Notes under the pieces: generated by a model
What the model was told of the DNA's origin: nothing
Databases searched by the model: none
The model's input: only the letters and a program-made list of their open reading frames with translations
Position numbers and translations under genes: made by a program
Virus record (IMG/VR): IMGVR_UViG_3300021437_000035
Span: 1-43,303 of that record
Reading direction: 5' to 3' (one strand)
Source of the DNA: a virus
Length of the DNA: 43,303 nt
Part shown: positions 1-43,303 of the stretch, piece by piece
How the letters are laid out: every line of letters begins with the position of its first letter
Position numbering within the stretch: position 1 is the stretch's first letter

Positions 1-12
1 GGTAATTCGAAC
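1..12. repeat. Left copy of 12-bp terminal repeat (putative cos end)
   Basis: GGTAATTCGAAC is found here and again as the last 12 bases of the window. It lies 45 bp before the terminase small-subunit start, which is where lambda-type phages carry cos, and the large terminase is of the lambda GpA family that makes staggered cuts. A filled-in 12-nt 5' overhang would give exactly this duplication at the two ends of a linear virion genome. An overlap left by circular assembly is the alternative. The repeat lies inside a reading frame that continues across the joined ends. Confidence 0.65.
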
Positions 13-57
13 CTCGACCGCGGCGAAGCTGCGGGGCGATGCTAAGGGGGTTGTGCG

Positions 58-585
58 GTGAGCCAGGCTGAACTGAGCGGGCAAAACCTGGTCGCGCTTG
101 ACGCACCCTGCACGCAGGCCCAGTTCGGGGCGCTCGTCGGCGTGACGCAGCAGGCTGTGAGCGACCTCCACGCCCGCCGTGTTCTGGCGACTGGTCAGCC
201 GCTCGGTGCTTGGCTGACGGCCTACTGCGACCATCTGCGCGAGATGGCGGCTGGTCGCGACCCCGACGGCCAGCTGGCCAGCGAGCGCACGCGCCTGGCC
301 CGGGAACAGGCTGACCGGATCGCCATGCGCAACGCCGTCGAGCGCAAGGAGTTCGCGCCGGTAGTGCTGCTCGAGGAGGTGCTGGCCACGCTCGCGCGAC
401 AGATCGGCACGCAGCTGGACGCGGTGCTCCCCGAAGTGCGCCGGCGCTTCCCGTACCTGACCGGCGAGCCGATTCGCTTCCTCGAGGAGCGACTCGCCGC
501 AGCCCGCGAGGCTGCGGCGAGCGCCCGCTTCTCCACCGCCGACATTGACCAGGACCTCGCTGACGACGACGAGGTGCAAGGCTGA
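58..585 (+). CDS. terS: Terminase small subunit, Nu1/HTH type
   Basis: DNA-recognition subunit of the packaging motor, expected to bind cos and load the large subunit. The 175-residue product has an N-terminal helix-turn-helix at about residues 19-44 (core QAQFGALVGVTQQAVSDL), then a charged helical stretch rich in Arg, Glu and Ala (about 70-160) suited to oligomerisation and TerL contact. The GTG start overlaps the TGA of the gene that wraps from the right end of the window (GTGA), and its own TGA overlaps the terL ATG (TGATG). It sits 45 bp right of the putative cos end. The family is inferred from the HTH, the length and the adjacent GpA-type terL. Confidence 0.85.
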   Translation: MSQAELSGQNLVALDAPCTQAQFGALVGVTQQAVSDLHARRVLATGQPLGAWLTAYCDHLREMAAGRDPDGQLASERTRLAREQADRIAMRNAVERKEFAPVVLLEEVLATLARQIGTQLDAVLPEVRRRFPYLTGEPIRFLEERLAAAREAAASARFSTADIDQDLADDDEVQG

Positions 586-2663
586 TGGATCTCAGCGAAC
601 TCCGACGCATGCTCGACGCCGCCGGCGCCGAGCTGCTCGCCGCGCTCGACCAGGCGGCGCGCCGAGGCCTGAGCTCGCTGCGCATCCCCCCGCCGCTGCG
701 AATGTCGCAGTGGGCTGAGGAGCACTTCTACCTCAGTGCGGAGAGCAGCTACGTCGAGGCGAAGTGGAGCAGCTACCCGTACCAGCGCGCGATCATGGAT
801 TGCATCGGCCATGACGACATCGAAGTGATCGACTGGCGGAAGTCGGCGCGCCAGGGCTACACGAAGATCCTGCTGATCGCCATTGGCTACTTCATCGAGC
901 ACAAGCGCCGCAAGATCGCGCTGTACCAGCCGACCGACGACGACCGCGACGAGTTCGTCGAGACCGAGATCGATCCCATGCTGCGCGACGTGCGCTGCCT
1001 GCGGGCGATCTTCCCCTCGTTCAAGGCCAAGAACAACGGCAACACTCGCCGGTTCAAGCGCTTCCTCACTGGCCTGCTGCACCTGCGCGGCGGCACCGCG
1101 GCGAAGAACTACCGGCGCCTGACCGTCGACGTCGTCATGTACGACGAGCTCGACGCGTTCCCCCGCGACGTGGAGAAGGAGGGCGCGCCGCCCAAGCTGG
1201 GAGACAAGCGCCTCGAAGGGGCCACCTGGCCGAAGTCGATCCGGGGCACCACGCCGAAGGTGCGCCATCACAGCCTGATCGAAGACTGCGAGCAGAGTGC
1301 CTCGCTTCACTTCCGGTGGAATGTCCCATGCGTTCACTGTGATGTCGACACGCCGCTGCTCTTTGGCCGCCTCTATCCGCAAGGCACCGCGGCGAACGGT
1401 GGATTCGATTGGGACGGTGATGACGTCGAGACCGTGCGCCACGTCTGCCCGCATTGCCGCAAGGGGATGACGCAGAGTCAGTACCTCGAGGTCTGGCACC
1501 GAGGGAGATGGATCGCGAGCGAGGACGGCACGTGGATCGACCTCGAGTGCCGGTTCATCTCCGCCGCCGGCGAGTTGCTCCGCCCGCCGCGGCACGTCGC
1601 GCTGCACAGCTGGACTGCGATCAGTCCCCAGGCCGCCTGGTCCCGCCTGGTGGGCGAGTTTCTCGAGGCGGACCAGCGCGCCGAGCGCGGCGACTACTCC
1701 GAGCTCAAGACCTTCGTCAACACCACCCTCGGCGAGACCTGGGAGGAGAAGGGCGACGGCGGCGACGAGAACGAGCTCCACGAGCGCGCGAAGGCAAGCC
1801 CCTACCGGCTCGGCCAGGTTCCCGTCGGCTGCCTCGTGCTGGTGGCCGCCGTCGACGTGCAGGACAACCGCTTCGAGATCACTGTCTGGGGCTTCGGCCG
1901 CGGCGAGCAGAGCTGGGTGGTCGACGACCAGGTGCTCGAGGCCAACCCGGCCGACGAGAGGGACTGGCTGAAGCTCGACGCGTACCTCTGCAGCCGCTTC
2001 CGCCAGCTGTGGGCCTCCGGCGGTTCGCTGGGCATCGAGGCCGTAGCGATCGACACCGGGGGCCACTTCACGCACCAGGTCTACAACTTCGTGCGCGGCC
2101 GTGAGCATCGCCGCTTCTTCGCCATCCGTGGCTCGAGCAAGATCGGCAGCCCCATCAAGGGCACGGCCAGTCGCGTCGACGTGAACTGGCGCGGCCAGGT
2201 CATCAAGGCTGGCGTCAAGCTCTGGGAAGTCGGCACCGATACGGCGAAGGACTTGTTGTACGGTCGCCTGCGCGTCGGCCAGCCCGGGCCCGGATACGTC
2301 AACTTCCCCTCGGATCTCACGCGGGAGTTCTTCGAGCAGATCACGGCCGAGGTCCGCGTGCTTCAGAAGACCGCCGTCGGCGAGGTCCACCGCTGGGTGA
2401 AGCGCCGGCCGCGCAACGAAAAGCTGGACTGTGCGAACTATGCGCTGTTCCTCGCCCATGTCCTCGACCTGCACCGGTACACGGACCGCATGTGGGAGCG
2501 GCTCGAGGCGGCCGTGCAGCCGCCGCCGGATCTCTTCAATCAGGAGCAGGCGCCTCCCCCGGAGACCGCGGCGGCCGTCGATTCAGATGCTGCGGTGCAC
2601 GCGCGTGCACAGATCACGCCCGACCGCGAACGTGCGGCCGCCGGCTTCAGCAGGGCATGGTGA
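585..2663 (+). CDS. terL: Terminase large subunit, lambda GpA family
   Basis: ATPase-nuclease that cuts concatemeric DNA at cos and pumps it into the prohead. The 692 residues show a GpA-like Walker A region (WRKSARQGYTK, about 84-94), a Walker B strand ending in Asp-Glu (VDVVMYDELD, 181-190), a zinc-binding pair of CxxC motifs near 248-290 (CVHC, CPHC) and a C-terminal nuclease domain beginning with the family signature VAAVDVQDNRFE. Lambda gpA is 641 residues, so the length fits. Translation is coupled to terS by a one-base overlap. Membership in the cos-cutting GpA family is the main support for the 12-bp terminal repeat being cos. Confidence 0.95.
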   Translation: MDLSELRRMLDAAGAELLAALDQAARRGLSSLRIPPPLRMSQWAEEHFYLSAESSYVEAKWSSYPYQRAIMDCIGHDDIEVIDWRKSARQGYTKILLIAIGYFIEHKRRKIALYQPTDDDRDEFVETEIDPMLRDVRCLRAIFPSFKAKNNGNTRRFKRFLTGLLHLRGGTAAKNYRRLTVDVVMYDELDAFPRDVEKEGAPPKLGDKRLEGATWPKSIRGTTPKVRHHSLIEDCEQSASLHFRWNVPCVHCDVDTPLLFGRLYPQGTAANGGFDWDGDDVETVRHVCPHCRKGMTQSQYLEVWHRGRWIASEDGTWIDLECRFISAAGELLRPPRHVALHSWTAISPQAAWSRLVGEFLEADQRAERGDYSELKTFVNTTLGETWEEKGDGGDENELHERAKASPYRLGQVPVGCLVLVAAVDVQDNRFEITVWGFGRGEQSWVVDDQVLEANPADERDWLKLDAYLCSRFRQLWASGGSLGIEAVAIDTGGHFTHQVYNFVRGREHRRFFAIRGSSKIGSPIKGTASRVDVNWRGQVIKAGVKLWEVGTDTAKDLLYGRLRVGQPGPGYVNFPSDLTREFFEQITAEVRVLQKTAVGEVHRWVKRRPRNEKLDCANYALFLAHVLDLHRYTDRMWERLEAAVQPPPDLFNQEQAPPPETAAAVDSDAAVHARAQITPDRERAAAGFSRAW

Positions 2664-2667
2664 CCCA

Positions 2668-3018
2668 ATGGCAGAAACGAACGACACGCGGGGCAGCGAC
2701 AACGGGCACAAGCTCCCCGAATACTTCTCCGACCCGGACTTGGTGGACCGGATCTTCGAGTACATCGTCGAGAGTTACCCTGAATTCGCGGTGGATCTGA
2801 AGCGCATAGCGGAGGTGAAGGACGCCGTGCGCGATGAGTTCCGTGGGCAGGCCGGCTGGGTAAGAGATGAGAAGCGCCGGCGTGAACGGGAGCAACTGGC
2901 TGAGCAGGTACTCAGCCTCTTCAACGGGCGCAATGCGAGCGAGGTAGCCCGCCGGCTCGACATCGCACGCCCCAGCGTCTATCGGATCATCAAGCGAGCG
3001 GGGAAGATCGCCCGTTAA
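2668..3018 (+). CDS. Mor/C-family transcription activator-like protein
   Basis: Likely DNA-binding activator of middle or late genes. The 116-residue product has an acidic N-terminal dimer-like region (about 15-45), a charged linker, and a C-terminal helix-turn-helix at about 82-112 (core LFNGRNASEVARRLDI, then YRIIKR) that resembles Mu Mor and C proteins, whose usual length is 130-140. The ATG at 2668 is 4 bp after the terL stop; an upstream in-frame extension lies inside terL and is not needed. It is unusual between terL and the head genes. The 29-bp dyad element starting 2 bp after its stop, and again at 16752, is its most obvious candidate target; this is inference. Confidence 0.65.
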   Translation: MAETNDTRGSDNGHKLPEYFSDPDLVDRIFEYIVESYPEFAVDLKRIAEVKDAVRDEFRGQAGWVRDEKRRREREQLAEQVLSLFNGRNASEVARRLDIARPSVYRIIKRAGKIAR

Positions 3019-3020
3019 GT

Positions 3021-3049
3021 TGTCTCCCGTTTTTCTGGAAATGAGACAG
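3021..3049 (+). repeat. 29-bp conserved dyad element, copy 1
   Basis: A 29-bp sequence with arms TGTCTC and GAGACA separated by 16 bp, and an inner TTTC/GAAA pair. An identical copy lies at 16752-16780, while flanking bases differ. It ends 23 bp before the protease-capsid ATG. The position and perfect conservation suggest a late promoter or operator. A recombination site is the other reading, since the two copies bracket the displaced head/tail block. Confidence 0.7.
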
Positions 3050-3069
3050 CCCGCTCAGCACAGTGCGGG
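3050..3069 (+). promoter_or_regulatory. Short hairpin in capsid gene leader
   Basis: CCCGC (3050-3054) pairs perfectly with GCGGG (3065-3069) across a 10-nt loop, ending 3 bases before the ATG at 3073. The leader has no clear Shine-Dalgarno sequence apart from the GCGGG in this stem. The hairpin could influence initiation of the capsid gene; no direct evidence. Confidence 0.35.
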
Positions 3070-3072
3070 CAC

Positions 3073-5124
3073 ATGGACGAAAACGCCGCACCGCCCGCCG
3101 AGCGCAAGTCGCTGCCGCTGCAGTACCGTGCCGCGCAGATCGAGCCGAACACCTTCCGCGCCGAGGACAACACCGTCGAGGTGGTCTGGACGACAGGCGC
3201 CCGCCGCCGCTTCTACGACTTCTGGAACGAGACCTGGTGCGAAGAGGAGCTCGTCGTCACGCCCGAGGCGGTCGACATGTCCCGCTTCGACGCCGGCGCC
3301 GTGCAGGTCCTCGACAACCATCGCGCCTATGGCGGCGTGGCCAGCATCCTGGGCATCGCCACACGCGGCTGGCTGGCCGGCAGCGAGGGGCGAGCCGCCG
3401 TCAAGCTGAGCCAGCGCGACGACCTGGCCGGCATCGTCGCCGACATCAAGGCCGGGATCATCCGCACGATCAGCGTCGGGTACTCGGTCCAGCGCTACGA
3501 GATCACGCGGGCGCAGGACAGAACCGACGGCGTGAACATGCCGCTGTATCGGGCCGCGCGCTGGACGCCCGCCGAGATCAGCTTCGTCACCGTCCCCGCG
3601 GATGCCCAGTCGGGCACCCGCTCAGAGTCCTCGCATGGGAGCCCCTGCGAGTTCGTCCGGGCAGTTGCCCGCACCCCCCAGGAGTCCCATCGAATGGACG
3701 AGACCACGCAAGCGGGCGGCGCCTCCGCGACTGCCACCTCCACCACCGCGAACGCCGCGGACCAGGCGCGTGCCGCCGCGGCCGAAGCGCAGCGCGCGAG
3801 CGAGGCCGCTGCCGCGGCCGTCGCGCGCTCGGCGGACATCACTTCCCTGTGCGTGCGCCACGCCGTGCCGCACCTGGCCGAGGCCCTGATCCGCAGCGGC
3901 AAGCCGCTGGAGACGGTGCACAAGGAAGTGCTCGACGAGCTCGCGCGCCGCGATGCGGCGGCCGGCGGCCACGTCAACGCCGGCACGATCCGCACCGAGC
4001 AGGACGAGACGCAGACCCGCCTGGCCGGCATGGAAGAAGCGATGCTGTCGCGCGTCTGGCACAAGGCGCCGCTGACCGACAACGGCCGGCAGTACCGTGG
4101 CATGTCGCTGCTCGAGCTGGGCCGCGACTACCTCGAGTCGCGCGGCCGGGCCACGCGCGGGATGGACCGCATGCGCCTGGCCACCGAGATGATGCACTTC
4201 CGGTCGGCCGGCATGCACACCACCAGCGACTTCGCGAATCTGTTCGCCAACGTGGCGAACAAGCGCCTGCGCATGGGCTACGAGGAGAACAATGCCTCGT
4301 ACGCCGTGTGGGCCCGCCGCGCACCGAACGCGCCGGACTTCAAGGCCATGACCGTGGTGCAGCTCGGTGCCGCCCCGGATCTGCTGCAGACGAACGAGCA
4401 CGGCGAGTTCAAGTACGGCAGCATGACCGACGGCAAGGAGACGTACTCGATGCTGACCTACGGTCGCATCGTGGCGCTCACCCGCCAGGCCATCGTGAAC
4501 GACGACCTGCGCGGCTTCGACCGCCTGGTCACCGCGTTCGGCGACAGCGCGCGCCGGCTCGAGAACCGCACCGTCTACAGCATCCTGACCGCGAACGCCG
4601 CCCTGGGCGACACCGGCCTGCTGTTCAACTCGACCGCCGTCACCACTCCCGGCGGCCACGCCAACCTGATCACCGGCGCAGGCTCGGCGTTGCAGGCCAG
4701 TGCGCTGGTGACGGCGCGCGGCAACATGCGCAAGCAGAAGGGCCTGCAGAACGAGGAGCTGAACGTCGTCCCGGCGTACCTCATCGTCCCCGCCGATCTG
4801 GAGCAGACGGCCTACCAGCTGACCAGCCCGGACTTCGTTCCGGCCACTTCCGGCGCGATCAACGAGTTCCGCCGCGGCGGTCGCACGGCGCTCGAGCCGG
4901 TGGTCGAGGCGCTGCTCAGCGCGAACAGCGCCACCGCCTGGTACCTGGCCGCCGGCAACAACCAGATCGACACCGTCGAGTACTGCTACCTGGACGGCGC
5001 AGAGGGCCCGGTCATCGAGAGCGATGTCGGCTTCGAAGTCGACGGCGTCTCGTACAAGTGCCGGCTCGACTTCGCCGCCAAGGCGATCGACTTCCGCGGC
5101 CTGCTGAAGAGCGCCGGCGCCTGA
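3073..5124 (+). CDS. Prohead protease-major capsid fusion protein
   Basis: A single 683-residue polypeptide combines a maturation protease with the major head protein. Residues 10-180 are an HK97-type (U35) prohead protease with candidate triad His83 (DNHRAYGG), Ser134 (TISVGYSV) and Glu168 (PAEISFVTVPAD). Residues about 205-265 are Ala/Glu-rich and coiled-coil-like, a plausible scaffolding segment. Residues about 330-680 resemble Mu gpT-like major head subunits. Protease-capsid fusions are known in other phages; the protein is expected to process itself during head maturation. It directly follows the first 29-bp element, so it is probably the first gene of a late transcript. Confidence 0.9.
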   Translation: MDENAAPPAERKSLPLQYRAAQIEPNTFRAEDNTVEVVWTTGARRRFYDFWNETWCEEELVVTPEAVDMSRFDAGAVQVLDNHRAYGGVASILGIATRGWLAGSEGRAAVKLSQRDDLAGIVADIKAGIIRTISVGYSVQRYEITRAQDRTDGVNMPLYRAARWTPAEISFVTVPADAQSGTRSESSHGSPCEFVRAVARTPQESHRMDETTQAGGASATATSTTANAADQARAAAAEAQRASEAAAAAVARSADITSLCVRHAVPHLAEALIRSGKPLETVHKEVLDELARRDAAAGGHVNAGTIRTEQDETQTRLAGMEEAMLSRVWHKAPLTDNGRQYRGMSLLELGRDYLESRGRATRGMDRMRLATEMMHFRSAGMHTTSDFANLFANVANKRLRMGYEENNASYAVWARRAPNAPDFKAMTVVQLGAAPDLLQTNEHGEFKYGSMTDGKETYSMLTYGRIVALTRQAIVNDDLRGFDRLVTAFGDSARRLENRTVYSILTANAALGDTGLLFNSTAVTTPGGHANLITGAGSALQASALVTARGNMRKQKGLQNEELNVVPAYLIVPADLEQTAYQLTSPDFVPATSGAINEFRRGGRTALEPVVEALLSANSATAWYLAAGNNQIDTVEYCYLDGAEGPVIESDVGFEVDGVSYKCRLDFAAKAIDFRGLLKSAGA

Positions 5125-5133
5125 TGACGGACG

Positions 5134-5157
5134 GCCCACCCCACTGCTGGGGCGGGC
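5134..5157 (+). terminator. GC-rich hairpin after capsid gene
   Basis: GCCCACCCC (5134-5142) pairs with GGGGCGGGC (5149-5157), eight pairs and one mismatch around a 6-nt loop, 9 bases after the capsid stop. There is no T tract, so it is more likely an mRNA 3'-end stabiliser or partial attenuator than a true terminator. Confidence 0.45.
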
Positions 5158-5186
5158 TCAACCCTCAACCACCGAGGACCTGATCC

Positions 5187-5531
5187 ATGAAGAACTACGT
5201 GCAAGATGGCGACACGCTTCCCCTGACCCCGAGTGCCGCGGTCGCTTCCGGCGTCGGCTTCCTGTTCGGCACCAGCCTCTTCGGCGTGGCGACCGCCGAC
5301 GTGGCGATCAACACGCCGGGCGAGTTCCAGACCGATGGCATCGTCGACATCGCCAAGACGAGCGCGCTGGCCATCACGGTCGGCGACCGCCTCTTCTGGG
5401 ACGCGACCAACAAGGTCGTCAACAAGACGCTGACGGCGCAGCAGTGCGTCGGCATCGCGGTGGCCGACGCGGCCAACCCGTCGGCCACCGTGCGCATGAA
5501 GCTGGGCTGCTTCACCGCCGTCGCGGCCTGA
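5187..5531 (+). CDS. Head decoration/capsid cement protein, DUF2190-like
   Basis: Probable small structural protein that coats the capsid. The 114 residues are beta-rich with the DUF2190 pattern: N-terminal MKNYVQDGDTLPLTP, central GVATADVAINTPGEFQTDG, then an alternating hydrophobic segment VGDRLFWDATNKVV and a closing CVGIAVADAAN. It directly follows the major head gene, the usual place for decoration proteins. The start is ATG 5187; upstream GAGGACC is a weak ribosome site. The precise role in this phage is inferred from the family and position. Confidence 0.8.
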   Translation: MKNYVQDGDTLPLTPSAAVASGVGFLFGTSLFGVATADVAINTPGEFQTDGIVDIAKTSALAITVGDRLFWDATNKVVNKTLTAQQCVGIAVADAANPSATVRMKLGCFTAVAA

Positions 5532-5544
5532 TCCAGGCGCTGCC

Positions 5545-5877
5545 GTGCCGGCCGATTTCGACTCCTCCGTTGCCGAGCTGGGCGCGTCGGTGTTGCGCAA
5601 CATGCGCAATGCCGCTGCGCGCTTCAATGGCCGGCCAGCGGTGGATGCGATCTTCCGCAATCGGTCGGAGGTCGCGGGCTTGGGCCTGTCCGGCGTCTAT
5701 GCGCGCACGCCGCGCGTAACCTGCGCGATGGCGGATGTCGCGGACGTGATCCGAGGCGACGCGGTCGAGATCGAGTGCTCCGCCGCCATCGCGCCGTTCT
5801 ACACCGTACGCGAGCGCGAGCCCGACGACCTGCACGCGCGCCTGGCGACCTTCGTTCTCGAGCCGGCCGCTCCATGA
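5545..5877 (+). CDS. Head-tail joining protein, lambda FII-like
   Basis: Probable connector completing the head-tail interface. The 110-residue product begins PADFDSSVAELG and contains the FII-like pattern of a hydrophobic beta strand (AVDAIFRNR), then DVADVIRGDAVEI followed by FYTVREREPDDLHARL, the same order seen in lambda gpFII (117 residues). GTG start at 5545; the stop overlaps the next gene (ATGA at 5874), which indicates translational coupling. Overall identity to gpFII looks low, so the assignment rests on pattern, size and location between decoration protein and tail terminator. Confidence 0.65.
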   Translation: MPADFDSSVAELGASVLRNMRNAAARFNGRPAVDAIFRNRSEVAGLGLSGVYARTPRVTCAMADVADVIRGDAVEIECSAAIAPFYTVREREPDDLHARLATFVLEPAAP

Positions 5878-6314
5878 ACGCCCACGAGGCTCTCCTCGCC
5901 GCCGTGAAGGCCCGCTTTCTGGTCACCCCGGCGCTGGCCAGCGGCAAGGTCGAGCGAGGCCGCCGTCGCCCGGTTGATCTGGGCAGTGAGCAGGCCATCG
6001 GCGTGTACTTCGGCGGCTCCATCCCGCAGCGCGGCACGATCAAGGGGGCGCCGATCGACTGGCTCACCTCCGTGCGCTTCGACTGCGTCGCACGCGGCCG
6101 CAACGGCGTCAGCGGTGACGAGGCCGCCCTCGAGCTGCACTCGCAGGCCTGGGCCAGGCTGTTCGAGGATGCCCAGCTCGGCGGCCTGGTCATGGACATG
6201 GAGCCCGAGGCGGTGGCCCCCAGCGACGAAGAGCAGCTCGACACCGCCATCGGCATGGTCAGCGGCGGCGTGCTGCTGCGCCACCGCACCAGCAACAACA
6301 CCCTGGAGGTCTGA
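5874..6314 (+). CDS. Tail terminator/minor tail protein U-like
   Basis: The 146-residue product fits the size and position of lambda gpU-type tail terminators, which cap the tail tube and dock it to the head. It starts MNAHEALLAAVKARF, a helical N terminus typical of the group, followed by alternating beta strands (GVYFGGSIPQRG, SVRFDCVARG). ATG 5874 is chosen over an upstream extension because it gives a 4-bp ATGA overlap with the preceding stop. Assignment is by context and general pattern; no catalytic motif is expected. Confidence 0.6.
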   Translation: MNAHEALLAAVKARFLVTPALASGKVERGRRRPVDLGSEQAIGVYFGGSIPQRGTIKGAPIDWLTSVRFDCVARGRNGVSGDEAALELHSQAWARLFEDAQLGGLVMDMEPEAVAPSDEEQLDTAIGMVSGGVLLRHRTSNNTLEV

Positions 6315-6316
6315 TC

Positions 6317-6526
6317 GTGACCAACGAAGAACCCTCGCGCGGTGGCAGCTACGTGCGCAACCCGGACGGCTCGCTCACGCTGATGGAGTGCACCGCCCCC
6401 GCCGAGCCGCGCGACAAGCGGGCCACCGCCGAAGGTGCCACCCAACCCAAGACGCAGGCCGTGACGGTCGAGCTCGGCGCGGCCGCGCCCGCCGCGCCGG
6501 CTGTCGTCCCCGCCGCGCAGGAGTGA
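6317..6526 (+). CDS. Small conserved tail-region protein, function unknown
   Basis: A 69-residue product: an N-terminal SRGGSYVRNPDGSLTLME segment like that in short phage proteins next to tail-tube genes, and an Ala/Pro-rich tail (AAAPAAPAVVPAAQE). The GTG start is 2 bp after the preceding stop and the stop is 3 bp before the tail-tube ATG, so it is in the same tightly packed cluster. No enzyme motif is visible. Confidence 0.6.
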   Translation: MTNEEPSRGGSYVRNPDGSLTLMECTAPAEPRDKRATAEGATQPKTQAVTVELGAAAPAAPAVVPAAQE

Positions 6527-6529
6527 CGC

Positions 6530-7504
6530 ATGGCGAACCGCCTCGTACGAAACGCCGCCATCCTCGCCAAGATCGAGACCACCTACGGCGTGGACGCCGT
6601 GCCCACCGGTGGCGCGAACGCGATCCTGGTGCGCAACCAGCAGCCCACCCCGCTCGAGAACAACCTCGTCGATCGTGCCGTCGTGCGCGCCTACCTTGGT
6701 GGCAGCGAGCAGCTGACCGGCACGCGCTTCAAGCGCCTGCAGTTCGAGGTCGACCTGGTCGGCTCCGGCACCGCCGGCACCGCTCCCGCATGGGGGCCAC
6801 TGGTGCGCATGGCCGGGATGGCCGAGACGATCATCGCCGCCACGCGCGTCGACTACCTGCCGATCAGCAGCTTGTTCGAGGCCGGCACGATCTACTACCA
6901 CGACGACGGCGTGCTGCACAAGCTGCTCGGCGCTCGCGGCAACGTGGTGCTGAACCTCAAGCAGGGCGAGCTGCCCAATCTCGGGTTCAACTTCGTCGGC
7001 ATCGACGGCGGCGACACCGCGACGGCCAACCCCAGCGTCTCGTATACCAACTTCCGCACGCCGCAGATCCCGGTCGACGCGAACACCGGCGATGTCACCT
7101 TCGGCGGTACCGTCAGCCCGACCGGCGCGCCGGCCATCACCGGTGGCACCGCGTACCCGAGCATGGGCATCGAGGGCCTGGACCTCGGCCACGCCGTCAA
7201 CTTCCAGCCTCTGCTGGGCGGCGAGTCGGTGGAGATCACCGACCGCCAGAGCGTCTGCAAGCTCGTGCTCGACCTCACCGCCGCGCAGGAAGTCTCCTTC
7301 GCTGCCAACGTGCGCGGCGCCACGCTGCAGAGCGTCGCCATGCAGCACGGCACCGTGGCGGGCGACCGCGTGCTCGTCTTCATGCCGGCCGTGCAGCTGG
7401 TGAACTGGACGAAGGGCGAGCTCAACGGCAAGCGCCTCGTCAACTACGACGGGCGGGTGCTGCCGCTGGCCGGCAACGACGACGTTCGCCTCGTCGTGTA
7501 CTGA
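6530..7504 (+). CDS. Major tail tube protein
   Basis: Forms the stacked rings of the tail tube. The 324-residue product starts MANRLVRNAAILAKIET, the usual opening of this tail-tube family, and is beta-rich throughout (QFEVDLVGSGTAG, ILVRNQQPTP, GNVVLNLKQGELP). A Gly/Thr/Pro-rich region near 190-215 (GTVSPTGAPAITGG) may be a surface loop. It lies between the tail terminator and a gpZ-like protein, upstream of the tail chaperone frameshift pair, which is consistent with a non-contractile tail. No sheath gene is present. Confidence 0.8.
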   Translation: MANRLVRNAAILAKIETTYGVDAVPTGGANAILVRNQQPTPLENNLVDRAVVRAYLGGSEQLTGTRFKRLQFEVDLVGSGTAGTAPAWGPLVRMAGMAETIIAATRVDYLPISSLFEAGTIYYHDDGVLHKLLGARGNVVLNLKQGELPNLGFNFVGIDGGDTATANPSVSYTNFRTPQIPVDANTGDVTFGGTVSPTGAPAITGGTAYPSMGIEGLDLGHAVNFQPLLGGESVEITDRQSVCKLVLDLTAAQEVSFAANVRGATLQSVAMQHGTVAGDRVLVFMPAVQLVNWTKGELNGKRLVNYDGRVLPLAGNDDVRLVVY

Positions 7505-7516
7505 GGCCGTGGCGCC

Positions 7517-8380
7517 GTGTACAGCATCGAGGTGCAGGGCCTCTCGGCGGTAAGGCAGCGCATCCGCGACGTGCCGCGCCAGTTCCGGTTCGCCGGCGCC
7601 GGCGCGCTCAACGAGGTGGCCTTCATCGCCGCGCGCCGGGCGGTGCCGGCCGAGATGGCCCAGGTCTTCGACCGGCCGAAGCCGTACATCCTGCGCTCGC
7701 CGTGGTACACGCAGGCCCGCCCCGACCGGCTGGTGGCCGCGTTGGGCGTCAGCAAGCACGGCGGCCCGGGCTATGCCCCGGAGCAGCTCACGCCAGGTGT
7801 GGTCAAGGGTGGCAAGGGCAACGACCCGGCCGACACGCTGCGCGCCGAGGTGTTCGGCGGTCCGCGCGCGCTCAAGAAGTCCGAGCGCCTGTTCCAACGC
7901 GCTGGCGTGCTGCCGGCCGGCTACGCCATGGTGCCTGCCAAGTGGCTCATCGACAGCGTGGCGGGTGATGGCTACGGCGGCATCAAGGCATCATTCATCG
8001 TGCGCCTGCTGAGCTACCTGCAGGCGTTCGGCGAGCAGGGGTTCAAGGCCAACATGAAGGCCAAGGGCATCCGCCGGCTAGCCAGGTTCGGCAAGACCGA
8101 CAGCGGCTTCAAGCGCATCGGCGGCGTGCAGTACTTCGTCAGCTACGGCCGGCTGCGCTCGCTGAACGCCGACAGCGACGCGTTGCAACACCTGAAGCCC
8201 GGCATCTGGCAGCGAAGCGGCACGCACGGGTCCGACGTGAAGCCTGTGTTCCTCTTCACCAAGGTCCCGAGCTACGCCAAGCGCCTGCGGTTGGGCGAGG
8301 TCATCTCCCGTGCGGTGCAGGAGAACCTGCCGCGCGCCTTCGATCAACGACTGCGGCGGGCGCTCGCCTCTGCCCGCTGA
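7517..8380 (+). CDS. Minor tail protein Z-like
   Basis: A 287-residue product resembling prophage minor tail protein Z, a tail completion or connector protein. The N terminus (MYSIEVQGLSAVRQRI, then ALNEVAFIARRA-like) has the helical pattern of that family, followed by the basic, aromatic segment RPKPYILRSPWYTQARP. The GTG start at 7517 is 12 bp after the tail-tube stop. Gene order differs from lambda, where Z precedes U, so the assignment depends on sequence pattern. Confidence 0.6.
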   Translation: MYSIEVQGLSAVRQRIRDVPRQFRFAGAGALNEVAFIAARRAVPAEMAQVFDRPKPYILRSPWYTQARPDRLVAALGVSKHGGPGYAPEQLTPGVVKGGKGNDPADTLRAEVFGGPRALKKSERLFQRAGVLPAGYAMVPAKWLIDSVAGDGYGGIKASFIVRLLSYLQAFGEQGFKANMKAKGIRRLARFGKTDSGFKRIGGVQYFVSYGRLRSLNADSDALQHLKPGIWQRSGTHGSDVKPVFLFTKVPSYAKRLRLGEVISRAVQENLPRAFDQRLRRALASAR

Positions 8381-8393
8381 GGACCACACCTGC

Positions 8394-8735
8394 ATGTTCA
8401 ACCTCGATCTCTCGGGCAAGTACTGGTGCACCGTCAGCTTCACGGTGCCGGGCGAGAGCGGCCAGCGCCAGGACATGACCTTTGACGTCGAGTTTCGCCG
8501 CTACGTGCAGGCCGAGCTCGACGACATGACCCAGCGCGCAACCGATCGGCGCCTGAGCGATACCGACCTGGCGCGCGAGGTCACCGTAGGCTGGCGCAAC
8601 GTGGTCGGCACGAGCGGTTCGGTGGAGTTCTCGCGCGACGCGTTCAACCGCCTGCTCGGCGTGCCCGGCGCCGGCTCCGCCGTGATGAAGGCCTTCTTCG
8701 AGTCGATCTCGAAGGGCCTGGAAAAAAACTCGTAG
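8394..8735 (+). CDS. Tail assembly chaperone, gpG-like (zero frame)
   Basis: Short 113-residue chaperone that would coat the tape measure during tail assembly. ATG 8394 lies 13 bp after the preceding stop; an upstream extension inside the Z-like gene is not needed. The reading frame ends in TAG at 8733, six bases after a perfect A_AAA_AAC slippery heptamer at 8723-8729, so part of the product should be extended in the -1 frame to 9115. The position immediately before the tape-measure gene matches G/GT in lambda. Confidence 0.8.
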   Translation: MFNLDLSGKYWCTVSFTVPGESGQRQDMTFDVEFRRYVQAELDDMTQRATDRRLSDTDLAREVTVGWRNVVGTSGSVEFSRDAFNRLLGVPGAGSAVMKAFFESISKGLEKNS

Positions 8736-9115
8736 AGGCCGCCGAAGCATGGGCGCGCGGCGGCCTTCAGATCGACGAGACGCCCCTGGACAACCTCCGG
8801 GCCTTCGGCGTGTCGCCCGAGGTGCTCGAGCAGGCGCGCGAGCACATCGCCCGCACCAACAAGACCGCTACCCTGCCGATCTGGCCCGACGCCTGGCACG
8901 CGCTGCAGCTCTTCCTCGCGCTGCATACGCAGTGGCACCTCGTCGCCTCGATGATGGGCGTGCGCTGGCAGGGCCTCAACTACGCCGCCATCCCCTACGG
9001 GATGCTGGCGGCTCGCGCCGAAGTGCCCGTGGACCTGCGGCGCCCGTTGGCCGAGATCATGCCTCAGCTGCAGGTGCTGGAGTTCCACGCCGCGGCCTGG
9101 AAGAACTCCCATTGA
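8394..9115 (+). CDS. Tail assembly chaperone, -1 frameshift product (gpGT-like)
   Basis: Join of 8394-8729 and 8729-9115, about 240 residues. After the slip the frame reads LVEAAEAWARGG and stays open to the stop at 9113-9115. The extension carries a DUF1799-like block, WPDAWHALQLFLALHTQWH followed by GLNYAAIP, a family seen downstream of tail chaperone genes. In lambda the equivalent extension (T) recruits gpV tail-tube subunits while the G part binds the tape measure. A separate GTG at 8810 could start an independent ORF, but the open -1 frame reaches back exactly to the slippery site, so one frameshift fusion is the better reading. Confidence 0.8.
8723..8767 (+). promoter_or_regulatory. 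Programmed -1 frameshift signal (slippery site plus stem)
   Basis: Three parts are visible: the heptamer A_AAA_AAC in the zero frame (8723-8729), a 6-nt spacer containing the zero-frame stop TAG, and a perfect 9-bp GC-rich stem, AGGCCGCCG (8736-8744) with CGGCGGCCT (8758-8766), extendable by a G-U pair, around a 13-nt loop. Spacer and stem length are those of classical stimulatory structures. Confidence 0.85.
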
Positions 9116-9125
9116 GGGTCGCACG

Positions 9126-11312
9126 GTGCTGAACCTCGACGATCTCACCTACAAGATCCGCCTCGACGATTCCGAGGTGCCGCGTAGCGCCGCGGCCACC
9201 GAGGCGGCCATGGCCAAGATGGCCGGTGCGGTGGCGCCAGCGCATCGGCAGTTCAGCGAGCTGGGGCGCAGCACGAAGCTCACGCGCAACGAGCTGCTGA
9301 CGCTGAACTACACCGTCAACGACGTGATCGCCTCGCTGGCCAGCGGCGCCAGTCCGTTCACCATCCTCGCCCAGCAGGGCGGCCAGGTCACCCAGGCGTT
9401 CGGCGGAGTCGGCAACACCTTCAGCAAGCTCGGCGGGCTGATCACCGTGGGCCGGGTTGCCGTCACCGGCATGGCGGCCGCGCTCGGCACGCTGGCGTTC
9501 GCATACGTCGACGGTGCCCGCGAGAGCGATGCCTTCACCAAGGCCACCGGTCGCAGCGGCAACGCCGCCGGGCTCACCGAAGACGGCTTTCGGAGGCTGA
9601 CGCGGGAGGTCTCCGCCGCCACCGGTGCAACGGTCGGCGCATCGCGCGAGATTGTCTCTGGCCTCATCGCCACCGGCCAGATCGGCGGCCGTGCGCTCGG
9701 CGAGGTGGCGGCCGCGGCCACCGCCATGGCCAAGGCCTACGACCTCAGCGCAGCCGAAGTGGTGAAGGACTTCTCCGGCATGTCCACCGGCGTCGCCAAA
9801 TGGGCGGCCGAGCACAACAAGTCGATGAACTTCATCACTGCCGAGGAGTACCGGTACATCCGATCGCTGGAGGAGCAGAACAGGGTCAGCGAGGCGCAGA
9901 TCTTCACGGCGCAGAAGGTTCGCGAAGCCTCGGAGCGGGTGACGAAGAACCTCGGCTGGCTAGAGCAGGCCTGGGACTCAGTGAAGAAGAAGGCCGCCGA
10001 CGCCTGGGACGCGATGCTGGGCGGCGGTCGCGCCGAGACCACTGCCGACCAGCTCGCCAGGCTCTCGAAGGACCTGTCCGAACGCCAGGCGCGCGGGCCG
10101 CTGAACGACTTGGTGCGCGGGTCGTTCGAGAAAGGCAACGAGTCGCTGCGCCAGCGGATCAATGCGTTGCGGGAGAAGGCGCGAATCGAAGAACAGTCGG
10201 CTCGGTGGACAAGCGAAGCTGCGCTCGCCAATCAGAGAGCGATTGCCGATGAGCGCGCGCGTGAAGGCCGGCGCGGGGATCGGCGCGAAATCGGCTACGC
10301 CATCACCGATCCGCTGGCCGATCAGAAGCAGCGCTTCCTGCGTTCCGAGATCGAGGGCCGCGGCGCCACGGAGAAGTTCCTCGCCGAGATGGAGAGCGAG
10401 GCCACCAGGCAGCGCAAGCGCGAGGAGGACGAGTACCGCCGCCGCACCGAGCAAGGCGCCGATTTCGGCCGCCAGCTCACCGAGCAGGCCGCCTCGGTCA
10501 ATGCCAGCCTGATCGCCGACGACGAAGCCCGCGCGCGGGCCATGCTCGCGATCGAGAAGGCCAGCATCAGCTCGCGCATCCAGGCGATGGGCCTGCTGCC
10601 CGAGCAGGTCGCGGCGCTCGAGGGCAAGGCGGCGCTTTACATCCTGGCCCGCGAGCGGCAGCTCACCGAGGAACTCAAGCCAGAGATCGATCGCCGCCTG
10701 GCGCTGTACGCGGACTTCAACCGCTACATGAAGCAGCAGTCCGACGAGTTCCGCGACCAGTTCGTCGAGAGCGGCCGCGATGCCTTCCGCACTTGGGTCG
10801 AGACCGGGAAGATCAGCGCCACCACCATCACCAGCTTCATCCGCCGCAAGTTCGCGGACATGGTGTACGACCAGTTTCTGGCCGGCATCTTCAATGACCT
10901 CGGGCGCAGCATCTTCCGGGCTCTCACGGGGATCGGCGGCGGTGGGGGTGGCGACATCGGCATCACCAGCGCTGGCCTCGGCCTGGTCGATATGGGGCTG
11001 GGCGCCGGTCGTGCGGCCGGCGGCAGCACGCGCCCATGGTCGCTGCAGGAAGTCAACGAGCGCGGCGCCGAAATGCTCAGCGTGCGCGGCCGCGACTACC
11101 TGATGATGGGCTCCGACTGGGGCAAGGTCACGCCGGCTGGTGCCACCGCCGACCGTCTTGGAGGAGGTCGCCAGCAGGTGATCGACAACTCGGTCTCGAT
11201 CGGCAGCGTGGGCGACGGCGTCACGCGTGGCGAGTTGAACTCGATCCTGCGCGGCTTCGGCGCGCAGCAGGAAGCGCGTTTCCGCCGCCTGGCGGCCGAC
11301 GGGAGGCTCTGA
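9126..11312 (+). CDS. Tail tape measure protein, lambda H-type
   Basis: Sets tail length and is ejected through the tube at infection. The 728 residues include an N-terminal region with the hydrophobic stretch ITVGRVAVTGMAAALGTLAF (about 100-122), long helical coiled-coil regions rich in Arg/Glu/Gln (about 300-520) and the C-terminal lambda-type module FRTWVETGKISATTITSFI leading into DMVYDQFLAGIFNDLGRS and a Gly-rich stretch. At about 0.15 nm per residue it predicts a tail near 110 nm. GTG start at 9126, 10 bp after the chaperone stop. Confidence 0.9.
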   Translation: MLNLDDLTYKIRLDDSEVPRSAAATEAAMAKMAGAVAPAHRQFSELGRSTKLTRNELLTLNYTVNDVIASLASGASPFTILAQQGGQVTQAFGGVGNTFSKLGGLITVGRVAVTGMAAALGTLAFAYVDGARESDAFTKATGRSGNAAGLTEDGFRRLTREVSAATGATVGASREIVSGLIATGQIGGRALGEVAAAATAMAKAYDLSAAEVVKDFSGMSTGVAKWAAEHNKSMNFITAEEYRYIRSLEEQNRVSEAQIFTAQKVREASERVTKNLGWLEQAWDSVKKKAADAWDAMLGGGRAETTADQLARLSKDLSERQARGPLNDLVRGSFEKGNESLRQRINALREKARIEEQSARWTSEAALANQRAIADERAREGRRGDRREIGYAITDPLADQKQRFLRSEIEGRGATEKFLAEMESEATRQRKREEDEYRRRTEQGADFGRQLTEQAASVNASLIADDEARARAMLAIEKASISSRIQAMGLLPEQVAALEGKAALYILARERQLTEELKPEIDRRLALYADFNRYMKQQSDEFRDQFVESGRDAFRTWVETGKISATTITSFIRRKFADMVYDQFLAGIFNDLGRSIFRALTGIGGGGGGDIGITSAGLGLVDMGLGAGRAAGGSTRPWSLQEVNERGAEMLSVRGRDYLMMGSDWGKVTPAGATADRLGGGRQQVIDNSVSIGSVGDGVTRGELNSILRGFGAQQEARFRRLAADGRL

Positions 11313-11314
11313 GC

Positions 11315-12013
11315 ATGAGCTCCCACGCCTGGCCGCTTGCCTGGAAAGGCATCAACTTCACCGTCTGGGTGGAGGAGAACCAGCGCGTCTTCACCGGCCC
11401 CTACAGCGCTGTTCCGCAGGTGCTCGATCTCATGGGCGATGTGTGGAACTTCTCCATGGACCAGCCCGATGGCACCGACCAAGTCGAGGGCGCCGCCAAG
11501 CAGGCCTTCCTGGCCCGGCTGCGCGGCGCGCTGAACCTGATCGAGATCCCGATGCTGCACCGCCCCGTGCCACAAGGCACGCTGCGCGACGGCGCAGCCA
11601 TCTCCATGGTCAACGGCAGCGGCGCGGCGCTCAGTGTCGTCAACGGCAGCGGCGCGGCGCTGACGCTCATCTCCGGCACGCCGCTGCTGGCCGACCCCGT
11701 GACGCAGCGCGCGAGCACCTTCGTCATCCAGACTTTCCCGGGGCGCACGCTCTTCGCCGGCGACTACGTGCGCCTCGTCAACGGCCAGACGGTGATGAAC
11801 CTGGTCGACACCTTGGCCGATGTCAACGGTCGCATGCCAGTCGAGTGCACGCCCAAAGTGCGAGACGACATCGCGCCCTGCACCCTGGTCGAGTGGAACT
11901 ACCCGACGGTGAAGTACCGCATGAAGTCCGGCGCCGTGCCGGTGGTCTTTCGAAAGGGCGTGTACCAGGGCCCGAGCATCGAGGGCATCGAGGTGCCCGC
12001 CAACTTCATCTGA
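11315..12013 (+). CDS. Minor tail (distal tail-like) protein
   Basis: A 232-residue beta-rich protein directly after the tape measure, where distal tail or tail-tip proteins are encoded. Visible features are an N-terminal WPLAWKGINFTVWVEENQR segment and a perfect 23-bp direct repeat with 30-bp period (11609-11631, 11639-11661), which duplicates the residues VNGSGAAL. ATG 11315 is 2 bp after the tape-measure stop and is preferred to a long upstream extension that would overlap that gene. No specific family recognised. Confidence 0.65.
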   Translation: MSSHAWPLAWKGINFTVWVEENQRVFTGPYSAVPQVLDLMGDVWNFSMDQPDGTDQVEGAAKQAFLARLRGALNLIEIPMLHRPVPQGTLRDGAAISMVNGSGAALSVVNGSGAALTLISGTPLLADPVTQRASTFVIQTFPGRTLFAGDYVRLVNGQTVMNLVDTLADVNGRMPVECTPKVRDDIAPCTLVEWNYPTVKYRMKSGAVPVVFRKGVYQGPSIEGIEVPANFI

Positions 12014-12022
12014 GGCACCACC

Positions 12023-13039
12023 ATGTCACGCATCGTCACCGGCACGATCACCGGCACCTTCAACACCGGCACGCACCTCGACCCGCAGACGCTGGACCTG
12101 TACGGCGTGCGCGAACTGATCTCGACCCCTGCGCACAGCTTCGGCACGAGCTTCCCGGCCTATGTGGCCTCGAATCCACAGTTGACCGTCAACTCCTCCT
12201 ACCAATGGGGGTTCGGCGGCGCGCCGTCCGAAAAACTCGACGTATACGGCAACGCCAAGGTGCGCGGTCAACTGTTGGTAACTGCGGGCGCTGGCTCCAG
12301 TTGGGGCAGCGTGGGAGCCGCAGCCGCCGCCGGCAGCTTCATGGTCTTTCTGCGTGCCGGAACGAGTACTCCGGCTGGCTATCTCGGTACGGATGGCGGC
12401 GGCATCGAGGCATCGGGGACTGGAACGCACTTCGGCATTCGCTCCGACGCAGACCTGATGCTATTGGCCGGCGGGACGATCAGGATCAGGGCTCTCACGA
12501 CGGGGCACATAGAAGCAGGGGCGGACAACACACAAACGTGGGGCTCGGCATCGAAGCGATGGAGCACCGTGTACGCCGGCACTGGCACGATCAACACCTC
12601 GGACGCTCGCGAGAAGACCAAACCCGTTCCGCTCACCGCCGCTGAAATCGACGCGGCATGCACTCTCGCCGAGAACATCGGCAGCTTCCAGTTTCTCGAT
12701 GCTCTGGCGGCGAAAGGCAGCGCGGCACGTCACCACGTCGGTCTCACGGTGCAGGCGGCCATGGCGATCATGGAATCCCGAGGGCTCGATCCGCTGCGTT
12801 ACGCGTTCATCTGCCACGATCGGTGGGACGCTACCGAGGTTCATCACCAGGCGAGCTTGGTGCCGCACGAGACGTTTGTCGACGCCAAAGGCAACCCGAT
12901 GCTCGTCGTGGCCAAGCCGGCGTGGGTCGAGCAGATTCCAGCGGGAGATCGCTACGGTTTCCGAAGCGACGAGCTGAGTCTCTTCATCGCGAGAGGTCAG
13001 GCCGAACGTCTCAAGGCGATCATGGCGAGACTAGGCTGA
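12023..13039 (+). CDS. Fibre-like protein with S74 intramolecular chaperone domain
   Basis: The 338-residue product is a trimeric-fibre-type protein: repeated Gly/Thr/Ser-rich beta segments (residues 1-190), then a C-terminal endosialidase chaperone (peptidase S74) domain. The self-cleavage site is the characteristic TSDAREK with Ser193-Asp194; the domain ends with the family signature GDRYGF and a helical tail ELSLFIARGQAERLK. In known members the chaperone helps the fibre trimerise and cuts itself off before the Ser. The gene lies inside the tail-tip cluster rather than after it, which is unusual for a fibre gene and may indicate a side-fibre or tip protein. Confidence 0.8.
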   Translation: MSRIVTGTITGTFNTGTHLDPQTLDLYGVRELISTPAHSFGTSFPAYVASNPQLTVNSSYQWGFGGAPSEKLDVYGNAKVRGQLLVTAGAGSSWGSVGAAAAAGSFMVFLRAGTSTPAGYLGTDGGGIEASGTGTHFGIRSDADLMLLAGGTIRIRALTTGHIEAGADNTQTWGSASKRWSTVYAGTGTINTSDAREKTKPVPLTAAEIDAACTLAENIGSFQFLDALAAKGSAARHHVGLTVQAAMAIMESRGLDPLRYAFICHDRWDATEVHHQASLVPHETFVDAKGNPMLVVAKPAWVEQIPAGDRYGFRSDELSLFIARGQAERLKAIMARLG

Positions 13040-13046
13040 TCCGGCC

Positions 13047-13613
13047 ATGCGCACGCTTTCCTCCGAAGAGCTTTTGCTCATCCAGGCGTATGCGTTGCCG
13101 GTCGCGTTAGTGGCCGAAATGGACCTCGACGAGCCGCTGAGACTGAACAGCTCGATCTACACGCTGAAGCTCGGCGAGGTGCCGTACGACGCAACCCGTG
13201 GCTTCGGCAGCATCGAGGCCATTCGCACCAGCGCGGGCGAGTTTCCGCAACTCAAGTTCAGCATCAGCGGCGTTCCACCTTCGCATATCGCGCTGGCCGA
13301 TGACACGAATACGGCTGGCAAGGATGTGCGCGTCAAGCTCGCCCTGTTCGATCCGACGAACTACAAGATTGCCAGCATGAGGCTGCTCTTCGACGGGACG
13401 CTCGAGCCCCTGGTCATCACCGATGGTCCCGAGACGACCACGCTCGAGGTCGTCGCGGAGTCGGCCGCCACCAGCCTGATGCGCCAGATCACCAGCCTCT
13501 TCAGCGACGCCGAGCAGCAGCGCTTGTACCCCGACGACCTGTTCTTTCAGTTCGCCACCGACCAGGCCGATCAGAAGATCGTCTGGCCCGCGGCGTCGTG
13601 GGGCCGCCAATGA
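13047..13613 (+). CDS. Tail hub/tip protein, DUF2163-like
   Basis: A 188-residue protein in the position of tail hub N-terminal proteins. It is mostly beta (ALVAEMDLDEPLRLNSS, IEAIRTSAGEFPQLKFSISG) and ends with SDAEQQRLYPDDLFFQFA and an aromatic tail, the closing pattern seen in DUF2163-type tail proteins. The stop overlaps the next ATG (ATGA at 13610). Family assignment is moderate. Confidence 0.55.
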   Translation: MRTLSSEELLLIQAYALPVALVAEMDLDEPLRLNSSIYTLKLGEVPYDATRGFGSIEAIRTSAGEFPQLKFSISGVPPSHIALADDTNTAGKDVRVKLALFDPTNYKIASMRLLFDGTLEPLVITDGPETTTLEVVAESAATSLMRQITSLFSDAEQQRLYPDDLFFQFATDQADQKIVWPAASWGRQ

Positions 13614-14038
13614 ACCACCACGACCCCACGCAGACAGTTCCTGACGCGGCCCGCGCCGCCTTCGACGCGCTGGTGGCCAGCCGCGTGCGCCAGCCCTTCG
13701 TCTGGGGCATGCACGACTGCGTGCTCTTCGCCGCCGATGCAGTCGCCGCGCTCACCGGGCGCGACCACGCGGCGGAGTTTCGCGGCACCTACCACACAGA
13801 AGAGCAGGCCAAGGCGGTGCTCGATGGCATGGGCGGGCTGCAAGGCTGCGCAGCGCTGGCCGGCGAGCCGTGCGTGCCGCTGACAGCCGGGCCCGGCGAC
13901 ATCGGGCTCGTCAGCGACGGCGCGCGCGAGCTGCTTGGCGTCTGCACGGGCGCGAACTGGATGGTGCCGGCCAAGTACGGCTTGGCTGCGCTTCCCCTGC
14001 GCGCCGCCCGGCTGGCGTGGAGGGTCGCTCGTGGCTGA
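13610..14038 (+). CDS. Tail-associated NlpC/P60-like cysteine peptidase (DUF6950-like)
   Basis: A 142-residue protein placed where lambda encodes gpK, the tail peptidase that opens peptidoglycan at entry. The segment PFVWGMHDCVLFAADAV contains the candidate nucleophile Cys37 preceded by His35, the typical motif start of NlpC/P60-related phage proteins; a possible second catalytic segment is GPGDIGLV near 100. ATG 13610 gives a 4-bp overlap with the previous stop; a nearby ATG at 13598 is possible. Both the family and the activity are inferred from this motif and position. Confidence 0.65.
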   Translation: MNHHDPTQTVPDAARAAFDALVASRVRQPFVWGMHDCVLFAADAVAALTGRDHAAEFRGTYHTEEQAKAVLDGMGGLQGCAALAGEPCVPLTAGPGDIGLVSDGARELLGVCTGANWMVPAKYGLAALPLRAARLAWRVARG

Positions 14039-16733
14039 AGCGGTAGCGGCGGCGGTCTCGTTCCTGACCGAGGGCGAGGTCGTCCTTACGGCCTTCGAAG
14101 CCTTTGCGGGCGCCGCCGCTCTCGAAATGGTGGCCGCCACCGCCTACAACAACTACGCGACGAGGCGCGCGCGGGACAAGGCCAAGCAGGCGCACAACGA
14201 CAGCCTGCGCGACCGCTACGTGATGTCGCGCAGCGCTGTGGCGGCGCGGCGCATCGTGCTCGGTCGCCAGCGGGTCAGCGGCAACCTCAGCTTCGTCAAG
14301 AGTTACGGGGCGAACAAGGAAAAGCTCGTCGGCGTGCTGCCGCTCTCCGCCGAGGAGATCGACGGGTACGAGGGCATCTACTTCGACGACGAGCTGGTCA
14401 GTCTCGACGGCTCGGGCAACGTGCTCGGCGTCAATCGGCGCGAGTACTTCACGATCTCGTCGACCGGCGGCACCTTCGCGCTGCAGGGGCCGCCGAAGGC
14501 CGGCACGGTCTCCGCGTCGGTGCAGTACGGCAGCAGCACCGTGAGCCTCGGCGTCTCGGTCTCCGGGGTGAACGTCACCGTCAGCGGCGCGACGGCGGGC
14601 GCTACGGGCATCGTCACCGTCATCTATCAGCCGGAACCGAGCCCGTTCTACTCGACCACCACCGAGGCGTTCGCCGAGAGCGTCACGACGGACGGCAGCG
14701 GCAACGCCTCGATCACGCTCGCGCATGTGCCGGTGACCGGCTCCGTGGTCGTCAGCTTCAGCAGCGGGGGCGACAACACGAGCGTCGACGTGACGTCGTT
14801 CGCTTCGGTCAGCGGCAGCACGGTCACCATCACCGGAAGCCCGCTCGTCAGCGCCTTCCATTCGATCAACTACCAGGTCGGCAGCTCGACGAGCCGTGCC
14901 CGTGTGCGCGTCTTCACCGGCGCACCCGGCCAGGTGGCCGATCCGGTACTCATCGCTGCGCTTCCCGGCGTCTGGACCAGCGCGCATGTTGGCAATGGCA
15001 TCGCGTACCTGGTGTTCGAGCTCGACTACGACCCCGACGCCTTTCCGAGCAGTCTGCCGAACATCTCGGTGGTGGTGCGTGGCTCCAAGCTGTACGACCC
15101 GCGTACCGGGCTGACGGCGTGGAGCGAGAATCCGGCGCTGCAGACGAGGCACGTGGCACGGCACCCACTGTTCGGCCGTTTGAGCGCCGCCCGGGTCAGC
15201 GACGACGCGGTGATCGTCGCCGCGAATGTGTGCGACCAGTCTACCGCCTACGTGCTGAACGGCCGCACCTACACCCGGCCGCGCTACACCGCCGGCCTGG
15301 TGTGCATCAACGGCACGAAGGCTGACGACATCATCCAGGACCTGTGCGAGGCGATGGGCGGCGATCGTGCGTTCGTCGACGGCCAGCTGCGGGTGAAGGC
15401 CGGGGCCTGGGCGACCCCATTGCAGACGCTCGACGAAAGCTGGCTCATCAAGGAAGGCGGCGCCATCCAGGTGCAGCGCCGCCGGCCGCGCAAAGAGATC
15501 GCGAACATCATCAGCGGCACCTTCGCCGACCAGGAGAGCGACTACCAGGTGCTGCCGTTCCCGACGGTGCGCTCTGAGACCTACATCGCCGAGGACCGGG
15601 AAGAGCTGCCCGACGACCTCGACTTCAATGCCATCACCTTCAGCGGCCAGGCCCAGCAGGTGGCGGCCCAGCGCATGCGGCGCAAGCGCTACGGCCGGCG
15701 CATCAGCGTCACCTGCAACATGCGGGCCTTCGCAGTGGAGTGGGGCGACGTGCTGTACGTCAACCTGCCCAGCCGCTTCGGTTACCTCAACCTGCCATGC
15801 GATGTGCTCGACACCAGTTTCACCGTCGGCGGCGGCATCCAGCTCACGCTCGAGGAGGTGTCGCCGACGATCTGGGAGGTCGGCGCATCGTTCGCCGAGG
15901 TACCGCTGGCACCGAACACCTTCATGTTCGGGCCGCACGATCTGCCCGCGGTCGTCGGGCTCGATGTGGACAGCAGCAACGCCGTGCAGGTGCGCAACGC
16001 CGACGGCACCGTGGTGCAGCGCATGCGGGTGAGCTGGGATGCCTTCACGAATCAGGCAGTGCTGGCCAGCGGCGGCGGCGTGGAGGTGCGCTACGGCGTG
16101 GCGAGCTGGCCCGAGTCGCAGTGGCTCACCGTGCGCGCCGAAGCGCCGGCGCAGAACGTCGACATCGTCGGCGTGCAGCAGGGGCAGCTCTACCTGGTCA
16201 AGGCGCGCAGCTATAACCGGCTGTCGAGCGGGCGGTGGACTCTGCCGATCCTCGCCTCGATCAACCAGCGGTCGATCGTGGTGGACACGGGGCAGATCGC
16301 GGCCGGAGCTACGACGGAGGTTGTCACCGTCGAATCCGGGTATACGGGTGAGTCGGTCATCAACTCGACCTACGGATCGCCCTCCTTTTTCGGCCTCGGT
16401 GTTTGGGGGCTGGCTGAGTTCACGCTCACAGAAACCACCGAGGTGCTGGTCTCGTGCTCATTCGAGAGCACGTGCACGTCAGGTGCGGCAGGCGTGATCT
16501 GGGGCGACCACTTCATTGTCATTCGTGACGACACCGAGGCTCACAACCTCAAGAGGATCAGGCAGCCGATAGCGGGCGGCTCGGTGTTCTCGACAAGCAT
16601 GAGCCTGAAGGCGAAAGTCACGTTGCCCGCCGGAGTGCACTACGCCGGAGCCACGATCAACGGACACACAAACTCATACACGCCACAGCCAGCCGACACC
16701 GTTCTGACGATTGTCGAGATCCTGAAGCGGTGA
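14031..16733 (+). CDS. Tail tip attachment protein J-like (host specificity)
   Basis: Large central tail-tip protein of about 900 residues, expected to sit at the end of the tail and contact the receptor. It begins with a hydrophobic segment (MAEAVAAAVSFLTEGEV, then FAGAAALEMVAATAY), followed by insertion-like beta repeats rich in Ser/Thr/Val (about 150-290), a hub-like core with HPLFGRLSAARVSDDAVIV and ADQESDYQVLPFPTVR, and a fibronectin-III-like segment near 650-740. The GTG at 14031 overlaps the preceding gene by 8 bp. Last gene of the tail block before the second 29-bp element. Confidence 0.8.
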   Translation: MAEAVAAAVSFLTEGEVVLTAFEAFAGAAALEMVAATAYNNYATRRARDKAKQAHNDSLRDRYVMSRSAVAARRIVLGRQRVSGNLSFVKSYGANKEKLVGVLPLSAEEIDGYEGIYFDDELVSLDGSGNVLGVNRREYFTISSTGGTFALQGPPKAGTVSASVQYGSSTVSLGVSVSGVNVTVSGATAGATGIVTVIYQPEPSPFYSTTTEAFAESVTTDGSGNASITLAHVPVTGSVVVSFSSGGDNTSVDVTSFASVSGSTVTITGSPLVSAFHSINYQVGSSTSRARVRVFTGAPGQVADPVLIAALPGVWTSAHVGNGIAYLVFELDYDPDAFPSSLPNISVVVRGSKLYDPRTGLTAWSENPALQTRHVARHPLFGRLSAARVSDDAVIVAANVCDQSTAYVLNGRTYTRPRYTAGLVCINGTKADDIIQDLCEAMGGDRAFVDGQLRVKAGAWATPLQTLDESWLIKEGGAIQVQRRRPRKEIANIISGTFADQESDYQVLPFPTVRSETYIAEDREELPDDLDFNAITFSGQAQQVAAQRMRRKRYGRRISVTCNMRAFAVEWGDVLYVNLPSRFGYLNLPCDVLDTSFTVGGGIQLTLEEVSPTIWEVGASFAEVPLAPNTFMFGPHDLPAVVGLDVDSSNAVQVRNADGTVVQRMRVSWDAFTNQAVLASGGGVEVRYGVASWPESQWLTVRAEAPAQNVDIVGVQQGQLYLVKARSYNRLSSGRWTLPILASINQRSIVVDTGQIAAGATTEVVTVESGYTGESVINSTYGSPSFFGLGVWGLAEFTLTETTEVLVSCSFESTCTSGAAGVIWGDHFIVIRDDTEAHNLKRIRQPIAGGSVFSTSMSLKAKVTLPAGVHYAGATINGHTNSYTPQPADTVLTIVEILKR

Positions 16734-16751
16734 GGTAGAGCGCACCGAATC

Positions 16752-16780
16752 TGTCTCCCGTTTTTCTGGAAATGAGACAG
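16752..16780 (+). repeat. 29-bp conserved dyad element, copy 2
   Basis: Identical over 29 bp to 3021-3049, arms TGTCTC and GAGACA, with unrelated flanks. It lies 18 bp after the tail-tip stop and 21 bp before the gpW-like ATG, so it could restart late transcription for the displaced head-connector genes. A leader with GGCGGC (16795-16800) provides the ribosome site. Confidence 0.7.
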
Positions 16781-16801
16781 GCCGGCCGGTAGCTTGGCGG
16801 C

Positions 16802-17026
16802 ATGGCACTTTCCCAGTCCGACCTCGACGCGCTCGACCGCGCCATCGCCACCGGCGAGCTCGAGGTCGAGTACGACGGGATGCGTCGCCGCTATCGGTCC
16901 ATTGGCGAGCTGATGCAGGCGCGTGCACACGTCGCCTCGGTGCTGTCCGGCGCCGGCAGCCAGAACGCGGCGGGTCGTCCGGCCGTGTTCTACCGGCCGA
17001 CCTTCACGACCGCGCGAGGCGACTGA
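16802..17026 (+). CDS. Head-tail joining protein gpW-like
   Basis: A 74-residue protein of the gpW family, which plugs the portal and prepares filled heads for tail joining. The pattern DRAIATGELEVEYDGMRRRYRSIGELMQ is the helix-hairpin-helix arrangement of lambda gpW (68 residues). In lambda this gene lies between terL and portal; here terL is 14 kb upstream and gpW-portal follow the tail genes. ATG 16802 is 21 bp after the second 29-bp element; the stop is 4 bp before the portal ATG. Confidence 0.85.
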   Translation: MALSQSDLDALDRAIATGELEVEYDGMRRRYRSIGELMQARAHVASVLSGAGSQNAAGRPAVFYRPTFTTARGD

Positions 17027-17030
17027 GGGC

Positions 17031-18548
17031 ATGGCTGCAGACCTCGTCGCGCCACACGCGGCACCGACGCGGCTGGATCGGCTGATCGGCTGGTTCGATC
17101 CGCACCGCGGCCTGCGTCGCCTGGCCGCTCGTTCCATGCTGGCCCGCGCCTACGAGGCCGCAAGCCCGCGGGACCGCTGGAAGCCGCGGCGCGGCGGGGC
17201 AAGCGCCGACGCCGACCACATGGCAGATGCCGCGATCATGCGCGCCAAGGCGCGCAGCCTCGTGCAGAACGTGCCATACGCCCGAGCCGCGTTGGATGCC
17301 TTGGTCGCCAACGTCGTCGGCACTGGCATCACGCCAGTGTGGGGTGGCGCGGACCCGGAGGCCGTGGCCACGCTGTGGGCCGACTGGGTCAAGGTGGCCG
17401 ATGCGGACGGCAAGAGCGACTTCTATGGCCTGCAGGCGCTGGCCTATCGCACGATGGAACAGGACGGCGAGGTCCTGGTGCGCTACCGCTGGCGCCGTGA
17501 CGAGGACGGTCTGCCGGTGCCGCTGCAGCTGCAGCTGCTCGAGATCGACTGGCTGGATACGGGCCGGCAGCAGGGCGCCGCCGGCAGCAATCGTGTCGTC
17601 AACGGAATCGAGTACGACCTGCTGGGCCGCAAGGTGGCCTACTGGCTCTGGGACCAGCACCCCGGCGACATCTCGGCGCGCAAGGGCACGCGCACGCAGA
17701 GCAGCCGGGTTCCTGCGAACCTGATCACCCACCTGTACCGGGCCGAGCGGCCGGGTCAGGGGCGCGGCTTCACGCGTTTCGCGCCCGTGATCTCGTCGAT
17801 CAGAGATCTGCGGCTGCTCGAGGACGCCGAGCTCCAGCGGAAGAACCTCGAGGCGCGGCTCGGCGTGATCGTGAGCGGTGATGCGTCGCTGTTCGCCGCG
17901 CCGCCGCAGCAGCTGACGGGCGACCAGGCGAAGGCCACCGGTGAGCTTGGCGAGATGCCCAGCGGCTCGATGGTGAACATCCCGCCTGGCTCCAATGTCA
18001 CCACGGTCGCGCCCAATCCGAGCCAAGGCTACACGGACTACGTGCGCCTGCAGCTGCACCTCATCCTGGCCGGCTTCGGCGTGCCGTACGAGGAAGGCAC
18101 CGGCGACATGTCCGAGGTGAACTTCAGCTCGGCCCGCGTGCGGCAACAGCAGTTCCGCCGGCAGTGCGAGCAGACGCAGTGGTTGGAGCTCGTGCCCGGG
18201 CTGTGCAACGCCGTCGCGGCCAAGTTCCTCGAGGCTGCGCGGCTCGTCAACAAGGTCCGCAAGGACACGGCAGTGTCGGACTGGTCCACGCCGAAGTGGG
18301 AGTACGTGAAGCCGTCGGAAGACGTGGCCGCGTCCATCCAGGAAATCGGCTCCGGCCAGCAAAGCATCAGCGAACACATCCGTCGCAAGGGCTACACGCC
18401 GAAGAAGGTCTTCGACGAGCTTGCAGACGACGTGAAGGAACTGCAGCGCATCGGGATCTTCGATGCGCTCATGTTCCTCCTGCGTGGCAACGCGCCCAAC
18501 CAAGCCAGCGCCGCCGACCAAGGCGGCAACTCCACCACCAGCAAGTAG
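17031..18548 (+). CDS. Portal protein, lambda B family
   Basis: Dodecameric portal through which DNA enters and leaves the head. The 505 residues match lambda-family portals (lambda gpB 533): N-terminal GWFDPHRGLRRLAARSMLARAY, the region MRAKARSLVQNVPYARAALD, the mid segment DGEVLVRYRW and QLLEIDWLD, then LILAGFGVPYEEGTGDMSEV and the following SSARVRQQQFRR, a signature stretch for the family. ATG 17031 follows gpW by 4 bp. Its distance from terL and the protease is the notable feature. Confidence 0.93.
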   Translation: MAADLVAPHAAPTRLDRLIGWFDPHRGLRRLAARSMLARAYEAASPRDRWKPRRGGASADADHMADAAIMRAKARSLVQNVPYARAALDALVANVVGTGITPVWGGADPEAVATLWADWVKVADADGKSDFYGLQALAYRTMEQDGEVLVRYRWRRDEDGLPVPLQLQLLEIDWLDTGRQQGAAGSNRVVNGIEYDLLGRKVAYWLWDQHPGDISARKGTRTQSSRVPANLITHLYRAERPGQGRGFTRFAPVISSIRDLRLLEDAELQRKNLEARLGVIVSGDASLFAAPPQQLTGDQAKATGELGEMPSGSMVNIPPGSNVTTVAPNPSQGYTDYVRLQLHLILAGFGVPYEEGTGDMSEVNFSSARVRQQQFRRQCEQTQWLELVPGLCNAVAAKFLEAARLVNKVRKDTAVSDWSTPKWEYVKPSEDVAASIQEIGSGQQSISEHIRRKGYTPKKVFDELADDVKELQRIGIFDALMFLLRGNAPNQASAADQGGNSTTSK

Positions 18549-18558
18549 GAGAGAGACC

Positions 18559-19152
18559 GTGAACTTCATCACCCGCATCCGCCAGGCCGCGCTCGTCGCC
18601 GCGCTGGCGCTCGCCTCGATCTTCGGCGCGCTCACGCCGCCGACGGTCATCGTCGCGCCGCTCGCGGCGGTGGCCGTCGCCGGCTCGCTGGCCCTCGCGC
18701 CCGCCGCCTCGCACGCCGCCGCCATCGGCGACGCGACCGAGAACTCGATCATCGACTGGTTCCTGCGTGGGCAGACCTACACCCCGCCAGCCACCGTCTA
18801 CATCCAGCTCGCCACCGCCACCGGCAGCGATGCTGCGTGCGGCACCGAGGTGTCCGGCGGCAGCTACGCGCGCGCATCGATTGCCAGCTCGCTCACCAAC
18901 TGGGCCGGCACGCAGAGCGCGGGCAGCACCACGGCCAGTTCGGGCACCAGCGGTACCACCTCGAACAACATCGCGGTGACCTTTGCCACGCCTAGCGCGG
19001 GCTGGGGCACGGTGGTGGAGTTCTGCGGCATGAGCGCGATCACCGGCGGCGTACTGCTCTTCCGCACCGCGCTGACCGTCTCGAAGACCATCAACTCGGG
19101 CGATACCGTGTCGTTCCCGATCGGCGCGATCACTTTCCAGATCGACAACTGA
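18559..19152 (+). CDS. Virion-type beta domain behind an export/membrane leader
   Basis: A 197-residue protein whose body (from about residue 55, AIGDATENSIIDWFLRG, then SGGSYARASI and WGTVVEFCGM) resembles small phage structural or fibre domains that normally begin at this point. Here it is preceded by about 54 residues with two hydrophobic stretches (AALVAALALASIFGAL and VIVAPLAAVAVAGSLAL) and a signal-peptidase-like ALAPAASHA boundary. GTG start at 18559 with AGGAGAGAG just upstream. It may be exported or membrane-bound, perhaps modifying adsorption. A later start that would remove the leader is possible but has no good ribosome site visible. Confidence 0.55.
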   Translation: MNFITRIRQAALVAALALASIFGALTPPTVIVAPLAAVAVAGSLALAPAASHAAAIGDATENSIIDWFLRGQTYTPPATVYIQLATATGSDAACGTEVSGGSYARASIASSLTNWAGTQSAGSTTASSGTSGTTSNNIAVTFATPSAGWGTVVEFCGMSAITGGVLLFRTALTVSKTINSGDTVSFPIGAITFQIDN

Positions 19153-19164
19153 GCGAGGCCCACC

Positions 19165-19560
19165 ATGCTCAAGACCCTTGCTCTGCTCGCACTCCTGCCG
19201 CTGCTCGCGCTGCTGCAGGGGTGCGAGACCATGCCCGTGAGCCTCGGCGGTGGCCTCGCCGTCGCGGCCTCGGGCATCTCGCCCGGCGTCGTCGGCACGC
19301 TCGCCACAAACCCGTGTGAGGCGGCCACCGCCGCCGGCTACACGGCCGTTCACATGGCCAACAAGCAGACCATCAAGCGCCTCGCCGAAGGCCGCATCAC
19401 CGCGGCGCAGGCGCGCGAGGTGCTCTCGAAGGTCGACCAGGCGCTGCTCGCGCTGGACGCCTCGTGCCCCGGCAAGGCCATCGACCCGCTGGCGCTCGCG
19501 ATCGCGAAACGCCGCATCGACGAACTGAACCAGACCAAGGAGGCGGCGTATGCACGTTGA
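19165..19560 (+). CDS. Putative small lipoprotein
   Basis: 131 residues beginning with a hydrophobic signal (MLKTLALLALLPLLALL) and a lipobox-like LLQGC, predicting an outer- or inner-membrane lipoprotein. The mature part has an amphipathic helical region, TIKRLAEGRITAAQAREVL, and two further cysteines (near 51 and 101). The start follows the preceding stop by 12 bp. Function unknown; lipoproteins in this position could serve lysis or surface modification. Confidence 0.6.
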   Translation: MLKTLALLALLPLLALLQGCETMPVSLGGGLAVAASGISPGVVGTLATNPCEAATAAGYTAVHMANKQTIKRLAEGRITAAQAREVLSKVDQALLALDASCPGKAIDPLALAIAKRRIDELNQTKEAAYAR

Positions 19561-19726
19561 CCTGGCGCGCGAAGTCGCGAAGAGCATCGAGGCGGCTGCG
19601 GCCGCCGCCGAGCAGGCCGGCGAGACCGAGGTGGACCTGGCCGACGTGATCAAGGCCGCCGCGCACGCCTCGCGCGACGAGTTGGCCGCCGCGATCGCCG
19701 CCGCCGAGAAGAAGCCCGCTCCGTGA
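19550..19726 (+). CDS. Small alanine-rich helical protein
   Basis: A 58-residue ORF overlapping the preceding gene by 11 bp. A strong AAGGAGG at 19537-19543 is well spaced for ATG 19550, and the stop overlaps the next GTG (GTGA at 19723). The product is almost entirely helical and Ala/Glu-rich (VAKSIEAAAAAAEQAGETE). No family recognised; the coupling on both sides supports translation. Confidence 0.55.
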   Translation: MHVDLAREVAKSIEAAAAAAEQAGETEVDLADVIKAAAHASRDELAAAIAAAEKKPAP

Positions 19727-20379
19727 AGCACCTGCTCCTGGCCATCGGGCTGCTGCTCGCCGGCGCCGTCGCGACGGCGCAGACGACAACCACCACCGCC
19801 GCCAGCCTCGACTGCGTGCCGAAGACGATGCTGTCGCCGCTCGGCGCGGGCACGCAGCTGCGCTCGGGCGTGGCCACCGGTGGCTCATGGTGGGGCACCT
19901 GGTGTCCGGATGCGCAGGCGCCCTATGTGCACATCGTGCTGAACGGCTACGAGTGGACCTCGAACCGCATCAGCACGACGCTGGCGGCGCTGCTCTCCGA
20001 CGCCGACCCGCTCAAGGCCCTGCGCCTGGCCCTGGCGATCAATTCGGTGTCAGTCCAGCCTGCAGACCAGGGCACGTGGGAGGCGATCAAGGCCGAGGCC
20101 TTCGCCGCGCTCGCCGCCGACCGGCCGGCCTCCACGCCGGTGCCGCAGCCCGCGCCCGCCTACATCGTCGGCCCGGCCACACGCGCCGACGGGACGCGGC
20201 CGGCCTACCGCTACGTGAACGGTGTGCGATCCGGCACCGCCGAAGCTTCGGGAGCTCAGGCGGGCCAGCCCTGCGATGCCAGCCGCAAGCTCCAAACCAC
20301 GAGCGCCGGAATCTGGGCGCCCTTCGGCCCGGCCTTCGCGGCAGACATCGGCACCTTGTGCGTGCCCTCGGGTCGTTGA
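19723..20379 (+). CDS. Secreted protein with signal peptide, function unknown
   Basis: 218 residues starting with a clear signal peptide, MKHLLLAIGLLLAGAVATA, cleavable before QTTTTT. Four cysteines in the mature part (near 31, 61, 184 and 213) could make two disulfides in the periplasm. A Pro/Ala linker (STPVPQPAPAY) separates two halves. GTG start overlaps the previous stop. It lies between the portal and fibre genes and may act in the host envelope, for example in receptor masking or superinfection exclusion; this is only inference from location. Confidence 0.55.
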   Translation: MKHLLLAIGLLLAGAVATAQTTTTTAASLDCVPKTMLSPLGAGTQLRSGVATGGSWWGTWCPDAQAPYVHIVLNGYEWTSNRISTTLAALLSDADPLKALRLALAINSVSVQPADQGTWEAIKAEAFAALAADRPASTPVPQPAPAYIVGPATRADGTRPAYRYVNGVRSGTAEASGAQAGQPCDASRKLQTTSAGIWAPFGPAFAADIGTLCVPSGR

Positions 20380-20425
20380 TGCGGTTTCCGCGCCGCTGAC
20401 GCGCTCGCCGGCACACAGGTAGATC

Positions 20426-21547
20426 ATGGCCAAGACCATCCCGAACGCTCCGACCGCCGGCGGCTCCAAGCGGCCGAGCGGCATCTTCCAGGCCGACATC
20501 GACGGCATCATCGGCGCGATCGCCGGCGACGGCGTGCTCGCCGGCCTCGGCGTCTCGCCGCAAGGCACGCCGGACATGACGGTCGCGGTGGCGGCCGGCC
20601 AGGCTCGCGTCGGCGGCTACTTCCCGTTCGTCGCCGCGCAGAATGTGACCATCGCCGCGGCCGACTCGACGCTCGACCGTTTCGACCTGGTCGTCTGCGA
20701 CTACAACGGCGTAGTGTCCCGGGTCGCCGGCACGGCGGCAGCGCAGGCGATGATCCCCGCGGTCCCCGCGAACTCGATCTCTCTCGCGAAGGTGTTCGTG
20801 AAGGCCGCTGCGACGGCCATCAGAAACGACGGCGTGCAGTTCGCGGACCAGCAGATGGTCTTCGACGATCGCTGCCTGGTGCCGGACTTCTTCGACATCG
20901 GCGACGACTTCGAGAACTCCGGCCTCGTGACCAGCGGCAACATCGGCTCGGCGGGGTTTGGCACCACCGCCTCCGGTACCGCGGCCAATGCCTACCAGAA
21001 CGGCGTCGACAAGCACCCGGGCATCCTGCGCCTGGTCAGCGGCGGCACGAGCGGCAACAACTCGCGCCTGCACCTCGGTGCGGCAGCGACCACGGTCGTC
21101 CTGGTGCCTTCCAACCTGTCGCGCCAGCGCTATCTGGTCAGCATCCCGACGATCACCTCGATCGCGGTGAAGCTGGGCTTCGGCGTCGACTTGAGCGCGT
21201 CGGCCGCGGCCGACCTCGGCACAGCCGGCGCATTCGTCGAGTTCGTCGTCGCCACTTCGGCCAAGTGGCGCTACACGACGCGGCAGGCCAGCACCAGCAC
21301 CACCAACGCCGACACCGGCGCCGATGTGGTCGCCGGCAACTGGTACGAGTTCCAGATCGTGCGCCTGCAGAACGGCAACATCCAGTTCGCGAAGAACGGG
21401 GTGCTCCAGTTCACGCACACGACGAACCTGCCGAGCACCGGCGGCACGTGCGGCGCGCTTGTGCACACGCTCACCGCGGCCGCGCGCAGCCTCGACCTGG
21501 ACCTCGTCGGCATCAACAAAGCTCCGCTCGGCAATCGCTGGACCTGA
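20426..21547 (+). CDS. Tail fibre-type protein with lectin-like C terminus
   Basis: 373-residue protein. The N terminus (about 1-150) resembles phage fibre attachment regions with MTVAVAAGQARVGGYF and ITVAAADSTLDRFDLVV-like strands. The C-terminal half (about 170-365) has the jelly-roll pattern of concanavalin/LamG-like binding domains, including VAGNWYEFQIVRLQNGNIQ. It is the first of three consecutive genes with this kind of domain, suggesting a multi-protein receptor-binding structure. The 46-bp gap before it holds no obvious promoter. Confidence 0.6.
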   Translation: MAKTIPNAPTAGGSKRPSGIFQADIDGIIGAIAGDGVLAGLGVSPQGTPDMTVAVAAGQARVGGYFPFVAAQNVTIAAADSTLDRFDLVVCDYNGVVSRVAGTAAAQAMIPAVPANSISLAKVFVKAAATAIRNDGVQFADQQMVFDDRCLVPDFFDIGDDFENSGLVTSGNIGSAGFGTTASGTAANAYQNGVDKHPGILRLVSGGTSGNNSRLHLGAAATTVVLVPSNLSRQRYLVSIPTITSIAVKLGFGVDLSASAAADLGTAGAFVEFVVATSAKWRYTTRQASTSTTNADTGADVVAGNWYEFQIVRLQNGNIQFAKNGVLQFTHTTNLPSTGGTCGALVHTLTAAARSLDLDLVGINKAPLGNRWT

Positions 21548-21556
21548 GGTGCCTTC

Positions 21557-22267
21557 GTGAGCCGACAACTCGCGCGCACCTACCCGGATTCCGCGAGCCG
21601 AGCGCTCTCGGCGCCGTATCCGGTTGCTGGCGGCAGCTACAGCACGAGCTTTCCGGTCGACCAGGACCCGATGGTCGAGGACGGAGGCTGGGTCCTGGGC
21701 GGAGCCGGCGGCAACTGGACCAACGTGAAGACGGTCGGCGGCCGAAGCTTTGCCACTGCCTTCGCCACCGGTGTCGACGACGCGGTGGCCATGCGCACCG
21801 GCATTCACCCGACGCGACACTTCGCCGAGGGCGTGGTCTATGTGCAGGCCGGCTACAGCCCTGCAAACGGACACGAGCTCGAGCTGGTGACCGGCGTCAC
21901 GATCAGTGCCGGATCCTGCTCTTTGTACGAGGCGCTGTTCTCGCTGTCGGGCAACTTCCAGGTCGTGCGCTGGAACGGGCCCTACAACGACCTGAACCTC
22001 GGCCTGACGGTCAACAACCGCAACGGTGGCCCTGCGCAGCCGGTCAACGGCATGACTTGCCGCCACGAGTATTTCTTCAACCCGGGCAACGGAACGGTCA
22101 GCGGGTGGGTGTACCAGAACGGCATCCTCGTGGCGGACTACGTCGACGGGTCTCCCCCCGCTCTCCTCCAGTCTGGACAACCGGGCTGCAGCCACTTCGT
22201 GCAGCCAGGCAGCGGCGCGAGCCTGACCGGCATGGGCTGGGAATCGTTCAGCTGCGGCACCTTCTAG
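21557..22267 (+). CDS. Fibre-associated lectin-like (LamG-type) protein
   Basis: 236 residues, mostly beta, with a jelly-roll pattern: GGWVLGGAGGNWTNVK, FAEGVVYVQAGYS, YFFNPGNGTVSGWVYQNG. Cysteines cluster in the C-terminal half. GTG start at 21557, 9 bp after the previous stop and 10 bp before the next start, so it is part of one transcript with its neighbours. It probably binds a carbohydrate or packs against the adjacent fibre proteins; no catalytic residues seen. Confidence 0.55.
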   Translation: MSRQLARTYPDSASRALSAPYPVAGGSYSTSFPVDQDPMVEDGGWVLGGAGGNWTNVKTVGGRSFATAFATGVDDAVAMRTGIHPTRHFAEGVVYVQAGYSPANGHELELVTGVTISAGSCSLYEALFSLSGNFQVVRWNGPYNDLNLGLTVNNRNGGPAQPVNGMTCRHEYFFNPGNGTVSGWVYQNGILVADYVDGSPPALLQSGQPGCSHFVQPGSGASLTGMGWESFSCGTF

Positions 22268-22277
22268 GCGACGAGCC

Positions 22278-23978
22278 GTGACGACCCTCGCCTTCGACAA
22301 CTTCAATCGGGCCGACGAGAACCCGCTCGCCAGCCCCTACGCCGTACCAGGGTCGAGCGGCTTCGGCGGCGTCAAGCTGCTCACGAACATGGCGGCCGCG
22401 GTCACTGCGTCCACCGACTCGTGGGTCTACCGCACCGATGTGACCTCCCCGAATGACCAGATCTCGACGGTCAAGGTCGGGGCGCTCAGCGGTTCGGCAT
22501 TCGATGCCGGGCCGGTGGTGCGCATGTCTTCGACCGGCGCGAACGGCTACCAGCTGAACTACAACGACGGCGCCAACTTCTATATTTTCAAGGTCGTCAG
22601 CGGCGGATTCAGTCTGCTCGCTTCCATCGGCGGCACTCTGGCGGTCGGGGACACGATGACCCTCAAGGTCGTCGGCAACGTGCTGACGGCCTTGAAGAAC
22701 GGCGCGGCGATCGGCAGCGGTCTGACCTTCACCGATTCTTCTTCGCCGATCACCACCGGCAACATCGGCTTCGGCATATTCGGAGGAACCGAGCGGGTCG
22801 ACGAGTTCACCGCCGAAGACACGAGCTCGGGCATGGCGGGCGCCGCCATCGCGAACGCCACCCTGACAGGCACGCTGGCGGGGCCGCAGACGCTGGCCGG
22901 GGCAGCCTCGGCAGTGGCAACCGTCACTGCGAAGCTGCAGCCGGACAGCGGCGATCTCTTCGTCGTCGGCGACGTCGGATCCTATTCGTACCTCGGCGGG
23001 CAGAATGCCGTGGGCGGCACCGTCTCGACCGGCGCCGCAAAGACGCTCGCGGGCGACGTCGCGGTCCAGGCCAGTGCGAGCGCGGCCCTGCAGCTGCTCA
23101 AGGGCCTGGCGGCAGCTGCAAGTGGCTCGGCCAGCTCGACGGCCGACCTGAACAAGGCCGTGGCCCTTGCAGTGGCCGCCGCGGCACAAGCCGGCGCCAC
23201 CGGGCAGATCGCTCTTACCGTCCCGCTGGCCGGCACGGCGGCCGGCGTGGGCAGCGGCAGCGGCGCGCTCGGGCTGAGCAAGCTGCTCGCCGGCGCCAGC
23301 GCGGGCCAGACCAGCGTCAGCGGCGACCTGTCGAACAGCTCGGGGGTCACGCTGGCCGGCAACGCGGCCGGCCTGGTCGGAGCGAGCGGCGACCTGACGC
23401 TTTCGATCACGCTGCTCGGCGCGGCGCTCGGCCAGGCGAGCGTGAGTGCCGGCATGGCTCATGATGTGCCGCTCGCCGGCAGCGCGGCCGGTTTGGCCGC
23501 AGGCAGCGGTGCGCTGGCCACGAGCAGTGGCCTGAGCGGAGCGGCGGCGGTGGTGACCAGTGCGAACGGCCAGTTGGCATTGAGCATCGCACTGACAGGC
23601 CAGGCGCTTGGCCAGGCTGGCGCTAGCGCCTCCCTGAACGGGCTGGTGTCGATCGGGGGCGCCGCTGCCGCGGCTGCCGGCGTGGCGGGCACGCTGATGC
23701 TCAGCGTGCCGCTCTCCGGTGTGGCGCAGCAGATCGCGAGCGCAGGCGGCGGCCTGGTCGTGACCGTGCTGCTGGGCGGCAATGCGCAAGGGTTGGTCTC
23801 AGCGAACGGCGCATTTGCGGGCGAGGTGCTGCTTACGGGCGCAGCGGGGGTGCAGGCGACGGCCACGGCGGTGCTGTCGTCCTATGGCGCCTATACCAAC
23901 GTCGAGAACGCGCTGCGGGCCCGCCGCGCGCCGCGACGTTTCGTCGCGCGGCCGGCGTCGGCCTATCACGTGTATTGA
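22278..23978 (+). CDS. Fibre protein with LamG-like head and 20-residue tandem repeats
   Basis: 566 residues in two parts. Residues about 5-190 form a LamG-like domain opening with the DNFNRAD motif. Residues about 205-535 consist of some 13 degenerate 20-residue units with consensus V-x-L-x-G-x-A-x-G, four variable residues, S-G-x-L-x-x-S, a periodicity that fits a beta-solenoid rod. The tail end is basic (RARRAPRRFVARP). The repeat is coding, degenerate at DNA level, and could vary in copy number. GTG start at 22278. Confidence 0.65.
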   Translation: MTTLAFDNFNRADENPLASPYAVPGSSGFGGVKLLTNMAAAVTASTDSWVYRTDVTSPNDQISTVKVGALSGSAFDAGPVVRMSSTGANGYQLNYNDGANFYIFKVVSGGFSLLASIGGTLAVGDTMTLKVVGNVLTALKNGAAIGSGLTFTDSSSPITTGNIGFGIFGGTERVDEFTAEDTSSGMAGAAIANATLTGTLAGPQTLAGAASAVATVTAKLQPDSGDLFVVGDVGSYSYLGGQNAVGGTVSTGAAKTLAGDVAVQASASAALQLLKGLAAAASGSASSTADLNKAVALAVAAAAQAGATGQIALTVPLAGTAAGVGSGSGALGLSKLLAGASAGQTSVSGDLSNSSGVTLAGNAAGLVGASGDLTLSITLLGAALGQASVSAGMAHDVPLAGSAAGLAAGSGALATSSGLSGAAAVVTSANGQLALSIALTGQALGQAGASASLNGLVSIGGAAAAAAGVAGTLMLSVPLSGVAQQIASAGGGLVVTVLLGGNAQGLVSANGAFAGEVLLTGAAGVQATATAVLSSYGAYTNVENALRARRAPRRFVARPASAYHVY

Positions 23979-24001
23979 GTCAACAGGAGCAGGAGGACAC
24001 G

Positions 24002-24307
24002 ATGCGCACTGCGTCCAAGGATCCCCGCGAAGTGAAGATGGTCCGGCTGGAGTACGCCAGTGAGCTCGAGGCCAACGTCACGATCGTGGGAATCGAGCGT
24101 GAGATCGCGACGGTCGAGGGGTCAGACCCATCGCCGCAGAACTTCTTGGCCGGTCCGCTGGTGATCGACAACGTCAACAGTTACGGGCTCCAGGTCGTGC
24201 AGGACGGCCTGGACGGTTGCGCCTACGAGATCCGTGGCTTGGCCACCGACAGCACGGGCCTGAAGCACCTGGTGATAGCGACGGTGCCGGTGGCCATCGA
24301 ACACTGA
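24002..24307 (+). CDS. Fibre-tail adaptor-like protein
   Basis: 101 residues beginning with KDPREVK and followed by a single beta-sandwich-like domain (LEANVTIVGIEREIATVEG, then CAYEIRGLATDSTGLKHLV). This is the general pattern of phage fibre-tail adaptor proteins that open with a KDPDE-like stretch. ATG 24002 has AGGAGG (23991-23996) in good position; an upstream TTG at 23975 would lie before the ribosome site and is not preferred. Confidence 0.5.
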   Translation: MRTASKDPREVKMVRLEYASELEANVTIVGIEREIATVEGSDPSPQNFLAGPLVIDNVNSYGLQVVQDGLDGCAYEIRGLATDSTGLKHLVIATVPVAIEH

Positions 24308-24323
24308 GACGAGGAAGCACGGC

Positions 24324-24590
24324 ATGAGCGACGCCGAGAAAATCTTCAACGCCATTCAGCATTTGGACGACCGTGTCACCGAGCTGCACGGCGAGGTGCA
24401 GAGCAGGACGTCGAACCCGCTGAGCGACGAGGAGTTGATGTGGGTGCGTTTGGCCATCCAGCGCGAGGCGCAGTCGATCAAGCTGCGCCAGGCGGTGATC
24501 GAGAAGACGCTGGCCGGGTTGGTCTGGGCGGGTCTGGCCGGGCTGGGCTTGATGATTCTCGAGGCATGGAGACACGGAGGAAAGCCATGA
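24324..24590 (+). CDS. Small membrane protein of the lysis cassette
   Basis: 88 residues: a helical charged N-terminal region (LDDRVTELHGEVQ, DEELMWVRLAIQREAQ) and one C-terminal membrane span, LAGLVWAGLAGLGLMIL. Its stop overlaps the next ATG. It directly precedes the holin-like gene and could be an antiholin or holin partner; the single span and coupling are the only evidence. Confidence 0.6.
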   Translation: MSDAEKIFNAIQHLDDRVTELHGEVQSRTSNPLSDEELMWVRLAIQREAQSIKLRQAVIEKTLAGLVWAGLAGLGLMILEAWRHGGKP

Positions 24591-24820
24591 TGAAACACAC
24601 CGGGAAAGTGCAGGGGGCGCTGGCCTTCGCTGTCACCATCGGCTTCTTCGTTGCGCTCTACATGCTGATGCACCTCGAGGGCAGCGGCACGATGCGCGAC
24701 GCGCTGCTGATCATGGTTGGCGCGCTCGGCGCCGGCTTCACCTCGGTGCTGTCGTACTACTTCGGCAGCAGCTCCGGAAGTGCCCGCAAGGACGAGCTGC
24801 TGAAGGAGCAGCGCGAGTGA
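24587..24820 (+). CDS. Holin, two membrane spans
   Basis: 77 residues with two predicted membrane helices, ALAFAVTIGFFVALYMLM and LLIMVGALGAGFTSVLSYYF, followed by a charged tail GSARKDELLKEQRE. This is a class II-like holin that would permeabilise the inner membrane and release the endolysin. ATG 24587 forms ATGA with the preceding stop, and its own stop overlaps the endolysin GTG. AGGAAAG lies just upstream. Confidence 0.75.
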   Translation: MMKHTGKVQGALAFAVTIGFFVALYMLMHLEGSGTMRDALLIMVGALGAGFTSVLSYYFGSSSGSARKDELLKEQRE

Positions 24821-25272
24821 ACCACGCCTTCGTGACCCGCAATTTCACGCTGGGCGAGTTCATCGTCAGCGATGTCGCGGCGCGGATGGGCATCGACAAC
24901 AACCCGACGGCGTCTGTCGAAGCGAACCTGCGAAATGTCCTCATCCCGGCGATGCAGAGCGTGCGGGATCTGCTCGGCGTGCCGGTGCTCATCAAGAGCG
25001 GCTACCGCAGCCTGGCGCTGAACCGGGCCTTGCGTAGCAAGGACACCAGCCAGCACGTGAACGGCCAGGCGGCCGACTTCATCGCACCGGCGTTCGGCTC
25101 GCCGCGCAGGGTGGCCGACGTGCTGGTGCAGAACATGGCGCGCGTCCGCTTCGACCAGTTGATCTGGGAGGGCGGATGGGTGCACATCTCGTTCGCGCCG
25201 CGGCGGCGCAACGAGGTGCTGACCGCGCACTTCACCGAGATGGGCGTCAGCTACACCCAAGGCCTGGCTTGA
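24817..25272 (+). CDS. Endolysin, peptidase M15A family
   Basis: 151-residue zinc D-Ala-D-Ala-type peptidase that cuts peptidoglycan cross-links. The M15 signatures are present: SGYRS with Arg64, SQHVNGQAADF with zinc ligands His80 and Asp87, and WVHIS with His123. There is no signal peptide, so release depends on the adjacent holin. The GTG start overlaps the holin stop (GTGA). No Rz/Rz1-type spanin pair is recognisable downstream on the same strand. Confidence 0.9.
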   Translation: MNHAFVTRNFTLGEFIVSDVAARMGIDNNPTASVEANLRNVLIPAMQSVRDLLGVPVLIKSGYRSLALNRALRSKDTSQHVNGQAADFIAPAFGSPRRVADVLVQNMARVRFDQLIWEGGWVHISFAPRRRNEVLTAHFTEMGVSYTQGLA

Positions 25273-25280
25273 CGCCAGGC
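25262..25280. terminator. Hairpin at end of late operon
   Basis: GCCTGGC (25262-25268) pairs with GCCAGGC (25274-25280) around a 5-nt loop. It overlaps the endolysin stop, where the rightward late genes meet a leftward lipoprotein gene. No T tract follows on either strand, so termination is uncertain. Confidence 0.35.
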
Positions 25281-25282
25281 GC

Positions 25283-25426
25283 TCACTCACAGAGCTTCGG
25301 ATCCTTCTTGCAGTCGACCGGTGTCGGCGGCGGCACATGACCGGGGTCCGGGTCCGGATCTCCACCGCCACAGGCGGCCAGCCCAGCGATCGAAAGCACC
25401 ACCATCAGCGTTCTCAGCAGCGACAT
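25283..25426 (-). CDS. Very small proline-rich lipoprotein
   Basis: A 47-residue ORF on the minus strand. It has a signal with lipobox (VVLSIAGLAAC), then CGGGDPDPDPGHVPPPTP and a C-terminal cysteine pair. The mature part would be only 29 residues and proline-rich, like outer-membrane spanins of the Rz1 type, but it is on the strand opposite to the lysis genes. Its GC-rich CGGGDP start recurs in the membrane protein at 36672-36920. It could be a lysogenic-conversion lipoprotein. Confidence 0.5.
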   Translation of the reverse strand: MSLLRTLMVVLSIAGLAACGGGDPDPDPGHVPPPTPVDCKKDPKLCE

Positions 25427-25452
25427 CGAGCAGCTCCGTGTGCGTAGCTGCC

Positions 25453-25735
25453 GGCGTAGGTTTCCGATAGGGCCGCTGCGCTCTCACAGGTGATGGCGCT
25501 GCTGCATCATCGGGGTATGCGCCAAACCAGTGCCGCCGGCAACTTGTTGATCTGACGCGAGATTCGCCCGGGTTTCAGAGGGAGAGCCCGGGGCTTGGAC
25601 TTCAATCGCGATGTTGCTTGAGTCGGGCACAGGTCGTCAACAGGTTTGCACAAGTTCGAATATTGGCGTAGGTTTCGCACCCTCAGAACTGAAACCTACG
25701 CCGGCGATCGCCGGCCGGCGACGAAAACCTACGCC
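25453..25735. repeat. Cluster of GGCGTAGGTTTC repeats, putative attP region
   Basis: The 12-mer GGCGTAGGTTTC occurs at 25453-25464 and 25665-25676 and inverted at 25691-25702; an 11/12 inverted copy ends at 25735. The middle two form a perfect 12-bp inverted repeat around 14 bp. All lie just upstream of the integrase ATG, where arm-type integrase or excisionase sites are expected. Apart from this cluster and the GCCCGGG pair near 25567-25595, the stretch 25427-25760 holds no convincing gene. Further copies lie at 29341 (12/12) and 30599 (first 10 bases). Confidence 0.6.
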
Positions 25736-25760
25736 GGCCAGTGGCTCGGCCCTTCGTGCG

Positions 25761-27053
25761 ATGCAATTCGACGCTCGCGCCGCCAAGCTGCTGCAGCCAG
25801 GCGCGCATTTAACCATCCCCGGCTGCCCGGGCCTGCGCCTCGAGGCGTCGGCGCAGCGTCGGGCATGGACCTACCGGTACAAGAGCCCCGTCGACGGCCG
25901 CATGCGGCAGATCCGGCTGGGTCTGTGGCCCGCGATGAGCCTGCCGTCCGCGGCGGCCGAGTGGGAGCGCCTGCGCGGGCTGCGCGACGCTGGCCAGGAT
26001 CCGGCCGTCGATCGCCGGCGGCGTCGAGCCGAGGAGGCCGTGGCCGCACGCCTGGAGCTCGATCGCCGGCGTGGCCAGGCCTACACCGTTGCACGCGTAT
26101 GCACGGACTACCTGACGGGGCACGTGCGACGCCATCGCAAGGCCAAGGGCGCCGCCGAGGTCGAGCGGATGTTCGACACGATGCTCGGCAACACGCGCGA
26201 CCTGGTCGCCGCCTCGCTGACGCGGGCGCAGGCCTTCGGGCAGCTCGAGGTGCACCTCGACATCCCCGTCCAGTGCGCCAAGCTGCGCGCCGAGCTTGGC
26301 GCGGCCTGGGACTATGCCCTCGACGCCGGCCGGCTGCCCGAGAACACGCCGAACTGGTGGCGGCAGATCATGCGCGGCCGCCTGCGGTCGACCGGAAAGC
26401 GCATCGGCGGCAAGCCGGTCGGCGCCACCAAGCGGGTATTGACCGAGGCCGAGACGGGCCAGCTGGTGCGCTGGCTGCCGAACTTCAGCCGCACGGTGGC
26501 CGACGTGCTGACGCTCTACCTGTGGACGCTGGCCAGGGGCTCGGAGATCGTGGCGATGGACAAGCGCGAGATCTCGGAGGAGGAGGACGGCCTGTGGTGG
26601 ACGGTGCCCAAGGCGAAGACGAAGAACGCCAAGCGGGCGACCGCCACCGATCTGCGCGTGCCGTTGATCGGCCGCGCGGAGCTGGTGGTGCGACGGCGGC
26701 TCGAGCTCGTCGACCGCGGGCCGCTCTTCCCGTCAGGCGGAAAGGTGGGCCACCTCGAGCAGAAGGCGGTGCAGACGGCCGTGCACTGGCATCAGCCCTA
26801 CAGCCGGACGCGGCGCGACCAGGTGCGACCGCGGCTGCCGGTGACGCATTGGGCGCCGCACGACCTGCGGCGCACCGGGCGTACCGCGCTGGCGGCGCTT
26901 GGATGCCCTGACGACGTCGCCGAGGCCGTTCTGGGGCACGTGCAGCCTGGCGTGAAGGGCGTCTACAACCTCCATAGCTATGACCCGCAGCGGCGAGAGT
27001 GGCTCGCTCGGCTGTCCAAGCGCCTCGAGGATCTAAGCGTGCTCGTGCTGTAG
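25761..27053 (+). CDS. int: Phage integrase, P4-type tyrosine recombinase
   Basis: Catalyses integration and excision of the prophage. 430 residues with a DUF4102-like N-terminal arm-binding domain ([29 protein letters not shown], about 20-62), a core-binding domain (about 105-205) and a C-terminal catalytic domain with Arg259 (LARGSEI), a Lys near 286, His367-Arg370 (HDLRRTGRT), His393 (LGHV) and nucleophile Tyr402 (VYNLHSY). ATG 25761 is chosen because the longer in-frame start would put the attP-like repeats in coding sequence. The 3' end overlaps intI by 21 bp in convergent orientation. Confidence 0.9.
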
Positions 27054-28034
27054 CTCGACAGCGAGGTCGGGAAGTTGGTCCAACGGGCTGCGCACCCCGT
27101 TTCCGGCCAGGCCGAGCACATGGGTGTAGATCATCGTGGTCGACACGTCCGAGTGGCCGAGCAGCTCCTGGACTGACCGGATGTCATAGCCCTGCTGCAG
27201 CAGGTGTGTCGCGAACGAGTGTCGCAGCGTGTGCGGCGTGGCAGGCTTGCGGATGCCGGCGCATTTGACGGCGCGTGCCATCGTGCGCTGCACGGTCTGG
27301 TCATAGAGATGATGCCGGCGCTCGACGCCGCTGACGGGATCGGTGCTGTAGTGGTCGGAGGCGAAGACCCATTGCCAGCCGAGCTGCCGAGCCGCCTGGG
27401 GGTACTTGCGGTGCAGCGCGTGCGGGAGCTCGACGTCGGCGCGGTTGCGCTGCAGGTCGAGAACGTGCCAGGCCTCGCGCTGCGCCAGCTGCTCGGCGAG
27501 TGCGGCCCGCAGTCGCTGGGGGACGGGCACGCTGCGGTCCTTGTTGCCCTTGCCCTCACGGACGGTGATGCACATGGCCTCGAGGTCCAGGTCCTTGACA
27601 CGCAGCCGCAGGCCTTCGGTGAGCCGCATGCCGGTGCCGTACAGCAACTTCAGCATCAGGCCGTGCACACCGATCAGGTGCGGCCACAAGCGGGCAATCT
27701 CCTGCTGCGTCAGGACGCAGGGCAGGCGCTGAGGCTGCTTGGCGCGCGCGATGTCGTCCACCCAGCCGATCTCGCGCTCGAGCACCTTCTGGTACAGGAA
27801 GAGGAGCGAGGCCAGTGCCTGGCGCTGCGTGCTCGCCGAGACCTTGCGATCGGTAGCTAGGTGCGAAAGGAACGCGCCCACCTCCTGCTTGCCCATCTCC
27901 GCCGGGTGCCGCTTGCCGGACCACAGGATGAAGGCGCGGATCCAGTGCCAGTACGCCTCCTCGGTCCGGCGGCTGTAGTGCAGCGTGCGGATCGTGGTGA
28001 TGAACTGGGCTTGGAGGCGTGGCGCTTCTGGCAT
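27033..28034 (-). CDS. intI: Integron integrase IntI
   Basis: Tyrosine recombinase that joins folded single-stranded attC hairpins to attI. 333 residues (IntI1 has 337), similar along the whole length to the integron family: [11 protein letters not shown] with Arg137, GKGNKDR with Lys162, [14 protein letters not shown] with His268 and Arg271, [14 protein letters not shown] with His294 and nucleophile Tyr303. Crucially it has the IntI-specific insertion at about 205-236 ([19 protein letters not shown] and STDPVSG), absent from phage and Xer recombinases and needed to hold attC extrahelical bases. The ATG is only 18 bp from the cassette boundary, leaving no space for its own promoter or a LexA box, so read-through expression is likely. 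Confidence 0.95.
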
Positions 28035-28089
28035 AGTGAGGCCTCGGACGTGTTATGCGTCAGGGGGTGAGGTCGAATTGGAGTTATGC
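28035..28089 (+). other. attI-like region with two GTTATGC cores
   Basis: GTTATGC occurs at 28052-28058 and 28083-28089, direct repeats 31 bp apart, immediately upstream of the intI start. Either could be the crossover core that joins cassette 1, whose R'' is the exact complement GCATAAC (28649-28655). The other may be an integrase-binding direct repeat as in attI1. The first core overlaps the TAA of the cassette 1 ORF. Confidence 0.6.
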
Positions 28090-28652
28090 GCCTTGCAGCG
28101 CTGGGCCAGCAGCACAAGCCATCGGGCAAATGCTTCTGGCGTGTGCTCGTATTCGTGCTTCGCAATGCTGGGGCGGCACGTTGCCCTGTCTCGGCCGCTC
28201 CACAGGCCCACGGTGTGCGTTGCGTCGCCCAGCACCATCGGCATGTCGGGTATCTCACGCGGTTCGCAGCCAACCACGTACAGGCGGGTCTTCTTCTGCG
28301 CTCGGTGCCCCCACCAGTGTTGTTGCACGTAGAGCGTCCAGCCGCCGTACTGGTCGCGCTCTTGCCCTTCTGGCATTTGTTGCGCCTTCCATAGCGTCGT
28401 GAACTGCGGGTGCTCAAGCACGCCGCCGAACTCTCGCACCAGCGCCACAGCCAACCGCGCCAAGTTGCGTTCATCGGCTCGAGGTTTCGCGCCGTGGCGC
28501 AGGCTCGCCCAGCTTCTGCACGGCGGGTGCGCTACCACCGGGTGCGGCCCGTCATAGGTGCGCGCGTCGCGTTCCATGTCGTACACCTCCACGCCAGGCA
28601 GCGTCTTGTAAACACTGTCTGCCCGCGCAAACAGTACGGCCACGGGGCGCAT
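28053..28652 (-). CDS. Cassette 1: conserved phage protein with HPPCRxW motif
   Basis: 199 residues, MRPVAVLFARADSVYKTLPG followed by VAHPPCRSWASLRHGAKP and GGVLEHPQ, then a C-terminal half with QHWWGHRA and RLYVVGC. The Pro-Cys in HPPCRSW resembles the catalytic loop of cytosine methyltransferases, but no SAM-binding motif is evident; similar proteins are seen in other phages without known function. The ATG lies inside R'' of attC1 and the stop inside the attI-side core, so the ORF fills the whole cassette, antisense to attC polarity. An extension to 28727 would run through attC1 and is not preferred. Confidence 0.75.
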   Translation of the reverse strand: MRPVAVLFARADSVYKTLPGVEVYDMERDARTYDGPHPVVAHPPCRSWASLRHGAKPRADERNLARLAVALVREFGGVLEHPQFTTLWKAQQMPEGQERDQYGGWTLYVQQHWWGHRAQKKTRLYVVGCEPREIPDMPMVLGDATHTVGLWSGRDRATCRPSIAKHEYEHTPEAFARWLVLLAQRCKAHNSNSTSPPDA

Positions 28653-28752
28653 AACTGGTCGCTCGAGCAGACCATGCCCGGCGGGCGAGGCCTGCTCGTT
28701 TGTCGTTTCGATGGTTGCGCCGGTCATGGCTCGCTCAGCTCAAACGTTAGGC
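28649..28752 (+). other. attC1 (104 bp)
   Basis: R'' GCATAAC (28649-28655) and R' GTTAGGC (28746-28752). Inner arms pair: GCTCGAGCAGACCATG on the left with CATGGCTCGCTCAGC on the right. Compared with the reverse-complemented right arm, the left arm carries an extra C and an extra A, the two extrahelical bases that give attC its polarity. This orients the site rightwards. The long centre (about 40 bp) gives the variable loop. Confidence 0.85.
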
Positions 28753-28937
28753 CCCAACCCAATCGGGCAGGGGTTCACGGGGCAGGTGTCGCAGTAGCGG
28801 TGCGGTGCGGCGTGCGGGCAGTCCTGCAGCGCCTCCACGGTCTTCTGCGCCCGCAGCGTGGCAAGGTGCATCACCAGCGCCTTGCGTTCCTCGGGCGTCA
28901 GGTTGTGCTCTGCAAATAGTTCGTCAAACGTCGTCAT
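28740..28937 (-). CDS. Cassette 2, second ORF: small cysteine-rich protein
   Basis: 65 residues: a helical N terminus MTTFDELFAEHNLTPEERK and a C-terminal CPHAAPHRYCDTCPVNPC that could bind a metal. The start overlaps the stop of the upstream ORF (ATGA at 28934). The last residues and the TGA (28740-28742) are encoded inside attC1, so the cassette uses the neighbour's attC to end its gene. Longer upstream extensions lie antisense to nothing plausible and are rejected. Confidence 0.65.
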   Translation of the reverse strand: MTTFDELFAEHNLTPEERKALVMHLATLRAQKTVEALQDCPHAAPHRYCDTCPVNPCPIGLGPNV

Positions 28938-29140
28938 TGAATGCCCCTGTGCACGTACACGGCAACACCCGTGTCCGGGTCTTTGTAGTCGATCGTCGGC
29001 TCGCACCAGCAGTCCGCGCTGGCGTCGTGCTGGCGCGGCGCTTGGCAGGGCCGAACCGCGCACATGCCGCCGTCTTGCAGCGGGTAAAACGTCGCGTATT
29101 CGCCGTCGCATTCGTCGGCATATTCACAATGACAGGTCAT
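28934..29140 (-). CDS. Cassette 2, first ORF: small cysteine-rich protein
   Basis: 68 residues with several cysteines (MTCHCEYADECDGEY, CAVRPCQ, DCWCEP), probably a small metal-binding protein. ATG 29140 has GAGGAAA just upstream; an alternative ATG at 29182 lies inside attC2. The leader to R'' is only 25 bp, so transcription must enter from the right, across attC2. Function unknown. Confidence 0.65.
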   Translation of the reverse strand: MTCHCEYADECDGEYATFYPLQDGGMCAVRPCQAPRQHDASADCWCEPTIDYKDPDTGVAVYVHRGIQ

Positions 29141-29164
29141 GGTTTCCTCGCTTCGGATATAGGG

Positions 29165-29225
29165 GCCTAACCCTTCGATCAAGGCGGACGCCCCTACGGG
29201 TCGCCGCTTATCTCAAACGTTCGGC
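29165..29225 (+). other. attC2 (61 bp)
   Basis: R'' GCCTAAC (29165-29171) and R' GTTCGGC (29219-29225). The inner bases follow the aadA-type layout: TTCGATCAAG then GCGGACGCC on the R'' side, and CGCTTATCTCAAAC on the R' side. Relative to the right arm, the left arm has an extra C (GAT-C-AAG) and an extra A (CGG-A-CG), fixing polarity rightwards. Confidence 0.92.
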
Positions 29226-29226
29226 A

Positions 29227-29544
29227 TCAAGTTCCAACCTTGTCGGTCGTCCCCTTCCAAGTGAATTCGCCATCGGCGCCCACCGGGAAGTGCGCGCGGC
29301 AGACCGCGCAGAACGTGCCGCTGTAGAAGGCGGGCTCGCGGGCGTAGGTTTCGGCCAGCGCCAGGCCCATCGTCGTCACACCGCCGCACTTGTCGTGCAC
29401 GTAGGCGCTGCGCACGGGCCGCACAAAGCCCTTCGCGCGTTCCTCGGCGCTCAGGACCACGTAGCCCTTCTGCTGGCCGGTGGCGGGGTCAATCTCGCGG
29501 TGGTCAGGCGTCACCGGGGAGCCGTCCGTCAGTGTGGTGTTCAT
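29227..29544 (-). CDS. Cassette 3, second ORF: conserved phage zinc-binding protein
   Basis: 105 residues with YVHDKCGGVTTMGLALAETY and FYSGTFCAVCRAHFPV, then GADGEFTWKG and a terminal KVGT; the single Cys plus CxxC could form a metal site. Proteins of this pattern are familiar in other phages, function unknown. The TGA (29227-29229) is one base from R' of attC2. The start overlaps the stop of the preceding ORF by 4 bp. One copy of the 12-bp attP-like repeat (29341-29352) is inside this gene. Confidence 0.75.
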   Translation of the reverse strand: MNTTLTDGSPVTPDHREIDPATGQQKGYVVLSAEERAKGFVRPVRSAYVHDKCGGVTTMGLALAETYAREPAFYSGTFCAVCRAHFPVGADGEFTWKGTTDKVGT

Positions 29545-29756
29545 TGCTTCTCCGTCAGCTCGAAATTGAAGGCATCGCCCTCGATGTTGAACGCGCAGAC
29601 GAAACGCCCCGTCTCGTCCACCTCCTTGACCGGGATCGAAACCTTGCTCCCAAGCCGCCGCAGGAACGCGATCAGCAGTTGGTCCTTGAAGTCGTCTATC
29701 ACGTCCGCGTGCAACCCAGCGCCAGCGGCGCGAGCGGCATCAGTTCCCTTGCCCAT
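29541..29756 (-). CDS. Cassette 3, first ORF: small protein, function unknown
   Basis: 71 residues, MGKGTDAARAAGAGLHADV then DDFKDQLLIAFLRRLG and a beta half (KVSIPVKEVDETGRFVCAF). ATG 29756 has GAAAGGAC upstream. Its leader (29757-29792) is closely similar to the leader of the backbone gene at 30607-30810, including the GCCGAAC core, which links cassette 3 to the phage's own early operon. Confidence 0.65.
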   Translation of the reverse strand: MGKGTDAARAAGAGLHADVIDDFKDQLLIAFLRRLGSKVSIPVKEVDETGRFVCAFNIEGDAFNFELTEKQ

Positions 29757-29785
29757 CTCAGTCCTTTCACGTCCGGCGCGTTGAG

Positions 29786-29887
29786 GCCGAACCCCTCGCT
29801 CAACCGGACGCATTGCGGCGGCCGGCAGTTGCGCCCTACTCGGGCAGTTGTGGCGCCGCAATGCGCCGGTTAGCTCGAACGTTCTGC
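29786..29887 (+). other. attC3 (102 bp)
   Basis: R'' GCCGAAC (29786-29792) and R' GTTCTGC (29881-29887). Long inner arms pair almost perfectly: CGCATTGCGGCG on the left with CGCCGCAATGCG on the right. The left arm has the extra C (CGCT-C-AAC) and extra A (CCGG-A-CGC) typical of the R'' side. It is the last attC; no GCAGAAC partner for its R' is found further right, so phage backbone follows. Confidence 0.9.
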
Positions 29888-30081
29888 GTCACGCGATCTG
29901 CCGTCGAATTGCTTGCCCACGTCGGCGAGTGAATCGCTGCGCGGCACGCGCCGGTCAGCATGTCGATGGGTGGCTCCATCCAGTGCGTGTATGCCTCGTA
30001 GTGGCCCTGACGCCACTGGCACGACTGGCAAGCAGCGTGCGTTGTCCCTGAGCATCGAGCTACGTCAAGCGGCAAGTTCAT
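29836..30081 (-). CDS. Small cysteine-motif protein ending inside attC3
   Basis: 81 residues; MNLPLDVARCSGTTHAACQ then CQWRQGHYEAYTHWM suggests a small metal-binding protein of phage type. The C-terminal part after Asn-Val (about 16 residues) is encoded by attC3, so the original end was probably changed when cassettes joined here. ATG 30081 overlaps the upstream ORF by 17 bp. First backbone gene right of the integron. Confidence 0.6.
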   Translation of the reverse strand: MNLPLDVARCSGTTHAACQSCQWRQGHYEAYTHWMEPPIDMLTGACRAAIHSPTWASNSTADRVTQNVRANRRIAAPQLPE

Positions 30082-30220
30082 CGTCGTCCTCTTCGTCGGC
30101 AGAGTCGTCAAGATCGAACACCTCTCCGCAGGCCGCGCAGCGCTGCAGGCGGTCGTCTTCACCGTCGTCCTCATCATCGAACTGGTAGCAGACCTTGCAG
30201 CCACACTTGGGGCACGCCAT
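30065..30220 (-). CDS. Small zinc-ribbon protein
   Basis: 51 residues: MACPKCGCKVCYQF, then CAACGE, giving two CxxC knuckles of a zinc ribbon, with acidic stretches (DDEDDGEDD and SADEEDDDE). GAGGA lies upstream of ATG 30220. Such small ribbons often act as DNA mimics or polymerase-binding factors in phages; the role here is unknown. Confidence 0.7.
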   Translation of the reverse strand: MACPKCGCKVCYQFDDEDDGEDDRLQRCAACGEVFDLDDSADEEDDDELAA

Positions 30221-30268
30221 CACTGCTCCTCGCCTTGGGTCACCAGGAGGCGATCCGTTTGTGCGGCC

Positions 30269-30544
30269 TCACATGCGTGCCGGGTCACGGGCGCGCATGG
30301 GGCCATCGCGCGGGCCGCCGGTTTCCTTCGAGCCCACGGGCTGCTTCTTCGGCTCTGTCACCTCGAGCTGGAAGTCATCGAACGTCTGCGCCTCACAGGG
30401 CTTGCCGTCCTTGTCCAGCGCCTGCGGCTGCAGCGTCATGCGCCAGCACCCATTCAGCCACTCGGTGCGAGCCACGCACACGCCAGCAAAGCCACTGACG
30501 GTGTCGCGGGCCTTGTCGCCGAGCTGCACATTCACCCTCGCCAT
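30269..30544 (-). CDS. Conserved phage early protein, function unknown
   Basis: 91 residues with LGDKARDTVSGFAGVCVAR, WLNGCWRMTLQPQAL and FDDFQLEV, a small beta-barrel-like protein of a type common in early regions of phages, followed by a basic, Pro/Gly-rich tail (GGPRDGPMRARDPARM). Forms part of the leftward operon; 48 bp separate it from the zinc ribbon gene. No known activity. Confidence 0.7.
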   Translation of the reverse strand: MARVNVQLGDKARDTVSGFAGVCVARTEWLNGCWRMTLQPQALDKDGKPCEAQTFDDFQLEVTEPKKQPVGSKETGGPRDGPMRARDPARM

Positions 30545-30606
30545 CGCTTCTCTCCGGTAGTGCCCTGGTGGGCGGTTGATTCATCGGCCTCACTGTCGGC
30601 GTAGGT

Positions 30607-30810
30607 TCAGCGCAGCGCGCGGTTGCCCAGCACCAGATCGTGAACCCCCTTCAGCGCCCGCAGCGCCGCCTCGCGATCGCCCACGACCAGGTGGCTGTGG
30701 TGCGTGTTCACCAGCGTCGTGAGCTGGTGCTCGATGGTCGGGTAGGCCTCGGTGGTCTTGACCACGGGTGCCGTCTTGCGTGCACCCCGTTGAACCTTCT
30801 TCATCTCCAT
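30607..30810 (-). CDS. Small leftward-operon protein, function unknown
   Basis: 67 residues: basic N terminus MEMKKVQRGARKTAPVV, then a helical HQLTTLVNTHHSHLVVGDR and a C-terminal helix. The leader (30811-30839) carries GAAAGGAC and a GCCGAAC core and matches the leader of cassette 3. Function unknown. Confidence 0.55.
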   Translation of the reverse strand: MEMKKVQRGARKTAPVVKTTEAYPTIEHQLTTLVNTHHSHLVVGDREAALRALKGVHDLVLGNRALR

Positions 30811-30854
30811 CGTCCTTTCGCTTCGGCGCGAGGCCGAACGGGTTTCCCAGGCCG

Positions 30855-31121
30855 TCAGGCCTCGCCGCCGGTGGCGGACTTCTGCCTGTACTTCCCGGCG
30901 TTCTTGCCGGCGTTGGGCGGTGGCGCCATCTGGCTGACCGGCCTGGACTGAGCCCAGGCCTCGAGCTCGGCGACCAGGTAGACCGCGCGCCTCGGGCTGA
31001 TCTGCCGCGGCTTTGGGGCGTTGCCCGCGCGCACCTCCGCCTTGAACACCGAAAGCGACAGCGAGACCATCTCGGCGGCCACTTCGACGTCGACGGCGAT
31101 CGGCCGGATCTCGACGCTCAT
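30855..31121 (-). CDS. AlpA/excisionase-like DNA-binding protein
   Basis: 88 residues with a winged-helix pattern like AlpA and Xis: VAAEMVSLSLSVFKAEVR, a turn NAPKPRQISPRRAVYLV and a closing ELEAWAQSR, then a basic tail. In phages with P4-type integrases such proteins direct excision or activate the integrase gene, so it is a candidate recombination-direction factor. Its ATG (31121) overlaps the stop of the upstream gene (31118). Confidence 0.65.
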   Translation of the reverse strand: MSVEIRPIAVDVEVAAEMVSLSLSVFKAEVRAGNAPKPRQISPRRAVYLVAELEAWAQSRPVSQMAPPPNAGKNAGKYRQKSATGGEA

Positions 31122-31393
31122 GGTTGAAACTCCACGCGATCGCGTGCGTGCTTTTCTGCGTACGCCTTCAGGTCCTGCAGGTTGAAGCCGATGGCCATCG
31201 ATCGGCCGTCGGGATCGAGCACCACGTACGGCATCAGCTTGGGGTCGGTCTGCAGCTGGATGACGAAGCCGGTGGCCTCGAACTCGATACGCGTGCCGTC
31301 GAGCGGGAACCAGCCGCGCGGCTGCTCCCGTCCCAGGTTGAAGGGGAACAGCAGCCGCGCGAGCCGTTGGGCGGAGAACGTAGGCAGGGCCAT
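31118..31393 (-). CDS. Leftward-operon protein, function unknown
   Basis: 91 residues, alpha/beta (FSAQRLARLLFPFNLGRE, FEATGFVIQLQTDPKLM, AIGFNLQDLKAYAEKHARD). ATG 31393 is preferred over 31426 because GAGGAG is well spaced before it. The stop overlaps the next gene by 4 bp. No family recognised. Confidence 0.6.
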   Translation of the reverse strand: MALPTFSAQRLARLLFPFNLGREQPRGWFPLDGTRIEFEATGFVIQLQTDPKLMPYVVLDPDGRSMAIGFNLQDLKAYAEKHARDRVEFQP

Positions 31394-31404
31394 GCGCTTC
31401 TCCT

Positions 31405-31689
31405 CTATCGGCCGGAGCCGCCGCAAGCCTGCTCGCTGCGCTTGAGCCGCTCCCAGGCCTGGCGCGGCGAGATCTCGTAGGGCACGCCGGTGGCGGCCTC
31501 GCGCCGGCCCATGGCCATCGCCACGGCGTGCAGCGGTCCGGCCGTGGTGAGCAGGTAGCTGGTCGAGCAGCGCACGCCGGTCTCGGCGTTCCAGGTGACG
31601 TCGATCACGCGGCGGCCGCGGCGCGAGTTCAGCCGCAAGCCGGGCACGCCGCTCGAGTTGGACCGCGTGATGGAGTTGATGCGCGGCAT
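31405..31689 (-). CDS. Leftward-operon protein, function unknown
   Basis: 94 residues; strongly basic N-terminal part with SITRSNSSGVPGLRLNSR and GRRVIDVTWNAETG, which looks AP2-like or otherwise DNA/RNA-binding, and a helical C terminus (SPRQAWERLKRSEQ). ATG 31689 has AGGAG in good position. Functional assignment not possible. Confidence 0.6.
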   Translation of the reverse strand: MPRINSITRSNSSGVPGLRLNSRRGRRVIDVTWNAETGVRCSTSYLLTTAGPLHAVAMAMGRREAATGVPYEISPRQAWERLKRSEQACGGSGR

Positions 31690-31691
31690 CG

Positions 31692-32036
31692 TCAAGGCTC
31701 CTGTCGCTGCTTGAGGAGCAGCAGGTAATCGGGGTCGTCGAGGGGCACCAGCACGGCCTTGGTGGCCGCCATGTCGACGGCGATGCCGCTCGAGCGCTCG
31801 ACGACCTTGATCAGCGGCATGATCTGGGCGCCGAGGAAGGTGACCGGGTCGATCCCCTTCAGGTGCGCGCGGCAGACCTTCAGGCCCAGCACCATGTTCG
31901 TGAGTGGCTTGTCGGTGCGGTAGTGCTTCATCACGGCACGCGGCGGGAAGAACTGCAGCGCGAGCGCGCCGTCGGCCGGCGCGGTGCAGCCCTGGTGCTC
32001 ACACATCGGTGCGGGAGTGGCCGCTGTTTCGTTCAT
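31692..32036 (-). CDS. Leftward-operon protein with Cys/His cluster
   Basis: 114 residues. The N-terminal CEHQGCTAPAD and a later VCRAHLKG could form one zinc site; the rest is mixed helix/strand (PLIKVVERSSGIAVDM, AVLVPLDDPDYLLLL). ATG 32036 overlaps the upstream stop (ATGA). Longer upstream starts would read against the preceding gene. Role unknown. Confidence 0.65.
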   Translation of the reverse strand: MNETAATPAPMCEHQGCTAPADGALALQFFPPRAVMKHYRTDKPLTNMVLGLKVCRAHLKGIDPVTFLGAQIMPLIKVVERSSGIAVDMAATKAVLVPLDDPDYLLLLKQRQEP

Positions 32037-32284
32037 GGCACCACCGGCTGTCCGGGTGTGACCAGGCCGGCCTCGGCGAGCGCCGCATAGACCTCGTGCG
32101 CGAGGTCTCGACCCTTGACGATGAACATGGCGCTGTCGGCGTCGTCCCAGCCGCTGCCGTCGATGAACACGCTGACCGGGCCGGGATTCTTGGCCGCCTT
32201 CTGCAGCAACTGCCTGGTCGTGCCGTAGCCGGTGCGCAGCGGTATCTGCTGCGGGTGCCGCAGGGTGTCGGTGCTCATGGTCAT
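32033..32284 (-). CDS. Leftward-operon protein, function unknown
   Basis: 83 residues: helical N-terminal part (TTRQLLQKAAKNPG), a central VSVFIDGSGWDDADSAMFIV and helical C terminus (DLAHEVYAALAEAG). ATG 32284 overlaps the ParB-like stop (ATGA); ATG 32278 is an equal alternative. No family recognised. Confidence 0.6.
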   Translation of the reverse strand: MTMSTDTLRHPQQIPLRTGYGTTRQLLQKAAKNPGPVSVFIDGSGWDDADSAMFIVKGRDLAHEVYAALAEAGLVTPGQPVVP

Positions 32285-34323
32285 GCGGCCGAGCTGGTCG
32301 TGAACGGCCATGCTGCCTCGGCGGTGATGTGGCCATCCTGCGCGGCAGGCGGCTGTGCCGGCTTGTCGGTCTGATTGGTCTTGCGGCTGGGCTTGTTGGC
32401 CTTGCCGGTGAGCTTGGCGACATCGACGCCGGTGTCCCGGGCCACGGCGTCGGCCAGTGCCTTCTCGGGCGTCAGCTGCTCTTCGTCCTTGCCTTCGGCC
32501 GGCGATGGATTGCCTTGCGCGGCAGCGTCACTCGAAGGGGTAGAAGTGCCCTTGCTCGGCTTCTTGCGTGCAGGCGTCTTGCGCGGCGCGGCCTTCGGCT
32601 TGGCGGGCTCCACCACCTCGGCGAGCTGGGCGATCTCGGCGCGCAGGGCCTCGTCGACCTCGGCTTGAACCTCGCTGCGCAGCGCCGGTAGGTCGAACTC
32701 GATGTCGGCCGCCAGCGCGTCGGCCGTCTCGGGCTTCGCGGTCTTCCGCCAGGCATCCGTGTTGACCAGGTGACCGAGCAGCATCGTGATGCAGGCGCGG
32801 TTGAGGGCCTCGCCGTCGAGTTCGTCCAGGAAAATGCGGCCGCCGACCTTGGTGCTGCCCGTCGCCGCCCGCTCGAGCGCGTCGAAGTTCAGCTCGCTGG
32901 CTTCGTAGAGCATGTGCGCGAGCTCGTGCATCCAGACCTTGCTCTCGCTCGGGAAACCGAAGGCGTCGTCCGAGGCCAGGTGCTTCCACAGCGTGCCTGG
33001 CAGGCGCTCATACAGAAGTTTCTCGATGCGCCGGCGGCGCTGGGCTAGCAGATCTTCGGCGGTGATCGGCTTGCCCGGCTGGCCGGGCTTGCTCTTGGTG
33101 CTGGCGCGCAGCAGCCCCTTGGCCTTCAGCGCGGCTTTGACGTCGTCGAGCTTGGCCACCGTGATCGGCTCGTCGTCGTTGTCGCCCTTCACCACCATCG
33201 TGCCCTGGAAGTCCGCGCCGAGCAGGGTGCGCAGCGTCTTCTTGGAGCCGGTCAGCTCCTCGTCGGGCTTGGCCAGGTTGACGTGGCCGGTGTGGCGCAG
33301 GCTGTAGTCGTTCAGGTGCGCGCCGCCGAGCACCTTCTCCGCGGCTTTGCCGGTGAGCACCGTCTGCCCGGCCTCGCGCGCGTGGTCGAGCGTGCGCTGC
33401 GCGTGCGCCGCCACCTTCGACTGGTGGCAGGCGCTGTCGAGGCACATGTCGTCGGCGTTGCCGTCGCCGAACAGGTCGGGGTTGGCGCCGCTGCGTTTCT
33501 GACAGTCCTTGCACGCGCCGGCGGCGGGTACGAGCGTGGCGTCGGCGGGGTCGAAGCCGGCCTTCACCAGCTTGAGCATGAAATGCTGGCGCAGGTAGGC
33601 CACCGCCTGGCGGTGGGTGTAGGGCTCTCCGGCCCAGCCGCGCAGCAGATCGGGCAGCGCGCGCTCCTGCTCCGCGATGGCCATGCGGGCCAGCGGCTCG
33701 GCGACCTTCAGCTGGATCTTGTCGTCGAGAAACGCCTCCCGCGCAGCCGGGATCAGCTCCAGCAGCTTGAGCCGGCCGAAGACGAAGTTCGGCTTGTGGC
33801 CGATGCGCTCGGCGATCTGCTCGACGGTGAGGCCGCGCAGGCGCGGCGGCTTGAACTCCCCACCGCCCACGGGGCGCAGCAGCAGGTTCTCGTAGGCCTC
33901 GGCCTCCTCGAGCGGGTGCAGGTCGCTGCGGTCGACGTTCTCGGTCAGCGCGATCTCGGCCGCCTCGAAGTCGTCGAGAACGCGCGGGAATGCGGGGATG
34001 AGATAGGGCCCCTTGTAGTTGCCGCTGGCGGCGAGGATCTTGCAGGCCCGCCACCGCCGCTCGCCGACGACGATCTCGAACCGCGGCTCGCCGGGCTTCG
34101 CGCCCTCGATGCCGCGCACGACGATGGCCTGCTGCACGCCCTTGCGGGCGATGCTGTCGGCCAACTCCTGCAGTGCCTCGGCATCGAACCGCTTGCGCGG
34201 CTGAAACTTGCCCGGCCGCAGCAGATCGATCGGCAGCATCAGCGCCTCGATCTTGATGAAGGGCTCGGGTGCCGGGCCGGCCGGCTCGGTGATGACGGTG
34301 CTGTCGAGGCTGTCGGTACTCAT
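32281..34323 (-). CDS. ParB/Srx-domain protein (PRTRC ParB-like)
   Basis: 680-residue multidomain protein. An N-terminal ParB/sulfiredoxin fold (about 22-130) contains GERRWRA (87-93), the CTP-binding motif of ParB, and ENVDRSDLHPLEEAEAY; a helix-turn-helix follows at about 166-190. A cysteine cluster (CKDC near 270, MCLDSACH near 295) may bind zinc. The C-terminal third is Lys/Pro/Ala-rich. No ParA gene is present, so plasmid-like partition is unlikely; a role in regulation or as a nuclease is more probable. Largest gene of the leftward operon. Confidence 0.75.
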   Translation of the reverse strand: MSTDSLDSTVITEPAGPAPEPFIKIEALMLPIDLLRPGKFQPRKRFDAEALQELADSIARKGVQQAIVVRGIEGAKPGEPRFEIVVGERRWRACKILAASGNYKGPYLIPAFPRVLDDFEAAEIALTENVDRSDLHPLEEAEAYENLLLRPVGGGEFKPPRLRGLTVEQIAERIGHKPNFVFGRLKLLELIPAAREAFLDDKIQLKVAEPLARMAIAEQERALPDLLRGWAGEPYTHRQAVAYLRQHFMLKLVKAGFDPADATLVPAAGACKDCQKRSGANPDLFGDGNADDMCLDSACHQSKVAAHAQRTLDHAREAGQTVLTGKAAEKVLGGAHLNDYSLRHTGHVNLAKPDEELTGSKKTLRTLLGADFQGTMVVKGDNDDEPITVAKLDDVKAALKAKGLLRASTKSKPGQPGKPITAEDLLAQRRRRIEKLLYERLPGTLWKHLASDDAFGFPSESKVWMHELAHMLYEASELNFDALERAATGSTKVGGRIFLDELDGEALNRACITMLLGHLVNTDAWRKTAKPETADALAADIEFDLPALRSEVQAEVDEALRAEIAQLAEVVEPAKPKAAPRKTPARKKPSKGTSTPSSDAAAQGNPSPAEGKDEEQLTPEKALADAVARDTGVDVAKLTGKANKPSRKTNQTDKPAQPPAAQDGHITAEAAWPFTTSSAA

Positions 34324-34384
34324 GCGATTCCTTCACTGCGAAGTGACGGCGCTGCGCGACCGCGCGGCGCTCGTGGGTTGTGCT

Positions 34385-35152
34385 CTACGGCTGGCTGGCC
34401 TTCTTCCGCTCGGCGACCGTGGCTGCCACGGTGGCCTCGGCCCAGTACACGCGGCGGCCCTGGCTGTAGTCGGCGCGCGGCAGGTGCCTGCTGTGCACGA
34501 GGTTGTGCACGCGCTGCGTGGAGATGTCGCCCAGGCGCTGAGCGAACTGCTCGACGCTCACCCAGTCGGCCGGGATCGGCAGCGGCGTGATCTTGGGCAG
34601 GTGGCGCGTGCGCCTGGTCCTGTCGGCGAGCAGCTCGCAGATGCGCTCGGCCTGCGCCTCGCTCCATAGCGCCGGGTACTGGGCGCGGCCGGGCTGCTCG
34701 GCTTTCTCGACAGTGCCGGCGAGGATCAGCACGCTGATGAAGCTCGGGCTGAAACCCGAACGCTCGGACAGCTGCTTGATCGTCACCATGCCCGGCGGCG
34801 GCACGAAGGGCTTGATGTTGCGCTTCGCCTTGGGCTTGGCCCCGGCGTTGGTGGAGGGCACCGGTGCCGGGGCAGGCACGGCCACGGCCGATTCCCGCCG
34901 CGCGCTGGGCATCGGGTCCGGCCGGCGCATCAGGTGCGGCGCCGGTGACGACGGGCGGCTGTAGACCGGCAGGCTCTGTGCCCGGCTCTTCAGCGTGGGC
35001 GGCGTGCTGGCCTGGGTGCCGGCGTTGCGAACGTAGTGCAGCAGCGCGCGGCCGATCTGCACCGCCAGCTTGAGGTTGTGCTCGGCCACCGGTGCGGTGG
35101 CCAGGCTGGCCAGGCCGAGCTCGCACTCGCGGATGCTGGGCAGGCCGCTCAT
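34385..35152 (-). CDS. Putative DNA-binding protein with two HTH modules
   Basis: 255 residues. After a helical N terminus and a Pro/Ala/Ser-rich linker (about 75-110) come two helix-turn-helix segments: MVTIKQLSERSGFSPSFIS with VLILAGTVEKA, and WVSVEQFAQRLG followed by QRVHNLVHSRHLPRADYSQ. The paired modules suggest binding of two half-sites. It lies upstream of the ParB-like gene with a 61-bp gap. Function unknown. Confidence 0.6.
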   Translation of the reverse strand: MSGLPSIRECELGLASLATAPVAEHNLKLAVQIGRALLHYVRNAGTQASTPPTLKSRAQSLPVYSRPSSPAPHLMRRPDPMPSARRESAVAVPAPAPVPSTNAGAKPKAKRNIKPFVPPPGMVTIKQLSERSGFSPSFISVLILAGTVEKAEQPGRAQYPALWSEAQAERICELLADRTRRTRHLPKITPLPIPADWVSVEQFAQRLGDISTQRVHNLVHSRHLPRADYSQGRRVYWAEATVAATVAERKKASQP

Positions 35153-35547
35153 CGGGCAACCTTGCGCAGCAGATAGGGGTGCACCGGGTGCGCTTCGAAG
35201 ATGCCGGCGCCCAGCGCATAGGCCAGGGCCTCGCTGGCCATGTCCAGCAGCTCGCCAGGCACCTCACGCAGGTCGACCAGCGGGCGGATGTCGTAGTAGC
35301 GCACGCCGTCGAACTCGACGGCGATGCCATCGGACTCGATGTCGCTGATCACCGCGCGCTCGGCGATGTGGCGGGCGCTGGATTCAAGTGCGCGCGCCAG
35401 GCGCCAGCGCTCGAGTGTGCCGCAGGCCGAGACGGAGCCGAGGTACACGCGCACGTCGGAGCCGCACCAGTCGGTGCACTCGCACGGCTCCAGGCGCTTG
35501 CACGGCTGCGAGCCCTGGGGGTCGCTGGGGTCGATCGTCTGAGGCAT
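35149..35547 (-). CDS. Leftward-operon protein, cysteine-rich N terminus
   Basis: 132 residues. Cysteines at about 16, 22, 24, 28 and 42 (CKRLEPCECTDWC) suggest a metal site; the rest is alpha/beta with VYLGSVSACGTLERWRLA and IAVEFDGVRYYDIRPLVD. The stop overlaps the next gene (ATGA). Recognised only as a phage early protein of unknown role. Confidence 0.65.
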   Translation of the reverse strand: MPQTIDPSDPQGSQPCKRLEPCECTDWCGSDVRVYLGSVSACGTLERWRLARALESSARHIAERAVISDIESDGIAVEFDGVRYYDIRPLVDLREVPGELLDMASEALAYALGAGIFEAHPVHPYLLRKVAR

Positions 35548-35550
35548 GGC

Positions 35551-35835
35551 TCAGTCCTCCTCGCGCTCGCCTGCGGCGGCGCGCTTGCGGTCAAACAGTT
35601 CGGGCGGCGGCCTGCGCCTGGGCGCGAACGCCGGCGCCCGCCGTACCTTGGCGGGCTGTTCGGGCCCCGAACCCACCCGCTCGGCGCGCCGCTGCAACAG
35701 CCCGGCCTGCAGGCGCACCAGCGCGGCGAGCAGCGGGCGAGCCATCGTGGCCTCGTAGGTGTCGGGCCAGTTGCGCCGCCGCCGCTGCTGCCACGCCTTG
35801 CGCAGCAGCTCGTCGGGCATGTCGGCGCGGAACAT
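35551..35835 (-). CDS. Basic leftward-operon protein
   Basis: 94 residues, very Arg-rich: MFRADMPDELLRKAWQQRR, NWPDTYEATMARPLLAALV and a Pro/Arg tail. It probably binds nucleic acid. Starts at ATG 35835, ends 3 bp before the next gene. No family recognised. Confidence 0.6.
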   Translation of the reverse strand: MFRADMPDELLRKAWQQRRRRNWPDTYEATMARPLLAALVRLQAGLLQRRAERVGSGPEQPAKVRRAPAFAPRRRPPPELFDRKRAAAGEREED

Positions 35836-35841
35836 GGCGGC

Positions 35842-36081
35842 TCACGCGTGCAGCCCGGGGAAGTCGAGCAGCCGGCCTTCGCTGCCGCACGCGCCGTGGG
35901 GCGCGCGAGCCACGCGGATGTCGACCACCCGGCCCGCGGCTGCCACCTCGGGGTGCGTGCAGTAGCGCGCCTGGCCCAGCACCGCGACGTGCGTGCACAG
36001 GCGGCAGGCGCCGTAGTCCATCACCTTGGCCAGGCGCTCGTCGACGGCGAAGGCCAGGCCGGCCAGCTCGGCCGAGATCAC
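35842..36081 (-). CDS. Small Cys-rich early protein
   Basis: 79 residues with CRLCTHVAVLGQARYC and a later GACGSEG, a pattern of small zinc-binding proteins found in several phage early operons (YCTHPEV, then VRVARAPHGACG). Start overlaps the upstream stop (ATGA at 36078). Function unknown. Confidence 0.65.
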   Translation of the reverse strand: MISAELAGLAFAVDERLAKVMDYGACRLCTHVAVLGQARYCTHPEVAAAGRVVDIRVARAPHGACGSEGRLLDFPGLHA

Positions 36082-36506
36082 GACAGGCGCCCCAGCTGGA
36101 TCGCCACCACCGCGATCAGCCAGCCGCCGCCCAGGCCGGCCAGGCCGAACAGCGCCGCGCCCCAGCGAAAGCCGCTGCGCCAGCCCGCACCGCGGCCCTG
36201 GCGCACGCCCTGCAGCAGGCCGGCGGAGCGCGCGGCGCGCAGCGCGATGGTGAGCGAGTCGTCGCTGGTTTCGCGGAGCTCGCGCACCTGGGCCTCGCGG
36301 CCGAGCTCGTGCTCGATGGCGCGCTCGGGGGCCAGGCGCCGCTGGCGCGCCCGGTCGGCGACGGCCGGGTCGGGGAAGGGGATCGGCTCGGGCGCGGCAG
36401 CCAGCCTGGGGCTTTCGAGCGGGAGATCGATGTGTGCACCGCTGCGCGGAGGCGCAAAAGCCATCGGGCGCAGCGGGTCGGGCAGGTCGGCGAAGCGACG
36501 GTTCAT
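36078..36506 (-). CDS. Early protein with C-terminal membrane span
   Basis: 142 residues: Pro-rich N-terminal third (PDPLRPMAFAPPRSG), a charged middle (RQRRLAPERAIEHELGREAQ) and a terminal hydrophobic helix, WGAALFGLAGLGGGWLIAVVA, so it is a tail-anchored membrane protein. ATG 36506 is preferred over an earlier ATG at 36521. Possible role in host takeover or exclusion is inference. Confidence 0.6.
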   Translation of the reverse strand: MNRRFADLPDPLRPMAFAPPRSGAHIDLPLESPRLAAAPEPIPFPDPAVADRARQRRLAPERAIEHELGREAQVRELRETSDDSLTIALRAARSAGLLQGVRQGRGAGWRSGFRWGAALFGLAGLGGGWLIAVVAIQLGRLS

Positions 36507-36531
36507 GGCGGCGGCCTCCATGGCGCGGCGG

Positions 36532-36675
36532 TCAGGGCAAGGGGATGGAGTCCAGCCAGCCGGCCAGGCCCCACAGAAAGACGATCAGCAGGAACACCAG
36601 CGGCCAGCGCACCCGCGGGCTGCGTGCACACCAGCGCTCGAGCGGCGAGGGCTCGGGGAGCTCGTAGCGGCTCAT
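36532..36675 (-). CDS. Tiny membrane protein
   Basis: 47 residues: MSRYELPEPSPLERWCARS, then one membrane span VRWPLVFLLIVFLWGLAGW. ATG 36675 overlaps the upstream stop by 4 bp (ATGA), which supports translation. Function unknown. Confidence 0.55.
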   Translation of the reverse strand: MSRYELPEPSPLERWCARSPRVRWPLVFLLIVFLWGLAGWLDSIPLP

Positions 36676-36920
36676 CGGCGGGCCTCGCTCGCGGCGGGGT
36701 CGACGGGTTGCAGGGTCTTGTCGTGGCCCGGGGCGGCTTCGAAGTCCTCGGGGTCGCCACCGCCGCAGCCGGCGAGGGCGCCGAGCAGGGCCATGACGAC
36801 GAGGACGATGGCGACGGCGAGCATCCGGCGGGCCGCGATGCGCACCGCCAGGCAGAAGACCAGGCGGCGGCGGAAGCGCTCGTCGCCGAGCGCGAGGTAG
36901 AGGCACTCGGCGGGGCTCAT
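36672..36920 (-). CDS. Membrane protein/lipoprotein-like, CGGGDP motif
   Basis: 82 residues. A basic N-terminal part (about 1-32) precedes a hydrophobic segment, MLAVAIVLVVMALLGALAGC, that ends like a lipobox. The outer part CGGGDPEDFEAAPGHDK resembles the start of the lipoprotein at 25283-25426 (CGGGDP followed by PGH). The signal is unusually far from the start, so it may remain a membrane anchor. Coupled to both neighbours by overlaps. Confidence 0.6.
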   Translation of the reverse strand: MSPAECLYLALGDERFRRRLVFCLAVRIAARRMLAVAIVLVVMALLGALAGCGGGDPEDFEAAPGHDKTLQPVDPAASEARR

Positions 36921-37318
36921 GACCGGCGCCCCTTGCGCTGGCGCGCCACGGCGAGCTGGTGGCCGAGGGCGAGGAATTCGCGGTCGTTCTCGCCGCGCCT
37001 GGCGTAGCCGCGCAGCAAGTCCATCAGGACCTCGACGTGCTCCTCGTCGGCGTTGGCCAGCAGGCTCGACAGGTACACGGGGGCCTTCTTGGCCCACACG
37101 CCGTCGTTATAGAGGTTCAGCACCACGGCCTGCAGGCGCAGGGCGGTGCTGTGGCACTGGACGATCTTGTCGCGGTGGACGAGGAAGGGGGATTCGCCGC
37201 CGGCGATGCGCTCGCGCTCGGTGCGCTGGCGGTGCTGCTCGGCGGCTACCGCCTCGGCGTAGGTGGTCGGGGGCGCCGCTGCGGGGGCGCCGGCCGTGGG
37301 AAGTTCGGTGAAGGACAT
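36917..37318 (-). CDS. First gene of the leftward operon, function unknown
   Basis: 133 residues: Ala/Pro-rich N terminus, a helical EQHRQRTERERIAGGE, and a C-terminal region ALRLQAVVLNLYNDGVW and LLANADEEHVEVLMDLL. AGGAG lies upstream of ATG 37318. It is the promoter-proximal gene of the PL transcript, where lambda has N, but its length and lack of an Arg-rich start do not suggest an N-type antiterminator. Function unknown. Confidence 0.65.
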   Translation of the reverse strand: MSFTELPTAGAPAAAPPTTYAEAVAAEQHRQRTERERIAGGESPFLVHRDKIVQCHSTALRLQAVVLNLYNDGVWAKKAPVYLSSLLANADEEHVEVLMDLLRGYARRGENDREFLALGHQLAVARQRKGRRS

Positions 37319-37353
37319 TTCCGCTCCTGTCGCCCGGGGTGGGCGTGGAGCGG

Positions 37354-37397
37354 ATGATGCGTTAACGCATCAGACCTGTCAATACGTCAACGCATCA
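37354..37397 (-). promoter_or_regulatory. PL promoter with two operators (OL)
   Basis: On the minus strand a perfect -35 TTGACA (37382-37377) is followed after 17 bp by a -10-like CATCAT (37359-37354). An 18-bp perfect palindrome TGATGCGTTAACGCATCA (37355-37372) lies between and over them, and a second, 14/18 match (37380-37397) covers the -35. The two sites are 25 bp apart, as in OR. Repressor binding would block the leftward operon, including the integron. Confidence 0.8.
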
Positions 37398-37416
37398 TTC
37401 TTTGCGGCTCGACCGA

Positions 37417-37731
37417 TCAATTCGGGAAGCGGTGCCGATCGCTGGCAATTGGGTCGTCAACGTCGATCTGCTTCCAGCCGCGGCGCAGGTAGCGGCGTTC
37501 AAGGATTCCCTTGGCGGCGAACACGTACACGAGCCACAGTGGGATGCCGATGAAGGCGCCGGGTCCGCCACTCAACAGCGCCGCGCCGAAGATGAGCGCG
37601 ACTTGGAGCGCGACATGACCCCACAAGCCTTTCACGAGCATGTAGACCCAGCCGAAGAGGAGGACCCACAACCAGGTGAGAGGACTCACTTCCTCGCGAT
37701 AACCGTTGCCGGGATTCTCGAATCTGGACAT
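37417..37731 (-). CDS. Membrane protein co-expressed with repressor
   Basis: 104 residues with two or three membrane segments (WLWVLLFGWVYMLVKGLW, ALQVALIFGAALLSG, AFIGIPLWLVYVFAA) and a basic aromatic tail ERRYLRRGWK. GGAGG precedes ATG 37731. It lies 25 bp after the repressor stop and on the same strand, so it is probably made in the lysogen, where lambda has rexAB. A superinfection-exclusion role is plausible but unproven. Confidence 0.65.
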   Translation of the reverse strand: MSRFENPGNGYREEVSPLTWLWVLLFGWVYMLVKGLWGHVALQVALIFGAALLSGGPGAFIGIPLWLVYVFAAKGILERRYLRRGWKQIDVDDPIASDRHRFPN

Positions 37732-37756
37732 CTTTCAATCCTCCCATCTAACACGC

Positions 37757-38110
37757 TCAGTTGCCCTTTCTTGGGCGTGCGGCGGCAGCCATCGCCTTCC
37801 CGGCTGCAATGAGTGCTTCGCGCTGCGGTTCGTCGAGCGCGTCCATGATGCGCACCAGCTCGCGTACTTCCATCCGAGAACTGAGGGGCACTTCACCAAG
37901 AAGCTCGCTGGGCGTGACGTCGAGCACTCGTGCGAGTGCAACAAAACTCGCAACCTCCATCGTGTCGGACTTCCTCGAGAGGTAGCGATTCAAAGTCGGC
38001 TGAGGTACGCCGGCCGCAATGGCCAGAGCGCGTTCTGACGCAAAGCCGCGCTGTACGCGTAGCTTTTCAATGATCTCGCGGGGGTCCGCTGAGCCGAAGG
38101 GGTTATGCAC
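37757..38110 (-). CDS. CI-like phage repressor
   Basis: Maintains lysogeny by binding OL and OR. About 117 residues: an HTH_3-type domain with SERALAIAAGVPQPTLNRYL and a helical region VASFVALARVLDVTPSELLG, then a short C terminus with no LexA-type peptidase domain. Unlike lambda CI it therefore has no visible self-cleavage module, and induction must work another way. An in-frame ATG at 38161 exists, but it would place operator sequence in the coding region; GTG 38110 is preferred, with modest confidence. Confidence 0.8.
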   Translation of the reverse strand: MHNPFGSADPREIIEKLRVQRGFASERALAIAAGVPQPTLNRYLSRKSDTMEVASFVALARVLDVTPSELLGEVPLSSRMEVRELVRIMDALDEPQREALIAAGKAMAAAARPRKGN

Positions 38111-38133
38111 ATACGCATTCTGTGGCGCATGGC

Positions 38134-38185
38134 TTGCGTCAATGATGCGTTGATGTATCATGCGGCGCTATGCTTCAACGCATCG
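38134..38185. promoter_or_regulatory. OR: PR promoter and two operators
   Basis: Rightward -35 TTGCGT (38134-38139), 16-bp spacer, -10 TATCAT (38156-38161). Operator 1, TGATGCGTTGATGTATCA (38143-38160), matches the perfect OL palindrome at 15 of 18 bases; operator 2 (38168-38185, 13 of 18) overlaps the cro start codon. Their spacing is 25 bp as in OL. The -10 ends 8 bp before the cro ATG, so cro mRNA may be nearly leaderless. Confidence 0.75.
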
Positions 38186-38391
38186 ATTTCGCGAAATTGA
38201 CTCGTGTCTTGCTGCAAAGCGGGCGCTACACGACAGCAAGCCTCGGGCGTGAACTCGGTGTGACCCAGCCTTCCATCAGCAGGCTCGCAAATGGCAAGAC
38301 GCGATCGGTGTCGGCCGACGTGGGCATTGGCTTGATCGTGCTGGCCGGAGGTCGGGTGGAAATGCCTGAGCCGGGTGGTCAAGGGTTGTAA
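38170..38391 (+). CDS. cro: Cro-like regulator
   Basis: 73-residue DNA-binding protein, divergent from the repressor gene. The HTH is TASLGRELGVTQPSISRLA, followed by a short VSADVGIGLIVLAGG strand region. It would favour lytic growth by occupying OR and OL. The start codon lies inside the second OR operator and close to the predicted transcript start, so there is little or no leader. Confidence 0.75.
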   Translation: MLQRIDFAKLTRVLLQSGRYTTASLGRELGVTQPSISRLANGKTRSVSADVGIGLIVLAGGRVEMPEPGGQGL

Positions 38392-38396
38392 TGCCG

Positions 38397-38687
38397 TCAC
38401 TGGGTCAACTCGAATCCGGGCGCTCGCTTATGCCGTGCGCTGCCGACGTGCGTGAGCCACACCTCGACGCGCAAATCGTCCGGCGACCGCCATTCGTGGA
38501 TTACCAGTTCGACGCCCCACGCGCTGGTGCTACTGAGGTAGATCACTTCGCCTTTGCGCGGCAGTGGCGCGCTAAGCGGCAGGTAATGGGGTGCGCGCCG
38601 CCGCGTTGGCAGCAGATGCTCCTGCTCGTCGGCCACACAGAGGTGAATCTCGATACGCGGGGTGGTCGCAGCGTGTTCGTCGCTCAT
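38397..38687 (-). CDS. Small protein convergent with cro, function unknown
   Basis: 96 residues: IEIHLCVADEQEHLLP, then LPRKGEVIYLSSTSAWGVE and SPDDLRVEVWLTHVG, a small beta protein. It reads against Cro and ends 5 bp from its stop. The related small ORF at 38975-39235 has the same order of motifs, suggesting paralogues. A competing plus-strand ORF here (38391-38822) has poor composition and is rejected. Confidence 0.5.
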   Translation of the reverse strand: MSDEHAATTPRIEIHLCVADEQEHLLPTRRRAPHYLPLSAPLPRKGEVIYLSSTSAWGVELVIHEWRSPDDLRVEVWLTHVGSARHKRAPGFELTQ

Positions 38688-38974
38688 AGGTCCCCGGAAA
38701 TGCGAGTCGTCGGAACCGAAAACAATCGGCCGAAAGATGCAGATCCACATCCCCAGGATGGGCGTTTCGTGTTGGTTCCGTTGCAGAGAGTGGCCGAGGA
38801 TGGGGTGCAACGTGCAGCGTGAGCGCTTCGTGCCCGCGTACAAGCAGCGCCGGCAGCGGCGCGACGCGATTGATCCGCAGACGAAGCAGCTGTATGCACT
38901 GCGAGAGACCATGGTGCCGACCTGCATTGGCTCCATATCCTCCGGCGCTACGCGGGCCGAGCTCGTCGCTGCTC

Positions 38975-39235
38975 TCAATGCACGAGCGTCAGCGCTGGCC
39001 GCCTTTCGAGTCCATTCAGCGAGTCTTCCCGAGCGAGAACCACGGCCAGGCGCGCAGGTGAGGATCGATCCGCCGGGAACACGATCGTCCGATGCACCCC
39101 CGCCCAATGCGTCTGGCCAAAGCGCAGCGAGTCGCCGACTGCTGGAACGATCGGCATGCTTCTGCCATTGGGCTCGGCGGCAATTCGGTCGATTTCTTCG
39201 CGCTCGTCGCTCGGAATGATGAGATCGATTTCCAT
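38975..39235 (-). CDS. Small protein, possible paralogue of 38397-38687
   Basis: 86 residues, MEIDLIIPSDEREEIDRIA, then MPIVPAVGDSLRFGQTHWA and SSPARLAVVLARED. The arrangement (acidic start, short beta segment with Gly-Asp/Glu, aromatic Trp, S-P-x-x-L) parallels the gene at 38397-38687. GGGGGG precedes the ATG. The 287 bp between the two genes hold no convincing minus-strand gene; a plus-strand ORF there is doubtful. Confidence 0.5.
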   Translation of the reverse strand: MEIDLIIPSDEREEIDRIAAEPNGRSMPIVPAVGDSLRFGQTHWAGVHRTIVFPADRSSPARLAVVLAREDSLNGLERRPALTLVH

Positions 39236-39262
39236 GGGTGCCCCCCTGTGCTGTGCTGTGTC

Positions 39263-39277
39263 CTGGGAAGTTCCCAG
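39263..39277. promoter_or_regulatory. 15-bp perfect palindrome upstream of cII
   Basis: CTGGGAAGTTCCCAG, perfectly symmetrical around a central G, lies in the 143-bp gap between the leftward ORF and cII. Candidate binding site for a dimeric regulator; it does not match the OL/OR operator. Confidence 0.4.
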
Positions 39278-39339
39278 CGTAGCGCAGGCGGGGCTGCCCG
39301 CCATGGTTGTCTCCTCCGAGGCTCTCGCCTTGGACTTGT

Positions 39340-39372
39340 GCCCGGGCCGGTGACGGCTCGGGCTCTTTCTTC
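39340..39372 (+). terminator. tR1-like intrinsic terminator between cro and cII
   Basis: GCCCGGGCCG (39340-39349) pairs with CGGCTCGGGC (39354-39363), nine Watson-Crick pairs plus one G-U, around a GTGA loop, followed by TCTTTCTTC. This is a good rho-independent terminator just upstream of the cII ATG, the place of tR1 in lambda, implying an antitermination step that is not identified here. Confidence 0.75.
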
Positions 39373-39378
39373 ACTGGA

Positions 39379-39693
39379 ATGAACGTCATGTCGTCAGCTT
39401 CGTCGACGCCGCCTGAAAGAGCCCGAAAAGCGATGCAACTCGCGTTGCAGGCCCTGCAAGAGCCTGGGAAGGCGGCTTCAACCGCTGTCGCGATGGGGGT
39501 CTCGGACTCCACGATCAGCCGCATCAAGACCGAGCGGCTAGAGGAGGTGCTGGTCTTCCTGGCTCACCTCGGGCTCAAGGTGGTGCCGCAGGAGTTCAAG
39601 TGCGTGGACCCGGCGGCGTATGCATTCCTGACGCACACGCACGAGCGGGTGCTGGCGACGCGGCCGGAGCTGATCTGGGGCGCGGAGGAGTGA
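39379..39693 (+). CDS. cII: CII-like transcription activator
   Basis: 104 residues with the CII pattern: RARKAMQLALQALQEPG, then an HTH in AMGVSDSTISRIKTERLEE and VFLAHLGLKVVPQEF. Lambda CII (97 residues) tetramers activate PRE and PI to establish lysogeny. It directly follows the tR1-like hairpin, as in lambda. ATG 39379 and ATG 39388 are both possible; the first is used. No clear TTGC-N6-TTGC target was found by eye. Confidence 0.75.
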   Translation: MNVMSSASSTPPERARKAMQLALQALQEPGKAASTAVAMGVSDSTISRIKTERLEEVLVFLAHLGLKVVPQEFKCVDPAAYAFLTHTHERVLATRPELIWGAEE

Positions 39694-39698
39694 GTCTC

Positions 39699-39950
39699 GT
39701 GGCATCAGAAGTACCCGAGCCACGGGAACGGCTCGGCCCCGACGACGAGGCCCAGCGCACGGCCGATCTCTTTGTCGAGGAGGCGCGTGCCCTGCAGCGC
39801 CGGCGCGCGCAGCGCGATCCGTTGGGGGTGCCCGGCGTGTGCAGCAACTGCGGCGAGCGGTGCCTGCCGACGGCGGTGTACTGCGACGCGGACTGCCGCG
39901 AAGATCACGAGGCCCGCGAGCGCAAGCGCTTGCGCGGCGCGGTGGCCTGA
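39699..39950 (+). CDS. Small zinc-finger protein
   Basis: 83 residues: helical N terminus (ADLFVEEARALQRRRAQ) and a C-terminal finger CSNCGERCLPTAVYC followed by DADCREDHEARERKR, a C4-type knuckle seen in small phage and TraR-like proteins. GGAGGA at 39684-39689 is well spaced for GTG 39699; the GTG at 39690 that overlaps the cII stop is too close to it. Precedes the primase-helicase by 2 bp. Confidence 0.65.
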   Translation: MASEVPEPRERLGPDDEAQRTADLFVEEARALQRRRAQRDPLGVPGVCSNCGERCLPTAVYCDADCREDHEARERKRLRGAVA

Positions 39951-39952
39951 CG

Positions 39953-42637
39953 GTGGCGGATTCGCTCCATGACGTCGTGACCCAGATGCAGCAGGTCGGC
40001 ATCGAGGTCCCGCCCAGCCTGGATCTGGCGAAGTCGTTCGCCAAGCTGCAGCGCTTCCGGCCACTGAACGAGCGCAAGCCGAAGAAGTCGGCCTGGGTGC
40101 GCCTGCACGAGTTCAAGGCGAAGTCGGGCAAGGTGTACATCAGCGGCGCCTTCGGCTGGCGCGGCGAGCAGTGGACCGTGGAGGCCTCGAGCCGCGAATG
40201 GTCGACTGCGGAGCGCGCGGAGTGGGCCGAGCAGCGCAAGGCGGCTGCGAAGGCCGCCGAGGCCGAGCGCGCGAAAGAAGCTGAGACAGCCGCGGCCAAG
40301 GCCGCCAGGCTGTGGAACGCCGGCCGGGAGGAGGGCACCAGCGCCTACCTCGACCGCAAGAAGGTGCGGGCCTACGGCATCCGCTTCGGCTTCAACTCGC
40401 GGCTGATGGTGCCGCTGGTCGACATGGCGGGCGAGCTGCAGGGCCTGCAGTGGATCAGCCCGGACGGCGACAAGATCTTCGGCACCGGCACGCTGAAGGA
40501 GGGACGCTTCCACCGGATCGGCGAGATCGATCCGGCGCTGCCGCTGGCCTTTGCGGAGGGCTACGCCACGGCGGCGAGCGTGCACATGGCAACGGGCTGG
40601 CCGGTGATCGTTTGTTTCGATGCGGGCAACCTCGAGCCGGTGGTCGCGCAGTGGCGAAAGCTGTACCCGGAACTGGCCTTCGTGATGGCGGCGGACGACG
40701 ACCGCCACCTGCTGGTGAGACTATGTGAGCGCCTGCAGAAACTCGGCGTGCACTCGACGCCGGCCGAGCTGGCCAAGCTCGATCAGGAATACGAGTGGAC
40801 GGTGCCGCCGGGCCCGGACGGCGGCGCGGAGCGCCTCGTGATGCTCAAGGCCGGCTGGTCGAAGGACGGCGCCGGCGTGCCGTCGATCGTCGGAACCATC
40901 ACGGTTGGCGGCGGCCAGCAGCAGGTTAGCCTGGGCGTCGATGGCGATGGCCGGGCCATCTCGATGGGCGTGCCGACGGGCGGCGAGGTTCGTACGCTGA
41001 AGCTCGAGAACGCAGGGCGCTCCGCCGCGACAGCAAGCGCCAGGCGCCACAAGGCGAGGGTGCTTCTGCCGGCCTTCGACGACCCGGCGAGTCCGGGTAC
41101 GGATTGGAACGACCTGCACGTTTCGCAGGGCCTGGAGGCCTGCAAGGCCCAGCTGCGGGGCGGTTTCGAGGCACCCGAGCCCGAGAAAAATCGCGCGAAC
41201 GACCGCCCGCAGAGCGGCGGCGGTAAGGGCCGCGGGGCCGCGCTGCCGCCGCAGGACCCGAAAGATCCTAAGTTCGTCGACGCCCTGGGGCGCTGGACGC
41301 TGCTGTACGGCACGACGACGGTGTGGGACGACGAAGTGCGCCAGGTGCTGCGCATCGAAAGCCTGAAGCTGGCTTACGGGCGCCTGGTCGACTGGTGGCT
41401 GTCGCACGAGATGCGGCACATGATCCCGGCCGACCGCCTGGTCTTCGACCCCACCGGGCGCTGCAAGCGACCCGACTACGTGAACCTGTTCAATGGCCTG
41501 CCGCTCGAGCCGAACCCGGACGCGAGTTGCAAGCTGATCGTGGCGCACCTGTACAACCTGTGCCAGGAGAACGATGCGCTGTTCCACTGGGTCTGCTGCT
41601 GGCTGGCGCTGCCGCTGCAGCAGCCGGGCACGAAGATGCACACGGCGCTGGTCTTGCATGGGCGGACCGAGGGCACGGGCAAGACCCTCTTCACGACGAT
41701 CATGCGCCGGATCTACGGTGTGCACTCCCGCACGATCAACCAGCGGCAGCTCGAGACCGAGTTCAACGGCTGGATCAGCGGGATGATGTTCGTGGTGGCC
41801 GAAGAGGTGGTGAGCCGGGCGGACCGGGCGCACCTCCAGGGCGTGCTGCAGGACCTCATCACCGGCGACACGGTGAACATCAACGAGAAGAACATGCCTC
41901 TGCGCACCGAGGCCAACTTCGTCAACTTCGTCTTCCAGAGCAACCAGCAGGTGCCGGTGCTGCTGAACCGCAGCGACCGACGGCACACGGTGATCCGCAT
42001 CGAGCGCGAGCACCCGGAGTCGTACTTCGACGCGATCCTGGCGGAGATGAGTGCAGGCGGGGTCGAGGCCTTCTACCACTGGCTGCTGCATTACGACATC
42101 GGCGACTTCACGAAGCGCACCAAGCCCTTCGTCAACCGGGACCGCATGCACCTGATCACGCTGGGGATGAGCCCGGACCAGCGCTTCTTTCAGTACTGGG
42201 AGACGGGCGTGGCGGGCGTGCCCTTCGTGACCTGTCCGGCGCAGGATCTGTACTCGGCCTTCAAGGCCTGGTGCAAGGTGAACGGCGAGCGCTTCATCCC
42301 GAATCACACGGCGTTCGGTCGCACTGTCAGCGAGGAGCTCGAGCGGCTGAAGGCGCCGGACAAGAAGAAGGTGCGCTACTGGGCCTACAGCGACAAGGTG
42401 GTGGCCGACGGCGACTGGAGCCAGGACCAGGTGCAGCTGCAGGGCGTCGTGTACTACGTGCCGGCAGAGATCGAGCGCAGGACGTCGGGCGACGATCAGG
42501 AAGGGGCCCAAGCGCCGCCGGATGGGCCCGCTCCGGCCGAGATCGACGTGACCGACTCGAAGGAGCGCGACGCGCGCATCAAGCTGTTCCAGGCGGGCCT
42601 GCATGCGCTCATCGGCTCGGCTCGGAGGTCGCTATGA
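39953..42637 (+). CDS. Bifunctional primase-helicase, P4 alpha-like
   Basis: Replication initiator of about 894 residues. An N-terminal region with a DUF3987/toprim-type primase has GFNSRLMVPLVDMAGEL, Glu202 in AEGYATAAS, Asp223 in CFDAGN and acidic Asp248-250. The C-terminal superfamily 3-like helicase has Walker A GRTEGTGKT (570-578), Walker B FVVAEE (613-618), and a downstream QSNQQVPVLLNRSDRRH arginine-finger region. It probably opens the origin formed by the repeats just downstream and primes synthesis itself, as P4 alpha does. The GTG start at 39953 is 2 bp after the preceding stop. Confidence 0.88.
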   Translation: MADSLHDVVTQMQQVGIEVPPSLDLAKSFAKLQRFRPLNERKPKKSAWVRLHEFKAKSGKVYISGAFGWRGEQWTVEASSREWSTAERAEWAEQRKAAAKAAEAERAKEAETAAAKAARLWNAGREEGTSAYLDRKKVRAYGIRFGFNSRLMVPLVDMAGELQGLQWISPDGDKIFGTGTLKEGRFHRIGEIDPALPLAFAEGYATAASVHMATGWPVIVCFDAGNLEPVVAQWRKLYPELAFVMAADDDRHLLVRLCERLQKLGVHSTPAELAKLDQEYEWTVPPGPDGGAERLVMLKAGWSKDGAGVPSIVGTITVGGGQQQVSLGVDGDGRAISMGVPTGGEVRTLKLENAGRSAATASARRHKARVLLPAFDDPASPGTDWNDLHVSQGLEACKAQLRGGFEAPEPEKNRANDRPQSGGGKGRGAALPPQDPKDPKFVDALGRWTLLYGTTTVWDDEVRQVLRIESLKLAYGRLVDWWLSHEMRHMIPADRLVFDPTGRCKRPDYVNLFNGLPLEPNPDASCKLIVAHLYNLCQENDALFHWVCCWLALPLQQPGTKMHTALVLHGRTEGTGKTLFTTIMRRIYGVHSRTINQRQLETEFNGWISGMMFVVAEEVVSRADRAHLQGVLQDLITGDTVNINEKNMPLRTEANFVNFVFQSNQQVPVLLNRSDRRHTVIRIEREHPESYFDAILAEMSAGGVEAFYHWLLHYDIGDFTKRTKPFVNRDRMHLITLGMSPDQRFFQYWETGVAGVPFVTCPAQDLYSAFKAWCKVNGERFIPNHTAFGRTVSEELERLKAPDKKKVRYWAYSDKVVADGDWSQDQVQLQGVVYYVPAEIERRTSGDDQEGAQAPPDGPAPAEIDVTDSKERDARIKLFQAGLHALIGSARRSL

Positions 42638-42948
42638 CCGCAGTGCGCCCGGCGCGGGAACAGTGGGACGCCGAAATGCGCGGTGGTGTTCCCACGCTGA
42701 GGCGCGCCAATGCTTGCTCTCCGCGGTTTGGGAAGAGTGGGCGCAGTTTTCGGCTGACCCATGACGTGTGCGCAGGCGTGCGTGTGCGCGAGGGTGCGCC
42801 GACGAGCAAAGGTGCGCCTCGCGCATATGGCAGCGGCAATAACTATTCCCACTCTTCCCAAGAGGCGGAGAGCCTTGCTGGATGCGGCTTGCGGCGGGAA
42901 GGGTCGGCCGAATTCTCAATCCCACTGTTCCCATGGAGGCGAGCATGA
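42634..42948 (+). CDS. Hypothetical protein spanning the origin-like repeats
   Basis: A possible 104-residue product, MTAVRPAREQWDAEMRGG onwards, Arg/Ser/Gly-rich and without recognisable domains. CGGAGG precedes the ATG, which overlaps the primase stop (ATGA). Much of its sequence is set by the GGGAACAGTGGG repeats, so it may be non-coding origin DNA with an accidental frame. Confidence 0.35.
   Translation: MTAVRPAREQWDAEMRGGVPTLRRANACSPRFGKSGRSFRLTHDVCAGVRVREGAPTSKGAPRAYGSGNNYSHSSQEAESLAGCGLRREGSAEFSIPLFPWRRA
42656..42932. other. Putative replication origin: four GGGAASAGTGGG repeats
   Basis: GGGAACAGTGGG (42656-42667) and GGGAAGAGTGGG (42730-42741) face right; CCCACTCTTCCC (42848-42859) and CCCACTGTTCCC (42921-42932) face left, giving two nested perfect inverted repeats. 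A half-site TTCCCAC lies at 42689. The cluster directly follows the primase-helicase gene, where an initiator of the P4 alpha type would bind iterons; P4 iterons contain a similar GAACAG core. Confidence 0.6.
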
Positions 42949-43303
42949 GCGGCTTGCGTGAGCGGATGCCGGTGGCAGCGTGGTTGGTCGACCAGCTGCG
43001 GGTGCAGTGGGGCGTGCAGGCGACGGATGCGCTCGTGCGGCGCGCAATGCGTGGGCAGGCAGGGCAGGGGCAGGGCGCGCTATACGTTGCCGAGCTGGAT
43101 GCGGCTGATCAACTGCACGAGTTCGGCACGACGATGGCTGGCCATCGGGTGGTGTGCACCAAGCACGGCCTGCAGTGGGTCGATGCGGAGGGCATGGCGC
43201 TCCCTGCGGCCACCTGGTACACGCCTCCGCGCCGCCCCCGACCCCCGACCCCCCCGGGTGTCATCGGGTCCTCCCTGGACCCTGCGACACGGGTAATTCG
43301 AAC
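42945..43303 (+). CDS. Gene crossing the cos junction, continues to base 61
   Basis: Starts at ATG 42945 behind GGAGGC (42935-42940): MSGLRERMPVAAWLVDQLR, then GALYVAELDAADQLHEFG and a Pro-rich stretch TPPRPPRPPTPP. No stop occurs before the end. With the terminal repeat counted once, it continues through bases 13-58 and stops at TGA 59-61, overlapping the terS GTG; total about 138 residues. The 12-base repeat keeps frame whether counted once or twice. Function unknown; as the last early gene it reads into terS. Confidence 0.6.
   Translation, partial: MSGLRERMPVAAWLVDQLRVQWGVQATDALVRRAMRGQAGQGQGALYVAELDAADQLHEFGTTMAGHRVVCTKHGLQWVDAEGMALPAATWYTPPRRPRPPTPPGVIGSSLDPATRVIR
43266..43282. promoter_or_regulatory. 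Inverted repeat beside cos
   Basis: GGGTCC (43266-43271) and GGACCC (43277-43282) flank a 5-bp loop, 9 bp left of the terminal repeat. Nearby the coding strand has runs of C. Possible cosB/terminase-binding structure; the assignment depends on the cos interpretation. Confidence 0.4.
43292..43303. repeat. Right copy of 12-bp terminal repeat (putative cos end)
   Basis: Exact copy of bases 1-12, preceded by GACACG. Explained under the left copy; together they mark a probable 12-nt cohesive end. Confidence 0.65.

Follow-up and report, generated by a model that had tools for sequence, protein, structure and literature searches.

An integron array lies in a phage genome in which the cassette genes read toward the integrase gene, against the polarity of their attC sites. 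This raises the question of how such genes come to be expressed, and whether the arrangement is peculiar to one locus or general among phages. We analyzed the IMG/VR virus record IMGVR_UViG_3300021437_000035 over its whole length of 43,303 bases (hereafter the window) and compared it with related loci, designated by L numbers.

Organization of the integron in the phage genome

The window carries tailed-phage genes (terminase, portal, head, and tail), and its structural genes and a phage integrase form a rightward block as far as 27053. The gene intI (27033..28034, minus strand) is full length, and its product scored 450.5 bits against TIGR02249 (cut-off 265), identifying it as a true integron integrase. 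In a gene list based on coding scores, intI closes a leftward run starting at about 39.5 kb, and the phage genes feeding into the array occupy 30607..39527 (minus strand). The initial annotation had assigned cassette transcription to a phage PL operon; no lambda-type regulator was identified in the window, only the leftward gene run, and the name "PL" is borrowed by analogy from lambda. Upstream of the window intI, no LexA-like box was found. A promoter scan, weak in this GC-rich DNA, found nothing above chance in the window, nor any promoter-like site in the region of intI.

The attI and attC sites adjoin the 5' end of intI. The attI site (28052..28089, plus strand), with GTTATGC cores at 28052-28058 and 28083-28089, was located by identity with L001 and by homology breaks: 28 nt, from AATTCGACC to GCATAAC, are the same at the matching place in L001, although the cassettes differ, and the attI core is the point where homology breaks in related phages. 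Crossover at attI probably takes place at the outer core (28083/28084).

Three cassettes follow in the attC direction (plus strand), at 28084..28746, 28747..29219, and 29220..29881. They contain attC1 (28649-28752), attC2 (29165-29225), and attC3 (29786-29887), respectively, each recognized by arm asymmetry and a covariance model. Since attC core boxes are palindromic, polarity was judged from arm asymmetry. A whole-window scan placed unpaired extra bases on the left arm (+1 in attC1, +2 in attC2 and attC3; spacers 5/6). The initial claim of left-arm extra bases therefore held for all three sites, with the correction that attC1 has one clear extra base only. Such an extrahelical base was shown by experiment to direct attC strand choice (PMC2727003). 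The covariance model, trained on the bottom strands of 41 bacterial attCs whose cassettes have classical gene direction, matched the minus strand of the window at attC1 (31.6 bits), attC2 (57.8 bits), and attC3 (37.5 bits) and found no match on the other strand. The polarity of the window attCs relative to intI is ordinary. Overall the model returned 195 matches across 77 sources; opposite-strand matches outside the window comprised three sites of L067, a locus with a turned intI, and four weaker secondary matches to sites that score higher on the ordinary strand. Core-box matching of cassette ends was rejected as a polarity test, being symmetric and uninformative, as was comparison of DNA folding energies between strands, where the difference is too small to decide polarity alone.

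Reversed genes in the window cassettes

ORF1 (28053..28727, minus strand), the reversed gene of cassette 1, has its first ATG within attC1, its second ATG in the core, and its stop in the inner attI core. Residues 26-217, corresponding to the cassette body, match phrog_12600 (E 8e-69), and the length of ORF1 was reached in 0 of 1000 Markov sequences, so it is not a chance ORF. Its predicted fold weakly resembles C5 DNA methyltransferases, a remote likeness. Relatives of ORF1 include ordinary phage genes as well as tight reversed cassettes, some of them in phage records without an above-cut-off intI match.

The other two cassettes each hold two reversed ORFs on the minus strand. In cassette 2, a 68-aa ORF (28934..29140), with a GAGG ribosome site 25 nt from attC2, is followed by a 65-aa ORF (28740..28937), which stops within attC1 and has a relative in an L011 cassette. 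In cassette 3, a 71-aa ORF (29541..29756) precedes a 105-aa ORF (29227..29544) encoding a widespread phage protein, function not known, with 322 relatives among viral contigs. Relatives of the 71-aa ORF adjoin the counterpart of its 105-aa neighbor in L012, L182, and L185. The ORF pairs overlap at ATGA sequences (28934/28937 in cassette 2 and 29541/29544 in cassette 3). In a codon model trained on long ORFs, the four leftward ORFs from 28053 to 29544 were clearly positive; the ORF at 29541-29756, for which the relatives in other phages speak, was ambiguous (2.7, versus 3.1 for a rightward ORF at 29532-29873). The shorter ORFs were unremarkable in length by the Markov test (0.43 and 0.27), so their case rests on coding score and homology.

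Coding scores and homology thus bear out the initial claim that five ORFs run leftward, toward intI, against attC polarity. The tight packing that it described was confirmed by the ORF ends, with starts and stops falling within or beside core sites, and by the ATGA overlaps; the number of cassettes had to be corrected to three.

Gene direction in viral and bacterial arrays

Next, we applied identical scripts to two sets of related integrons, 80 located on viral contigs and 80 in bacterial genomes. Viral status was taken from IMG/VR together with terminase matches in 22 of 34 records (two models, of which PF03354 covers part of these phages). In the L050 record (G020:C1:991-2916), the terminase match crosses four TGA and three TAA codons, reflecting a decayed gene, assembly errors, or recoding.

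The polarity of attC relative to intI was ordinary in both sets. Among the viral cassettes of ordinary attC polarity, 82 genes read toward intI and 3 away, with 19 uncalled (43 loci with arrays), versus 6 toward and 63 away among the bacterial cassettes (35 loci); array counts refer to loci where sites were detected, as the detector misses divergent attCs. The Fisher p value for 82:3 versus 6:63 was about 4e-32, for loci that are not independent, and per-locus majorities were 41:1 reversed to classical in the viral set and 1:31 in the bacterial set. An additional bacterial set gave 2 toward intI and 13 away, and a few bacterial arrays contain reversed cassettes. The reversed arrangement noted at this locus is therefore general among related phages. 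Because the codon model could mislead, we also compared the two strands of the viral cassettes by the family matches of their longest ORFs: the toward-intI strand matched 63 PHROG and 11 Pfam families, and the antisense strand one of each. The sole antisense Pfam family is a helix-turn-helix domain and probably reflects the classical gene of L001.

The direction of the surrounding genes followed the same division, the first genes outside the arrays facing toward versus away from intI in a ratio of 104:5 in the viral set and 18:31 in the bacterial set. Together with the cassette counts, this supports the earlier proposal of an expression logic unlike that of the Pc-driven integron. SOS (LexA) control of intI is common in classical integrons but not universal; LexA-like boxes preceded intI in 2 of 72 viral and 25 of 77 bacterial upstream regions. 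A ribosome site and start codon opening the reversed ORF were present in 26 of 47 long viral attCs, compared with 6 of 47 on the antisense strand of the same sites and 3 of 27 in bacteria. Relative to the next core, gene ends are concentrated at -1, +6, and +13, each position in a different reading frame. In internal viral cassettes, stops at these positions jointly amount to a three-frame stop where the gene meets the next attC.

Descent of the integrases

In a tree of 142 IntIs, 55 viral sequences formed one all-viral group (SH-aLRT 99), comprising 31 loci with reversed arrays, one classical locus (L001), and a remainder that could not be called. L001 is the closest IntI relative of the window and the only viral locus with a classical majority; its classical cassette is an exception to the rule of reversal. 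Reversed arrays were also present in a second viral group (L073, L076, and L080) and in L051, whose IntI lies inside a bacterial group. Since reversed arrays occur in separate viral branches, more than one origin appears likely from the tree. In L067 (7135-7934), intI is turned, the attCs lie downstream of it, and most genes run in one direction; this locus reaches co-direction with the operon by an alternative route. Repeated reversal and the L067 arrangement argue for selection, although the loci are related and the counts not independent.

Closer relatives were sought among annotated and cultured genomes. The annotated phage collection held no close IntI, the best (61%) being of class 1 type on a P1 phage. 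Not one IntI exceeded 61% identity in 399 genomes belonging to the same order as L146 (Simplicispira), which left the search without a cultured host model. In the named phage Rctr41k, an IntI-like gene sits within a same-direction operon, but no attC was detected, and this candidate was set aside.

Cassette insertion, sharing, and cargo

Pairs of near-identical phages retain homology through intI to the attI core and then diverge (for example, L028/L029, 99.9% over 4,084 bp; L044/L048, 100% over 1,335 bp), and the loss of homology at the attI crossover indicates that insertion was recent. Cassette 3 of the window is also present in L012 (90.5% identity over 561 nt, across the body), and duplicated cassettes occur in L001 and L052. 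The L001 duplicate (4608-5976) is a tandem copy of a 666-bp cassette with a classical, helix-turn-helix-like gene and may be a bacterial cassette that a phage has acquired. A window gene just beyond the array (30264..30578, minus strand) is 86-88% identical to a reversed cassette in L052, the homology ending near the cores, and is probably a former cassette that has no recognizable attC.

Cassette cargo matched DNA methyltransferases, Mom-like modification, PAPS reductase, DHH phosphoesterase, HNH, and exonuclease families, and the majority of cassette proteins have no known function. In the Gallionella contig L091 (6662-7537), a reversed cassette gene belongs to phrog_2045, which is also a phage cassette in L016; this is possibly a phage cassette inside a bacterial integron. 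The phage records L165, L172, and L185 hold attC arrays reversed relative to their genes and no above-cut-off intI.

Proposed model and alternative explanations

We propose, with a probability of roughly 80%, that the locus is an integron adapted to phages, in which attC serves as a 5' leader and the cassettes owe their expression to a phage operon that begins outside the array and ends in intI. Because IntI, attI, and attC are related as in bacterial integrons, the folded bottom strand of attC should be the substrate for capture and excision, as it usually is. A long phage operon would enter the array at its far end and finish in intI, with the cassette genes co-oriented; in the window, this would be the leftward operon. 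Expression would come from an external phage promoter and not from a Pc in intI. Each attC would precede its gene as a 5' leader, often supplying its ribosome site and start codon; genes would end within the following core site or close to it. At attI, adjoining intI and farthest from the promoter, a new cassette would be inserted. With transcription running toward intI, the displaced non-template strand would be the bottom strand of attC, which, going a step further, could then fold and recombine more readily. Comparison of the loci at the sequence level bears out attC polarity, the reversal of the genes, their co-orientation, the recent insertion at attI, and the viral IntI clade; we infer the external promoter, the co-transcription of intI, and selection as the source of the bias, and the benefit would be the swapping of DNA-modification and other accessory genes.

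Among the alternatives, the one that survives best, though still unlikely, is that reversed cassettes carry their own promoters and that their match with the operon is a by-product of cassette formation, attC having arisen upstream of a phage gene, with no selection for shared transcription. The occurrence of the same genes as ordinary phage genes without attC is consistent with this, but genes fill the cassettes and often start within attC, leaving little room for promoters, and both the co-orientation of neighboring genes and the solution reached by L067 favor shared transcription.

Chance insertion of a dead integron fragment, its genes co-oriented by accident with a direction set by phage gene density, is quite improbable. 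Captured host pieces have been published, for example, in Vibrio phage p16 (PMC9892861), and co-oriented blocks are general among phage genes. Against this, intI is not truncated, attI is a point of difference between near-identical phages, cassettes are common to several phages and also duplicated, and the two captured integrons examined in phages retain mostly ordinary orientation.

We give still less weight to the idea that the attCs are truly of opposite polarity, so that the cassettes are ordinary and intI alone lies at the wrong end; the symmetric core boxes and cassette-end matches are compatible with it, but the extra bases and spacers speak against it, the bacterial-trained covariance model finds one strand only, and homology breaks between phages sit beside intI, the expected place of attI. 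Least credible is that the leftward ORFs are antisense shadows of real rightward genes, because, even if GC-rich DNA contains long ORFs on both strands and one rightward cassette 3 ORF scores like its leftward counterpart, family matches fall nearly all on the toward-intI strand and ORF1 matches phrog_12600.

The phage-adapted integron, as favored here, leads to a broader reading, toward which we lean slightly: phages would keep their own integron lineage and cassette pool, with attC as 5' leader and expression by phage operons, orientation would separate the phage and bacterial pools, and phages would make new cassettes from ordinary phage genes. The question of cassette origin becomes more testable because one and the same gene is found in both states, ordinary phage gene and reversed cassette. 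That dozens of other uncultured phages are likewise reversed points to a phage-adapted form of the integron that shuffles DNA-modification and other genes, a gene-swapping device relevant to escape from restriction.

Comparison with known integrons

Bacterial integrons (class 1 and chromosomal) and the window have in common the IntI family, attI beside the start of intI, tandem cassettes, and the structure and polarity of attC. In classical integrons, cassette genes point outward from attI in the attC sense; in the window, all five run against attC and in the direction of the outside operon. The LexA-like box of SOS-controlled classical integrons was not found before the window intI or most viral ones, and viral arrays have ribosome sites within attC.

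Integrons and CALINs in phage genomes were described by Qi et al. 2023 (PMC9892861); those phage integrons likewise consist of integron parts, some with DNA methyltransferase genes, and the paper describes no reversed class. In annotated records, gene direction in Shewanella phage M16-3 and Vibrio phage p16 is for the most part ordinary, unlike that in the window, and M16-3 has an annotated LexA site, in contrast to the window intI. A search limited to the open-access literature found no description of reversed phage cassettes.

In the reverse integrons of spirochaete type, intI is turned and the cassettes are ordinary. They resemble the window in that intI and cassette genes run in one direction, and L067 resembles their plan. 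In the window, however, intI, attI, and attC are ordinary and the genes are turned, and the cassettes do not lie at the 3' end of intI, as they do in the spirochaete type. Spirochaete-type reverse integrons are mentioned in PMC9668308. The asymmetry of attC is regarded as ensuring that captured genes take the orientation in which the platform can express them (PMC2727003); in these phages, the recombination geometry is kept and the expression rule is inverted, indicating that the two are separable.

Follow-up and report, generated by a model that had tools for sequence, protein, structure and literature searches.

Organisation of the phage integron

The DNA analysed here, hereafter the window, is a stretch of 43,303 bases from an IMG/VR virus record which encodes terminase, head and tail genes together with a phage integrase (25611-27053). 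It is a temperate-phage contig carrying a true integron, with intI and three attC cassettes. The integron integrase gene adjoins that of the phage integrase and its product is an integron-type tyrosine recombinase; beyond it lie the cassettes, as follows.

27033-28034, minus strand: intI, the integron integrase (TIGR02249, 450.5 bits, cut-off 265), at the end of the leftward run of early genes
28052-28058, plus strand: boundary core GTTATGC between attI and cassette 1, complementary to the R'' box GCATAAC of attC1, read from the sequence
28053-28727, minus strand: cassette 1 gene (phrog_12600, E 8e-69), with a weak match to a DNA methyltransferase family (phrog_757, E 3e-5)
28649-28752, plus strand: attC1 (model R1, E 2.7e-9)
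28740-28940, minus strand: second gene of cassette 2, an ORF with 57% identity to an ORF of L012
28934-29140, minus strand: first gene of cassette 2, an ORF with the conserved cassette leader
29141-29171, minus strand: cassette 2 leader, GTTAGGCCCCTATATCCGAAGCGAGGAAACC, of the type found in L092
29165-29225, plus strand: attC2 (R1, E 3.9e-14)
29227-29544, minus strand: second gene of cassette 3 (3b), 95% amino acid identity in L013 and 63% in OM868079 and PP438432
29541-29756, minus strand: first gene of cassette 3, 92% amino acid identity in L013
29757-29792, minus strand: cassette 3 leader, with R'' GTTCGGC followed by CTC...GCGCC...GAAAGGAC and the ATG at 29756, conserved in L013
29786-29887, plus strand: attC3, the last recognisable attC (R1, E 7.8e-14)

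The attC sites were located with a covariance model, R1, built from 33 attC sites in related phage arrays, whose helices covary (covariation score 0.419 versus 0.135 when shuffled). With the filters off, R1 finds three strong sites in the window, with E-values from 2.7e-9 to 3.9e-14, and all three have conserved R and L boxes and an imperfect-palindrome fold; the fourth-ranked match has an E-value of 0.02 and lies far from the array. In all three window cassettes the R'' box and the opening R' of that cassette are complementary (GTTATGC/GCATAAC, GTTAGGC/GCCTAAC and GTTCGGC/GCCGAAC), as is characteristic of units exchanged by integrons, which makes a recombination box of the GCCGAAC in the cassette 3 leader. 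The same rule holds for 85% of 151 phage cassettes, against 15% after shuffling, which argues that the phage arrays have recombined as cassettes. Cassette 3 itself has a counterpart in the array of another phage (L013), with 87% identity over 29184-29847.

Some smaller features of the array may be recorded here. The reading frame of the second gene of cassette 2 ends inside attC1 (28740-28752) and an ORF that begins at 30082 extends across the R' box of attC3 (29836-30082). For the cassette 3b protein (29227-29544), two Synechococcus phages have relatives of 63% identity, and haloarchaeal tailed viruses have weaker ones.

Related phage integrons and the orientation of their cassettes

A set of related phages was assembled from relatives of IntI in IMG/VR (158 contigs, 80 of them kept), to which further loci were added by means of the first leader pattern and of bb2, one of the backbone genes described below. 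In a tree of IntI proteins the window enzyme falls inside a clade of 54 rows (support 100/93) that is phage-only within the present sample, since the genome rows were taken from the nearest 80 hits, and 13 other phage IntI are placed among chromosomal ones. The best IntI match from a bacterial genome, on a contig of a Rubrivivax MAG (L104, JAJTDE010000039.1), has the same match position as the virus contig L011; this is probably phage DNA that was binned with the host, which hints at a Rubrivivax-like host for the clade. One locus, L068 (9468-10836), is the sole IntI locus with attC sites on the other strand, downstream of intI.

Genes oriented toward attC and divergent from intI are typical of integrons, though not strictly defining, and the phage arrays depart from this arrangement. 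Judged by the longest ATG ORF, the gene runs opposite to attC in 103 phage cassettes and in the canonical direction in 11, versus 5 inverted and 111 canonical in a chromosomal control of bacterial-genome integrons found with the same query. Two codon models, one of them trained only on window genes of the opposite strand, agree on the inversion (114 to 2 and 109 to 2); orientation was judged from these and from the longest ATG ORF, the longest ORF with any start codon being unreliable in GC-rich DNA. Despite the inverted cassettes the system remains an integron, as a variant of the type. The cassettes and intI stand at the end of the leftward run of early genes, with which they would be transcribed jointly.

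Among individual loci, the phage contig L091 (3052-13648) holds about 20 attC sites in 10 kb with mostly inverted cassettes, two of which have near-identical attC and leader and different ORFs. A bacterial contig, L113 (Gallionella MAG), possibly a prophage, has three cassettes that are inverted according to the codon model.

Two leaders compared

A reading of the window from its sequence alone had remarked that the leader of the first cassette 3 gene (29757-29792) resembles that of a backbone gene, bb3, some distance beyond the last attC (30811-30839). Both leaders do carry, on the gene strand and in the same order, GTTCGGCCT, GCGCC and GAAAGGAC. The element GTCCTTTC occurs at 29761 and 30812, its only two copies in the window on either strand; AGGCCGAAC occurs at 29784 and 30831 and has four plus-strand copies in the 43 kb and none on the minus strand; GGCGCG lies between the two elements in both leaders. 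The next element, CCGAAGCGA, is common to the cassette 2 leader and the backbone leader.

When the leaders of 16 genes from the cassette and early region were compared, this pair gave the best score of all 120 pairs (34, against a mean of 11.6 and a standard deviation of 3.2, with the runner-up at 25), two of the 16 starts being placed a base or two off and the pair of interest being unaffected. Its similarity thus clearly exceeds that among ribosome-site leaders of the same operon. A score of 34 was reached by none of 20,000 dinucleotide shuffles (maximum 29), the pair still scores 25 with the ribosome site removed (p 0.0006), and a 40-mer scan of both window strands pairs each leader with the other as its best match. 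The GCCGAAC core that the sequence-only reading assigned to both leaders is indeed present in each, and the copy at 29786-29792 is more than a leader core, being the R'' box of attC3 (29786-29887).

A candidate CCGAA/TTCGG hairpin in the leader was dropped, because the motif CCGAAGCG is unchanged even where R'' reads GTTAGGC or GTTGGGC and the two sides accordingly do not covary. The predicted RNA fold of the backbone leader is unremarkable.

A common cassette leader in related phages

For a wider survey, the sequence following R'' on the gene strand was extracted at the related phage loci. Many cassettes begin with R'' GTTNGGC, a spacer, CCGAAGCG, a GA-rich ribosome site and an ATG, and encode unrelated proteins: the 44 proteins that lie behind CCGAAGCG leaders form 41 families. 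Of 229 phage cassette leaders, 24 carry the element exactly (shuffle mean 0.2) and 48, from 23 loci, carry it with at most one mismatch (shuffle mean 4.3), shares that are somewhat inflated because part of the set was fetched by the leader pattern. It is exact at 0 of 176 chromosomal attC sites (1 with one mismatch allowed) and in 4 of 769 other gene leaders on the same contigs (38 with one mismatch allowed). Of the 48 copies with at most one mismatch, 43 lie at a distance of 13-16 nt from R''.

A search of all IMG/VR with the leader pattern returned 51 loci. At 42 of them R1 finds an attC whose R'' is the GTTNGGC of the pattern, six are chance matches and three, each with a start codon, are leaders without an attC (L194, L215 and L223); leaving out the chance matches, 42 of 45 real leaders abut an attC. 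Another attC-less leader, with a broken core box, is present in L092, and those of L092 and L223 adjoin the last attC on its distal side. In L223 (600-1400) the attC-less leader has a promoter-like region in front of it, which gives the look of a distal cassette joined to a promoter of the phage.

Backbone genes beyond the last attC

On the distal side of attC3 lie three backbone genes, bb1 to bb3, whose features are these.

30065-30220, minus strand: bb1, a zinc-ribbon gene and probable former cassette, with a relative of 62% amino acid identity in L018
30261-30267, plus strand: GTGCGGC, a putative degenerate cassette boundary, GTTCGGC in L053, where homology to the L053 cassette starts exactly
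30269-30544, minus strand: bb2, a putative former cassette gene, with 86% DNA identity over 30261-30578 to a cassette of L053
30605-30611, plus strand: GTTCAGC, a candidate degenerate boundary core at the end of bb3, one mismatch from GTTCGGC and proposed from the complementarity rule
30607-30810, minus strand: bb3, a putative former cassette gene with a cassette leader, matching that of an L079 cassette at 40/44
30811-30839, minus strand: bb3 leader, GTTCGGCCTCGCGCCGAAGCGAAAGGACG, with an exact CCGAAGCG at offset 13 from R''
30833-30839, plus strand: R'' half-site GCCGAAC without an attC (no R1 match at E<=10, filters off)

The L079 cassette whose leader agrees with that of bb3 at 40 of 44 positions has a different gene behind it and a real attC in front. 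A remnant of attC had been suggested as something to look for after 30833-30839, and with R1, filters off, nothing beyond the 7-base R'' box was found; the only R'/R'' pair after 30839 (30833/30912) has poor L boxes and a background-level score and was rejected as a remnant. bb3 accordingly lacks the attC of its own that a live cassette has and retains only the R'' box, together with a standard leader that has the exact motif at the right spacing from that box.

For its neighbours the comparison is more direct. The L053 cassette related to bb2 is flanked by attC on both sides. Within the bb2 family, the members in L053, L101 and L102 are immediately preceded by an attC; in L097/L098 there is none. 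The L018 relative of bb1 (7504-7647) follows directly on a marginal attC (7426-7483, E 0.003). No relatives of the bb3 protein were found in viral contigs and phage records, for which reason bb3 itself has not been seen inside a cassette, and only for its neighbour bb2 is the gene seen as a live cassette in another phage. In the hope of an empty site, relatives of the adjoining backbone genes were sought, and none were found. Nor did any phage closely related to that of the window turn up with attC intact at the bb3 leader, so that attC loss is deduced from comparison. The bb2 protein tree has no supported forks and is too short to polarise gain against loss. A deletion at the GGCCGA microhomology between bb3 and bb2 was also considered; its junction cannot be demonstrated or fixed to the base.

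A proposed cassette start module and probable retired cassettes

We hold it highly probable that both leaders are copies of one cassette start module, and that bb3, bb2 and probably bb1 are older cassettes fixed by loss of their attC; the likeness of the two leaders would come from a module that phage integrons of this kind have in common. It would run from the R'' end of attC through a short spacer and CCGAAGCG, or a variant of that motif, to a ribosome-binding site and the start codon. With the gene inverted relative to attC, each cassette would carry its own ribosome site, attC would come to lie at the 5' end of the gene, and the array and intI would run with the leftward early genes. Cassette 3, having kept its attC, would in principle be movable, while bb3, bb2 and probably bb1, at the far end of the array, would have lost theirs and so become fixed early genes, leaving half-sites at 30833, 30261 and perhaps 30605; degenerate core boxes would still mark the boundaries of these genes. 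Because an integron takes up new cassettes at attI, the distal ones are the oldest, which fits the retirement of old cassettes through attC loss. Fixation presumably is, or was, useful to the phage.

The sequence-only reading had offered two accounts of the leader pair, a cassette formed locally from early phage DNA or a backbone relic half-site of a lost cassette, and it is the latter that agrees with our results. The bb3 leader has an R'' box and no attC, it is of the standard type that nearly always abuts an attC, and the relatives of its neighbours are cassettes in other phages, bb2 being 86% identical to a live one; that it is a relic of a lost cassette is therefore well supported. Local birth is at odds with the mobility of cassette 3, whose near identity to the cassette in L013 means that it was not formed in the window phage.

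In its general form, cassette birth would make the leader an ordinary early-gene leader and have an early gene locally gain an attC beside its GTTCGGC. In favour of this are the attC and leader found on unrelated ORFs, and also the families of bb2 and cassette 3b: phages in which no integron was recognised have members of them among their resident early genes, those of Rhodobacter and others in the case of bb2 and those of Synechococcus in the case of 3b. In the stretches searched, however, no attC was found near resident relatives of cassette genes, those in Rhodobacter and other phages included; the exact motif is rare in the non-cassette leaders of the same contigs, and cassette 3 is nearly unchanged in another phage. 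Absence of the leader from the early genes of integron-free phages, which would also point against birth, was partly seen. We regard this account as improbable. We give equally little credence to the idea that only the leaders are homologous, the start module having spread by recombination to a bb3 that was never a cassette: although bb3 is without a known cassette relative, and attC and leader shared by non-homologous ORFs show that cassette parts can be exchanged, bb3 adjoins a gene with the marks of a former cassette and a recognisable boundary, and has GTTCAGC at its end, in the position that a cassette boundary should occupy. The remaining account, in which the two leaders in this GC-rich DNA converged on a strong ribosome-binding site and match in R'' by chance, has next to no likelihood. 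In its favour is GAAAGGA, a sequence of Shine-Dalgarno type. Against it, no shuffle attained the score of the pair, which is significant even without the ribosome site, and CCGAAGCG, itself no Shine-Dalgarno sequence, varies little in its distance from R''.

attC and leader on unrelated ORFs

Apart from the question of retirement, attC and leader are found together in front of unrelated ORFs. In 23 cassette pairs the attC and leader are shared (at least 80% identity over at least 70 nt) and the ORF is not, the best of them, L079_5230 and L090_1668, being 96% identical over 123 nt; within a single array, L091_8221 and L091_8519 agree at 95% over 126 nt and have unrelated ORFs. Conversely, attC and leader are dissimilar in 123 of 154 pairs with homologous ORFs. 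The two parts are therefore combined afresh at some rate, which may reflect the making of cassettes or may reflect later exchange between them. One gene family is seen as a resident phage gene, as a live cassette and as an attC-less former cassette, and there is some support for the derivation of cassette contents from phage early genes.

Relation to known integrons and implications

Sedentary chromosomal integrons have family-specific attC repeats, such as the Vibrio repeats, with near-identical attC on unrelated genes. The window group is like them in this last respect and unlike them in that its shared unit includes the ribosome site and start region, a consequence of having attC at the 5' end of the gene. 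Phage integrons and CALINs have been described by Qi et al. 2023 (PMC9892861), who surveyed 10,705 phages and reported three complete integrons, one In0 and 17 CALINs; several of the phage attC were recombined by IntI1, and TJE1 and PH101 have the usual cassette orientation. The window shares with those phages an integron integrase, attI and attC cassettes on a phage genome, and its group differs in having a phage-only IntI clade, inverted cassettes, a shared leader and probably retired cassettes. As in the integrons of Treponema (PMC3607928), intI and the cassette genes are transcribed in the same direction; in Treponema, however, intI is read toward attI and then the cassettes. In the window the order is reversed, with the cassettes read in the direction of attI and intI coming last, and, unlike those of Treponema, the genes of the cassettes point the opposite way to their attC. 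A search of the open-access literature turned up no account of phage cassettes that are inverted and share a leader.

A broader proposal, to which we would give even chances, is that a phage integron lineage has turned the cassette round, such that attC and leader serve as a portable start module for unrelated early genes and arrays as the swappable tail of an early operon, with cassettes that lose attC becoming permanent and new ones arising from a new ORF joined to an existing attC and leader. The presence of attC and leader on unrelated ORFs bears on the origin of cassettes, and the window and its relatives provide concrete junctions at which cassette formation and loss can be tested. For the phage, these arrays suggest a route by which captured genes become permanent early genes.
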